Below are positions 1 to 64,000 of a stretch of 64,000 bases of DNA, one piece after another. The notes below the pieces were generated by a model. It was not told where the DNA came from. It saw only the letters and a program-made list of their open reading frames with translations, and made no database searches. Each line of letters begins with the position of its first letter. Position 1 is the stretch's first letter. The position numbers and the translations under genes are program-made. This stretch comes from Zingiber officinale (lineage: Eukaryota; Streptophyta; Magnoliopsida; Zingiberales; Zingiberaceae): contig NC_055992.1 of assembly GCF_018446385.1 (NCBI RefSeq), forward strand, positions 22,042,877 to 22,106,876. The letters run 5' to 3'.

Positions 1-427
1 ATCTCTGTACAAAGCTGCGACTTGTGCTACGACTACTCGTCTACTGCTTTAAGAAGTGTCGACTGAGCCTCAACTTTTACATACTGTCGGTATAACTTAT
101 TTTTGATTGTATTGTACTTAATTCAAGTAAGATAGTAGATTGCCTACTCGTCTACTGATTGTATTGTACTTACTATCTTACTCATCTTGTTGTACACACT
201 GCTTCTTTCCGAGGCTTTCGGAAAGAAGAGGCTTAGTAGATTGCCCATCGGTGCGGTCAAGGATCGCGGGCCTTGGAGTAGGAGTCGACCTAGTCTCCGA
301 ACCAAGTAATCGAACTGTTCTTTATTTTTTCACTGCACGACTTTGTTTTTAATGAGTAAAAGAAAAGTTTTAAAAGCGCGATATTCCCCCCCCCCCCCCC
401 CCTCTATCGCACCTATTCGATCCAACA
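1..427 (+). mobile_element. 3' part of an LTR, cut by the window start
   Basis: The segment ends in TCCAACA at 427. It carries a C-run followed by CTCT shortly before that end, as do the LTR ends near 29.9 kb (CACCCCCCCTCTAG) and 63.8 kb (CACCCCCGTCTAG). A CCGAACCAAGTAA string resembles CCGAACCACGTAA in the LTR at 28859-29944. A perfect 11-bp inverted repeat (CTTCTTTCCGA, 202-212 with 218-228) would form a hairpin. A direct duplication (TGATTGTATTGTACTTA) recurs about 60 bp apart. I infer a solo LTR or the 3' LTR of a copia-type element. The start is outside the window, so no target duplication can be checked. Confidence 0.5.
386..402. repeat. Poly-C run of 17 bases
   Basis: Seventeen consecutive C near the end of the LTR fragment, in the position where related LTRs here carry 5 to 8 C. 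It is probably an expanded and length-unstable homopolymer. Confidence 0.9.
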
Positions 428-775
428 GTTACCATAATTAGTATCCACTTTTAACTCTCGACATCCCAACATCTCCACCTAGTGAGAAACAAGTGCTTGG
501 CCGAACTAAGGAGTATAATCTGTGCTAGTCTTACAGAATTGATGATACCCGAATGCATCAATTCGATAACTAGAAAAACTCTAATACGTTCATAATTACA
601 TATGTAGAGATAATCACAAGTTGTGATCCAATCACAAATTCTCTCATACTATGAATTATATTACAATAAATGAGTTTAAGACTATTCAAACATATAATAT
701 ACACTCAAATAGTGAATCTATATTTATCAAATAAATAGTAAAATCATAATGCGGTTGTCTTAGGGCATCCCTAAA
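428..775. other. AT-rich intergenic DNA, nothing recognised
   Basis: Between the LTR fragment and the tandem array I see no ORF of note, no RNA gene and no repeat ends. Confidence 0.6.
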
Positions 776-1131
776 AATGTAACAATAGGTACTTAAGCAA
801 CATAAAAAAGACCAATACATAAGCATTCTTTAAGCATGGTATTTACACCCTATATGTTCTAGATAACGCATCAAGAAATAGGTACATAAGCAACATAAAA
901 AGATCAATGCATAAGCGTTCTTTAAGCATTGTATTTACATCCTATATATTTTAGATAGAGCATCAAGAAACAAATACATAGGCAACATAAAAAGACAATG
1001 CATAAGCATTCTTTAAGCATAGTTTTTACACCCTATATGTTTTGGATAACGCTTCAAGAAATAGGTACTTAAGCAACATAAAAAGATCAATACATAATCA
1101 TTCTTTAAGCATAGTATTTATACCCTATATG

Positions 1132-1786
1132 TGTTGGGGTTGTAAGATTTTAAACATAGTTTTACATTGAAAATACATGGGAAAAATCATAAGTTTATAA
1201 GAGAAAGATATCTCTATTGGTATGAGGCCTTTTGGGTAAAGTCCAAGAGCAAATCCATGAGGGCTTAGGCCCAAAGTGGATAATATAATACCATTGTAGA
1301 GATATTATAATTCTTATGAATCTAACAATTGGTATCAGAGTCTGAACTACCAGAAGGTCAAACCGCTAAATGTGCACAAGAGTTATGGTCTAATTGAGTC
1401 ATGTGAGTATAATATTAACCTTGAACAAAGAAAGTGAGGGCTCCCATGTCCATAACAAGAGGACCGGACACCAAGCAGGAAGTCCTAAATGTAACTAGGT
1501 AAGGAAGTCCTAGTAAGTCGGTTGGACCGAGGGGTGGGTCAAGAGTCGGACGTGGGGGACCCTCTGGTCCTTTGTTTGAGGAGGGGGGATGTTAGGTTGC
1601 AAAATTTTAAACATAGTCCCATATTGAAAACACATGGGAAAGATTATGTGTTTATAAGAGAAAGATATATCTTCATTGGTATGAGACCTTTTGGGTAGAG
1701 CCCAAGAGCAAATATATGAGGGCTTAGGCCTAAAATGGACAATATCATACCATTGTGGAGATATCTAAATTCTTTTGGATCTGACA
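1132..1786 (+). mobile_element. TRIM (miniature LTR retrotransposon), complete
   Basis: Two LTRs of 196 bp (1132-1327) and 197 bp (1590-1786) both run from TGTT to CA and share most of their sequence, for example TTTATAAGAGAAAGATAT and GAGGGCTTAGGCC. Directly after the left LTR comes TTGGTATCAGAGTC, a primer binding site for initiator tRNA-Met. A purine tract, GAGGAGGGGGGA, lies just before the right LTR. The element is flanked by a perfect 5-bp duplication, ATATG (1127-1131 and 1787-1791). The internal part is only about 260 bp and codes for nothing, so it must depend on proteins from another element. The boundaries are firm. Confidence 0.92.
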
Positions 1787-1927
1787 ATATGTTATGGATA
1801 ACACATCAAGAAACAGGTACTTAAGCAATATAGAAAGATCAATGCATAAACGTTCTTTGCCCTTAAACATGGTATTTACATACTATACGATCTGATTAAT
1901 ACATTGAGAAAAGGGTTAGAATGTGTC

Positions 1928-2030
1928 GAGGCAGAGACACTGGTCAAGATTGAGACACTACCGAGATAGAGACGCTGGCCAGGATTGAGACACTACCGAG
2001 ACAGAGACATCGGCTGAGACCGACAAGTAC
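1928..2030. repeat. Short GAGACACT tandem repeats
   Basis: A GC-richer patch inside the array region repeats GAGACACTACCGAGA(T/C)AGAGAC with a ~36-bp period, about 2.5 copies. It interrupts the 92-bp unit and has no coding sense. Confidence 0.65.
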
Positions 2031-2110
2031 TTAAACAACAAAAAATCTCGATGCATAAAATGTTCTTTACACTAAAACATGACATTGAGTTATTATACGG
2101 TCTGGTTAAT

Positions 2111-2564
2111 GCATATAAAAAAGTATAGAACATGCCTTTTGTGTTTAAACACCCGCATAATCCACTTTGGATGCCAGAGAACTAGGGGTATGATCGGGGC
2201 ACGACTATGCCTTCGATTTTTCACCATAAAAACTCACGGTTTCTTTCTCTTTTAAGGTAGGGGGCAACCACTCTCCCCCTTCTACCCTCTAGGTCTTACT
2301 TATTGGTTGCTCAAAGACCAAGTCTAATATTTAAATAATTTATTACCAAGTTTATTTATTTATGGATAGACTAGGTCCAATGATTGCAATTAATAAAGAC
2401 TTATCAAACACCTATTAATAAAGACTATGTTCAATAATTAAATGATTTATTACTAAGTTTATTTATTTATGGCTTAAAAATTAGGTCCAATAATTTAAGA
2501 CCAAATATATTAAAACCTATACGTGCAATTAATAAAGACTTATAAACAATGATTAACCAAGTCA
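2111..2564. other. Intergenic DNA with short internal duplications
   Basis: No gene is seen. Phrases such as TTTATTACCAAGTTTATTTATTTATGG and GCAATTAATAAAGACTTAT occur twice within 2330-2545. Related text (ACGTGCAATTATTAATCATAAT, TTCAATAATTAAATGATTTA) appears at 8285-8360, on the far side of the inserted LTR. The DNA around the insertion site therefore held this repeat before the LTR arrived. Confidence 0.5.
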
Positions 2565-2785
2565 GGTAATGTCAAACCTGAGGCGATCGACTCAGCCCCA
2601 CGAAAGTTTTTCATCTACCACTAGGATAAATCGGGAAGCGCTCGCGTCAAGCAGCAAAAAAGCCCAACATCCCTTGGTTACGAGTCTCATTTAGAGAAAA
2701 AATTCCTACAAATACGTCGTAGTTGGGAATCGAACCATGGGTGCCTGGATGACAAATGGATAATCTCCCACTGTATCATAGCCCG
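2565..2785 (-). mobile_element. tRNA-derived SINE, copy 1, minus strand
   Basis: Read on the minus strand, positions 2741-2731 give GGTTCGATTCC, a perfect match to the RNA polymerase III box B consensus. A degenerate box A (ATGATACAGTGGG) lies about 40 bp earlier. The body that follows (TAGGAATTTTTTCTCTAAATG, then GATGTTGGGCTTTTTT) is shared with 53290-53490. The 5' end stops at the GCCCG that was duplicated when the solo LTR at 2786 inserted. I did not find a clear poly(A) tail or target duplication, so the distal end is approximate. Confidence 0.5.
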
Positions 2786-5700
2786 TGTCACGCCCCAGGG
2801 GAGTCTTTGCTAGAAAAAAATTTCCGACAGCATCCCCCCCTGTATGGGTGACAATCTGAATTTTATCTATAAAACCCTTAGGGCCGCTCAATCCACGGCC
2901 AACACGACCGAAACATATACAATAAAATATGATAAGCATTCCACCCAGTTTATATAATTCAGCATCCAGCTAACACAACCACACAATTATAAAGGTAAAA
3001 ATCTACTCCACTACTACAAGGAAAAACACAACACAATGGAAAGCCTTTGTAGTGGAAAACATCAGCATCATACCCGAAACACGACATAAAATCCATAAGT
3101 ACAAGAACTACACATCATAAGTATGTAGACATAACAAAACAAGGAAACAACGAAAGTCCGAAACCAGAAACCCATCTCGACACTTAGTGGGGGACTAGTG
3201 ACTGGAACCTCCTAACAGCTTCAACCTGAAATAGAAAATATATCAACGGTGTGAGTCCAACACTCAGCGGGTATCAAGCTAACATGCATAGTATAATATA
3301 TCCAATAATAATAATTATGTCGTACAGTCTCCTGGACAATAGCTGAAAATGTAAAACTGAAAAGACAGGAGAAAATTGTACTCACCTAGGCCTCTTATCC
3401 TGACATAAAGGTCGTCAGACCCAACTCATCATGTCTCCTGTATGCATGTCAATCATATGCATCTACAAAAATGTAACATCCAATATGTAGTAATCACAAG
3501 CAATAAATACAATCCATGCATATGATGCAAAATGTCCTGGTCACCCCTGACACCATCTCACACGCAATGGTGAGACCGAGTGGGTAGAGCTATGACAACT
3601 GTGCACTCTGCTATCACTACTCCTGAGTAACCGAGTAGACAGGATGTTGTTGGAGTACACCTATCTTCCTACCCCAAATCATAAGTGGGTGAGCTCAATG
3701 CTCTCATCTCCCTGAGACAATTCAGAGGAGGGATCCCTATCCTACTACCACGCCATGTTACCATTACCCATGAGCAGGCCAACGGAGCCCTTGACAGAGC
3801 AACCTGCTGCAACGCACCCTGCCTGATATACCACTAACCCATGAGTGGTTGTGTGTGCAGATCTATGTAACTGAAGCGATGTGCTCAACAATAATGGAGC
3901 AGACAATCGCTCAGCATGCAATCATGCAAAATGATGCATGTCACTAAGCATGTAAATCATGATACCTCCATAATATATACCAAAAGGTAAAGAAATTCAA
4001 CAAGGATCTAAGTATCATAAAACTAGGTACACATGTCAAATATGTCTTGTAACTAGTCATGTACACAGTAAGGCAATGTATGTCACTACTTATAAGCTCA
4101 TAAGTACACATGGCAAGAACAAAAGAATATAAGTCTAAATGCATATAGATAATAATAAACAAAGGCATGCTATAGGTATTAAGTAGTGATATACCAAAAT
4201 AAAGATAAACATAATTATTACTAGTGGCTATAATCTACTACGCATATCGAAATGACATTATAAAAAAAGATAAGTCAAGGTACCCGCCTTAAAAAGAAGA
4301 TCGTATCCAACCAATCTAATGTCGAGACGCTCGTCTCGAATCAGAGTCCTGCATCAATCAAGACATATATTTTATTTAACTAAATTCATATGAATTAAGT
4401 AGCTAAATAAAATCCCCCAAATCTAGTTATAATCCACCGGTCAACTAGGATTAGCTCCATTAACCCTAATCATTCTACCATTCGTATTTAATCTAACTAT
4501 CCTTAAATCAAATTTGCATTGTTAAGTCCAAACAATGAACTGACCTCCAACAACTCATATCATGCTAGACTTAAATCAACTCTATTAACAATTCATTCTT
4601 CAATCTTACCACCAGATAACCTAATCACAAATAAACAACTAACTACAATATTCAAATCAAACCTTGACCTATAGCTAAGCATAGTTAATCCACTAAAATC
4701 CCAATTCAAGTATGCAATCAGCCAATCAGCAAAACTTACCCCTTAATCAGATCCGCAACTGCTCGAAGGAGACCCCAAGTGCAGCTACAATGAACAGGGA
4801 GCTTTCCTCTCATATCTGCAATGCTTGATGATGATCCCAGATGTATCTGTTGGTTGCTACTCAGAATACTGTCCTAATTCCCCTGTACAAAAATTTGTAC
4901 AAGCATAGAACTATCCTAGCTACCCATGTGCTCTACTGAAGTTAAATTTGGATTGCAAACGATGCTTAACATTATTAATCCAAATTGTTCTTCAGAAGTT
5001 GAACTTGGATTATAAACGATACTTAACATTTTTACTCCAAGTTTAATCGATGTGATCTTCCTAAGTTAAACCATATTACAGAAGTTAATCAAATATCTAT
5101 TTCAAAGATCAACTTCTAGGTTAAACATGGTGAAGCACTAGGCCTTCTTGGGTATGGGATCATCCATCACTTCCTAGATAAAGCCTTTAAAAGAAATCAG
5201 ATATCTAACTTCTTACAGTAAACTAGGTTTAACTATAGAGACCTCAATAGAAGCACAATATCGAAACATGAAATCGAACAATAAAATCGATAACAAAAAC
5301 GATAACCTAAAACCGATAACCTCTTGTTTTTGATTTTTCAAGATCTATACAAAAAGATGAACTAGTCATGATACGAAAACAAATGACTAGTTATACCTTT
5401 TTGTAGCTTATAGACCTCTTGATCTTTTACTGTATTCCTTTCCTTCTCTTGGACGTCGTGTGGATGACGATCTTCCAAGATGGAATCCACCCAAGCTTCT
5501 TCCTTTTCTTCCTAGATTCAGCCACCAACTAACCTCCTAGGGATGCTAGACAAGAGAGCTTCCTTTTCTTCTTCTTCTCCTTCAAGCAATCGACCACCAA
5601 GAGACCAACCTTGATGTCGCCGACCTCCAAGAGAGAAAACAAAAGGAGAAGAGAAAACGACAAGGGTCGGCCACCAAAGGATTAGAAGAGAGGAATAGAA

Positions 5701-8192
5701 GGTGTGTTATCTCATGAGGCACCCCTCTATCTCTTTGATAATCCTTGGTATTGCCAAAAAAAAGGAAAGTTTTAAACATAATTAAAACTTCCTTATATTC
5801 CTTGCCAATGACTAAAAATGAAAGTTTTAAAATAAAAAATTAAAACTTCCTTTAATGCTTGTCATGGCCGACCCTATACTTGTGCTCCAAACAAGAAAAG
5901 TTTTAAACATAAAATTAAAACTTCCTTATTTGTTTCCAGTAAGAAATTTTAATAAAAATTTCTCTTTTAAATTCCTTGTTGGTTATAAAAGGAAAATTTT
6001 ATAAATTAAAATCTCTCTTTTAAAAACATGTGGATGGTTACTAAAAAGGGAAGTTTTATCAAAAATTAAAATCTTTCTCTTAATTACAAATAAGGAAAGA
6101 TATCAAACCTCTCTCTTAATTCTTTTTAGAATACTATAAAAGGAAAGATTTTAAAATTTAAAAACTCTCTTTTAAAACCATGACTTTCACAAAAGGAAAT
6201 ATTTTAAAATTTAAAATACCTTTTTATTTTAATGTGGTCGACCACCTAGCGTGGGCTCCAAGCTTGGCCGACCATAACTTGGCTCCACTCTTTGGCTTGG
6301 TCAGCCCTAGCTTGGGCTCCAAGCTTGGCTTGGCCGGCCACAACAAGATGGGTAAGAAGCTTGGCTTTAAGTGGATATAAGGCTTTATAAATAAGAGGCT
6401 ACAACAAGGACCGAGAGGTGGAATTGATTTTGGTCTCCCGATGAGCTTGAGCTTCCCGTGTTCGCCCCGAACACCCAACTCAAGTTCATCAATAATAACT
6501 CATGCCACTAAAGAGTTATTATTGCACTACCGCACCAGTCTCATATTACAATATGAGCTCCTTCTTATCATGAGTGTGTTAGTCTCCCTGTATTTAAGAT
6601 ATCGAATGCCCACTATTTAAATGAGTTACTGACAACTCACTTAATTAATATCTAGCTCCAAGAGTTGTACCACTCAACCTTATTGTCATGTCGGACTAAG
6701 TCCACCTGCAGGGTTTCTATGACAATCCTTATGAGATCCTCAAGGGGACATCATCAACCTAGATTATTATGACACAATTTCATTCTATAATCAACAACAC
6801 ACCATATAAATAATATCGTTTCCCAACTTATCAGGCCTATTAATTTAACGAACTAAATCTCACCCTTTGATAAATTAAAAAATAAATATTAAGTATACGT
6901 GCTTGTTATTATATCATGATTAAGAGTACGTACTTCTATAATAACAGAGGTTTTGTTCTTTTATGTAGTCGGTATAAAAAGAAACTACCTCAAATGGTCA
7001 TGCTCAATACACTCATAGTGTACTAGTGTAATTTTATAGTTAAGATAAACTAATACCAAATCACACTACAACCACTCTAATGGTTTGTCTCATTCTATCT
7101 TGGTTGTGAGCTACTATTTATAATTTATAAGAAACTGATAACATGATCTTCTGTGTGTCATCTCACACCATGTTATCTATAATATAAATTAAATGGACAA
7201 CTACACTTAGCATAAATGTAGACATTTGCCCAATGTGATTCTTATTTCAAAATAAATATTTATACAAAAAACTAGGCTTTTAGTATACATCCTAACAGTA
7301 TGAGTTAGAGATAGCGCACAAGGAAGGGGCAAAAGCACATAGAGGGACCGGTAATACCTCAACACCAACCCACGGGAGGAGGGAGACCTAACTAGGGCTC
7401 GGACCCTCCTCCTTTGGCCGAAGGTCGCCTCATGCAGAGGTGGCGCCTTTGATCGGAAAGCCCAGAAATGGTTGGCGATGGTTGGGGGCTAGGGCACGGA
7501 GTAGCCACAAAGACGTGACCATAGTGAGGAAGGAAGGAGAGGAGGCAACAGCGCGAGGGAAGTTCCATCGGCGTCGATGCCTAGTGTCTGCTGATTGACG
7601 CGACGGGGGACCGAGAGCATAGGTGGCCGGCGACGATCACTCTAGGGCAGAGACGCGAGGAGGAAAGGAAGAAGAAAGTCGAGCCGCCTGGTAGCCAAGA
7701 GTGTTTGGTTTTGGTGAGGCACACGGAGGGGAAGACCATTGCCGGCAATGATCTCGTGGCGATTGGTGCGATCGGGATCTCCGCGACGAGGAGGCGACGG
7801 CAGGGGAGGGAAAGATGACGCGGGGAGAAGAGAAAGGGCGAGGCTTTCCCTTGACCGAAGGGCTTTGTAGGCGTGGGAGAAGAAGCGTCGAGAGGGTGGC
7901 GCCGGGTGGGGGAAGATGAGGAGCTCAGGGAAGAGGAGAAGATAAAAGGAGAAGAAAAAGAAACAAAAATAAAAACAAAAACCTAGGTTTTAATTGAAAC
8001 TTAAGTTTTATTAACTCAATCAACTCCCACATTTGGGTATCTCAAACAGGCTTTTCCCAAGCCTATAAATGTATCCCCTTAACATACGTCATACGAGCTT
8101 CTAAAAATCCTCAGAAAATTTTTAAAAATTCTAATAAGATTATTTCCTCAAATAACATTATTATTTAATTATTATTTGTTCAGTATTTTACG
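2786..8192 (-). mobile_element. Solo LTR of a ~2.9-kb LTR family (Ty3/gypsy Tekay/Del-like?), copy 1
   Basis: The plus strand reads TGTCACGCCCC at the left end and TATTTTACG at the right (the terminal CA is apparently mutated to CG). A perfect 5-bp duplication, GCCCG (2781-2785 and 8193-8197), flanks it. The sequence matches, in reverse, the solo LTR at 58638-61575; shared blocks include the AGTGTTGGACTCAC type, the CATGAGCGG/ATGAGTGG run and CTCGTATG. Removing the nested solo LTR at 4848-7297 leaves about 2.95 kb, the same as the other copy. No internal gag-pol is present, so it is a solo LTR left by LTR-LTR recombination. The strand is inferred from the pyrimidine-rich leader and splice-like sites in copy 2. 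The Tekay assignment rests on the LTR ends only. Confidence 0.8.
4848..7297 (-). mobile_element. Nested solo LTR (~2.5 kb, copia-type?), copy 1
   Basis: The plus strand starts TGTTGGTTGCTACTC and ends TATACATCCTAACA. Reversed, this matches the element at 25308-27899, which starts TGTTAGGATGTATACTAAAAG and ends CCAACA. Shared marks include GTACAAAAATTTxTGTAC near one end and the GGCCGACC / CAAGCTTGG block. Flanks are GTATC (4843-4847) and GTATG (7298-7302), a 5-bp duplication with one mismatch. It sits inside the solo LTR at 2786-8192, so it is the younger insertion. Small ORFs inside it (for example 6180-6380 and 5582-5779) show no protein features and are treated as chance. Confidence 0.85.
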
Positions 8193-8224
8193 GCCCGAAG
8201 TCTTAATAAAAACTTATTAAACAC

Positions 8225-8302
8225 TTATTAGGTTCAATAATTACAACAACAACTAAGCCTTTTCCTACTAGGTGGGGTCGACTTTATTAGGTTCAATAAT
8301 TA
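8225..8302 (-). mobile_element. 40-bp truncated retroposon between 19-bp target duplications
   Basis: The 19-bp phrase TTATTAGGTTCAATAATTA occurs at 8225-8243 and again, identically, at 8284-8302. Between them lie 40 bases that begin CAACAACAAC. On the minus strand the insert ends AAAAGGCTTAGTTGTTGTTG, a tail of the kind I recall from Au-type SINEs and RTE LINEs. Long duplications of this size are typical of LINE-driven retroposition. The insert is therefore a severely 5'-truncated copy. The choice between SINE and RTE LINE is not decided by 40 bases. Confidence 0.7.
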
Positions 8303-11170
8303 AATGATTTAATACCAATTTTATTAAATTATATACGTGCAATTATTAATCATAATAGGAGTGTATTTAGTAGTCGTATTTTGAGATTTAGATTAAATAT
8401 TTTAACCTATTTTAATTATGTGTTGGGGTTTTAAGTGAACTAATTTTGAATACTATACCTTTAGCCTAATCTATTATCATATATATATGAGTTGATAATA
8501 AATTAGATTTATATATAAAAGAAAGTCCCCAAGAATTCAGATGAATCTTGATTTAGTTTCTTGTTCATCATCGACAAGAAACTTTTCAATATCGTCACTC
8601 CCTAAGTCTCTTAGAAGATCTTACTTTTTTGTTTACTGCATCTTTTTCTACAAGGATGTCGATGATACCAAGACAAGGACAATGACTTGTCTTTATATTT
8701 ATACATTATTTTCTTATATTATATTTAATTGATGAATTAGATTTTTTATTTTTATATTTTCTATACTGAGTTGTTTATTTTAGAATCAATGCGATTTAAA
8801 TTTTCCAAGAACTAACATAGCTCCCTAACTCCTAACGACGTAACATAGCTCCCTAGCTCCAAACGACGGCACAAGGCCGGCCAACGTACGTCACTGCCAC
8901 TGGCGGCTGCCGTTGGCCGTTGCCAGCCTGGCGGTGTCCACATGCTGGGTGCCGCTGTCACAAGGAAAAATCTCCGGCCACGGAAACCTTGTCGCCGCTG
9001 CAATCCAATTTTAATTAAAACAAAAATAATTTATGAATTAATGTATTTAGTCCACAATTAACTTTTCTTAACAATACAAATTTGAATTGTCTCTTTGGAT
9101 TAAACTTGTCTCAAGCTTTGTTAATTAAAAAGCTCTTGGCGCCTTTTGTTTTGTTTTATTTTCTTTTTTTTAAAAAAAAATCTGTTTGTGTCATAAATGT
9201 GTAATTTAAGGCTTCACATTTAACAAATCTGGAATTAGATTAACAGGAAAACGATATATTTACTTTATGCTTTGCATGATTGTAACAGTATGTAGGAAAA
9301 CAAACAATGATTATGCTCATTTTACTTATTTTGATCGTCTATCTCTAGATTATATGAACAAAGATAAATTATAATATTAGTTGATAGCCCATCATCAAAT
9401 AATTCAAAATTGAGAAGAATTTTTTTCCCAAAACATAGATCCACCGGAATTAACTCTTGTTCCATTATAATAAAGATGTCACCGATGCACCTCTAATTAA
9501 CTAGGCACCCTACGGGTACTTACGCTTTGCATGATGAATCATACGGAGGAATTTTCCAGTGTGAACTTGACAGATTAAATTTACCCTTCAGACGACTTCA
9601 TCTTAGTCTCATTTACTTTAGCTTTTACATTATTTATTTATTTATTTATTAATTATTATTATTATTATTATTATTTACCGTCAGAAGTGAACAGAGCCAA
9701 GAGCCAGGATCCAAACGTCCTTGGACGCGCATGGTCATATGAAACCAGCTGCCCATGTATTAATTCTGGATAAGTTCACGGAGAATATTATTCACTTCAC
9801 TGCACTCTCCACTCAACTACTCGTCTTCTCCATGGAATTAAAAAAAAAAAAATGGTTTGACCCACAGCTGAAAAAAAATGATTTGACCCACAGCTGATTT
9901 TCTTTTTCTGAAAACAAAAATTAGAAGATCCATGAAATGAAATGAAAAAATAAAATAAAATAAAATAAAGGACCGTGCAGCATGCGTTTGAATGCCCGTG
10001 ATAAATCAATTGCAAATCTATCGGACGTGCGTTGATTACTGTTTGTCCTTTTCCTACACGGGCCGGGGATTCTGCGTCACATGCATGCATGTCTTGACAG
10101 TATATATATATATATATTACGTTATGACATAATAAATCGGAAAATAATTTGACAGAAAGACCAACAGAATGTTTTTCACTAATCGGGAGACGACAATTAT
10201 TCAACATGAGGGTCTGGCTGATGCATGGTTGGTTCATTTGATCCGATAAGTACTCCTTGACTCATTCACACGCTCAAATTGTCCAATTTGACTGATTAGC
10301 TTGACTAGCCTAACTTGCACAAGGGTTTGGGGCTTGTTAATTATAATTAATTTAGTTGGGTCGTCACCTTGCTCATTGGTCTATTCAACCAATTAGGAGT
10401 CCTTATTCCTTGTCTCATGCATATTGTTGCATAGACTATAATTCTCACTTGGCATTATATACAAATGTCATTCCTAAATTTATTGTATATATAGTACGTA
10501 GTATATGGGGTACGTTTCTAAAATCTAAATCTCATATATATTTAGTACTTTCCTCATTAAGTTAATTAAAATATGGATAAATAATGATAATTAAAAAATT
10601 AAAAAAATTATGATAACTTAAATGAGATGTAGAAGAATATAAAAAATTAATTACTAACATGTACGATAACTAAACCAAATAATAAATATGCAGCATAATT
10701 AATGAAGAATCTGATATGATGCTATTGACAAGGATAGTAATAATTAAACTAATGATGATATTAAAATAGAAAATATTTTATTTAATAGATGGTAATTAAA
10801 CTAAATATGAAAGATATTTTTTGATGGATGATGGTTAAACTAAAAATATATATATTTTTATGAATGATGTCTAAATTAAATTTGAAATTTTTGATGATAT
10901 TTGGATTTTATGAATATTATATGCTAATATATATGAATTTGTGATAAAAACTAACTAAATACGAGTAATTTAAAATTATCAACTAAATAAATAAAATTCA
11001 ATTTCGGAAAGAGGAAATATGTTTATACCCAGATGATGCGAGATTCGCTCATGTTGAAGTTGCTGAGTGTTATTGAACTGTAGTAATACATAGAGAGATA
11101 CTTCATCTGCTCTGTGTTGAATCTGGAAGAGCCAATATTTTCTTGCAAACTAAAATACGAAAGCACGGTT
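8303..11170. other. Intergenic DNA, no gene recognised
   Basis: I see no convincing coding region. A 28-bp unit is duplicated at 8813-8868 (TAACATAGCTCCCTA). TTTGACCCACAGCTGA is duplicated near 9856-9896. There is a short TA run near 10102. A 63-residue frame at 8541-8732 and a 146-residue minus-strand frame at 9797-10237 have no recognisable features. Confidence 0.6.
9629..9676. repeat. ATTT/ATT microsatellite
   Basis: A run of ATTT units passes into a run of ATT units, about 48 bp in all. Confidence 0.85.
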
Positions 11171-11372
11171 GAATCTTTCTACGAATGTGTTGGCTCTTGA
11201 TTGCAACTAAGAAAGTCAAATAAAAAAAACAAAAGTTGAAGATAAAAAAAAACATACATGATAGATGGGGCGAATCTTTCTACGAATTTGTTGGCTCTTG
11301 ATTGCAATTAAGAAAGTCAAATAAAAAACAAAAGTTGAAGATAAAAAAAAAACATACGTGATAGATGGGGCG
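11171..11372. repeat. Tandem duplication of a ~101-bp unit
   Basis: GAATCTTTCTACGAAT, GTTGGCTCTTGATTGCAA, AAAAGTTGAAGATAAAAAAA and GATAGATGGGGCG recur with a 101-bp offset (11171 and 11272). The two copies are nearly identical, so the duplication is recent. It ends just before the MITE at 11380. Confidence 0.85.
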
Positions 11373-11379
11373 GAGATAA

Positions 11380-11732
11380 GAGCATCAACATCAATGTCTC
11401 TATAAGATAATCATCTTATTATTAAATTTAAAGAATCATTTTTTAATATACTCCATGCATCAACTATCCTAAAATTTCTATTATCTTTATTTTTTTATTA
11501 TTTTCTTTTCTCTATATATAATATCTAATCTATTCCATTTATTTTATCTCTCCACCAAATTAAATAATATTTTAATATTTAGAAAATAAATTTTATTAAT
11601 TAAATTTTAAGAAATACTATTTATGAAGTCTAAATTTAGGGAATAAATAGGATAACTGATGTAAAAAGAAATTATACAAAATATAAAATTTTAGGTAAAT
11701 TCTATGTGTTAGAAAAGCTGATATGGATGCTC
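11380..11732. mobile_element. Tourist-like MITE (PIF/Harbinger type)
   Basis: It begins GAGCATCAACATCA and ends TGATATGGATGCTC. The terminal inverted repeats match at 12 of 14 positions. TAA flanks it on both sides (11377-11379 and 11733-11735), the 3-bp duplication expected of PIF/Harbinger elements. The 353-bp body is AT-rich and non-coding. It lies 1.2 kb upstream of the alpha-galactosidase start. Confidence 0.8.
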
Positions 11733-11803
11733 TAACAACGAGTTCAAATCCTCTGATTCGTAATCTCTCATCCCCTTCTGATTCCTCCCATAATTTGCAC
11801 ATC

Positions 11804-12059
11804 TGATCGTAGTTAGAATCCGGTCAAAATTTGTTGCAATCTCCCCTGGGTTCATCTTCTTATCCAAGTTATAGTTTGAATCAAGACAGACGACCGGAGG
11901 CCTCTAGTGGTGGACGGGTCATCCCTTGCTCAATGCTATATAGTCCGTCCACTGTTGACAGCTTCCGATCACCTGTCTCAATCCAAACTACAACCTGGGT
12001 AGGAAAGTGAACTCATAGTAGATTGTAGCCAATTTTGATCAAATTCCAATAGTAATCCA
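11804..12059. mobile_element. MITE-like element with ~38-bp imperfect inverted repeats, copy A
   Basis: The left end reads TGATCGTAGTTAGAATCCGG and continues TCAAAATTTGTTGCAATC. The right end, reversed, reads TGGATTACTATTGGAATTTG and continues ATCAAAATTGGCTACAATC. A related copy lies at 15822-16065 on the other side of the alpha-galactosidase gene; shared blocks include TATAGTTTG(A/G)ATC, GACCGGAGGCC-like and CAATCCAAA. The target duplication is not clear. Confidence 0.65.
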
Positions 12060-12873
12060 ACATGTAAATTATGGAAGAAACTAGGAGAAAATTAGAGATT
12101 ATGGATGCGTGATAATAAGAAGAAAGTGAAATCATAATAAATAATTTTTTTTAAAGAAACAAATTATATGTCAAATTATAAATGAATTGTAGATAAGATT
12201 AAAATAAAATTTAAGGATGATAGATAATTGTCCCCATTGATAAGGTGCCCAATTAATTAAAGGGTAATAATTTTATTATAATAAGGTAAAGATTAATTCT
12301 CTATTGACATATATTTTGAGAAAAAAAAAATCTTCGCATTCTTAGTCACTTAACAGTCAAGTGGATATAAAATAAAGACTCAGATAGAAAAATCCTCACA
12401 CATTAAACCAAAATAAAAAATTATATTAATTGAAAAATAATTAAAATACAAGACTTAGAGCTTCTTTTATATATCTCCTCGACTCCATAGTAAATATAAA
12501 AATAAATATTTTAAATAAAAAGATAATCTAGGATTATAATTATTTTTTATTTAATAAAAATTAATATGCATAAATTTTGAATATTTTGGAATTTAATTCC
12601 GTTTATTTTCTATCTTTGAAGATTTTTAATTTTTTCCCCCTTTTACCGCAATGTGTAAATCTTTACTATCTTCCAATTTTGAAGATTTTCAATTTCTTTC
12701 TATCTATTGCGGATGAATGAATTTAAAATTTATGTGTAATTACTTTTGGATATTTATTTCTAATTTGCATTACAAATTAAGAATTTCAATATAATCCTGC
12801 AGGAAGAATACAAAAAATGTTGGGAATCGGAAGTGCATTCCAGACAAATTATTAAATTATGGCGTTGGCCTCA
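12060..12873. other. AT-rich upstream region of the alpha-galactosidase gene
   Basis: This is the probable promoter region. Apart from the TATA box that follows I see no ORF, no repeat ends and no clear known cis-motif cluster. Confidence 0.5.
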
Positions 12874-12880
12874 ATATAAA
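12874..12880 (+). promoter_or_regulatory. Probable TATA box of the alpha-galactosidase gene
   Basis: ATATAAA lies 76 bp before the ATG at 12956, in an AT-poor local context (GGCGTTGGCCTCA before, GCTTGG after). A transcription start about 30 bp downstream would leave a leader of roughly 50 nt with no upstream ATG. Confidence 0.55.
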
Positions 12881-12955
12881 GCTTGGTAGGCATCCTCACG
12901 GTGATCGTCAAGCAAAGCAAACAGTTGGAGACCGCCCGTGAGAGGAAGGAGATCG

Positions 12956-15380
12956 ATGGACAAGCAAAGGTTTCAGCTGATGCTAATTCTGGCGTTTGCA
13001 ATGGCCACAACTGATTTTGTTAAGGTCGAATCACTTGCGAATGGCCTCGGGTCGACTCCTCCCATGGGGTATGTTCTCAGTTCTCGTCTTCCTCCCCAAT
13101 TTTTAACCAAAAAGATAAAAAAAACAACTTAATCATGGAGGAGTGTTTCATTTTTCGCCTTTCGGCCTGGATTCATACTGCTCTGTACATTCTTCTTGTT
13201 CAGTTGGAATAGTTGGAATCACTTCTCTTGCCAAATCAATGAGACACTAATCAAAGAAACAGGTAGATGGACGGATGCTGACCCTTTATTTGCTACTTTC
13301 TATTCTCCTTCAATCTTTTCTATAATTATGCAACAGCCGATGCAATGGTGTCAACTGGACTCGCGAAGCTTGGATATCAATACGTCAACATCGGTTAGTC
13401 TCTCACCAGTTGTTTAACTTAGCTTCCTTTTGATTGTTTGTAATTTCTAATCCATGAATGATTTGCAGATGATTGCTGGGCTGAGCACGACCGCGACTCC
13501 CAGGTTCATTATACTGATGCCTTTCTTTAGTTTTTGTCTACAGAATCCACAATAAGCATGAACTGTAACTCTGTAATGTGTTCAGGGATACCTAGTGGCC
13601 AACGGAAGAACATTTCCATCAGGAATCAAAGCTCTTGCAGATTATGTGCACAGCAAGGGGCTTAAGCTTGGCATTTACTCAGATGCAGGGTGAGTATGAT
13701 GGAGTATTATTCGTTTCTGTAAAAAGCCAACACATTTACTCAGCTTTGTGGTTTCTACAGATACCGAACGTGTAGCTCAGAGATGCCTGGTTCACTGGGG
13801 TATGAGAAGAAAGATGCTGAAACTTTTGCTGCATGGGTAAGCTGTTTTGGCAATATGTGTATCTTGGACTTGATATTTCTTTTTTTTATAATATTGCATA
13901 ATGGAAAAGCAATTTTCACTAAATAGTATCTTCCGGGTCAGGGAATAGATTACCTCAAGTATGACAACTGCAACAATGGAGATTTGAAACCCATGGAGAG
14001 GTAGATTTGTAAAGGTCATTGGTTGAATGAGCATGGTTAAAGTAAGTAATTAAACTTGGAATCTTGTTCATATAGGTATCCACAAATGACTCAAGCTATA
14101 ATGAGCACTGATCGACTAATTTTTATCTCCCTTTGTGAATGGTAAGCGAAACACTTCTTCTTCTTCTTCTTCTTCGTCGTCGTCATCATCTTCTTCTTCT
14201 TTTATTAATTACCTATTTCTCGTCATTTGTTTATGAAATTCAGGGGAGACATGCACCCAGCTACCTGGGGAAGCAAACTAGGGAATAGCTGGAGAACTAC
14301 TGATGACATTAATGATTCATGGGAAAGGTTTAACACTTTAATTAAATTGTCTGGTGCAGTGTAGTTATAAAAAATTCAAGCACATTACAGTTTAGAACTA
14401 CAATAGAAAAGAAAAGTTTTGAATTGATTACCTTGATTGTGAAGAGGAGAATTTATATATGGTCGTGCAGTATGGTCTCAAGGGCTGATCAGAATGAAGT
14501 TTATGCTGAGTATGCAAGGCCTGGTGGCTGGAATGGTTAGTGCATCTTTAATTAACTATTCAGTATGTATATATATACCCACACTGCATCTTTATATCTC
14601 TATTAATTATTAGATCCTGATATGCTCGAAGTTGGAAATGGTGGGATGACTAATGATGAATACATTGTGCATTTCAGCATCTGGGCTATCTCCAAGGTAG
14701 CCACTCCCAGCTTAATTACCATGCATTCATCTGAAATACTTGAGAATTATGTGATGCTTGCCTTGCAGGCTCCTCTCCTCATTGGCTGTGATGTTAGAAA
14801 TATGACACAGGAAACCATGGCCATTCTTGGAAACAAGGAAGTGATTGCTGTTAACCAAGGTGCAGTCCCCCCTTTATTCTCTGTTTCTGATTAACTAACT
14901 GTATTTACAAAATAATGAATGGTGTCTCCCCTTCAGATCCTCTGGGTGTTCAAGCTAAGAAGGTCAGGATGATGGGCAGTGCTGAGGTTAGTTAGCCACA
15001 CTGTTTTCTAGTTGTTGTTGTTTATTTTTTTTAAATAAAATTGATTCATTCACAGGTTTGGGCCGGGCCTTTATCTGGATATAGAACAGTTGTAGTGCTA
15101 CTGAACCGGTCCGTTTTCGCGGCCCAAATCACGGCCCACTGGGATGACATTGGCATTCCACCCAATACTTATGTGCAAGCAAGAAATCTGTGGAAGGTAT
15201 TACTGCTGCAGAACTAGCACTCTGCTCACTGCTGAGTTCATGTGTTTATTAATTTGTTCTTGTTCTCTTTTAATGCAGCATATAACACTGGAGAGGGAAT
15301 TTGTGGGTAAATTGAGAGCCCAAGTCAGCGGCCATTCTTGCAAGATGTATATTTTAACTCCCGTGTCTCAATCAGAATGA
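12956..15380 (+). CDS. Alpha-galactosidase (GH27), secreted, 15 exons
   Basis: The enzyme removes terminal alpha-1,6-galactose from raffinose-type sugars, galactomannan and galactolipids. Inferred exons: 12956-13068, 13204-13262, 13337-13393, 13469-13503, 13586-13689, 13761-13836, 13942-14000, 14076-14141, 14244-14327, 14471-14535, 14614-14696, 14769-14859, 14937-14986, 15056-15196, 15279-15380. All junctions are GT-AG, all phases agree, and the spliced length is 1185 nt (394 residues), normal for plant GH27. Residues 6-20 are hydrophobic, a signal peptide, so the product is apoplastic or vacuolar. GH27 marks: [13 protein letters not shown] near residue 35, [17 protein letters not shown], the nucleophile Asp156 in LKYDNC, the acid/base Asp211 in WRTTDDI, and GGWNDPDML. 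The C-terminal beta domain ends in a typical CKMYILTP. The protein start is the first ATG after the TATA box. No frameshift or stop is seen, so it looks functional. Which plant paralogue it is cannot be told here. Confidence 0.95.
14154..14201. repeat. CTT/CGT microsatellite in intron 8
   Basis: An imperfect trinucleotide run, (CTT)n with CGT and CAT units, lies 13 bp after the exon 8 donor site and away from the acceptor. Confidence 0.85.
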
Positions 15381-15423
15381 GAAGCATCAGTGTATCACGG
15401 CGTATTTGAATTAATGTAAGCTG

Positions 15424-15429
15424 AATAAA
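15424..15429 (+). terminator. Polyadenylation signal of the alpha-galactosidase gene
   Basis: AATAAA lies 44 bp after the stop codon in a T-rich stretch. Plant 3' ends are loosely defined, so the exact cleavage site cannot be placed. Confidence 0.5.
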
Positions 15430-15821
15430 TGAGATGTGAGCTAATTTAAGATATCAATTGGCAGTTTGATGCTTGTGTTGGCTTGTTCACAATTCCACTG
15501 AGTTCCTCTCAGCTCAATCTCCTCTGACCACTCCCCAAACCAAGATTTAGTTGAACTCTTAAAGCTAAATTGCCATCATATGTAGTTATCAGTTTGTTTT
15601 GTTGGTTAATTAATAAAGTTAACGTCAACATTGGAAGGTGCAATAAATCTTGCATACACTTTTAATTTTTTACAATCCTATATATGCACGTACTTTAACT
15701 TTGTCTTTAATGCTGCTACTCCATGATCCTACAACCTCATCGAAATTTCTACACTTTTCCTCAATCTAGTTAGCTGGATCCCTGGTTCATAATCAGGGAT
15801 GAATCATTTATAATAATGATT
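15430..15821. other. Downstream flank of the alpha-galactosidase gene
   Basis: This is 3' untranslated region and intergenic DNA up to the next MITE. No ORF or repeat is seen. Confidence 0.5.
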
Positions 15822-16065
15822 GGATCATGATCACAATCTAACCATAATTAATAATGATTCTTCTCTAAATTTACCGTCCTCCTAGGTTATAGTTTGGATC
15901 TAGGCAGATGGCCGGAGGCCGCCCCTCGCTTGGCACCCGACAGCTTAGCCACTTGCCCACCACAGGTAGTCCCCAGCTATCCATCCCAATCCAAATTATA
16001 ATCTAGGGGATAGTGAATCTACGGAGAGATCGTAATCAATTTTGATCGGATTGCGATCATGATCC
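15822..16065. mobile_element. MITE-like element, copy B
   Basis: The left end is GGATCATGATCACAATC and the right end, reversed, is GGATCATGATCGCAATC, 16 of 17 matching. The inverted match continues outward for about 10 bp (TAATxATGAT), so the true element may be slightly longer. The centre resembles copy A at 11804-12059: GGTTATAGTTTGGATC, GGCCGGAGGCC and CAATCCAAATTATAATCT. The two copies bracket the alpha-galactosidase gene. Confidence 0.7.
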
Positions 16066-17573
16066 GATCATAATTATAAGTGATCTATTTCCTAGTCTAC
16101 TTTTTTTTTTTATAGATAGGAGGATCTGGTGTCGGCTAGGTGAGGTAGAAAAAACCTCTTATACAATAATTATTTATCAATATTTCAGTATTGATATAAG
16201 ATAAAGATTTTAATCGTAAAACAATTCTCACATTTCACGAGAGGAAATTACAGCCCCCTCCATGATGATTGCTTTGTTCAATAAAGTCACTGAAGACAAT
16301 GAATCCTCACAAAATAATTCTTCTCTTGATACAACCAATCTCATTAACTCCAAAATATTTAGAATATCAATTAATTATTACAAATTTCATATGAATTTTA
16401 AGATCAATTATCATATTTACTATACTTTTTTTCATTTTCATGAAGCCTCATTCAATCCTTAATGCTGTGGTTCTCAATCAATAATTACAATTTCTTGATG
16501 GTGATGAGCTACTCATCCTACCAGCCACAACTACCTATATTAATTGAAAGCATTTTTAGGTGCTATAATTTATTTCTAATAGTTGCTATAGTTTTTTTAA
16601 TAAAAAAACTGAATTTTTTCCCCTAAAAATAAAATTTTTAAAATAGAAAATTTTCAATAAATAGACAGATCGAGAGCCAGTGTAGTGTATTAAATTGTTT
16701 ATTGCTAATTGACAACGGGGAGCATTTTCACATTTTTCAGTTGGCACGATGCACTTGGTCCCCTTTGTTAAATGTCTTTTACGCTAGCTGCTTCTCAGAG
16801 TATTTGGTTTATCTTCCAAGTTTACAGACAAAAGGCAGATGGCAATTGAAAAATAGTTACTAGAGTTTCAAATGTTTAAATTTTCATAAACATAATGATG
16901 TTACCAATATTGTGTTTACATTTTTAATATTCGGATGGTAATAGAGTTGAAAGTGTCGAGATTGAATATAAAGAATTTAAGGTCTAGTAGTAATAGATGT
17001 AATAAAATGATTGTCAAGTTAAGAGATAATAAGTTTTTTTTTTAAGCTTAGAGTTTTAAATATGTAAGATTATTTTTATAAAAATATGGTTACAAATCGG
17101 ATTATTAAAATGAAGAAAGGCATTAAATATTCTTTGTGATTATAAAAAAATCTCTAAATTTTATAATAAATTTTAGAAAATGATAATTAGATTTACTATA
17201 ATACATGAGTTGAATGTTGAGATATAAAGTAAGCACCTAACTAAAGATAGGAATCATAGAGATAAAAAAAATAAATTGGATGAGGAAACATAAAAAAATA
17301 AATAAATAAATAGTATAAAAATTGAAAATATCAAAAAGAAAATTAGAGTTGAGCTTATTGAGAGAGAAACTCCAAGAGATACCTTTAACTAGGGGTGTAC
17401 AAAAATTTAGTTAAATTGAATAAATCGACGGAATTTAAAAATTCGATTAGATTATTTTAGAATTTTGATTTTTTTTAAAAAAAATGATTATATCGGTTAA
17501 TTTAATTCATATTCAATTTTAAAATCTCTTATTCGATTAAACCAAATAAATCAAAATAATAATGAATTGATAC
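16066..17573. other. Intergenic DNA, no gene recognised
   Basis: AT-rich sequence. A 66-residue frame at 16262-16462 has no recognisable features. GGGGTGTACAAAAATTTAG near 17393 resembles the start of a known kind of plant repeat, but I could not find a matching end. Confidence 0.5.
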
Positions 17574-19401
17574 AAAATTTATCATAAATGATAGTGGTGT
17601 TATATTTTGAAAATCATCACCGCTATGATGTTGGATTTCAAAAATTGTTACGAACTATAAGTGCACGATTACATCGTTCGTAGTATAAAAGATATCGAAC
17701 TCATAGGGATTGTTGATTAAATACTAATTGATTTCACACAATGAATTCCCTAGACAAATGAAAGGTAGGATGGAAAAGAGAGAGTAAAAGACAGACTAAG
17801 AAGAAAGAGAGAGAGAAGAAGGGATGATCTTGGAATGGGATGGATGATAGATTGTAGGATTTCGATTTTATTATAATGCTAGTTAATATCCCTATGCATT
17901 GTTCATCTACCTAATTACATGCTTATACTTATGTAGAGCTTCTAACTAGAATCTGGTACAACCCCGCGAAAGTCGAACTAGATAGTCTACCAAAGTTCTA
18001 ATGCTATTAAATAAAAAAGCAACTCTAGAAAGTCTGATTAAAAGTTATCCTCTATCACAGGGCCCCCCGATCATACAATCACTAGAGTTATCTAATGTAC
18101 TTCCTAATGGTAGCACTGAAGTATCGACTCCAATTAGAATGCCCTAACAAGGATTAGTCCCTATGTTAAGATCTTTTGACTCTAGAAAGTGGGTAAGTAT
18201 CGTTGTCCTCTGTCACTAAGGGCATAATATGTCTGGTTGAATAGGTATCCTCTGTCACTAAAGATCCCCTAGTTATCTAGTCTAGTAGCAACCTTAACAT
18301 AGAGACAAATCCCTCACATCTTACATGAATTGACCTCATACACATTTCGTCAAACATATACAAGACACAATCCACATAGAACATGTTATAAATACTTCAT
18401 AGCACAGGAAAATGTCCAAATATATAGTTCATACATCACAACACATCACAACTACTTCATACATCCTAGATCTAGAGAATATACTCCATAACAAAGGAGA
18501 AACAACCAAGTGACGATAAATATAGCATCTATAACTTAATACATAGAGATAGAGAGAGAAGAAAATGCTTATCCTTGAAGCGTGACATCCTTGGAGGTGT
18601 TCCCTTGCTTTGGAGGTGGACAGATCGACGAAGATGAAAGATCTAGGGTTCTCCCAAGGGGGAAAACTCTTCTCCAAAGAATGGAGATGAACCCCAAGCC
18701 AAAGATCTCCCAAAAAGAAGAGAAAACTCCTTTAAATAGGGCAGGGCACGGGCCTGACACCACCCATGTCACGGCAGTGTGGAATCCACATGGCCAACTT
18801 TTATTTAGCCTCGAATCAGGTGACACTGTCATGTGATTTCACACGGTCGTGTCTTGCTTGGTCTCTGAATAGGTTGCATGGTTGTGTGGAGTCACACGAC
18901 TGTATTCTTCTTCTCCTTTGGGAAGTCACACGGTCGTGTAGATTCACACTGTCGTGGTCTGCTTCTGCTCTGGAAAGTCCACACAGCCACCTGGATTCAC
19001 ACAGTCATGGTCTTCTTCTCTTTTGGACTATAGCACGACCGTGTGAGTTCACACGACCAGAGCTTGATTTGCCATGGGCAAGACCACATGGCCATGTGGT
19101 TTCATGCGATCTGAGATTGATCTTCTCAATGTTTGCTCCAATGTGTATTTTTGTTCCATTTTCGCTCCAAACGATGTCCTGTCAATCAAAACAAGCAAAG
19201 AGCATATCTCCAAATAGAATATAATAGAAGTACGATATTATAATAAAATATGATACAATAAATATATATTATGCTCATAAAATATAAGTAGATGTGTGTT
19301 GAACTATGCATAAAAATGTATATAATCTACTCACATCAAAACCAACATAACTATGATAATGAATTTTGAAATCTAATACCACTATAATTTTGATAAATTT
19401 T
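17574..19401. mobile_element. 1.8-kb element with ~65-bp terminal inverted repeats, unclassified
   Basis: The left end (17574-17638) and the reversed right end (19401-19337) both begin AAAATTTATCA and share ATAGTGGT, then the spaced words TTA, ATTT, CAAAAT-like, CAT and TATG(A/T)TGTTGG. Overall similarity is about 75%. The interior has a block (CGTTCGTAGTATAAAAGATA, then TCGAACTCATAGGGATTGTTG) of a kind I recall as widespread in plant genomes. No transposase ORF is visible. Long inverted repeats would suit a non-autonomous Mutator-like or foldback element, but I found no clear 9-bp target duplication. Confidence 0.5.
18765..19110. repeat. Degenerate repeats of a CACACGG(T/C)CGTGTG palindrome
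   Basis: The words TCACACGGTCGTGT, GTCACACGACTGT, TTCACACTGTCGTGG, CCACACAGCCACCTGG, TTCACACAGTCATGG, AGCACGACCGTGTG, TTCACACGACCAGAG and ACCACATGGCCATGTGG follow one another at 20-50 bp spacing, linked by GGATTCACA and TCTTCTTCTC. About ten half-palindromes are present. Overlapping small frames here on both strands (84-152 codons) are by-products of the repeat. Confidence 0.7.
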
Positions 19402-19866
19402 TAGACAATAATTAGAAAATTTCAGTTATATTAATTCTGTTTTAAATCTAATTAATCAATATTTTATCTGCTCCATTTGTTTAATTTTTATTTAAAAATT
19501 TGATAAGTTTGATTAGTTAAAAAAAATCAATTTATTCGGTTTCGATTATTTCAATTCAATTCAATTTTAACTGAATAATCAATCTTAGTTTTAAGAAGAT
19601 AAAAAATAATTAAAAAATATAAAAAATTATTTAAATATAGATAAAAATATCAATCGAATAGGTATTTAGATAAATATTTAGTTGTTATGGTTTATAGTAA
19701 TAAAGTATTCTATTAAAATATAATTTGATATCACAAATAAATAAATTTAAATGATCTAATTTCTAGGACGAAATCAAATATGTATATTTTGTTAAAAGTA
19801 TAATTTGATATCATAAATAAATAAATTTAGATGCTCTAAATTATCAGACGAATATAATAAAATAAT
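19402..19866. other. AT-rich flank with an 80-bp duplication
   Basis: TATAATTTGATATCA(C/T)AAATAAATAAATTTA occurs at about 19720 and 19800, a tandem duplication of about 80 bp, just left of the Tat target site. No gene is seen. Confidence 0.6.
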
Positions 19867-19871
19867 ATATA

Positions 19872-20882
19872 TGATACGGTGCATAAAGGTGGAGTCTAAT
19901 AAGGACAGACAATCTGAAGTTAAGGGTACATGACAGTCAGAAGCCAAGAGGACGTGGTAATCAGAAATCAAGGGACGCGGCAGACAGCAGTTAGGGGAAA
20001 GAAAGAGGTAGACCGCTTGACATCATTAGCCGGATAATTCCCGGTCAGGTACTGACAAGTCAGGATCCCAGATTAGAGACATGAGACCTAGCCTAGGGTA
20101 AGGTCTGACCTTTCCCGACCGGTATGGTTCCCTCAACCTGATCTGCATAGACAGGCCTGGTACTTTCAGTAAGACAGCTTTCGGCCGACCTTCCAGTACT
20201 CCAAGCGTGAAGGAGGGGACCCGAGCCGCAGCTCGTCTCCCTCATCAAGACTCAGGTCAAGCGCTACACTGTAATAGTCATCTCAAGCTGTCAATAGCTA
20301 AACCCGGGTGGGACAGAAGGCACTAGGCGATAACAATGTTAGGGAATCGTAATCGCCTGCTAGAGAATAGCTGCTATATGTTAGGAAATATTCCAAGGGT
20401 CTGCTGTCATCCGCGAATGTAACCTTCTTTCAATCCATAGGAGGGTGTCACACGTCCTTCATGACCCAACAGGCCCTGACACCCGACATTCTCTGACATC
20501 GGTCAAACTCCAAAGGTACACACGATCATATAAAATGGGAGGCCCTCTCCCTTGAGCAGGTACGCTCTATCGCACATTCGCACTTATCTTCTACAATTCT
20601 TTTTCCTTCGTATATTGTTCTTCTGGGGAAAAAGTACTTGACTTGATCGTAGGAGGGCTTGCACTAGGGATTTTTTCCCTGGTTTCTAGTGTCTAACGTT
20701 CTGTGTGCTTGTCTGAGTGTACGCAGAGCCTAAGTACTATCGGGTTAGTCACCGCCGCCTGTCAGTCCCACGCGAGGATCCGTTTTCCCAGGCATATACG
20801 TAAGGGTGTCCAAGTCGCCTCTCCGTCAACGCCAGTGACATCTCAGCCGACATTCGTCTGACTCAGATTCTGAACAGGATCA
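19872..20882 (+). repeat. 5' LTR of the Tat element
   Basis: It matches 51896-52908 along its length, for example GTGCATAAAGGTG, CTTTCAGTAAGACAGCT and GGAGGGTGTCAC. A TATA box (TATAAAA) at 20529-20535 marks the promoter. The LTR ends GGATCA. Next comes ATTTGGCGTCGTCTGTGGGA, in which TGG at 20886 begins the probable primer binding site; the tRNA is not identified. Confidence 0.93.
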
Positions 20883-20885
20883 ATT

Positions 20886-20902
20886 TGGCGTCGTCTGTGG
20901 GA
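20886..20902 (+). promoter_or_regulatory. Probable primer binding site of the Tat element
   Basis: TGGCGTCGTCTGTGGGA lies 3 bp after the 5' LTR. It resembles the TGGCGCCGTCTGTGGGA form I recall from plant Tat elements, with one C changed to T. Confidence 0.6.
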
Positions 20903-20931
20903 ATCTCCTTCACCTGTTGTGGAATGTGACG

Positions 20932-22230
20932 ATGGAGGAGACCAGAAGAATCAACGTCACCATGACAATATGAGAGTATGAGCTATTCAAGGAGGCCAAC
21001 AGGCGAGCGGCTTCCGAAAAATATATCACTTCTTCACATCCACACAAGATGCCCGCAATTTCTAAGGACCCAACCCGTGTCTCAGATAGGGGATCTAAAA
21101 GAAAACTGCCCAAGGATTTCCCTCAAGCCTTTTATCGGGAGCCCTTCCCGAACTACTACAATAAGAGTCTGGACTGTTATAATAAGAAAGAGTAACCACA
21201 GACCTCCATGCCCGAGAGCTACCCGCCTAGAGATTCAAAAAAGGGGAAAGCCATAGTCCTCCGGGAGGAGCCTGAGGAGCAAATGTCCTTCTCTCTAAGG
21301 GTACTCGAGGAGAAGCTACCGAAAGGATACAAGCACCCAGTTATTGGAGAGTATAATGGTAGCAAGGACCCGGAGAATCACCTCTGAAAATTTTAGAACG
21401 TTGCGATACTGCACCAATACAGTGATGCCATCAAGTGCCGAGTGTTCTTAAACACTCTTTCCGGCTCGACACAAAAATGGTTCGATGGATTGTCGAACGG
21501 ATCCATTACATGCTTCCAAGACTTCAAGACCGTTTTCCTGTGCCATTTCGCTAGTCGTAGGAAGTATCAGAAGACAGACAATTGTGTCTTTGCCCTCAAG
21601 TCAGGGTCTGTCGAGCCCTTGAGAAGCTATATCAAACGCTTCAACCAGGTAGCCCAAGACGTCCCGTCCGCTACCTCGGAGATACTGATGAGCGCCTTCT
21701 CCCATGGTTTGGTAGAAGGAGAGTTCTTCCGATCCTTCATCCAAGAGTCTGTGAAGAACTTTAATGAGATGCTAGGGAAGACCGCTAGCTATATCAATAT
21801 AGAAGAAGCATAGGCAGCTAAGCGGAAAGCATACAAGGCGCCTGCTCTTTCCAAAAAGCCAGAGAAAAGGCCGCCCCAACCTCTAACTCAGCCTTTTCCC
21901 CGCTTCAAGGATGCCCGACCAGGATTCCCACCCGGTCAGGACTCCAGGGCGGCTTAACGAGTAGAAGTTGTCCAAGCCCCAAGACTCGATCAGTGGGGGC
22001 CCCGATATTGCACTTACTATAGGTCCCACACCCATGCCACTAGGGATTACGTCCAGTTTGCCCGTGACTCTCGGCGAGCAGTTGAACTAGGCATGCCACC
22101 ACCTGAGATCACGCCCAAGGTTCAGAGGCTGTTAGCTAGCCAACCTACTACAGCAGGTCAGTCAGGTAAATCCCTACCCGAAAATATAGGTCAGGGAAGC
22201 CAGTAGCTAGGCCGGGGCAAGAAGCTAGGG
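20932..22230 (+). pseudogene. Tat gag, decayed
   Basis: Reading starts at ATGGAGGAGACC about 50 bp after the LTR and meets a stop within 14 codons. The best preserved stretch (21442-21813, 123 codons) is a retrotransposon gag domain: LNTLSGSTQKWFDGL, the motif FKTVFLCHFAS and LRSYIKRFNQ. Further stops and frame changes occur near 21387, 21811 and 21955. Gag would build the virus-like particle. No zinc knuckle was clear; remnants of a C-x2-H region lie around 22010-22070 (RYCTYYRSHTHAT), a common ending in this lineage. Confidence 0.85.
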
Positions 22231-22809
22231 GAATCCCTAGAGGAGGAGAACAGGAGAAATGCCACCATCCAAGAGATCAGCATGATCTCCGGAAGGCTCA
22301 CAAATGGAGATTCCACTAGGGTTCGGAAATCTCATGAATGCCGCTTGGAAATACATGCTATAGGATGCAGCCAGAAACAAGTTGTCGAACCCATAATCAG
22401 TTTCGAGCCGCAAGACATGGAGGGACTGGAGCTCCCGCACGATGATGCCCTGACAATCAAAGCCGTCATAGCCAACAACCGTGTAGCTAGGGTTTTCGTT
22501 GATATCGGAAGCTCTATCAACATGTTGTTTAAGAATATGTTTGAGGGCATGCAAATCGACGCCAGTGAGCTCTAGCCCATAGCCATTTCATTGGACGGGT
22601 TCACGGGCAATGAGGTAAGACCAATGGATCAAATCAAGCTAGTCATATATCTGAGTAGCGAGCCCCTGGTTAGGATGCGGAGGAGCACTTTCATCATGGT
22701 GGATTCACCATCCTCTTACAACATCATCCTGGGAAGACCAACATTGGACGAGTTCCGGGCGGCAGTCTCCACCTTCCATCAAAAGATTAAATTCCCTGTG
22801 GGAGACTAA
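22231..22809 (+). pseudogene. Tat aspartic protease region, decayed
   Basis: Two frames, 22282-22575 and 22591-22809, are separated by a single TAG but are in the same phase. The catalytic loop reads VFVDIGSSINML, where the family usually has D-T/S-G, so Thr/Ser is replaced by Ile. Further on, YNIILGRPTLDEFRA is the conserved ILGR block of gypsy proteases. The protein would process Gag-Pol. The replaced residue and the stop argue that it is inactive. Confidence 0.8.
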
Positions 22810-24360
22810 GTTGGGGAAGTCAGAGGTGAGCAATTAGTCTCTCGCAAGTGTTATATTGACATGGTGAAAGTGGAGGCCCGTAAGGCTCACTAGGATGGCG
22901 GAATCCACATCATCCAAGAGGAGCCTCTACTTATAGCAAAGGAACTTATCCCTTGGGAGGAGGTCCTTCTCTATCCAAAGCATCTGGAGAGCATCACTCG
23001 CATATCAGGCGATCTGCCGATTGAGATCAAGACATATCTGGTCAAATGTCTGACACGCAATGGAGACGTCTTCACCTGGTCCCCTAAGGAGCTACCGGTA
23101 GTCAAGCCCGAGGTAGCTGAGCACAAGCTACACCTCCTACCTGATTCTTGGTCGGTCAAGCAGAAGAAGAGAAACTTCTCGATCGAATAAAATAAGATCA
23201 TCCGAGTTGCAGTGGACTAGCTCTTGAAAGCATGACACGTTAAAGAGATACAGTTCCCATCCTGGCTCTCTAATGTGGTCCTGGTGTCCAAGTCTAATAA
23301 TAAGTAGAGAGTCTGCATCGACTTGAGAGACCTCAACCGAGCTAGCCCTAAGGACTGCTACCCGCTACCAAGGATCAACCAAATGGTGGATTCAACCTTG
23401 GGCTGCAAGAGGATCTACATGCTGGATGCCTATCAAGGATACCACCAAATTCCTCTCGCCAAGGAGGATCAGGAGAATGTTAGCTTCATCACAGCCGACG
23501 ATACTTTCTGTTATATAGTTATGTCATTCTATCTACGTAATGCGGGAGCTACTTATTACTGGATGATGGATAAAATCTTTCGAGAGCAGATAAGGTGGAA
23601 CGTAGAGGTCTACGTAGATGACATCCTCGTCAAATCCACCTTGGCAATAAATTTGATTTATGATATAGAGGAAACTTGCGGCATGCTGCGACACTATGGG
23701 TTGAAATTAAATCCATTGAAGTGCTTATTTAGAGCTCGAGGGGGAAAATTCCTGGGGTATCTCTTTATTGAGCGAGGAATCGAAGCCAACCTAGAGAAGG
23801 TTCAAACCCTCCGCGACATGTAGGAGCCTCAGAGTTTGAAAGAAGCCCAGAAGCTGGTAGGGAAAATAACTGTGATGTCCAGGTTCATATCTCAATCTGC
23901 AGACTGGGTGCTCCCTTTCTTCAAGGTACTCAGAAGAGTTGCTAAGTTTCAGTGGGATGACGAGCGCAGCAAAGCTTTTGAGGAATTAAAACAACATCTG
24001 GAGACCTTCCCCTCATTGTTTAAGCCTAATGCTAAAGAACCGCTCTGGGTATATCTGTCAGTTTTCCCTGTGGTCATGGGGCAGTGTTAGTAAAAGAGTA
24101 GGATGATATACATCAGCTAGTGTACTTCTTCAACCATCTATTGAAAGGGATCAAGTCTTGATACACGACCTTGGAAAATTTTATTTATGGATTGGTCCTC
24201 ATGACTCACGTTAAGACCTTACTTCTTGGCACACTCAATTACAGTCTTGACCAATAGGACCATGGGGAGAGCTCTTACTAACATGGAGATAGCTGGTCGT
24301 CTCATCAAATGGGTGACTGAGCTAGGAGAATATGATATACAATATCAACCCTGAACGGCG
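22810..24360 (+). pseudogene. Tat reverse transcriptase and first RNase H, decayed
   Basis: RT blocks in order: CIDLRDLNRASPKDCYPLP (near 23315), the LDAYQGYHQI block, the catalytic YVDD in VEVYVDDILVKS (near 23610-23645), and KCLFRARGGKFLGYL. The connection and gypsy-type RNase H follow: QKLVGKITVMSRFIS and FQWDDERSKAFEELK, then a decayed tail to about 24360. Stops interrupt at 23188, 23218, 23233, 23305, 23821 and 24088. Many fit single C-to-T or G-to-A changes from sense codons. Confidence 0.88.
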
Positions 24361-24390
24361 ATTAAAGCATAAGCCCTGACAGATTTTCTC

Positions 24391-24867
24391 ATGGAGATCC
24401 ATCAGCCTGACGCTGAAGAAACATGGAAGGTATATGTAGACGGATCGTCCACTCAACAAGGAAGCGGAGTAGGGATACTCCTGATATCCCCTCAAGAAGA
24501 TATCATACAACTAGCCATTAGGCTAACTTTCAGAGCTACTAATAATGAGGCGGAGTATGAGGCACTACTAGCCAGGTTACAGGCAGATTGGCACATCGGG
24601 GCCACATGGGTGGTCATTTATTCAGATTCTCAGCTGGTAGCTCAACAAATGGCTGGAAATTTTGAAGTTAACAATGAGAAGCTGCAGCTATACAAAGAAG
24701 CATATGAGAAAATGAAGGAGAGATCCAAGAAAGTCACAGTGACCAAGGTTCCCCGAGTAGACAACCAAAGGACAGATGAACTAGCCAAAATGGCCAGCTC
24801 TTTGACCACTTGGGTATTGGATAGGTCAATATCTCAGAGCTTCCTAATAGCTCATATTGACCTGTAG
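24391..24867 (+). pseudogene. Tat second (archaeal-type) RNase H, largely readable
   Basis: This 158-codon open stretch shows the catalytic pattern of type I RNase H: VYVDGSS (first Asp), NNEAEYEALLA (Glu), VIYSDSQLVAQQM (Asp) and VPRVDNQRTDELAKMAS (final Asp). A second RNase H between RT-RNase H and integrase is the defining mark of the Tat lineage. The domain is the least damaged part of pol, but it has no start or stop of its own because it belongs to the polyprotein. Confidence 0.88.
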
Positions 24868-24873
24868 AATAAC

Positions 24874-27800
24874 ATGGATGAGTCAATTGACTGGAGTGCA
24901 CCAATAATCATTTATCTTCAACGAGGCATCTTACCTGCCGAGGTGGAAGAATCCAGATCGATAAGAAAAAGAGCGCATGCGTATACACTGATCGAGGATC
25001 AATTGTACAAGAGGGCATTCTCTCAACCACTGCTTAAATGCTTAGACCCGGATGAGGTAGAATACGCCCTGTAAGAGGTTCAATAAGGATGTTGCTATAA
25101 CCACGCAAGAGAAAGGACGTTGACTCACAAGATACTTCTGGCCGGGTATTTTTAGCCCACCCTGCAAAGAGATGCTCAACAGTTAGTAACCACCTATCTC
25201 TCTTGGTAAAACATCAGAACCTAACCCATCAGCAAACTAAGATTTTGAGAACCTCCATAATCTCATGCCCCTTCGGCCAATGAGGCATGGACATCGTGGA
25301 ACCTTTCTGTTAGGATGTATACTAAAAGTCTAGCTTTTGGTATAAACATTTATCTAGAAATAAGAATCACATTGGTCAAATGTCTACATTTATGATAAAT
25401 GTAGTTGTTCAATTAATTTATATTGTAGATAACATGGTGTGTGGTGTCACACACAGAGGATCATGTTATCAGTACCTTATAAATTATAAACAGTAGCTCA
25501 CGACCAAGATGGAAAGGAACAAACCATTGGAAGGTCGTAGTGTAATTAGGTATTAGTTTATCTTAACTATATAATTACACTAGTACACTTAGAGTATATT
25601 GAGTAGGACCATTAGAGGTCGTTTCTTTTATACTGACTTTATAAAGGAACAAAGACCTCAGTTATTATGGAAGTGTGTACTCTTAATCCTAATATAATAA
25701 CAAGCACATATATTTGATATTTATTTCTTTAATTTATCAATGGGTGAGATTTAGTTCGATAAATCAATAAGCCCGATAAGTTGGGAAATGATATCACTTA
25801 TAGTGTGTGTTGTTGATTATAGAAGGAAACTGTGTCCTAGTAATCTAGGTTGAGAATGCCCCCAAGAGGAGCTTATAAGGATTGTTATGTTAAACCATGC
25901 AGGTGGACTTAGTCCGACATGACGATAAGGTTGAGTGATATTACTCTTTGACTAAGATATTAATTAAATGAGTTGTCAGTAACTCACTTAATTAGTGGGC
26001 ATTTAACATCTTAAACACAGGGAGACTAACACACTCATAATAAGAAGGAGCCCAAAAATGTAATTTGGGATTGGTGCGGTAGTTCAATAATAGTTCTCTA
26101 GTGGAATGAATTATTATTGATAAAATTAAGTTGTGTGTTCGGAGCGAACACGGGATGCTTAATTTTATCGGGAGACCAAAACCAATTCCTCCTCTCGGTC
26201 CCTATCGTAGCCTCTTAATTATAGAGTACTATACCCACCTTCTTACCCATCCTATAGGGGTCGGCCAAGCTAGCTTGGAGAGCAAGCTAGGGCCGGCCAT
26301 GGGTAGGTTCATGGGTGAATTCATGTGGTCGGCCCTAGCTTGAACTCAAGCTTAGGTGGCCGACCCTATTAAAATAAAAAGGAATCTTAATTTAAAAATT
26401 TTTCTTATGTGGATAACATGATTTAAAAGAGAGTTTAAAATTTTAAATATTTCCTTTTATAAGATTCTACAAAAGATTAAGAGAAGAGCTAAATATCTTT
26501 CCTTATTTGTAGATTAAAAGTTGATTTTAATTTTGGTAAAAACTTTCCTTTTAATCATGTTCATGATTTAAAAGAAAGTTTAAAAATTAAAAATTATCTT
26601 TTATTAGTTTCTACAAAAGATTAAAAAAAGATTTAATATCTTTCCTTATTTGTAGATTGAAAGGAGATTTTAATTTTTAGAGATAACTTTCCTTTTTGAA
26701 AATTATCCACATGTTTAAAAGAAAGATTTTAATTTATAAAATTTTCTTTTTATTAACCAATCATGAAGGGATAAAAATTATTGGAGAAATTTATAAATTT
26801 CCGAAAATAATTAAGGAAGTTTTAATTTTTGTTTTAATTAAAACTCTCCTTGTTTTGGGGAAAGAGGTGGCCGACCATTGTAATTGAAAAAAGAAAATTG
26901 TTTTAATTAAAATAATTTTTCTTTTTCATGGCAAAGGACTTAAGGAAATTTTTATTTAAATTTCCTTATTTGCCAAGACCAAGGATTATAAAAGAGGGGG
27001 TAGAGGTGCCTTCATGGTGAACGACTCTATTCTATTTTTCCTCTCTTTTCTCCTTGGGTGTGGTCGGCCCCTCCTTTTCTTCTTCTCTCCTTTGTGTGGC
27101 CAAAACCTTCTCTTGGTGGAGATAGCTTTTGTGGCCGGATCTAAGAAGGAGAAGAAGGAGAGAAAAGAAGCCTCTTTTCTAGCATCCCTTGGAGTATTGG
27201 TGGTGGTTGAATCTCTTCATCCTTGGAGGTGTTCATGTTGTGGCCGAACCTTACAAGGAGGAGAAGAAGGTGTTTTGGTGATTTCTCATCTCGGAAGATC
27301 GTTGCGCACACAACGTCCGAGGTTAGAAGAGGAATACGGTAGCAGATTTAGAGATTTTTGCTTGCAAAAGAAAAGGTATACTAGTATTTAATTTCCGCAT
27401 CATACTAGTTTTATTTCTTTGTAAAAATACCAAATACAAGAGGCATGCGATTCTAATTTTTCGAATTAGTTTTCGATGTGGTGTCCTTTTATTTTTCTTT
27501 TCCTTGTGATTCGATTGTTCCTTTTGGTTAACCTAGAGTTATTTAAGGAAATTAAATATTAGCTTTCCTTAAAAGGCTTTGTCTAGGCGGTGGTGGTTGC
27601 TCCCATATCCAAGAAGGCCATGTGCCTCGCCATGCAGTCTTGGAAGCCAATTTTGGAAATTAATATTTAATGGAATTAATAACATAGGTAGATTTGGATC
27701 AAACGTGTTAAGTTCCGCAGGAGATCCAAGTCTAAACCTAAAAGAACAAATAAGTTAAACTTAGGATCAAACGTGTAAAGTTCCGCATGCGATCCAAGTT

Positions 27801-28735
27801 TAATTTAAAAGAACACATGGTAGCTAGAAAAAGGTTCAGACCTTTGTACAAAAATTTTTGTACAGAGGAACCGTTAGACTTTTCGAGTAGAAACCAACAA
27901 TTTCCCTATGGCTCCTGGGCAGAAACGCTTTCTACTTGTGGCGGTGGATTACTTCTTCAAGTGGGTGGAGGCAGAAGCCCTGGCTAGGATAACAGAGGGA
28001 GCTGTCATCCAGTTCCTATGGAAGAACATCTTGTGTTGATTCAGAATCCCCCACAAATTGGTCTCGGATAATGGTCGACAATTCCAAGGATGCAAGATTC
28101 AAGAATGGTACCGAGGATTTGGCATCGCTCAGGTTTTTACGTTCGTGGCCTACCCACAAAGAAATGGGAAGACTGAGGTCACCAACAAGGAGATTGTTCG
28201 AGGATTAAAGGTTAAGTTGGACTATATGGGTGGCGATTGGGTTGAAGAGCTCCTCAACATTCATTAGGCATACCGTACAACCCCACGAGAAAGTATGGGA
28301 CTCACTCCCTTCCATCTCATCTATAGAAATGAAGCAGTCGTGCCGATCGAGGTTGGAGTCCCGTCCAATCAGTGATTACTGTATAACCCTAAGAATGCTG
28401 AGCGACGACTTCTAGAGTTGGATCTAATCAATGAAACTCATAAAAGGACGGCTGCCAGTTAACCGCATACTGGCAAAGGATGCGACAGACCTATGACAAG
28501 AAGGCAATCCCCCGCTTCTTCGAAGAAGGGTATTTAATATGGAAAAGGATCAAACCAGTCGGAGAGGTAATCAAGTTAGCAACCCAATGGGACGATCCTT
28601 ACAAGGTCATTAAGAAATTGGCATCCGGTGCCTACTATCTACAGGACGCTCAAGGTAAAAGCTTGGATCACCCCTAGAGTGCTAATTACCTCCAGCCCTT
28701 TCGTGTCTGGGGATATTATTCCTTGTAACAGTGGT
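24874..28735 (+). pseudogene. Tat integrase, split by a solo LTR and decayed
   Basis: The N-terminal part (24874 to 25307) includes the zinc-binding region and is stop-rich. The core resumes at 27900 with MAPGQKRFLLVAVDYFFKW (first Asp), VSDNGRQF (second Asp, near 28060) and NGKTEVTNKEIVRGLK (Glu, near 28165). The C-terminal part includes YDKKAIPRFFEEGYLIWK and QWDDPYKVIK to about 28675. The solo LTR at 25308-27899 sits between the conserved GPF and PMAPGQ positions. Removing it with one target copy restores a continuous sense order. Stops at 28038, 28265, 28372 and elsewhere show the gene is dead. Confidence 0.88.
25308..27899 (+). mobile_element. Nested solo LTR (~2.6 kb), copy 2, inside the Tat integrase
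   Basis: It starts TGTTAGGATGTATAC and ends AGAAACCAACA. Flanks are CTTTC (25303-25307) and ATTTC (27900-27904), a target duplication with one mismatch. A TATA box, TATAAAAG (26987-26994), fixes the + orientation and leaves a U3 of about 1.7 kb. The sequence matches 4848-7297 in reverse. AT-rich direct repeats of the AAAGAAAGTTTAAAA kind fill 26390-26960. A 125-codon frame at 27014-27391, just after the TATA box, has no recognised domain and is probably transcript leader. No internal region is present. Confidence 0.88.
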
Positions 28736-28858
28736 TGTTTGATAGAAAAATAGAAAAATCTAAGACCTGGAAATGGACACTACAAGCATATGAGCAAAAA
28801 CCCTGGTCAGGTGAGCCTGACCTGGATTAAGCTTTCAAGAAGGCACGTATGAAGTCTT

Positions 28859-29944
28859 TGTTGGAGCAATCTAGGTGCCCTAAGTTTTGATGTTTGGGCA
28901 AAGGTTTAAGTTATGTTTATTGTTGTATTTGATATGCATTGTGAGTGTGCAGGATACAGGTACAACAAGGAAAGTCCAAGGGTGAGTCTTGGCGGTGTAA
29001 GTCCAAGCATGTAGTCTTGGCAACGTAAGTCCAAGTGTGATCTTGGCAAAGGAGGAAAGTCCAAGGATGAGTCTTGGCGGTGTAAGTCCAAGCATGTAGT
29101 CTTGGCAACGTAAGTCCAAGTGTGACTTGGCAATGGATGAAGTCCCGGAGGCGCGATCTCTTGGAAAAGGAAGACCCGACAATAATGACAAGGCCGATGG
29201 AAGCTCCAGAAGGCAAGACGTGAAGGATGGGGAGGTATCCGAGGGACGCAAGGCTGATGGAGGAAGTTAGAAGGCTAGGTCTAGGTTTGTCGGGCGAGAA
29301 CGAGTGTTGAGTAAATGTACTCGAGGTAAAATCCTAGAATTAGGGTTACTGTAGCGTTACTGTAGCGTTACTGTAGCAGTCGACTGGTGACTGTAGCAGT
29401 CGACTGGTGCACTGTAGATAGCCGTTGAGAGAGCCGTTGGGCTGACACCAGTCGACTGGTGCAAGGACCAGTCGACTGGTAACGGGCAAATCAGCTTACT
29501 GATTTGTTCCAAGCTCTATAAGAAGGAGCTTGGGATGGCCGGCCAAGGTGACGAAATTAGACTTGGTTAAAGCCTAATTAGTAGTCACCAAAGTGCTCAA
29601 GGATCTCTTGTGTCCAAGTGATCTTGGTTGGAGTTGTGGTGAGGTTTCTCCACCCACAAGGAGGTTGAGCTAGCCGGAGTTTGCCGGGGACTAATCCACC
29701 GACGGATTGAGGGATCGTCCACCTTACGGACACGCCGTGGAGTAGGAGCAAGTTATCTCCGAACCACGTAAACACCTTGTGTTAGGGTTTGTGTTTGGTT
29801 TGTTGTCTTCTTCTTTCTTGTTTAGGTTAACTTTCGTATTTGTTAGTTTGTTTTTGTATTCCGCTGTGCACTAACATTATAGGAAGTAAAGTTTTGGGTG
29901 AGACGCTATTCACCCCCCCTCTAGCGGACGTCAAGGTCCTAACA
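28859..29944 (+). mobile_element. Solo LTR with CAGTCGACTGG palindromes
   Basis: It runs from TGTTGGAGCAATCTAGG to GTCCTAACA and has an exact GTCTT duplication (28854-28858 and 29945-29949). It is related to the LTRs of the gag-only element at 33594-47630 in the opposite orientation; both carry GTGTTTGGGCAAA-like starts, repeated CAGTCGACTG, the GGACACGCCGTGGAGTAGGAG block and ATTCCGCTGTGC. A ~76-bp unit (GTCCAAGCATGTAGTCTTGG) is duplicated at about 28975-29130. The end CACCCCCCCTCTAGCGG is typical of the U5 of this group. It lies just downstream of the Tat integrase. Confidence 0.9.
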
Positions 29945-30198
29945 GTCTTCAAGTCCCAAACGAAGGCCTTAGTTAAGTCCTATTACCAACCTCAAGCAAA
30001 GCTCTGGCTACCTCATCCAAGGCAGGCGAAGATCTAAAAGGTCTCTCACAACAAGCTCTTTGGGCTCATGACCTAATGAGCTCTGCCCCACTTATACTTA
30101 TAGACCCTTATACACACATATCCAAAAAAACCCAATGCAAAGCGAGAACTAAAAATCTCAGACAAGTTTTTATACATACAATGTGTTAAGGCAAATAG

Positions 30199-32544
30199 TC
30201 ATTTGAATTCAGAAAAAGCATCATCAGACATTTTTCTAATGATCTGATGATGATCCAGGAAATTCTCGGGAGGATCAAACGATAGATACCCTCCCTCTTG
30301 AAGTTGTTAGACTGCTCCTACTGCTCCATAGGTCAGTGATCGGATGAAGCGATCTCCTACCTGAGAGACAAACTCCAGAGAGCGCAAGTACTCTGCCCGA
30401 TCAGTCAACCGACGCTCGTTCTCTCCCGCCTTGTAAGTTTCAAAGGCCTGAGCTGACTGAGACAATGCTGATCGGCCTTGAGACAACTCTGCTCGCAAGG
30501 AGTCCAGCTCTATAGCCTAAGATTGCTGATCCCTTCTATGGTCTATGAGGATCACATCCTTAGAGTTAAGTTCCTTGGTCAAGTGGTCCATCTTTTGCTT
30601 GTGGATGAGTCTGAAGTCCTCTAAGGTTGCAGTTTGTTGAGCCAGCTTTGACTGTGCTTTCTCCTTGAGGGTAAGCTCTTCTTGATACTTAGCTTTAGAT
30701 GACTGGTGGAGAGCTTCTAGTCTCTTCTTATCATCCCGGAGTCAATCAGTCTTCAGTTGGGCTCGACCTGGGTTATGTTCATGGGATGCATTTACCTTTC
30801 TTAAGGTCTCCACCTCTGCCTTTAGTTGGGACACGACCGAAGAGGGGTCAGAAAGTTGAGACTCCAGGTCAACAACACAATCCTTTAAGATCTTATTCAG
30901 CCGATTTATATACGAGAACGTCTGACTCAAGCACATCGACTTGGCAAATATCTATTCATATAAAGAGGTAGTCAGGATAGGAAGAGAGGAGCAGTAAAAG
31001 AAAGCGAAGACGTACCACCCTGGCACTTTCAGAGAATAGATCCACCTGGGCAGGCAGTGAGAGGACATCCATTTGCTTCATAGTCTGCTCCCAATGAACC
31101 ACTAGTTGTCCTCGCAGTAGGATAGAGCTAGCCTGGGTGGTGGGGTTGCGACGCAAACCCCACTCAGAAGGCATAATAACACAGAAGCGGAAGCGCCAGG
31201 ACCGAGATGATCTGGGAGGGTACCGTTGGGGTCAGGTTGAGAGGAAGTATGCCCAGGTTAGGCGAAGGGGCCAGGTTGAGTAGAAGAGGACGGTTGGGGA
31301 GAAGAAGGCCCAATCGGGGCAGCCGGTGTAGATTGCCACTCTGGATCTCTCTTCCTTAACGACCGAGGTCTTCCCTCGATCAGTTCCTAATCGGGGTTCT
31401 GGAAGAATAACAAGGTTGCCTCGGTGTTGTGGATCGGGATTAGAAGATGGCGTTATCGGGGGTCGGGAGTTCATGACATGTGCCTTGGCTACCAGACGGG
31501 ATCCAGTAGATCTGCGCCTTGATCGATGCAAGAGTGACTGATTGTCTGAGTTGGACCCCCCTTCTGAGGTTTGGGAGTGATGAGTGGGAGGAGCAGGATG
31601 AGTCCACCTCATAGGACCTGGAGTAGAGTATACATGAGGCATCGCTTGAAAGGCAACAGAACAATAGACAGTAGTGGCATCCACCCCAGGAACGACTGAA
31701 GTAGAATGTGGAAGGTTCCTCCTACCCAAGATTATGCACCCTCGATGATTTATCTCCAAAGCGCTTAAGGGGAGCGACCTGATCAAATATAAACGGGCGA
31801 GTGTGTCGACTGCAGCAGAATGAGAGTTAGCGCGAAAGGTGAGAGAAAGTTAAGGTGACAATAATGCTTACCAAGGGAGTGCGATAACTCTAAAGGAACG
31901 AGACTCAGCCTAAATAAATACAACACATCCTCCATTAACAAGATGCTCAGATCGAAGTACCAACCCTCTAGCTACGACGACGCCTCCACAAAAGTAGGGT
32001 TTGAGTGATAGTATCCCATAGGAGGCGCTAAGGGGACAGAGAGGCATGACTCAGTAGGCCACTCTACAGCAGAGGGGAAGCGAAGGAAGAAATATTTATT
32101 TTTCCACTCTGCTCCTGAGGGAGGTAAGGGAGCAAAAAGATTGGTCTGGGTACGAGCTTGGAAGCGAAAAATGCCCTCACTATGACACCGAGGAATGAAG
32201 AAATAGTGAAATAGGCGAGGAGTCCAATGTATATCGCGCAAGTCACAGATAAGCACGGACCTACACAGGATCCGAATGGAGTTGGGGGTGAGTTGACAAA
32301 GCGAAATATGAAAGTAGCGACTTACATTGGAAAAGAAGGGGTGGATAGGGAAACAAAGACCGACCGCAACCTGTTCTTTGAAAAAAGTCACGCATCCCTG
32401 AGGTGGATGGAAGAGTTGATGAATCTCAGGAGGTATGATGATGTGCATGGCTGTGGATACCTCATAGACAAAGTGGAGATTGTCCAGATCTACACCACTG
32501 AAGGTGGAGACTCCCGGTGCATACCTAGGTAGGGGAGAATCCAT
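30199..32544 (-). pseudogene. Tat antisense gene A: gypsy-accessory protein with coiled coil, decayed
   Basis: The gene is on the strand opposite to gag-pol. The N-terminal frame (32544 to 31972, 190 codons) has FFKEQVAVGLCFPIHPFF, YFHISLCQLTPNSIR and TPRLFHYFF. This pattern resembles the plant 'putative gypsy type transposon' domain (Pfam Transposase_28, by recall). A Pro/Ser-rich middle follows (31786 to 31232), then a block with WGLRRNPTTQASSILLRGQL (31160 region). A candidate 64-bp intron runs from GTACG at 31015 to AG at 30952. A long heptad-rich coiled coil continues to 30310, and the conserved tail PPENFLDHHQIIRKM is followed by a stop at 30199. Several stops and frame breaks show decay. 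A TATA box lies 107 bp before the start. The function is unknown; Grande elements carry a nuclear protein in a similar place. Confidence 0.7.
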
Positions 32545-32650
32545 GAGAAGGTCAAGGCTACAAGCAAAAGACCATAAAAGGCACGGAAGGAAGAGGAGAA
32601 GGGAAGGCGACTTCAGCTATCAGCGAAGAAGTCCAAATGGAAGAAGCAGG

Positions 32651-32660
32651 CTATTTATAG
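32651..32660 (-). promoter_or_regulatory. TATA box in front of antisense gene A
   Basis: On the minus strand this reads CTATAAATAG, a textbook plant TATA box, 107 bp before the ATG of antisense gene A. It suggests the gene had its own promoter, apart from the LTR. Confidence 0.55.
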
Positions 32661-33286
32661 TAGCGTGAGGAGATGTTTTGAAGGACGTCTCGACATCAGT
32701 GCCAATTACACGATCTGTAAATGAGGTAGCTGGAGTCAGCCATGAGCGTGGAAGCAACGCTAGCCATGGGATCGCCTTAGAAAATCATGCAAAAAGGTCG
32801 TGTCAGAAAAAGTGAGGTCGAGGGACACGTGGTAAAAGGGAATGGGGAGCTTCTATAGCATCGAGATAGGCGAGGCTACAATAATTCCCACTGGGGCCAG
32901 TAAAGCAACCCTGGGGTCATTGTGGCTTGCAACTTATCAAATAGCTAAATCGTGTAGCATGTTTAGGAGACTAAAGAGGCTAGTCGGGATAGACACCCAG
33001 TCAGGTAAAGAAACCCTTCTTGATGCCTACCTAGGTGGCAAACAGACTAGGCATTCACGAAGGGGTCAGACACTTGACAAGTTACTTACTCCTATAAAGT
33101 AAAATGCCTTAAGGTCTTGGACGGACTCCTTTAGACACTCTGGCGTCTCATGTCATACTGATAACAAGTCCATCCACGTAAACTGTACACAACTTCTTAA
33201 CGAAATTTCAAGATTAAGGTCGCAGAGAAGTTTGAAGCTTTACATCATTCAGAAACAAAATAAAGGTAGTTACAGTAGAACACAAG
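32661..33286. other. Spacer between antisense genes A and B
   Basis: About 0.63 kb of Tat internal DNA. I see no LTR end, no target duplication and no polyprotein remnant, which argues against A and B coming from two separate elements joined here. Confidence 0.5.
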
Positions 33287-33593
33287 TTATTCAACCAAAG
33301 GGAAGCCTTCGTCGGGAAGCTCATTCAGGAGACGGGTCCGGTCCAGGAAGTTCTCAAGGGGAATCAACCGGAGCAAGCCTTTCTCTTGTAGCTGCAGCAA
33401 AACCCTTGCACAGCCATAACAAAGCATGGTCGATGAGATTGCCTATCTTCACTCCAAACTCTTTGGAGGCCAGGAAGGAGGCCTTGTGAGCTACTAGACG
33501 AGAGCTCTTGCCCTTCTGATAATCCTTCATCTCTCCCCTAGCTTCATCTGCGTCGGCCCGTGCCTTGGCTAACTCCTAACGGGAGGACAGTAT

Positions 33594-34637
33594 TGTTGGG
33601 GGATCGGTGATCGGCTTGAAGGGGGGTTGGATAGACGACACCCCCAAATACTCGCTTCCTACGTATTTGTTAGCACAGCGGAATACAAACAATACAAATA
33701 CAAATACAAATACAAATACGAAAGCTAAAGAATAAGAATGAGAAAGACAAGCAAACCAATTGAACCGTTCGTTTACGTGGTTCGGAGATAACTTGCTCCT
33801 ACTCCACGGCGTGTCCGTAAGGTGGACGATCCCTATCCGTCGGTGGATTACTCCCCGGAAGACCTCCGGCTAGCTCAAACCTCCTTGTGGGTGGAGAAAC
33901 CTCTCCACAACTCTCACCAAGGACTCTTTACAAGCTAGGGCACAAGTAGACTACTAATAGGGGTTAACCACCTCTATTTCATCAAACTCAACCAAGCTCC
34001 CAAGGCTTGGTTATATAGGCCACGTGTTGGAAAACCCTGCCTACCAGTCGACTGCTAAAACATGCAGTCGACTGCCCTCTGTGGAAATTCGACCGTTACA
34101 TCCCAACGGCTCGATTCCACACTAACCGAGCGAACAGAGACATTCTGTTCGCTGCCAGTCGACTGCACTAGTCGACTGCTAAAACATGCAGTCGACTGCT
34201 ACAGTACTACTACAGTAACGCTACAGTAAAACCCTAAAATTAGGATTTTACTCCGAGTACAATCTCTCGTACACTCGTACCCTCACCCTTATGACTCACT
34301 TGATGCTTCCTTTGCAGCTTTGACTTTTTGCCTTCAAGCCTACTTCCTTTGGCTCTCGTCCCTCGGATGCATTCAAGCCTGCGGCTCATCCCCAATGTCA
34401 TCCTTCGCGTATGCCTCGAAGTCGCTTCCCTCGTCCCTTGTCCTTGCTGCCTTGTCAACGGTCCCTCGGATGCTCCATCCTTCACTGGACCCGAAGCCGT
34501 CAACCTGAGTTACATGTGTATCCTGCAGTCCTGCACAACTCAAGTACACATATCAAATACAAGGGTGAACCTAACTTAAACCTTTTGCCCAAACACCAAA
34601 ACACATAGTCCCGAGGACCATCGGGATTGCTCCAACA
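33594..34637 (-). repeat. 3' LTR of the gag-only element
   Basis: 1044 bp, running TGTTGG to CA on the minus strand. It is very similar to the split LTR at 37398-37620 plus 46798-47630, with scattered base changes and a small length difference in the CAGTCGACTGC cluster. Palindromes CAGTCGACTG recur at 34045-34200. Short multi-frame ORFs at 34240-34608 exist in both copies and are LTR text, not genes. Confidence 0.9.
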
Positions 34638-34710
34638 ATCTCCCCCTTTTGGTGTTTGACAATACGTTTAAGTTAGGGAAAACATATAGCAAATAAACAT
34701 GTTAAAACAA

Positions 34711-34841
34711 ATGGACTTACGTTGCCAAGGCTATACACTTGGACTTACACTGCCGAATGGACTTACGTTGCCAAGGCTACACACTTGGACTTACACTGCC
34801 GAATGGACTTACGTTGCCAAGGCTACACACTTGGCAACCGC
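34711..34841. repeat. 46-bp tandem repeat, ~3 copies
   Basis: ATGGACTTACGTTGCCAAGG begins at 34711, 34757 and 34803. The words GACTTACGTTGCCAAGG also occur, reversed, in the solo LTR at 28859-29944, which links the two elements. Confidence 0.85.
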
Positions 34842-35690
34842 CGTAACAATGCATCATGCATTTGAACCTATCCCAAGACTCCCCCTACAACTGCGCTCCC
34901 CATGAGCTAGGATTTTTACAACGGGCTTTTTAAGAACCTATCCCAAGGCTCCCCCTACACAAAGGTACTTTCAGGTTTTCCAAACTAAACCTTACTTCTC
35001 CCCCTTTGCCTAACATCCAAAAAGTTCTCCAACAATATCCCAATTATTGAAAACTTATCATCCAAATGACCCTAAACTCATGTATGTATCCCCCATGGAT
35101 CTCATACATCTATATGAGCTGACCCGATCAAAAACCAGTTCTGAAAATACTTTCAGATTGGTATCAGTCGACTGCAAGAAGTATCAGTCGACTGCCCTCA
35201 TGAAAACGAGCTTACAGAGACATTCTGTGCTCGTGAACAGTGTTACCAGTCGACTGGTACACTATTCATGAAAAAATCAACCTTTTCTGGCCAACTTCAG
35301 AAATGTGCCAGAAATTCCACAGACCTCCAAAAATCTCCAAATTTTGTAGAGAAGTCTATTATATCAATATCTACTTGGGAAAAATATATATAAAAATATA
35401 TCTATCATCAATCCCAAGATTGACACAAAACACAAAACTAGCTAAAAAGTTCAATTGAACCTTGACCTAAAGTCCTAGTTTTGGCTTCCTCTTGATGTAT
35501 TTGCCCATACTAACCCACAATGCATCCCTAGCATTGGTTTATATGGCATCTATACATCCAAAACCAATTATCATGCTATATAACCCCAATGTCATATTTT
35601 CAAGCATGAAACACAACTCATGTGTGTCAATTCCCTAGGTTTGAGACTCAAGTCCGTCTCCAAACCACTTGGCACATTCCATGACCTAAC

Positions 35691-37343
35691 CTAGACTCCC
35701 AAGTAAAACCCACTTGAGATCCATTGGCCATGGGTCCCAAATTGATTCTTTGAGCTCCCCCTAGAGCTCTTAGCCTTAGCCACCTCCCTAGGTGACTCAT
35801 CCACAATGGCTAGGCCATTCCGGTGCACCTCCGGTGACACTTGGCCTACAAATCTAACTTTCTTAACCTTGGACACTTTGTCCTTGGTTAATTTCTCCTT
35901 ACCTTTAAATGACTTTTTCTTGTCATTTATTGACTTCTCCTTCCTATAGTCATATGCAACCCTAGCATAAGACTTTCCCTTAGCATTGGAGACATTAGAT
36001 CGGTATCCCAAACTCGATCTATCATTGCTGGGTCTTTGGCTACCCAACACCATACATAAACCCTTAGATCCAATATTGAATCTTTCTAGGGTTCTCTCCA
36101 ACTTATCAAGCTTTGCCTTCAAAACTTGATTTTCCCTTTCTAGGTTCCTAAACCTAGAATCAACATGTCCACAATGGACATTCCTAGACCTACCCTTCCT
36201 AGGCATATGTCTCCCCTTCTTGGGATTAATGCCTTGGGTCTCCTTAGGTCTTTCATTTCTAGATTTATCATGCATTGGTCTCCTAGGGTTATGGTCTACC
36301 TTAACCCTACTTCTATCATGATATCTAAAACTGAAGTTATGCATGGGCAAATAATAACACTTATTTCTAGCATGCATGGGAGTATAAGAATTTAAATTTG
36401 AATTAACCTTCAAGTTAGGGTATACCTCCCTTACCCTTGAAGCTCCCCCTTGACTTGAGCTTTTCTTCTTCTTCTCTTTCTCCCATTTCTTCAATTTTGC
36501 AAGCTTCTTGATTTCCCCCTTTTTGGGGCATTTGGTGTGGTAGTGACCCTTCTCTCCACACGTGAGGCATATGATGCACATCTTCTTCTTTTGGACTTCT
36601 TCATTCCTACAACCCACATTAGAGTTTAAAATAACTTGATTGAGTTTAGGATTTACCTTCTTCTTACCCATAGGACATCTATTCTTATAGTGTCCCTTCT
36701 CATTGCACCCGAAGCATATTATATGGTCTTTTGACTTCACTTCGGTGGAGGTGCTTGCTAGGTTGATTTCCAAGACTTCTTCTTCTTCTTCTTCGCTTGT
36801 CTTGGATTCTTCTTCAACCTTTGAGGATGTAGATGTTATATCTTCCTCATCCACACTTGTGGATGACCTTTCTTCATCCTTTTCCTCAAATGTGACCAAA
36901 TTCACTTCCTCTTCTTCTTTTGATGTTGAATTGGTCTCCACATCCGATTGATCCTTCTCTACTTGAGCTTCTTCATCCATTTCTTCGGATTTTTCTTCTT
37001 CTTGTGTAGGCATAGGTTCTTCCCATTGAGCCTTCTTTATCTTGCTCCACAAATCATGAGCATTCTCGTATTTACCTACAAGGCTCATTACGTCATTAGG
37101 CAAAATATCAATTAATATAGATATTACCTTGTCGTTTGCCTTTGATCGTGTGGTTTGATCCTCTGTCCAATGTCGTGGTCGGAGCTTCTTTCCCTTCTTG
37201 TCCTTCGGGACTTCGAACGGTTCCTTTACCACCATCATGATGTCCCAATCCGTATTGAAGAAGACCTCCATCTTCATCATCCAATACGTGATGTCCCACA
37301 AGCCCCTACCTTCAAGCTTTAGCGGTTCAATTAAGTCGATCAT
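35691..37343 (-). CDS. Gag protein of the non-autonomous element (UBN2-type, two zinc knuckles)
   Basis: This is an open frame of 550 codons from MIDLIEPLKLEGRGLW. The frame stays open upstream through the primer site and into the LTR, so the ATG at 37343, the first after the primer site, is the likely start. Residues 1-120 resemble the copia-type gag-polypeptide domain (TTRSKANDKVISILI, YENAHDLWSKI). A Glu/Ser-rich acidic stretch follows (about 120-225). Two CCHC knuckles come next: CFGCNEKGHYKNRC and CLTCGEKGHYHTKC. The last third is basic, with RNLERENQVLKAKLDKLE as a short coiled coil. It would form particles and bind RNA. No pol frame follows. It has no internal stop, unlike everything around it except the TCP and alpha-galactosidase genes, so it is recent or was kept under selection. 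Confidence 0.85.
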   Translation of the reverse strand: MIDLIEPLKLEGRGLWDITYWMMKMEVFFNTDWDIMMVVKEPFEVPKDKKGKKLRPRHWTEDQTTRSKANDKVISILIDILPNDVMSLVGKYENAHDLWSKIKKAQWEEPMPTQEEEKSEEMDEEAQVEKDQSDVETNSTSKEEEEVNLVTFEEKDEERSSTSVDEEDITSTSSKVEEESKTSEEEEEEVLEINLASTSTEVKSKDHIICFGCNEKGHYKNRCPMGKKKVNPKLNQVILNSNVGCRNEEVQKKKMCIICLTCGEKGHYHTKCPKKGEIKKLAKLKKWEKEKKKKSSSQGGASRVREVYPNLKVNSNLNSYTPMHARNKCYYLPMHNFSFRYHDRSRVKVDHNPRRPMHDKSRNERPKETQGINPKKGRHMPRKGRSRNVHCGHVDSRFRNLERENQVLKAKLDKLERTLERFNIGSKGLCMVLGSQRPSNDRSSLGYRSNVSNAKGKSYARVAYDYRKEKSINDKKKSFKGKEKLTKDKVSKVKKVRFVGQVSPEVHRNGLAIVDESPREVAKAKSSRGSSKNQFGTHGQWISSGFYLGV

Positions 37344-37383
37344 CTTTTCTTCCTTGGCGGTTAGTCCAATGGAGAGCGGCCTT

Positions 37384-37395
37384 GCTCTGATACCA
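37384..37395 (-). promoter_or_regulatory. Primer binding site of the gag-only element
   Basis: On the minus strand this reads TGGTATCAGAGC, complementary to the 3' end of initiator tRNA-Met, 2 bp after the 5' LTR. Confidence 0.9.
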
Positions 37396-37620
37396 CTTGT
37401 TGGGGGATCGGTGACCGGCTTGAAGGGGGGTTGGATAGACGGCACCCCCAAATACTCGCTTCCTACGTATTTGTTAGCACAGCGGAATACAAACAATACA
37501 AATACAAATACGAAAGCTAAAGACTAAGAATGAGAAAGACAAGCAAACCAATTGACACGTTCGTTTACGTGGTTCGGAGATAACTTGCTCCTACTCCACG
37601 GCGTGTCCGTAAGGTGGACG

Positions 37621-39453
37621 TGTTAGTGAGAGCCCTAGAGCCAATCATGTGATGGTTACTTTTTGGACTCTTTGTATCATATTCTTGTACATATATTTCT
37701 GATATATAAATAAAGGCATTATGATTATTATACTTGTGTGTATTTGTGCTATATAAATAAGTATAATAATGTCCTAGGGTAGTAGGTTCATATCTATATC
37801 AATCGATTAGTTAAATCGATAGTGAGATGATATAGAGAACACTACACTTAATTATTCCTAGTCAAGTATTAACATAGAAGGACAATGTTAATGCATTGAG
37901 ACTAGCATGTAGGTCAACATGATGACTTGATCTCACAAGTCATGGATATGAGATATCAAGTTGACACATGGGTATACATTGGAGAATGTATACTGAATGA
38001 CCCGCCATGAGAAAGTATCATGGATCGTTATATGAGTGTCATATACTTTCTCAAGTGACTATTAGTATGACTTTAGTCCTTAGACCTGAAGTCACCATGG
38101 TTCCCTACATAAGGAGTTATGTACTTTGGTTTCATCAAACGTCAACTGGGTGGACTATAAAGGCGATTCTGGGTATGTAACAAATTATGCGGAGGGATGT
38201 GAGTGATGTAGATGGGATCTATCCCTCCTATATTACAGGAGTGATATCATAGTCTTGATAGAGTGAGATCACTAAGTGCATGGCCATGCCCAAATAAGGC
38301 AATATGTGATATTGTGCTTATTTGATTATAGTGAAGTCTACTTGGAGTTCAAGACACTTAGATTGATTGGAGGATGACACGGTCTATGCCTCATATAAGA
38401 TCAATCTAGATATCAAGGATAGAAGGACAATGTCACATATTGTGAGAGTCACAATTATTAGTCATATTGGTGATGTTGGATCTCAACATTCTTGTAACTT
38501 GGGTAGCAATGATGTGTTGCTAGATACCTCTTATTGCTTATGTCCCTAATTGGATTTAGGGACATTGCCAACGTTGACAAGAACCTATAGGGTCACACAC
38601 ATAGAGCAATAGATGGAGACTAGTTCATATGATGAACCAAGAGGAAAGATGAAGTCAAGTTTGACTTGGCTAAATATGGAAAGTCTATAAAAGGCAAGTT
38701 TGACTTGACCTAAATCCACAAGTTTGACTTGACTATGAGTTAGACTCAAGTATGATCCAAATGTTGGATAAATCAATTAAGGGAGTTAATTTGGTCATGT
38801 TTGACTTTGGCCAAATTAGGAAGGTTGAAAGTCAATATTGACTTGACTTGGATGCCACCACATTTGATGAGGTGGCATGGGAGAACCAATGGGGATGCTA
38901 CACATCACCATGCCACCTCATGCTTGCCACCTCATGGGAGGTTACCCATGAGTGGCCGGCCACATTAAGGGGGCAATTAAGAGCATTAATTGCCCACTTA
39001 ATGACATTTATGTGGCCGGCCACATGATATGGTGGATTGATTGAATTTTTGAATTTAATTTTTTGATTCTTCTTCTTCCTTGGTGCTCTCGGCAACTTCT
39101 CCCTCTCTTCCTCCTCTTCTTGGCCGAAAACCACATAGGTGCTAGCACACCTTGTTTCGATCATCTTCTCCACCTAATTGCTTGTGTGGACACATATAGA
39201 GGGGCTCTACTTTGTGCCCTCTAGATCCAACTTCAACCTTAGTCGAGCGGGATAAGCGAAGGGCACGCATCAAAGGTAGTTTTTCTTTAAACTATAGATC
39301 TAGGAGTAGATCTAACATATTCGGGTATTAAGCATGATATAAATACGTGGAATTTTTTGAATCGGATTTTTCTTTGCATGAGATCCTTGGCTAGGGTGTT
39401 TCGGGGTTTCCGCGACGCGAAAAGTGGTTTTCGTGGCCCGAAAAATTCTAACA
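37621..39453 (+). repeat. 5' LTR of the copia element
   Basis: TGTTAGTGAGAG to ATTCTAACA, 1833 bp. TATA box TATAAAAGG at 38686-38694. Around it (38650-38850) the words TTTGACTTG and TTGACTT(G/T) recur, giving at least eight TTGAC cores. GGCCGGCCAC occurs twice near 38955 and 39015, as an inverted pair around an AT-rich loop. Confidence 0.95.
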
Positions 39454-39454
39454 G

Positions 39455-39466
39455 TGGTATCAGAGC
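39455..39466 (+). promoter_or_regulatory. Primer binding site of the copia element
   Basis: TGGTATCAGAGCC follows the 5' LTR after one base, complementary to initiator tRNA-Met. Confidence 0.95.
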
Positions 39467-40988
39467 CATCGTGCGAAGCACGTATTTATTTTTTTTCTGT
39501 ATTAGATACAAAATTTAGATGCTTTTAAGTTTCTGTGATTTTTCTAAATTTTAGGAATTTTTGGGTATTTTTCTCGTAGAGGCGAAAGAACGAGTGCGAA
39601 GCACTTGTACACTTTTGTCACCGAGAAAAATTTCTCCGAAACGGCAAGTTTCACCCAAATAGATTTTGGGACAGCAGGTAAGGGCGCTGTATAATCGCAA
39701 GAGGACACTCGCGAAGGTTATTTCGCGAATAGGGGCGCTGCCCCTAACCCCGCAAGGGGCCTTGTCCCGCGATTACGCCCGAAACCCGCTTAGCGGGACC
39801 GCCGTGGAGAAGGGACTCAAAAAAAATTCAGAAAAATCAGTAGAAAAATTTTAAATAAAAAAAAAATACACAATTCTGAATTATGTACAGTATGTGTTGG
39901 TCATGGCCCAAGTCCCAGAATTTTTATGAAAAATTATGCGTGTAATTCATAATACGGCCTGCGTGCCGTCATGTGTTATGTGTGCTGTATTGTGGATGCG
40001 ACCTGCGTGTTGCCTTTTTCCATTATTTTATTTCTGTAAAAATTAGTTTTAAGACTCGAATGTAACTCGAGTATAAATTTTGTAATGTACAAAATTTGAA
40101 GATGACGAAATTCCGGAGAAGACGGACTCGCGGGAGCATGCCGGCAACACATGGGGATCGGAAGGAGGAGCTTGGAGAAGCTGCCACCTAGACCCTAGGA
40201 TGACCATTGGATCTTCTCTTTGGCTAGAGAGGATCCTAGTAGGGCCATGACCAATCACATAATTTAAATGTATATATTTTATTTTTGCTTATGTGTATGT
40301 GATGCATGTTTGTGTAGAATAGAATTTGCATGAGTGTATGTGATGCACATGTGATGTGGGAACCACATCTTGATGTGCACAATACACATTTAGGATTTAA
40401 ATTAGATTTAATTTACGCCTAAATATGATGCACATCGTCGATTAGATTAGATCTAAATTGAAATCAACTCGTAAACGCCTACCGGGCCATGATACCCATC
40501 ACTACCTCGATCATATGCGATTGTCGTATCTGCCAAAGCAGAGCAACGCATTTAATCTTGGTAGGATGCGGAGGGACAACCTTGGTCCCGCCTATCACGC
40601 TCGGGTTAGATTGAGCTCAATTAGATTGAGTAGCTAGCAAAGCTCAATTGGATCGAGTGAAGCTATAGGCGTATTCCAATAGTTGGAAAGGTAGGACAAG
40701 ATCACGTTTATAAATAATCTTGGGCGATTTAGCCAAAGCTAACTCAAGATTATTTGTAAAAGTTAAATCTTGATCCTATAAACAAGAGTTGCATGGAGAT
40801 GTAATTGGTAATTAGCTACCTACCGATCATACTAGGTCTTGGGCGATTCAGCCAAAGCTGACTCAAGATGTAGTATGATGTGGATCTTGTCCCACAAAAT
40901 TCAGTGGGAGCATCATTTAATTAAAGGCCTAATTAGATGATAGAATATGATATTGATTTTCTGCATGTTTAATATGTTGTAGATTGCC
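39467..40988 (+). other. Long untranslated leader of the copia element
   Basis: About 1.5 kb between primer site and gag. It has a GC-rich patch (39670-39810) with short inverted repeats such as CCCCTAACCCCGCAAGGGG, and duplicated phrases CTTGGGCGATT(T/C)AGCCAAAGCT near 40720 and 40840. No ORF of note is present. The structure may serve packaging, but that is inference. Confidence 0.6.
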
Positions 40989-43900
40989 ATGTCACCAAAC
41001 GCGAACACTCTCTCCCTACGATCTGTCCTTGAGAAGGACAAGCTCACAGGAGCTAACTTCCTGGACTGGTACAGGAACCTGAGGATAGTCCTCATGCAGG
41101 AACGTAAGCTGTACGTTCTGGAGCAAGCAGTTCCTGAAGCACCACCAGCCTCTGCCGCTCGTAGCATTAAGGATGCTCATCAGAAGCATCAAGATGATGC
41201 GTTAGACGTGTCGTGCCTAATGCTATGCTGCATGTCCTCTGAGCTTCAGAAGCAACACGAGAACATGAATGCCTTTGATATGATTGGCCATCTTAAGCAA
41301 TTATATCAAGGGCAAGCATGAGAGGTTTGAAGTGACTCGGGCCCTCTTTTCATGTAAGATGAAAGAGGGAACCCCTGTAGGAACTCACGTACTCAAGATG
41401 ATTGGGTACTTCGAGAACCTAGAGAGGTTGGGGTTCCCATTGGGCCAAGAGCTGGCCACTGACTTGATCCTGCAATCGTTGCCGGCAAGTTACCGTCAAT
41501 TCGTCATGAACTATAACATGAACGAATTAGACAAACCACTGCCCGAGATGCTCAACATGTTGAGAACTGCTGAGCCCAATCTCACCACTACCAAGACCAG
41601 TACCGTCTTGATGGTACAAAAGGGCAAGGGTAAGGGCAAGTGGAAGCCCAAGGGTAAGGGTAAGACCCAGACCAAGGGCAAAGCCAGCTCTTCAGCACTC
41701 AAACCCAAGGGCGGGGTGCAAAAGGATGCTACCTGCTTCCACTGTGGTCAGACAGGGCACTGGAAGAGGAACTGCAAGATCTACCTGGAGGATCTTAAGA
41801 AGAAAAGAAGCGAGGCTTCTACTTCAGGTATAAATGTTATAGAAGTCAACCTTTCTATTTCTACATCATGGGTATTAGATACTGGATGTGCATCTCACAT
41901 TTGTACTAATGTGCAGGCGCTGAGAAGTAGCAGGGCATTGGCAAAGGGCGAGGTGGACCTACGAGTAGACAATGGAGCAAGGGTTGCTGCTGTTGCTGTA
42001 GGAACATATTTTCTATCTTTGCCCGCTGGGCTTGTATTGGAACTAGATAATTGTTGTTATGTCCCTGCACTAACAAAGAATATTATTTCAGTTTCCTGTT
42101 TAGATAATAAAGGTTTTTCATTCATAATAAAGGACAAATGTTGTTCTGTTTATTTGAAAGATATGTTCTATTGTAGTGCACATCTGATGAATGGCCTCTA
42201 TATTCTAGATTTAGAGAGCCCTATCTATAACGTGAGTACCAAGAGGTTGAGATCAAATGAGTTGAACCCAACCTATCTCTGGCATTGCCGCCTAGGCCAC
42301 ATAAACGAGAGTCGCTTGTCCCAGCTCCATAAGGATGGTTTGCTGGACTCATTTGATTTTGAATCATATGAGACATGTGAGTCATGCCTTCTAGGCAAGA
42401 TGACCAAGACTCCCTTTAGTGGACATAGCGAGAGAGCGACAGACTTGCTAGGACTCATACATAGTGATGTATGTGGCCCTTTCAATATCGCTGCTCGGGG
42501 TGGTTATAGGTACTTTATCACATTTACTGACGACTTCAGTAGATATGGTTATGTGTACTTGATGACACATAAGTCTGAATCCTTTGAAAAGTTCAAGGAA
42601 TTCAGAAATGAAGTACAAAACCAGCTCGGCAAAAGTATTAAGATACTTCGATCAGATCGAGGTGGAGAATACTTAAGCCATGAGTTTAGTGACTATCTAG
42701 CGAGTGTGGGATTCTATCCCAACTCACTCCTCCTGGAACACCATAGTGGAATGGTGTATCCGAAAGGAGGAATCGTACCTTATTAGATATGATACGATCT
42801 ATGATGAGTCACACAGATCTTCCTATATCCTTTTGGGGATATGCTCTAGACACAGCAGCATTCACACTTAACCATGTTCCATCCAAAGCTGTGATAAAGA
42901 CACCATATATGACATAGACTGGGAGAGATGTCCAGGAGTCTTTTATGAGGATTTGGGGTTGTGAGGCTTACGTTTGACGTCAAGTCTCGGATAAACTGGG
43001 ACCCAAATCCGATAAGTGTTATTTTATAGGATATCCCAAGGAAACTAAGGGATATTACTTCTACATTCCTAGTCAGCACAAAGTGTTTGTTGCTAAGACT
43101 GGGGTCTTTCTAGAAAGGGACTTTGTTTCTAGAAAGGCTAGTGGAAGTTCGTTTGATCTTGAAGAAGTTCAAGACAACGACCAAAACACTGAGCCATTGA
43201 TGGATACTGAACAGGAACCACAAAGAGTTGTGGATGATGAGATTGTTGCACAAGAAGTTGTGGAACAACAACCTGTTCATGTAGACCTACCTCTTCGCAG
43301 GTCTGGTACGTCGTCACCGAGAGATACTCATTTATCTTGCCTGACCAGGATGACGTTATGCTCATTGAGAATGAGCCTACCACCTATCAGGAAGCTGTGA
43401 TGAGCCCAGATTCTGAGTCATGGCTAGAAGCCATGAGATCTGAAATGGATTCCATGTACACCAACCAAGTTTGGACCTTGGTTGATCCACCTGAAGGGGT
43501 CAAACCTATTGGGTGTAAGTGGGTCTTTAAGAGAAAGACTAACATGGACGGACTTACTCATACCTATAAAGGTAGACTGGTAGCTAAAGGTTTCAAGCAG
43601 ATTCATGGTATTGACTATGATAAAACCTTCTCTCCAGTAGCGATGTTTAAGTCCATTCGGATTATGCTTGCTATTGCAGCCTACCATGATTATGAGATCT
43701 GACAGATGGATGTCAAGACAGCGTTTCTGAATGGAAACCTCCTCGAGGATGTGTACATGACACAGCCTGAGGGTTTTGTAGATCCACAGCATACTAGCAG
43801 AGTATGCAAGCTGCATAGGGCCATTTATGGTCTGAAGCAAGCCTCTCGGAGCTGAAATCTTCGATTCGATGATGCAATCAAACAGTTTGGTTTCATCAAG

Positions 43901-44937
43901 AATGAAGATGAACCCTGTGTCTACAAGAGGGTTAGTGGGAGCACAGTTGTCTTCCTCGTATTGTATGTGGATGACATACTTCTCATTGGGAACGACATTT
44001 CCTCGCTACAGTCTGTGAAGACTTGGCTAGGGAATTGTTTCTCAATGAAGGACTTAGGTGAAGCAGCCTGCATTCTAGGCATTAAGATCTATAGAGATAG
44101 ATCTAAGAGATTGCTTGGCCTAAGTCAGAATACATACATTGACACGGTATTACTTCGGTTTGCCGTGCAGAATTCCAAGAAGGGAAATCTGCCGATGTCA
44201 CATGGTGTGAGTCTTTTGAAGACTCAAAGTCCCTCTTCTAGAGAGGAGAGGGACCGCATGGATAAGATCCCCTATGCCTCGGCCATAGGATCTATCATGT
44301 ACGCCATGTTATGTACTCGTCCTGATTTCTCGTATGCTTTGAGCATGACGAGCAGATACCAGTCAGATCCAGGTGAGCATCACTGGATTGCGGTCAAGAA
44401 TATCCTTAAGTACTTGAGAAGGACTAAGGATTATTTCTTGATATTTGGAGGTGATGAGCATCTAGTTGTAAAGGGTTACGATGCTAGCTTCCAAACCGAC
44501 TGGATGATTACGGATCGCGATCGAGGTTCGTGTTACGCTTGAATGGTGGAGCCGTGAGTGGAAGAGTTGAGCGGGACACGATTGCAGTGTTCTACAACGG
44601 AGGTTGAGTATATTCTTTCGCATCGAGGCGAGAAGGAGGCGCTTTGGATCCCAAGTTCATTTCGAGCTTGGGGTGGTTCCTAGCATATCGATCCCGTAGA
44701 GCTCTACTGCGACAACAATGGAGCTATTGCGCAGCTAAGGAACCTCGCTCACACCAGCGGACAAAGCATATACTACGGCGCTTCCATCTCATTCGAGAGA
44801 TCATCGATCGAGGAGATGTGAAGATTTGCAGAGTACCCACAGAGGCTAACGTCGCAGATCCCTTGACCAAGGCTTTGGCACAGATTAAGCATGATGGTCA
44901 CACTAGGTCATTGGGTATTAGATACTACAGCGATTGA
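40989..44937 (+). pseudogene. Copia gag-pol polyprotein gene, lightly damaged
   Basis: Gag starts MSPNANTLSLRSVLEKDKL at 40989 and shifts frame near 41315. The main frame then runs to 42786: a basic KGKGKWKPKGKGK stretch, knuckle CFHCGQTGHWKRNC, protease WVLDTGCASHIC, the pre-integrase block LWHCRLGHINESRLSQL, and integrase with HSDVCGPF, FTDDFSRYGYVY and LRSDRGGEY. A second frameshift near 42700 and a TAG near 42756 break integrase. RT: GCKWVFKRKTNMDG, LVAKGFKQ, FSPVAMF, stops TGA at 43700 and 43853 where Trp is usual, and LYVDDILLIG at about 43960. RNase H ends with the TKHILRRFHLIREI block and ADPLTKAL, after a damaged stretch at 44540-44640. One polyprotein is normal for copia; here at least three breaks prevent it. 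Confidence 0.9.
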
Positions 44938-44957
44938 CACTAGTGCTAGTGGGAGAT

Positions 44958-46792
44958 TGTTAGTGAGAGCCCTAGAGCCAATCATGTGATGGTTACTTTT
45001 TGGACTCTTTGTATCATATTCTTGTACATATATTTCTGATATATAAATAAAGGCATTGTGATTATTATACTTGTGTGTATTTGTGCTATATAAATAAGTA
45101 TAATAATGTCCTAGGGTAGTAGGTTCATATCTATATCAATCGATTAGTTAAATCGATAGTGAGATGATATAGAGAACACTACACTTAATTATTCCTAGTC
45201 AAGTATTAACATAGAAGGACAATGTTAATGCATTGAGACTAGCATGTAGGTCAACATGATGACTTGATCTCACAAGTCATGGATATGAGATATCAAGTTG
45301 ACACATGGGTATACATTGGAGAATGTATACTGAATGACCCGCCATGAGAAAGTATCATGGATCGTTATATGAGTGTCATATACTTTCTCAAGTGACTATT
45401 AGTATGACTTTAGTCCTTAGACCTGAAGTCACCATGGTTCCTACATAAGGAGTTATGTACTTTGGTTTCGTCAAACGTCACCCGTGAATGGGTGGACTAT
45501 AAAGGCGATTACTGGGTATGTAACAAATTATGCGAAGGGATGTGAGTGATGTAGATGGGATCTATCCTCCTATATTACGGGAGTGATATCATAGTCTTGA
45601 TAGAGTGAGATCACTAAGTGCATGGCCATGCCCAAATAAGGCAATATGTGATATTGTGCTTATTTGATTATAGTGAGTCTACTTGGAGTTCAAGACACTT
45701 AGATTGATTGGAGGATGACACGGTCTATGCCTCATATAAGATCAATCTAGATATCAAGGATAGAAGGACAATGTCACATATTGTGAGAGTCACAATTATT
45801 AGTCATATTGGTGATGTTGGATCTCAACATTCTTGTAACTTGGGTAGCAATGATGTGTTGCTAGATACCTCTTATTGCTTATGTCCCTAATTGGATTTAG
45901 GGACATTGCCAACGTTGACAAGAACCTATAGGGTCACACACATAGAGCAATAGATGGAGACTAGTTCATATGATGAACCAAGAGGAAAGATGAAGTCAAG
46001 TTTGACTTGGCTAAATATGGAAAGTCTATAAAAGGCAAGTTTGACTTGACCTAAATCCACAAGTTTGACTTGACTATGAGTTAGACTCAAGTATGATCCA
46101 AATGTTGGATAAATCAATTAAGGGAGTTAATTTGGTCATGTTTGACTTTGGCCAAATTAGGAAGGTTGAAAGTCAATATTGACTTGACTTGGATGCCACC
46201 ACATTTGATGAGGTGGCATGGGAGAACCAATGGGGATGCTACACATCACCATGCCACCTCATGCTTGCCACCTCATGGGAGGTTACCCATGAGTGGCCGG
46301 CCACATTAAGGGGGCAATTAAGAGCATTAATTGCCCACTTAATGACATTTATGTGGCCGGCCACATGATATGGTGGATTGATTGAATTTTGAATTTAATT
46401 TTTGATTCTTCTTCTTCCTTGGTGCTCTCGGCAACTTCTCCCTCTCTTCCTCCTCTTCTTGGCCGAAAACCACATAGGTGCTAGCACACCTTGTTTCGGT
46501 CATCTTCTCCACCTAATTGCTTGTGTGGACACATATAGAGGGGCTCTATTTTGTGCCCTCTAGATCCAACTTCAACCTTAGTCGAGCGGGATAAGCGAAG
46601 GGCACGCATCAAAGGTAGTTTTTCTTTAAACTATAGATCTAGGAGTAGATCTAACATATTCGGGTATTAAGCATGATATAAATACGTGGAATTTTTCGAA
46701 TCGGATTTTTCTTTGCACGAGATCCTTGGCTAGGGTGTTTCGGGGTTTCCGCGACGCGAAAAGCGGTTTTCGTGGCCCGAAAAATTCTAACA
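44958..46792 (+). repeat. 3' LTR of the copia element
   Basis: 1835 bp, nearly identical to 37621-39453. A short purine tract (GTGGGAGA) precedes it. It ends ATTCTAACA, followed by the GGACG duplication. Confidence 0.95.
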
Positions 46793-49739
46793 GGACGATC
46801 CCTATCCGTCAGTGGATTACTCCCCGGAAGACCTCCGGCTAGCTCAAACCTCCTTGTGGGTGGAGAAACCTCACCACAACTCTCACCAAGGACTCTTTAC
46901 AAGCTAGGGCACAAGTAGACTACTAATAGAGGTTAACCACCTCTATTTTGTCAAACTCAACCAAGCTCCCAAGGCTTGGTTATATAGGCCACGGGTTGGA
47001 AAACCCCGCCTACCAGTCGACTGCTAAAACATGCAGTCGACTGCCCTCTGTGAAAATTCGACCGTTACATCCCAACTGCTCGATTCCACACTAACCGAGC
47101 GAACAAAGACATTCTGTTCGCTGCCAGTCGACTGCCCCAGTCGACTGCACCAGTCGACTGCTAAAACATGCAATCGACTGCTACAGTACTTCTACAGTAA
47201 CGCTACAGTAATACTACAGTAAAACCCTAAAATTAGGATTTTACTCCGAGTACAATCTCTCGTACACTCGTACCCTCACCCTTATGACTCACTTGATGCT
47301 TCATTTGCAGCTTTGACCTTTTGCCTTCAAGCCTACTTCCTTTGGCTCTCGTCCCTCGGATGCATTCAAGCCCGCGGCTCATCCCCAATGCTATCCTTCG
47401 CGTATGCCTCGAAGTCGCTTCCCTCGTCCCTTGTCCTTGCTGCCTTGTCAACGGTCCCTCGGATGCTCCATCCTTCACCGGACCCGAAGCCGTCAACCTG
47501 AGTCATGTGTGTATCCTGCAGTCCTGCACAACTCAAGTACATATATCAAATACAAGGGTGAACCTAATTTAAACATTTTGCCCAAACACCAAAACACAAA
47601 GTCCCGCGGACCATCGGGATTGTTCCAACAAGTATCTCCGTCCTAGCCGCTGAAAACTCCGTCTGTGCAGATTTGAAAGCAGCCTGAGCCGTATCAAATT
47701 GCTTTTGAAGGGAAACCTCCCGATCAATGCTAGTAGATAGATCTGCCATTTTACCAGTCAGGTCTGTCTTCAAAGAGGCGTATGCCTCTTGGAGCTCCCG
47801 CAGTTGCGAGCCCTCAGACTTGAGCTTGGACTCGCTGGTCTTTAGGATGGTTTGCAAGGACTGTATCTTCTCTGACTCTGTGTGCGCCATGCTCCTGGCA
47901 ATTTGGGTTTGCTTCTCTACCGTCTGCAAATGAGATTGGATCAGGCTATCGGTGGTTGTCAGGTCAAAAGCACAGTTGGCGGTCATAGGAGGCACCATCT
48001 CCTGAATGCGATCCCTCAAGGACTCGTTCTCCCGGAGAAGACCATCCACGAATTGGGATAGGCTCAACCCCGTGACATAGGTATGTAGAAAGCGCGGGCA
48101 GGATTAGCAGTATTTCAAGGATGCGAAAGGGAAGAAAATAAAACGTACTGACACTAGTCGTTGGGAGAACTCGTCGTCCAAGTCTAGTTGGGGGCATTTC
48201 AAAATCTGGTCGGCCGCACTTTTCCATGAATAAACCAGGGCACTGTGAAGTTACACTTGGCCGCAGTTGGGAGAGGTGTTGGCAAAAGAGATGTAGCCCA
48301 ACACCTGCAGGGATGACAATTGGAATAAAGAGGTGAAGGCATATCGCCCTTTGAGGCGTTCCTTGGGGTGAGAAGAGGAGGCAGGAGCGGAAGTTAGTTG
48401 TTGGCCCAAGGATGAAGTTGCTGAAGGCGTAGCACTCCCAGGCTGGCCTCCCGCTCAGGTGGCTGCCTGCTCCTGGATGGGGACTGGAACAAGAGAAGAG
48501 TCCGTAGCCTCTGTTGCAAGGGTAGTGCTCACCCGAGCTGGAGTTTGGCCTTGGAGGATGCCCGCGATAAGGGCAGCCTTTGAGGTGAAGATTGGACTGA
48601 TGGGGTCACACGTCGTCTTTTGCGTTGAAGGCGTAGGCGCTGCTCGGGAGATGGAGAGGGATCCCTCTCACTAACAGCTACCTCATCGAGGAGTGATTCA
48701 ACTTCGGGGGCCTTAGGGTCTCCTGACTATTGAGAAATAGCCCCTGCTGAGGCGTTGGCCTAGGGAACCTCCTGGCCAGCCATGATCTCCCTACCTCGCT
48801 TCCACAAGATCACACTAGGCATCGTGGAGGAATCGAGGGCAAAGGCATGAAACATGATGACTTCTGCAGACAAAGAAAAATACCTCAGTTAGTGGAGATA
48901 TGCAAGGAAAGTCTAGTGATTTTACCAAAAGGTGTGCTTAGAGACATCTGGATGGGGCTTAACCCGAAAGTATATAGCATTCTCTCCCATAGCAAAGAAG
49001 AGAGTCACAATTACACTCCATCCAGCCTTTCAAAGGCAGTCAAACAAGCGGACTGGTGCTGATGCTCTCTCAACTCGAGGGAAGAAGGGAGATTGAGGTG
49101 ACATTTAATAGGCCAGGTCATGACCTCAGACAATTGGACATAGAAAAAATGGGACTTTCAGCCTTTATTCAAAGAAGGCATGCTCTCAAAAAAACTATAC
49201 CCAGTCTTGGATTGCACCATGAAGACACCCGGCTCCTAGCGCTTAAGGGAATAGAAATGGTGAAAGAGTTCAGGAGTCAAAGGGATCTCATACAGATGAT
49301 ATAAGATCACCATTCTGCACATGGCGCGGAAGGCATTAGGGGAGAACTGGGACAAGGGGATACCAAAGTACTGACTCAAGGAAGAGAAGAAAGAGGGGAT
49401 AGGAAATTAGAGACCTCCGAGAAGTTTATCTTTAAAGAAGATCACAAAGCTGGTGGGAGGGAGATAAGGGAGCGTATATGCTTCGGAAAGTTGCAAACTA
49501 GATTGTACAGACCTAAGGTCACTCCTATCCAAATCCGAATGAAAATATGCATACCATGGTACCGTCATCTCTCTGGCCATTATCGAATCAACAAATGAAG
49601 GGGTAGAAGATGAGAAATGAGAAGCACTTACATGAAAGGAAAAGCGAATGAGCTGAAAGCAGAAGCAAGGAGAGGAAGAAAGGATGAAGGAAGATGAAGC
49701 GTTGATAAACAACTATTGGAGGCCTTTAGAGTTTTTAAA

Positions 49740-50186
49740 CTAAAACCCTTAAGGGGCATTGGGATTTGGGTCAGACAATCGAAACGGTGGAGCACACGAT
49801 GACCATCAGATCAAGAGAAAGAGGCACCCTGGGGTCGCATGCAGAAAACATGCGTTAGACATTATAACAAGGAAAGTTTGTATGGCACATGTCAGCTCCC
49901 TATAAAATGACATTTATGATGAAAAGGATAGGAAAATCATGGAGGTGATATGCAAACAGTGGCACCCCTACCTCCTGAAGATCATGCCTATAGGACCAAA
50001 AATTCCATCTCGGGAAATGGAGAAGAAGGTGGCGTGAAGCGTTGATCAAGATTGGCGCCTTATCTTCGGAATCTGAGTAAGATTCAAATTTAACTATTGA
50101 CTTATGCAATACGCTTCATGATCGCAGGCGGATTAGGCTAAGTCCCCGGGCACAACTCTTTTAATCCATAACTACTTCCCTTCTAG
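49740..50186. other. Tat 3' region between antisense gene B and the tandem arrays
   Basis: About 450 bp with no clear coding feature. It is the upstream (promoter) side of antisense gene B. A 69-codon frame on the minus strand at 49900-50109 is not recognised. Confidence 0.4.
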
Positions 50187-50330
50187 ACCAATTCTCGAGC
50201 AGGCATCCAAACCAATTCCTGGTCAGGCTTCCAAACCAATTCTCGGTCGGGCTTCCAAACCAATTCTCAATCGAGCTTCAAGACCAATTCTCAATCGGGC
50301 TTCCAGACCAATTCCTGGTCGACTTCGAGA
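50187..50330. repeat. 24-bp tandem repeat, six copies
   Basis: ACCAATTC begins at 50187, 50211, 50235, 50259, 50283 and 50307, exactly every 24 bp, with units of the form ACCAATTCTCGGTCGGGCTTCCAA. It lies in the 3' part of the Tat element. Confidence 0.92.
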
Positions 50331-50344
50331 CTCTCGCCCCAGTG

Positions 50345-50965
50345 TGAGTTATAAGTGATCATGCTTTCACGGCCAACGACCTCTCAGTCAAGCTCCAGAC
50401 TCTCGCCCCAGCCCGAATTATAAGTGAGCATGCTCTCACGACCAACGACCACTTGGTCAAGCTCCAGACTCTTGTCCCAGCGCGAGTTATAAGTGAGCAT
50501 GCTCTCACGACGAACGACCTCTCGGTCAACCTCGAGACTCTCGCGTTAGTGCGAGTTATAAGTGAGCATGTTCTCATGACCAACGATCTCTCGGTCAAGC
50601 TCCAGACTCTTGCCCCGACACGAGTTATAAGTGAGCATGCTCTCACGACCAACAACCTCTCGGTCGGGCTCCAGACTCTGGCCTCAGTGCGAATTATAAG
50701 TGAGCATGCTCTCACGACCAACGACCTCTCAGTCGGGTTCTAAACTTTTGCCCTAGCACTAGTTATAAGTGAGCATCCTCTCACGACCAATGACCTCTCG
50801 GTCGGGCTCCAGACTCTCACCTCAGTACGAGTTATAAGTGAGCATGCTCTCACGACCAACGACCTCTTGGTTGAGCTCCAGACTCTCGCCCCAGCGTGAG
50901 TATAAGTGAGCATGCTTTCACGACCAACGACCTCCCGGTCGAGCTCCAGACTCTCGCTCCAAACT
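50345..50965. repeat. 69-bp tandem repeat, ~8.8 copies
   Basis: ATAAGTGA starts at 50351, 50420, 50489, 50558, 50627, 50696, 50765 and 50834 (all 69 bp apart) and at 50902 (68 bp, one base lost). Each unit holds GAGCATGCTCTCACGACCAA, CGACCTCTCGGTC and CTCCAGACTCTCGCCCCAG. Because 69 is a multiple of three, long frames open through it on both strands, such as 50359-50721 minus. These are repeat by-products. Arrays of this kind in the 3' untranslated part of Tat elements can seed satellites. Confidence 0.95.
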
Positions 50966-51268
50966 CAACGGCCTAGTGGCCAGCTTTCTTCCAAGCTCTC
51001 GTCTCCTCGGGGGTTCTAAACCAAAAAGGCCTTCACTAACGACCTTTCGATGACAATATGGTATGAAGCAGAAAAGTTTCAGTGGGAAAGGAGCAAAGAG
51101 ACACAAATAAAGATTGAAATTCGATCAAAGCTACATTCACTTGATGCCCCTTACAATCTCATTCTTACATCCATAAAGGCATAGAGGGCATTTAACCAGC
51201 TGCGAGCTGGCACCTCGGGTATAAGAGTTCTATTTGACTCGCTTTCTCGATATGGACTCGAGCCTATG

Positions 51269-51625
51269 CTAGCTCAGCCTTAGTCGACTGAATGATACAT
51301 CGTTGTTGAGAAATGGTTTCATGTTTGATCTGGGCTTCTTCTTGAAGAAGGGATATGGAAGCTGTATATTTCTCTTTAGGTAGATCAGGAATTGGGCTTG
51401 ACTCTCCAGGTCTGCACAAGCTTTATGTTTCAGATCTACTTCAACTCGAGCCCGAGATTTAGCAACTAGCCAAAGTTCCTCAATTTCTCGACGAAATGAA
51501 GATTGAAGATCCCTATCCTGTGTCATCTCGGCTAAGGCTGTACCCCTTTGGGTAAGTAGTTGAGTCATCTGATCTAATTGTTGACGGAGGCGCTGCAGTT
51601 CATTAGACTCAGAATTTAAATTCAT
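51269..51625 (-). CDS. Tat antisense gene C: small coiled-coil protein, 118 residues
   Basis: An unbroken frame on the strand opposite to gag-pol starts MNLNSESNELQRLRQQLDQM. Residues 5-85 are charged with heptad Leu/Met spacing (LRQQLDQMTQLLTQ, then IEELWLVAKSRARVEVDL, then ADLESQ), a coiled coil. The tail is basic and proline-containing. TATAAAT at 51807-51801 (minus) lies 176 bp upstream of the ATG. The 3' LTR is a little further upstream. I recognise no family. It may oligomerise with the coiled coils of antisense genes A and B, but that is inference. In a decayed element, an intact 118-codon frame is notable but could be chance. Confidence 0.5.
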   Translation of the reverse strand: MNLNSESNELQRLRQQLDQMTQLLTQRGTALAEMTQDRDLQSSFRREIEELWLVAKSRARVEVDLKHKACADLESQAQFLIYLKRNIQLPYPFFKKKPRSNMKPFLNNDVSFSRLRLS

Positions 51626-51800
51626 GATTAAGGGGCATCAGTGGAAAGAAAGTACGACTCTATGGATGAAGATTAACCCCTTTTGAAGAGGAGGAAAGGG
51701 GGAGAGATCAACTTCTGTCGAAATTAAAGTGACCCTTCTCCCGCGGGTGATTAAGCAAGTAAACAGGTTACACTACCAAGGTTTTGGGAGAAGGAGCAAC

Positions 51801-51807
51801 ATTTATA
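51801..51807 (-). promoter_or_regulatory. TATA box in front of antisense gene C
   Basis: The minus strand reads GACTATAAATGTTGC, placed 176 bp before the ATG of the coiled-coil ORF. Confidence 0.4.
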
Positions 51808-51879
51808 GTCATAATGACGAAGCAAATGAACCAAGAGATTAGGTCTAGTCAGTCAGACCTAAGTCTCCTTTAACTAGAT

Positions 51880-51895
51880 TTGGAGGGGAGACTTA
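51880..51895 (+). promoter_or_regulatory. Polypurine tract of the Tat element
   Basis: TGGAGGGGAGACTTA directly precedes the 3' LTR and would prime plus-strand DNA. Confidence 0.75.
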
Positions 51896-52908
51896 TGATA
51901 CAGTGCATAAAGGTGAGGTCTGATAAGGCCAGACAGTCATAAGTCAAGAGGACGTGACAGCCAGAAGTCAAGAGGACATGGTAGTCATAAATTAAGGGAA
52001 TGTGGCAGCTAGTAGTTAGGGGAAATAAGGAGGTAGACTGCTTGACATCATCAGCCGCATAATTCCCGGTCGGGTACTGACATGTCAGGATTCCAAATCA
52101 GAGACATGAGACCTAGCCTGGAGTAAGGCCTGACCTTCCCCAACTGGTCTAGTTTCCTCAACCCGATCTACATAGACAGGCCTGGTACTTTCAGTAAGAC
52201 AGCTCCCGACCGACATTCAAGTACTCCAAGCGTGAAGGAGGGGGCTCGGGTCGTAGCTCGTCTCCCTCATCAAGACTCGGGCAAGGCGCTACACCGTAAA
52301 AGTCATCCTGAGCTGCCCATAGCTAAACCCGGGCGAGACAGAAGGCACTAGGCGACAACAATGTCAGGGAATCGTAACCGCCTGTAAGAGAATAACTACC
52401 ATATGTCAGGGAATATTCCAAGGGTCTGTTGTCATCCGCGAATGAAACCTTCTTTCAGTCCATAGGAGGGTGTCACGCGCCCTCCATCACCCGATAGGCC
52501 CTGACACCCGACATTTTCTGACATCGGTCAAGCTACAGAGGTACTCACGGTCATATAAAAAGGGAGGTCCTCTCCCTTGAGCAGGTATGCTCTTTCGCAC
52601 ATTCACACTTATCTTCTATAGTTCTTTTTTCCTTCGTACACTGTTCTTCTGGGGAAAAAGTACCTTACTTGAGCGTCGGAGGGCCTGGGCCAGGGACATT
52701 TTCCTTGGTTTCTGGTCTCTAATGTTCTATGTGCTTATCTACGTGTGTGCAGAGCCTAAGTACCACCGGCTTAGTCACTGTCGCTAGTCAGTCCCACGCG
52801 GAGGTCCGTTTTCCCAGGCACATATGTAGGAGTGTCCAAGTCACCTTTTCGTCAACACCAATAATATCTCAGTCAATCTTCGACTGACTCATATTCTAGA
52901 CAATATCA
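51896..52908 (+). repeat. 3' LTR of the Tat element
   Basis: 1013 bp from TGATACAGTGCATAAAGG to ACAATATCA, with TATAAAA at 52554. It differs from the 5' LTR by many substitutions and short indels. The ATATA duplication follows it. Confidence 0.93.
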
Positions 52909-52913
52909 ATATA

Positions 52914-53289
52914 CATAAATATTTTGATTACTTTATTTGAAGAGCACATTTAAATTGATTTTTTTTTAAACAGACATGAATAATGATCGATGCACCTGAT
53001 TTTAAATTTTCGTGAAGGATATCCCTTTATTGTTTTCTTTTAATACAAAATACCCCTTATCTAATTATCTATTATAAGTAAATGTTTTTATATCGATCAA
53101 AAAGAAATGTAAAATGTTCACTTTGAAAATCCTATTATATCTAACTAAATAGATATTTAAAATTTTATACACGTATATCTAATTTTCTTTTATGTACTTT
53201 TTCCTTATAAAGTTAATGATAAATATAATTAGCCTTATTGATTAGTTTTGGGTAATTGATCCAGCTCTCGGCTCAGCTCTATGGAATCA
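52914..53289. other. AT-rich flank right of the Tat element
   Basis: No gene or repeat end is seen. Joined to 19866, it restores a continuous AT-rich target sequence. Confidence 0.5.
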
Positions 53290-53490
53290 TCTTGGGATTA
53301 TAATATTGTGATAGAATATTTAGATGGTTATCTAAGTATCCGCAGTTCGATCATTAGTTACGATATATTTATAGGAATTTTTTCTTTAAATGGGACACAC
53401 AATCGAAAGATGTTGGATTTTTGAGTTGTACATCGTACGCATTTTCTAATTTACTCTGATGATCGATAAATAAATTTCATTAGGCTTAAT
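53290..53490 (+). mobile_element. tRNA-derived SINE, copy 2
   Basis: It shares with the minus-strand copy at 2565-2785 the order: a box B-like sequence (CAGTTCGATCATTAG, degenerate), TAGTTACGATATATTTATAGG, GAATTTTTTCTTTAAATGGGA and GATGTTGGATTTTTGAG. A box A-like GTGATAGAATATTTAGATGG lies ~35 bp before box B. The copy is more diverged than copy 1. Ends and target duplication are unclear. Confidence 0.5.
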
Positions 53491-53848
53491 CAATAAAACT
53501 AATTAAATTAATCATCTAACTTGAGGTAGATCCGCTACCTTAGCGGTTCCCTAGTGTCGGCCACATGTATATGGAGGAAGGTACATGTAGGTACACAGAC
53601 AATAGATATATCTTAAGATAAATTTCAGATCATCAATTTCTAATAAATAAACCTGACATTACATCAGCGATATCATATATTTACCGTCTCCATTACTGGA
53701 GATAATTAATCATCCAACTTAAGTAGAGAACGAGACTCACTGGATTTATCTAACTTAAGCAACTACAGATCGGAAGAATCATCAAAATAATTTATCTAAA
53801 TCACTATAATGGTCTAAAACTTTAAACTCTATTTTATGTTTACTCATC

Positions 53849-53852
<4 letters not shown>
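53491..53852. other. Distal upstream region of the TCP gene
   Basis: No ORF. AATTAATCATC(T/C)AACTT(G/A)AG occurs at about 53512 and 53706 as a ~195-bp spaced direct repeat. The rest is unremarkable. Confidence 0.45.

Positions 53853-53918
<66 letters not shown>
53853..53918. repeat. (TA)33 microsatellite
   Basis: Sixty-six bases of uninterrupted TA, ending 505 bp before the TCP start codon. It is likely to vary in length between individuals. Confidence 0.97.
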
Positions 53919-53919
<1 letters not shown>

Positions 53920-54215
53920 TCCTATCAGTAAAGAAAAGTAAATTGCAAATGGTAACGGCCAAATTATCCAAATGGTGGGGTCTGTAGGAGGGTAAATAAA
54001 TGTTATCGCGTAAAAAGAGCTAAGCTACTGTGACCCTCTTCCTTCTTCTGGCGGTGTTCGAGGAAGCAGGAGACGGCCGAGGCCGTGGTTGTGGCCGTGG
54101 CCGAGCCGCCGAGGGAGTCCGAGTGTCGAAGGAAACAGGGGAGAGCGGCAGGAGGAAAAAAACACAGAGAGAAAAAGAAATAAAAAATTAAAAAACCAAA
54201 AAAAGCGCGCGCCTT

Positions 54216-54223
54216 GTGGTCCC
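54216..54223 (+). promoter_or_regulatory. TCP-type binding site in the TCP gene's own leader or promoter
   Basis: GTGGTCCC matches the GTGGNCCC consensus reported for TCP proteins, 201 bp before the start codon. It continues as GTGGTCCCCAC, nearly the class I form as well. Self-regulation is possible but only inferred. Confidence 0.35.
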
Positions 54224-54232
54224 CACCTCCCC

Positions 54233-54427
54233 ATGTGCATCTTCTCTTCCTCTCTGTCTCCACCTTCTCCTGCCTCTCGCTCTTCTTCCTCCTCCTCAAT
54301 CATTACTCTCCTCTCCTCCCTCCCACTCCTCCTTCGCTTCCGCTACCCGTTCCGTTCCTCTTTTCCGAAACGAAACAAACACAACGATATTAATTCTTTC
54401 CTTTCTCTATTCCTTCCGAGGCCATGA
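54233..54427 (+). CDS. Upstream ORF overlapping the TCP start (ATGA)
   Basis: The first ATG in the pyrimidine-rich region before the TCP gene opens a 64-codon frame rich in Ser, Pro, Leu and Arg. Its TGA (54425-54427) overlaps the TCP ATG (54424-54426) as ATGA. If the transcript starts upstream of 54233, ribosomes must leak past this ATG or re-initiate to make the TCP protein. No known peptide family is recognised. The transcript start is not known, so the uORF may not be in the mRNA. Confidence 0.4.
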
Positions 54428-55194
54428 GCAACCCTGACGACGGCGGCGGCGCCGCCCTCGAGGGCCAGCACAAGCCATCGCGGCCGCCCGTAGCCGGGAA
54501 CGGCTCGCTGGTGCTCAAGAAACCCCCAGCCAAGGACCGCCACAGCAAGGTGGACGGGCGTGGCCGCCGCATCCGCATGCCCATCATCTGCGCTGCCCGC
54601 GTCTTCCAGCTCACCCGCGAGCTCGGCCACAAATCCGACGGCCAGACCATCGAGTGGCTCCTCCGCCAGGCCGAGCCCTCCATCATCGCAGCTACTGGCA
54701 CCGGCACCACGCCCGCTAGCTTCTCCACGGCCTCCTCTTCTCTCCTCCGCTCCGGCCCTTCCTCTTCCCCCGCCCCTCTCGCCCTCCCTTCTCCCTCCTC
54801 CCCTACCGCCGGCACCCACCTCCTCTCTCACTCCCTCGCCCCCGCCCCCTTCATCCTCGGCAAGCGCCTGCGCGCGGACTACGAATCCGGAAGCAAAGAG
54901 GAAACCGTCGCGGACGCCAACGGCGGCGTAGGGATCGGACCGGCCGCCGGCTTCTGGGCCGTGCCGACCCGGCAGGACTACGGGCAGTTCTGGAGCTTCG
55001 CGACGCCGGACATGGTCCCGGTGACGCTAACCGGAAGGTTCGCCGGCCAGCCGATGGGGGAAGCATCCGCCGCTCGCGTCGGCAACTACCTTCCCCTCGC
55101 CGGACACCTCAATCTGCTAGCCTCATTGTCGGGTGCTCCCGGAGCCGCTTCCACAGGGGCTGCGTCGGCGGCGACCGACGACGACGCTCATTAG
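54424..55194 (+). CDS. Class I TCP transcription factor, TCP6/TCP11-like
   Basis: An intronless gene of 256 residues. The TCP domain spans about residues 36-92: a basic region [17 protein letters not shown], helix [13 protein letters not shown], a loop with HKSDGQ, and helix [20 protein letters not shown]. The short basic region marks class I (PCF). [13 protein letters not shown] and [15 protein letters not shown] are, by recall, closest to the Arabidopsis TCP6/TCP11 type. The C-terminal half has a Pro/Ser/Ala-rich linker, then [17 protein letters not shown] and [19 protein letters not shown], conserved in this group, and ends in acidic DDD. It is a nuclear DNA-binding protein that controls growth genes through GGNCCCAC-type sites. 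The coding region is very GC-rich, as in grasses and relatives. The long antisense frame over it (54343-54831) is a shadow. Confidence 0.95.
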
Positions 55195-56748
55195 CTAGCT
55201 GCTTGGAGTTTAGGTTAGCTAGGGTTCTACCCGCCCGCTGCTCTCTGTCTCGAGTCAAAAATCCTTAGTTTGTTTGTGGAATCGGAGTCATTACTTGGTC
55301 GTTCTTTAGCCCTCTTTCTCCATTTGTGTCTCAATAATTAGGGTTTTCTGAGCTCAAGATCAAGATCAAGATCAACCATGGAATTCAGCTGCAATTAATA
55401 TTCTTCTTCACCCCGCCCGGCCGCACGCACATGTACACACGCCGAAGCTGGATGTAAAAAGTCGGTGGTCATCCTCTGTGGGGAAAAAAGAGCATTAAGT
55501 GCGATCGAGTGCTAGCTAATACGAAAAAACTGACTTTGGAACATGAATTTCAAAGAAAACCATTCCATCTCTGTCTTCATTCTCCGAGTCAGAAATCCTC
55601 CTGTTTGTTGCATGCCAAACCTCCTTAACCACATTTTCTTCGACGATTTACCAGCCAGCGCGGCAGCAATAATAATATGATTGGTTTATTGTAAGTGTTT
55701 ATGGATATGCTTTGGTTTGTCCGGAAGCTAATAAGACTTCAGTTCTTCTAGCCGCAAAAGTTGCTTTCCCGGATTTCTTAATCGACGACATTGTCTCCAC
55801 TGTTCATCTGTTTTTGCTGATCCACCACTTGGTCCCTATCGTCTGTGCCTCAATAATTATCAACGTACTATACTCACAATCGCAGTCTAGAATTCTCTCT
55901 CTCTCTCTCTCTCTTTTTTTTTTTTTGTAAACATTAATTTTGTTATTGTTCGTGAATCGCGACGCTTACTTTGTTGCATGCCAATCATCCGCTCATACTG
56001 TTCTTCTTCTTCTCACTTTGGATTTGATTTACAAGCGCATTGTCATCACTGCGACGAGGATTTAGGCTTCTCGATCAAAGGTGTATTTACTATTTCTTGG
56101 GCCTTTTCTGTCAGAGATTGTTCTTTCCTTAACAGGTTCTTGCAACTATAGACATATTAATATTGTCTACCAATTGTATGCACTGACGTGAACGGGCATC
56201 CATATGAGGCCATGCTCTACTCGATCACTCTTTGGATTTGAGCGACTTTTGAACATTTTTCTCAAGAAAATTAAGGGTTCTCAAATTAAAAATATATAGT
56301 ATTTTTGGTAGGATATATTTAGAGTGTTTAGGAATTTCAAGTAGTAATTAATTAAGATCATCCATTTTTAGATTGAAATCATGGAAGCATTTTGATATAT
56401 ATCCATTTTTAGGCTACTAGTGCCTTTAAGAAAAATTAAGAGAAGATAATGGTCCATTCATGAGTACGAATACTAGATTGTTTTTTGTAAGATTATTAGC
56501 GCGATTGATATTACGAATACTACCTTATTAATCTCTGTTTTCGCGACACAGAGTGTTCTAAATATATGCATTTAGTGACATAATTGAGATATATGCGACT
56601 GATATAGATTAATTGATCTAATTAAAAGATGTGAGAATACGTTTTGAATGAAGAATAATCTCAAGCTGATTTAAATATCTCAAATCCTATTTCTAGATAC
56701 ACCTCAAAATCATACGATGAACTAGAATTAAGTGCTTGATATTTCTTA
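55195..56748. other. Downstream region of the TCP gene
   Basis: 3' untranslated region and intergenic DNA. GATCAAGATCAAGATCAAGATC is a four-fold short repeat near 55350. I see no AATAAA close to the stop (AATAATTA near 55332 is the nearest variant). A 72-codon frame at 55712-55930 has no recognised features. Confidence 0.5.
55891..55926. repeat. (CT)n/(T)n microsatellite
   Basis: About ten CT units run into a stretch of T. Confidence 0.85.
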
Positions 56749-57053
56749 GGGTATCTGTAGTGGTAGATTTATAGCATGCGATTTATGCTATAAACCTTTC
56801 AATATAAACCCCTCCCCCATTATATAAGTGGGGTTTATAGTTTTTTTTATAAACCTGTATCAAAATCTTGGGGCCAAGTTTATAAAAAAAAATAGTGAAG
56901 AAAGGATAAAGAGAAAATTTTAAAAGAAGTAAGGTTTTTAAAAAAAGAGAGGTTTATGATAGTAGAGAGAGACTTTAAAAGGAGTAAGATTTTTAACTTT
57001 TGATGTGGTAGCGAAACATAATCTCTTCAGGAGGTTTACTACTACGGATATCC
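56749..57053. mobile_element. Tourist-like MITE, TTA target site
   Basis: The left end is GGGTATCTGTAGTGGTAG and the right end, reversed, GGATATCCGTAGTAG, about 12 of the first 14 positions matching. TTA flanks both sides (56746-56748 and 57054-57056). The 305-bp body has T-rich and A/G-rich halves and no coding capacity. These are PIF/Harbinger-type features. Confidence 0.8.
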
Positions 57054-57056
57054 TTA

Positions 57057-58632
57057 GATATGTAATTTCATATTCTAAATTTTATAAAACATGGGATTAA
57101 GTACACAAATTTGATACGGGTGTATGACAATCAACCAAAGGACACATTGAAAATTACAGAATTTTCAAAAGACGCACTTAACTTTTAGGTTTATTAAAGG
57201 ATACATTTGTTTCTCATTTTATACTTTCTGCTAACTATGGTTGTGTTGTATTCAAAGAATAGTATCATTGTGATACTGAATTTTAAAAAAATAATTTTAC
57301 TATAGTGTTGCTTTTCAAACATTAGTACTACTACAATATTGATTTTCAAAAATCAACACAAATGGTAGTGTTGAATAAATCCTAATGATTAATTAAAATT
57401 TTAAAAAAATAACAGTTAGTTGCATTTTCGTGAGACTTTTATAATTGTAAGTGTCTTTTGATCCATTGTTGAAAAATTAAAAGATATCATTAAGTAAAAA
57501 AAAGTAATTATTAATTATTTTTAGCATTATTGTAATCACTATAATGTGTTAAAATAAATTGATTTGACTTTATTAGAAATACTATATATAAATTTAATTA
57601 AAATTATTTAATATTATCAAATTATTTTAAAACGAGATTATTTAAAATCTGTTATAATAGTTATCAAACTGTTGTAATTACAAGAGTTTTAAAATAATTT
57701 GGACTAAGTTAAAATGATTTTTTATTAAATTTAAGTAATTTTGATTAAATTGATAATTATAAAATTGAATAAAAAATTTATTTTAAAATGTTATAGTAAA
57801 TACTCTATAATTGTTAGGACAATACTACAATAATGATAATTTTGTAGATAAGAGATATAGGAGGTCGGGCATCTTTTTTATTTTTTTAAAAGTATCTTTT
57901 AAATTTTTTGATCATCTTATTTTATTCGAAACATTATTCTCCCGTGTCATACTGTTCAGTTTTCATTTTATAGACAGTAATTCGATAATTTGTCCTTTTG
58001 TCTTCATTAAAAAATAAATTTTCTTGTTTTCACGTGTTCATTCAGACTGTCTGTCAAAAGTGTGGGATCTCGACGGTTGATGATTCCCCAAACTGCTCGC
58101 CAAAGTTTTTTACCCCGGTGAGGAGAACAGTCGGATCAGGTGGGCCCTGCTCGTTTGGGTCCCGATCGTACATGTGGGCCTGGAGGACGATAGAGCCGGG
58201 TCAGGTTGTCGGCCTCTTTTTCTGGACGGTCCCTTTCGTGTTTTCTCTCTTTTCCCAATTATGAGGGGGACAGATATTTTCACCCTCCTTCCGTGCCTCA
58301 GTGGGCGCCCATCGCGTACGAGCCCACTCAACCTGGGCAACATTTGAGCAAACCAAGGAGGAGAATATCAATCGTTACCCATTCGCTCACCGCTATTGCT
58401 GGAAAACAGCCAATGTGGACATCTGGTTGGCGGGCCCCTCTGGTGGTTGGTTTATTGTAAGCCTTGGGTGGTTTGCCGGCGAGGATAAAATTGGGTCCCA
58501 CTCATTAACTTTCTTGCTGGAATTATTCCCGTTTGATCTAGGAAACGTTCTTTTGAGGGAGTGAATAAAATTAAACTTTCTAGAGCAAATTTGAGGATCC
58601 ACTTGGTAAAATTTATTTCCATTCGTATGATT
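57057..58632. other. Intergenic DNA, no gene recognised
   Basis: The AT-rich part to 58000 is followed by a GC-richer stretch (58050-58560) with several overlapping 60-90 codon frames on both strands (for example 58301-58564 and 58110-58343). None shows a recognisable domain, so I do not call a gene. Confidence 0.5.
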
Positions 58633-58637
58633 GATAT

Positions 58638-61575
58638 TGTAAAATACCAGAAAATAGGCGAATATTAATAAGGGAATTTTCTGGAATTTTAGGACATTTT
58701 TCGGGAATTTTTCGGAGCTCGTATGGACGAGTTAACGGGGACAAGAACGGGGCCCGGGAAAGCCTGTTTAGGCTACCCCATTTAGGCGAGGAAAAGTTAT
58801 TTATTTTCTTTTCCTTTTTATTTGTTTTTCTTTTCTCTTTTATTCCTCTCCCCGACGCCGTTCCCTTCTTCTCCCCCGACGCCGAGCCGCACCCTCTCCT
58901 TGCCCTAACCGCCGGCGTGCCCTAACCGCCGGCCACTCGGCGGTTCTTCTCCTTCCTCTTCTCCTCTTCCTTTGCCAGCACAAACCACTCGCGGAGCATC
59001 TCAACGCTGCCGACTTCTGCCGAGCCTCTTCTCTCTCGGGTCTTTGTCGAGCCGCCTTCTCTACCCGACAGCGACGCCGCCGCACGGGACAGCGCCGGCG
59101 ACTCTCGAGCCAACGCAGCCGAGGACCCGACTCTAGCCTCTGCCCCGACTCCAGCGATGCCGTCCCTGTGCCCTAGTTCACCACCGCCGGCCCTTCTCCT
59201 AGCCTCCAGCCGCTGTGTCTAGTATTTGTTTGACATCAGTTCTTCCCGTTGTGCCCTAACCGAACTCCTTCCACTTCTGCCGACTCCTCCCTCTTCCTCA
59301 TCTGATCCTTCAGATACTTTCACATCATCAGTTGCCGGAAGAGAGGATATCGAGTAGGTAAGCCTTATTGGGCATTTGGGATTTGATTACTTTGGTTTTT
59401 GCCTAATTTGGGAGTTTGGTATCAGAATTCTAATTTTGTTAATGGGAAGTTCTGGACTTAGGTTAATGTTGGCTGTGGATTCAAGCATCACCATTTGTAG
59501 GGCGTTAATTGGGTTTCCAGCAGTTACTCGGTTCTGATAGCCTCTCCATTCAGCGGCTACTGGTTCCTACGACGACTATGAATCTAGGTAAGATGTAGGG
59601 TAACAGATCCTTGTTGTAAATGAGAGTGTTAGCAAGAATTGTTAACTTGGGTACATGTGTTTGTTTGGGCAGCAACCTTTTGATTTACAGCAACAATTTA
59701 TCTTTGCTAGCAGTAAAGTTTTGTTTTCCAGCAGCATCTTGGTCCAGCAGCAGTAAGGTAAGGGTTTAGTTTATGGATTGAGTTGGCACACTCTTGATAC
59801 ATGTTGTTTTAGGTATGAAATGATACATACATAATTTGGTATAGGGTGATTTAGGTACATTTCGATACATGATAAATTAGAGTCATGTTTCGAATTTGAT
59901 ATTAGTTATATATAACATATGTAATGGATAAATTACATATGTGATGTAAGATAGTGATTAGGGGATTTGATTTGGCCAACTAATTTATACGTGAGTAGCT
60001 AAATCTGTATATTGTGACACAGGACTTTGACGCGAGACGGGTATCTCGACGTCGTGTTTGGACCATATTGGACTTGTTGATTGGAGGCGGGTACTTTTGA
60101 CTTTTTGTCTTTGATATGCTTAGTAATGAAATTAACATATTGCATTAATTATGTCCTTTATTTGTTTCGGTTAGTCACTACCCAATATCTGATACATGAT
60201 TGATTGATTGCTTGATTTGCATCCCATGTATACTTTATTTGTTTATACATGCTTATAGGGGGTAGTGATATACCATGCTTCACCATGTTCAGGATCTAGG
60301 TTTTTATACCTTCTGTGTACCTTTGATTCGATATGATTCATTGACCTAGGGTGCACTTTTCTATATATATGGATTAGGTCAGGATGTTTATATGGTTATT
60401 GCCATGCATCATTTGCATGATTGCATGCTGTGCGATAGTCCGCTCCATTATTGTTGAGCACATCGCCAGTTACATGGATCTGCACACACCACCACTCATG
60501 GGTTAGTGGTCGATTCAGGCTGAGTGTGTTGCAGCAGGGACTCTGTTAGGCACCGTTGGTCCGCTCATGGGTAGTGTGACACAACGTGTTATCCGGCAGA
60601 GATTCCTCCCCGTCTTTGAGTACCGGGAGATGAGAGCATTGCGCTCCCCCATTTATGATTTGGGGTAGGAGGATAGGTGTACTCCGACAGCATCCCGTCC
60701 ACTCGGTCACTCATCAGGAGTAGTGACGACAGAGTGCACGGTTGTCACAGCCCTACCCACTCGGCCTCACTATGTGTGTGAGATGATCGACTGGAGTCAG
60801 GGGTGACCAGGACGCATCATTGGCATCATATGCATGATGCATTTATTGCTTGTGGTTGCTGCATTTATATGCTGCATATTGTTTGGATACCTATGTTTGA
60901 CATGCATACAGGATTCCTATACCACTCGGACTGTTTGACCTTATATTCAGGACCGGGTTAGTACAGCATTCTTCTGTTTACTTCCGATGCATTTTTATCT
61001 TTCTTATCAGGAGACTGTACGCATGATTAGTGCTAGGTGTTGTTTCTTTACTTTGCATATCAATTGTACCTGCTGAGTGTTGGACTCACCCCGCCTCCAT
61101 TGTTGTTATATTTCAGGATGATGCTGTCAGGAGAGAGTTCCAGTTGCTAGTCCCATGCAGACCCCCCAGCTGTAGTTGTCTTTTGGTTTTGTTTTGTTTC
61201 TTATTTGACTATGTTTGAACTTAGTCTTGTGTTGGTTTTACTTGTGGATTTTGTATGGATTCTTATCGTTAATGGTTTTGGTATGATTTGGTTTTATTCT
61301 ACTACATGTCTGCCTGGATGGCAGAAGAGGTGAGTTCGTCGGACTTGTGTTTTACGAGTGTAGTTGAGTAGGGTGGTTTTCGAGTCAGAGTATTATTGCT
61401 TTGTTTTGATTATATATAATTGCGTGGATGTTTGTGTGGTTGTGTATATTTATTGTTATTATTCCAGCCGCATGTGGCTGAGGTATGGAGATATGTAGAA
61501 AGTTTCAGATTGTCCGCCGTACAGGGGAGATGCTGCCGAAATTTCTTCGGACGGGGACTCCTCTGGGGCGTGACA
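58638..61575 (+). mobile_element. Solo LTR of the ~2.9-kb family, copy 2
   Basis: 2938 bp from TGTAAAATACC to GGGGCGTGACA, with an exact GATAT duplication (58633-58637 and 61576-61580). It is the reverse of 2786-8192. A T/C-rich stretch (58797-58850) leads into a GC-rich block with repeated CCCTAACCGCCGGC, then several GTAAG-type donor-like sites (after GAGTAG at 59354, AATCTAG near 59586, CAGTAAG near 59755). That suggests a transcript leader on the + strand. No gag-pol is present. Small Arg-rich frames on the minus strand (58840-59113) follow from base composition. Confidence 0.88.
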
Positions 61576-61580
61576 GATAT

Positions 61581-62400
61581 ACATAAGCTTAACTAAATAA
61601 ATAAAATTTAATAATATATATATATATATATATATAGACACGTGAATGCTATGTTGCTAAATATACGTCGCACAATCGTACAGACAATTCAATCACCCTA
61701 GGTTGAATAATTTTTTTTTTGTTTTTTTTTAAACTTTTTTTAGGATATATTATATGTATTTATGGTTCAAAATTTTAGGATTTAGGAGTTAGATTATAAT
61801 GGGTTTAAGTCAATACGATTTTTTCTCTAGAGTTCAGATTTCTTTCTTAGTTTATAAAGTTCAAGATTAACAATTTTAGATACTCACAGGGTATATTATA
61901 TAGATTTAGGGTTTAAGATTTATAAATTTAGGGGTTGGATTATAATGAGTTTAAGTTAATAAGATTTTTCCCCTAGAGTTCTGGGTTATAGTATTCAAAA
62001 TTAAAAATTTTAGATGTTCACGGGGAATAGCATTACTCTTTGAGGAAATGTTGATTTTAAAAAAAATGAATTGAGCCGCTTGGATTTGATCCAGGCTCCT
62101 CAACTCCATAAAAAACAAAAAAAATTGACAAAGACGCCTCTAATGCATTGGAGGTGCCTTGAGTAAGGGTGCACATGGTGGTGGTAAAAGGCAAATAACT
62201 CGCCCCCAGTAAGGGTGCACATGAATATGTAGTAGGTGGTCCGCAGTAGAGCAATTCTCTCTCTCTCTAGAGAGAGAGAATACTGATATGTTATGTGACG
62301 ACGTCCGTGACTAAGGCATGTGGCCACGTGACGGACAACCCACATAGGCGCATGCCTCTTAGACGCAGACGCTACTGCGCACAGGGGGGCGCAACGTATC
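61581..62400. other. Intergenic DNA with a ~147-bp tandem duplication and palindromes
   Basis: 61745-62040 holds two diverged copies of a unit with TATATTATAT(G/A)(T/G)ATTTA, GGATTATAATG(G/A)GTTTAAGT and CTAGAGTTC, offset by about 147 bp. CTCTCTCTCTCTCTAGAGAGAGAGA near 62256-62279 is a near-perfect palindrome. GCCTCTAATGCATTGGAGG near 62136 is another. No gene is seen. Confidence 0.6.
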
Positions 62401-63836
62401 AAATTTGTATGTGTATATTATTGGTGCTGAAAGAACTAGCTAATCAAACATGTATTTTGATATTGAAAAAGGTTCAAAGTTAAGTTATTGTGATCTAACA
62501 AGCTTAAATAAGTTTGCAAGAAAGTCCTAGTGAGTCTAAGAAAAGAAGTCCTAGTCAAGTGGATTAGGTAAGAAGTCTTAGTCGAGTGAATTGGGTAAAG
62601 AATTCTTGGTCAAGTGGATTGGACAAAAGTCTTGGCAAATTGAGAACGTCGACCAGGAGTCCTAGGTCTCAAGGACACTAGACGGGAAGCCTTAGGGGTC
62701 GCAAACACTAGGTAGAAGTCTATACGGGTCGACGATCGGACGTCTAACGGGAAGTCCCAAAGGATAAGATTGAATGTTGAGCAAAAGTTGAAATAGGTTA
62801 GGAAGACCAGATATTTGATAATAGGTAAACACTCCTAAGAGAAGTAGGTGAGAACACATTCCCCATTGCGGGAACAGTAGGTGTTGGTCCAATCTAGGAT
62901 TTTAGTGAAATCCAAAAATCAAAACTGGACAGTCCCAAGACTATCTAAATATGTTTGTACTTATATTTCATATTATATCTATTGTGCTAGCTCTGTGATA
63001 CAGAAAATTAAAGTTAGAGTTAAAGCATTCCAGGTGCTCGGAGATCCAGACGACAAGAAAGGATCTAGACGCTTGGATGGCTCGAATCTAGCCACATGAG
63101 CAATTGAGTTAGCACACCGTGGTTGGCTGGCACACATCAAACTCCAGGTGCCTAGAAAGGATCTAGGCGCCCAGAATGGCCTGAATCCAGCCATGTGAAC
63201 AACTGAGTTGGCACACCGTGGTTGGTTGGCACACGTCAAACTCCAGGTGCTTGGAAGGGATCCAAATGCCCAGGAATGGATATAGGCGACTTGGATAGAG
63301 GTTTGCCGAGTTGTAGTCACATCAGTAACCCAGGCGCTCAGAAGGGATCCAGGTGCCCTGAGTTGGATAAGTTAGTGATGAAGGTGCATTAGATAAGTTT
63401 CGGTGGAGGCGCGTAGCTAGTTCAGATGCCTGGAAGAGGCTATAAAAGAAGGGTTCAACCAACAACTTTAGACACACATTCTATATGACTTTCATACTCA
63501 TCCGTTGCTCCAAAACCTTCTCTACGACACTAAAACACTGCTCCAACAACCGACGCTCAAGTTACTATATTCTTCATTTATCGATATCTTTTTATTTACA
63601 TTCACTTTGTATTTAATTCATCTGTATTCATATCGAGTTTATAGTGAATTACTCAACAAAAGCACTCAACGAGTGCGGACCTTGGACTACCAGTTGCTGG
63701 ACTGTAAACCAAGTAAAAACAAAGGTGTTAGGCTTGTGTGTATTTTCATTTCTTTATTTCTGTTGCGTATTCTCGTGTTTTCTGAAAAAGTGATGAGCAC
63801 TATTCACCCCCGTCTAGAGATGTTTTCAATCATACA
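62401..63836 (+). mobile_element. 5' LTR of an LTR retrotransposon continuing past the window
   Basis: It ends with GTGATGAGCACTATTCACCC, then CGTCTAGAGA, and stops at CATACA (63836). The next bases are ATTGGCATCAGAGCG. A TATA-like TATAAAAGAAGG is at 63441. The end resembles other LTR ends here (29.9 kb and 0.4 kb). The start is uncertain (TG near 62406-62411). Internal tandem units: a ~30-bp unit (GTCCTAGTCAAGTGGATTAGG) at 62545-62640, and a 99-bp unit (GGCACACCGTGGTTGG, CAAACTCCAGGTGC) at 63083-63275. Direct match to gag-pol would have to come from beyond 64000. Confidence 0.65.
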
Positions 63837-63838
63837 AT

Positions 63839-63850
63839 TGGCATCAGAGC
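63839..63850 (+). promoter_or_regulatory. Primer binding site after the right-edge LTR
   Basis: TGGCATCAGAGC matches the initiator tRNA-Met site TGGTATCAGAGC at 11 of 12 positions and lies 2 bp after the LTR end. It shows that this is a 5' LTR and not a solo LTR. Confidence 0.7.
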
Positions 63851-64000
63851 GAAAGTGTTGTGAATTGTTGCAACCATCTTTTCGAGCAATTTGTTTTCAT
63901 TTTTCATTGTCAATCAAAATCGGTACAATCACCCCTTCTGATAAATCCTTTTTATCACTTATGGTTTTTTATTTCTCGAAATTGGTTCAACGCCACTTGA
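63851..64000 (+). other. Start of the internal region of the right-edge element
   Basis: Untranslated leader of the element. No gag frame has begun by the window end. Confidence 0.5.

Follow-up and report, generated by a model that had tools for sequence, protein, structure and literature searches.

The antisense region of a Tat/Retand-type element in ginger

The window, by which we mean the whole 64,000-nucleotide stretch of Zingiber officinale DNA analysed here, contains a Tat/Retand-type element whose LTRs match each other directly in a self-comparison of the window. Two genes, A and B, lie on the minus strand between its pol region and its 3' LTR. The features of the element are as follows.

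19870..20884, no strand: 5' LTR of the Tat/Retand-type host, matching 51894-52910 directly at 85.1%
21397..24867, plus strand: gag, reverse transcriptase and RNase H pieces, interrupted by stops (Pfam)
28040..28677, plus strand: end of pol, with integrase remnant (weak rve match) and C-terminal piece (likeness by eye)
30199..32544, minus strand: gene A, with TRP28 domain exon, basic-patch linker and C-terminal exon with ENFLD tail
31810..31871, minus strand: predicted intron 1 of gene A, 62 nt, phase 1, G/GTAAGC...CTGCAG (splice sites inferred from sequence)
32545..33286, minus strand: spacer from B to A, coding signal weak or absent; TATAAATAG lies 116 nt upstream of the start codon of A
33287..33593, minus strand: 3' end of gene B, with last helical stretch and ENFLD tail
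33594..47630, no strand: nested insertion that interrupts gene B, one LTR element with another LTR element inside it (self-comparison)
47631..49580, minus strand: 5' part of gene B, with TRP28 domain exon, RLRLQRKRRR basic linker and start of the coiled coil
48864..48925, minus strand: predicted intron 1 of gene B, 62 nt, phase 1, G/GTAAAA...CTGCAG (inferred from sequence)
49581..50170, minus strand: upstream region of B; TTTAAAA lies 159 nt ahead of the start codon
50180..50961, no strand: tandem repeat arrays that separate gene B from the 3' LTR, with units of 24 bp and 69 bp
51269..51625, minus strand: third antisense ORF, short and Glu/Gln/Lys-rich; third-position excess; dN/dS 0.20, from 6 pairs only
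51894..52910, no strand: 3' LTR of the host element (window self-comparison)

A gag piece at 21397-21813 (PF03732, E 8.1e-14), a reverse transcriptase piece at 23308-23823 (PF00078, E 5.5e-17) and an RVT_3-type RNase H piece at 24373-24867 (PF13456, E 1e-15) all score over the Pfam cut-off; PF13456 (RVT_3) may be the model that marks the extra RNase H domain of Tat. An additional RNase H domain of archaeal type has been reported for Tat elements (PMC6317226). The integrase remnant at 28040-28267 scores 15.8 bits against rve, under the cut-off in the window; the integrase of L040, from a second family described below, scores over it, and the piece at 28444-28677 is similar by eye to the integrase end of L040. 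LTRs around gag, reverse transcriptase, RNase H and integrase fit the Tat branch of Ty3/gypsy, and a long region between pol and the 3' LTR with an antisense TRP28 gene fits the Retand lineage.

The ATG of gene A is at 32544 and its stop at 30201-30199, with the TRP28 domain exon at 31975-32544; gene B (33287-49580) has its ATG at 49580, its stop at 33289-33287 and its domain exon at about 49014-49580. The gene coordinates were derived from the translations. Against the Pfam model PF04195 (Transposase_28, TRP28; curated cut-off 26.2 bits), gene A scores 38.3 bits (E 1.6e-9) and the gene B piece 49239-49406 scores 32.5 bits (E 1e-7). The original observation, that two genes opposite to gag-pol have N-terminal domains of the same pattern, is borne out by these minus-strand matches to Transposase_28, the search suggested there. 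Both window copies are decayed, with stops in each gene.

Gene B is interrupted by a 14-kb nested insertion flanked by the target-site duplication AGTAT. The outer inserted element has LTRs at 33594-34638 and at 37397-37620 plus 46793-47631; the inner one, Copia-type by eye, has LTRs at 37621-39454 and 44958-46793. The copy in the other haplotype (L009) is the same element without the insert, with one copy of the target site and a contiguous gene B. Since this allelic element lacks the insertion, B is one gene, and the proposal that it is continuous across the insertion, which the pair predates, holds.

A and B are paralogues in two element families

In L009 the N-terminal domains of A and B are 31% identical over 167 aa (E 3e-30) and score 31.8 and 38.9 bits, respectively, against PF04195. 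The genome also holds another, diverged family, represented by L039 and L040, which has the same order in L040 (3' LTR, B, A, pol), with PF04195 scores of 63.4 bits for L040 A, 35.9 bits for the partial L040 B and 60.9 bits for L039 A. By inferred splice sites, intron 1 is a phase-1 intron at matching places in the two genes of each family; the tails of A and B are 33% identical over 66 aa in L040 (E 4e-10) and give A/B cross-matches in the window family. As judged from sequence, A and B are paralogues, with homology resting on domain, tail and intron position and the linkers left outside it, and the tandem paralogous pair envisaged within one Tat element is thereby confirmed. In a tree of nine sequences (midpoint root, no outgroup), the split of A against B receives 100/100, with both families on each side; between families, A is 44-55% and B 50-58% identical. 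Because the order is the same in both families and the tree sets A against B, the duplication, apparently of an intron-containing gene, is most simply placed before the divergence of the two families.

The 12 of 20 window-family loci that still have the B domain show the same gene order, and in the second family 14 of 40 scored B copies have one of 40 scored A copies at most 1 kb downstream. Single-gene relatives, which would have counted against the pair, occur as a few individual copies without one of the two genes (L018, L021, L032 and L036), while no single-gene TRP28 family was found in the two families examined. The spacer, whole or in part, lies beside A in all 20 loci by blastn, these loci having been selected by a query that included the spacer; L018, L020, L026 and L028 have it with an interruption or a partial deletion. 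The window self-comparison found no LTR, repeat or breakpoint in 32545-33286, where a hidden boundary had been envisaged as contrary evidence. Spacer similarity between the two families was not detectable above chance-level matches, and the same held for the upstream region of B. The spacer and the upstream region of B were also considered as mutual duplicates, a relation rejected on matches at chance level only; these comparisons gave no sign of a shared promoter ancestry. That B originated in a different element and ended up next to A in the window copy through recombination or nested insertion is highly improbable: the two genes share only about 30% identity, as old relatives and not fresh copies would, but the gene order shared by the window-family loci and the second family is strongly contrary to such an origin, as are a spacer without an LTR and a tree that fits joint descent in both families.

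Coding constraint and upstream signals

Median dN/dS across copies is 0.24-0.36 in A and B versus 0.52-1.24 in control frames and spacers. The values are 0.30 in the domain and 0.33 in the C-terminal part of A, and 0.24 in the domain exon and 0.36 in the coiled coil of B; the contrast is smaller than it appears, since the spacers and one upstream region give 0.53-0.70 and not 1. Third-position excess is present in most windows of the A and B domains, and likewise in the tandem array and in one window upstream of B. On these substitution patterns, A and B look to be under purifying selection, and as both copies look preserved, the element may need two protein versions. A conserved TATA box lies before gene A, where TATAAATA is present in 27 of 29 aligned copies and is the third most conserved 10-mer of 730. 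TTTAAAA precedes B in 11 of 11 aligned copies, yet is only the 31st most conserved 10-mer of 570.

The TATA box before A would also suit a scheme in which the antisense RNA is the active product and its ORFs are incidental, for example as double-stranded RNA that dampens the element; antisense RNA has been suggested as a possible regulator in the portion of PMC7264820 consulted. We consider this unlikely, as dN/dS is near 0.3 in both coding frames and higher in other frames, and the splice-site pattern and protein motifs are common to both families. Taken together, these results make it probable that the Tat/Retand-type elements of these two families have two TRP28 paralogues as an antisense module, in fixed order, that arose by duplication, most simply before the families split, and in which both genes appear to have been kept by purifying selection as the families spread.

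Possible roles of the two proteins

A long coiled coil had been predicted in both genes. For B this is supported by heptad periodicity (p 0.0005 for the whole exon in L040; p 0.04 and 0.02 by windows), whereas for A it is not (p 0.22, 0.64, 0.83 and 0.05): periodicity in A is not significant in L040 and reaches p 0.05 in one of two pieces from this stretch. The windowed test is weak, since a control linker gave p 0.072; TRP28 controls gave 0.64 and 0.92. AlphaFold gave poor models (mean pLDDT 55.4 and 49.7), although in A the central part of the TRP28 domain reached a pLDDT of 74-90 within an otherwise weak model. Foldseek searches of the PDB with these weak models gave no fold match (best E 3.9), a sequence search of solved structures gave a best E of 1.4, and one scan of IMG/VR confirmed no relatives of the B domain.

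Each gene may have an antisense promoter of its own, and the proteins could enter the nucleus via the basic patches of their linkers, which are recognisable in both families. There, TRP28 would bind DNA, the C-terminal parts would meet other proteins, possibly A with B, and the two would act as accessory proteins regulating transcription or integration of the element. Our best guess is that A and B are two non-redundant partners, a view favoured by the fact that neither copy was lost despite long divergence.

The partners could be subunits of a single complex, pairing by their C-terminal parts. We regard this as possible but short of probable: the paralogues have the same architecture and are kept together, their between-family identities are similar, and the C-terminal parts of both are low in Pro and Gly, but the heptad periodicity of A is not significant. 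There is a comparable, less than even, chance that A and B specialised separately and do not pair, as activator and limiter of element expression or as early and late factors. The differing upstream signals (TATA before A, TTTAAAA before B), the differing basic patches and a heptad pattern in B only would be consistent with such a division. We offer only tentatively, and with some doubt, the broader proposal that one lineage of monocot Tat/Retand elements encodes, antisense to gag-pol, a dedicated two-protein nuclear regulator, formed by ancient TRP28 duplicates each with its own promoter. The selected pair offers a natural comparison, in which the residues that A and B have in common should mark the core function of TRP28 and differing residues the specialised part.

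Comparison with known systems

If the two-protein proposal is true, this retroelement would have an accessory system of two components, whose logic would resemble that of the accessory genes in complex retroviruses. In HTLV, no more than one antisense gene is known per virus. HBZ and APH-2 of HTLV, named in PMC11963269, are nuclear antisense accessory genes of a retroelement and serve as an analogy only, with no sequence relation to A or B claimed.

Closer to the ginger element, maize Grande gene23, rice RIRE2 and Silene Retand ORF4 have an antisense gene between pol and the 3' LTR, as here, and the Grande gene is reported to have its own upstream promoter and a nuclear protein; the sections of PMC7264820 used here describe no second paralogous antisense gene in these elements, unlike the ginger pair.

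In the excerpts used of a recent survey (Vicient 2025, PMC11963269), nearly all Retand clusters with recent activity are reported to have antisense TRP28 genes, the TRP28 domain is found in all but 2 of 63 clusters (5 marked as short-ORF only), 57 TRP28 ORFs are of at least 600 nt, and DNA binding by TRP28 is a published prediction. The surveyed elements resemble that of ginger in having TRP28 (PF04195) antisense between pol and the 3' LTR and tandem arrays close by, and we count their Smc-like domains in other antisense ORFs as a further likeness. The region between pol and the 3' LTR is 2.9-6.6 kb in the survey, whereas in L009 the distance between the end of A and the 3' LTR alone is 7.6 kb, and the monocots named there are Poales and Liliales, with Zingiberales, the order of ginger, not among them. 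Our tally from the text and table of the survey points to about one TRP28 gene for each element, compared with two in ginger, in keeping with the earlier expectation that two diverged antisense copies would be unusual for Tat. Scoring presence or absence of a domain per element can overlook a second gene, and the pair suggests that some Tat-type elements have accessory coding capacity beyond one gene. The antisense TRP28 gene itself was already known; what appears to be new is an old, maintained antisense pair.

Two antisense TRP28 genes in a Tat/Retand-type element

The window lies at C7:22042877-22106876. Its retrotransposon retains pieces of gag, reverse transcriptase and RNase H on the plus strand, all above Pfam cut-offs, and an integrase remnant (28040-28267, plus strand) below its cut-off. 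Past pol, on the antisense side, lie the two TRP28 (Transposase_28, PF04195) genes A and B, tandem arrays (50180-50961), a small third antisense ORF, and finally the 3' LTR. The LTRs of the host element are 85% identical in a self-comparison of the window, and the element is therefore old.

Features of the host element, its allele and the second family (window coordinates unless a locus or contig is named)
19870-20884 and 51894-52910: LTRs of the host element
about 28859-29943: solo LTR (~1.09 kb) close to where pol ends, not in the allele L009
30199-32544, minus strand: gene A
33287-49580, minus strand: gene B, split by a nested insertion
51269-51625, minus strand (8103-8342 in L009): third, short antisense ORF (MNLNSESNELQ...) with a high content of Glu, Gln and Lys
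C8:19747181-19757180: L009, a 10-kb locus
L040, second family: B 41-2508, A 3272-5875, integrase 6188-6898 on the opposite strand

The solo LTR is related to the outer LTRs of the insertion in B, in opposite orientation and with an apparent AGTCT duplication. The middle of pol (25307-26604) has an 83% inverted match to a distant part of the window (5985-7298), and is probably another repeat, interrupting pol between RNase H and integrase.

The original prediction held that A and B are tandem paralogues, and several lines of evidence bear it out. In the proposed Transposase_28 search both genes exceeded the PF04195 cut-off of 26.2 bits, with scores of 38.3 bits for A and 32.5 bits for the B piece. 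The N-terminal domains of A and B in L009 are 31% identical over 167 residues (E 3e-30), and the tails of the two genes also match each other. Intron 1 lies at matching places in A and B, in phase 1 (G|GTAA), in both families, with splice sites inferred; this common position points to a duplication by way of genomic DNA or unspliced RNA and not of a spliced message.

The 14-kb insert in B (33594-47630) is bordered by AGTAT at both ends and consists of an LTR element with a second LTR element inside its own 3' LTR. The LTRs of the inner element, Copia-type by eye, are 98.8% identical; the internal part of the outer element has an ORF of 610 aa on the minus strand, whose zinc-knuckle matches stay under the cut-off. 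At its end L009 has 400 bases (27 of them LTR, the others flanking sequence) that match the LTR end and flank of the window at 97% identity, and it has the target site as a single copy (one base changed) without the insert. L009 is thus the allele of the window element on the other haplotype; in the genome searched (3.09 Gb, 211 contigs), contigs with adjacent numbers appear in many cases to represent the two haplotypes. B is uninterrupted in L009, and the predicted continuity of B across the insertion is seen there as one gene without repair of the window copy.

The pair in a second family and the age of the duplication

A profile search of the genome with PF04195, in which 150 places were scored out of 24,225 first-look candidates, gave 57.7-66.6 bits, higher than A and B of the window; in a control search of 14 known genomes there was signal in one (E. 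coli), and none over cut-off. L040 is the best of the 150 scored places and has stops in both A and B. L039, of the same family (about 82%), has a B end followed by A. Genome searches with each half of L040 scored 40 copies per half, each from >1,500 candidates; an A copy lies downstream on the same strand within 1 kb of at least 14 of the 40 B copies and within 30 kb of at least 17, counts that are lower bounds and do not imply that other B copies are without A. The pair is also present in a second, diverged family, in the order B then A.

A tree of nine domain sequences, covering two families from one genome with a midpoint root and no outgroup, and with a partial L040 B (104 residues), places the five A and the four B sequences in separate groups (support 100/100), each of which includes both families. 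Identity between families is 44-55% for A-type and 50-58% for B-type proteins, against 27-42% for A with B. The simplest reading of these sequences is that the duplication is older than the split of the two families.

L039 also holds direct repeats of 1.37 kb (1263-2636 and 5328-6702; 91% identical, starting TGTTAG), one on each side of A, which represent either a pair of solo LTRs or the two ends of a single unit; the repeat has a close match in L014. At C4:67652220-67652414 a PF04195 match lies within an 826-aa open frame, the longest among the 150 matches listed, and this copy is possibly fused or host-adopted.

Occurrence in the window family

Whether relatives carry both genes was assessed at 20 loci of 10 kb, picked by match to A, spacer and B end, a query that favours copies with a B end; five allelic-like pairs (93-98% identical over kilobases) reduce these to 15 distinct loci. 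By blastn the A domain is in all 20 and the B domain in 12, with at least one B segment in 18 (just 50 bases in L019). No B segment was found by blastn in L018 or L021, and tblastn gives 21 residues of B tail in L021. Among ten B-side loci, tblastn found the A domain, whole or part, in eight (just 30 residues in two) and not in L032 or L036; three allelic-like pairs leave seven distinct loci, five with A. The allelic-like pair L019 (2979-6728) and L021 (2981-6727) has a 1.87-kb tandem duplication, copies about 92% identical, that includes the spacer as well as part of the A domain; this duplication within the module is of later date.

Selection, upstream signals and protein motifs

In a codon-position test of 19 loci and the window, aligned on L009, third codon positions, as read in the proposed frame, take the largest share of changes in most A- and B-domain windows (up to 0.58) and in most of those in the third ORF (up to 0.60). 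Within A, some windows point to a different frame, and the signal also reaches 0.51 in the tandem array and 0.50 in one window upstream of B. Among L009-L038 and the window, median pairwise dN/dS in gene A was 0.30 over the domain (403 pairs) and 0.33 over the C-terminal part (299 pairs), and in gene B 0.24 over the domain (101 pairs) and 0.36 over the coiled coil (377 pairs), against 0.52-1.24 in other frames of these stretches and 0.53-0.70 in spacer and upstream regions. These values are descriptive only, since pairs are non-independent, some loci are allelic and post-insertion decay raises them. For a stretch of B that lies after intron 1 and before the coiled coil, dN/dS is 0.25 in the frame favoured by the codon-position test, compared with 0.84 and 1.14 for the remaining two frames. 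Given its third-position excess and a dN/dS of 0.20 (6 pairs), the third ORF may bring the antisense module to three genes.

The TATA-box sequence TATAAATA lies 116 nt upstream of the start codon of A in 27 of the 29 copies aligned, ranking third in conservation of 730 10-mers (spacer and leader); TTTAAAA lies 159 nt upstream of the B start codon in all 11 copies aligned, yet ranks 31 of 570. Several copies have TTTAAAAACCCTAAA upstream of B (about 49721-49739, minus), a sequence resembling a plant telo-box. Basic patches in the linkers, like RLRLQRKRRRVTP in B and DSDDQPL..R.RRR in A, are recognisable in both families, altered in many copies, and may be nuclear signals. The long coiled coil predicted for both genes is supported for B, where heptad periodicity is significant, but not for A, where it is mostly non-significant.

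Proposed mechanism and comparison with published elements

The data support a duplication, the keeping of both copies together in two families, and selection acting at the protein level. A and B would be transcribed separately, and their proteins would enter the nucleus, bind DNA and perhaps pair. A physical A-B complex and separate specialised roles for the two proteins are about equally probable.

A literature search, mostly at title level beyond PMC11963269, PMC7264820 and PMC6317226, found no report of two TRP28 genes in one element. Neumann 2019 (PMC6317226) detected the domain in 23% of Retand elements. For 63 clusters, Vicient 2025 (PMC11963269) describes TRP28 antisense ORFs in every one except 2, with 57 ORFs of at least 600 nt and 5 clusters marked as short-ORF only; 57 ORFs in 56 clusters would amount to about one TRP28 gene per published element, with room for one exception. 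The regions from pol to the 3' LTR span 2.9-6.6 kb in that source, whereas L009 has 7.6 kb from the end of A to the 3' LTR alone.
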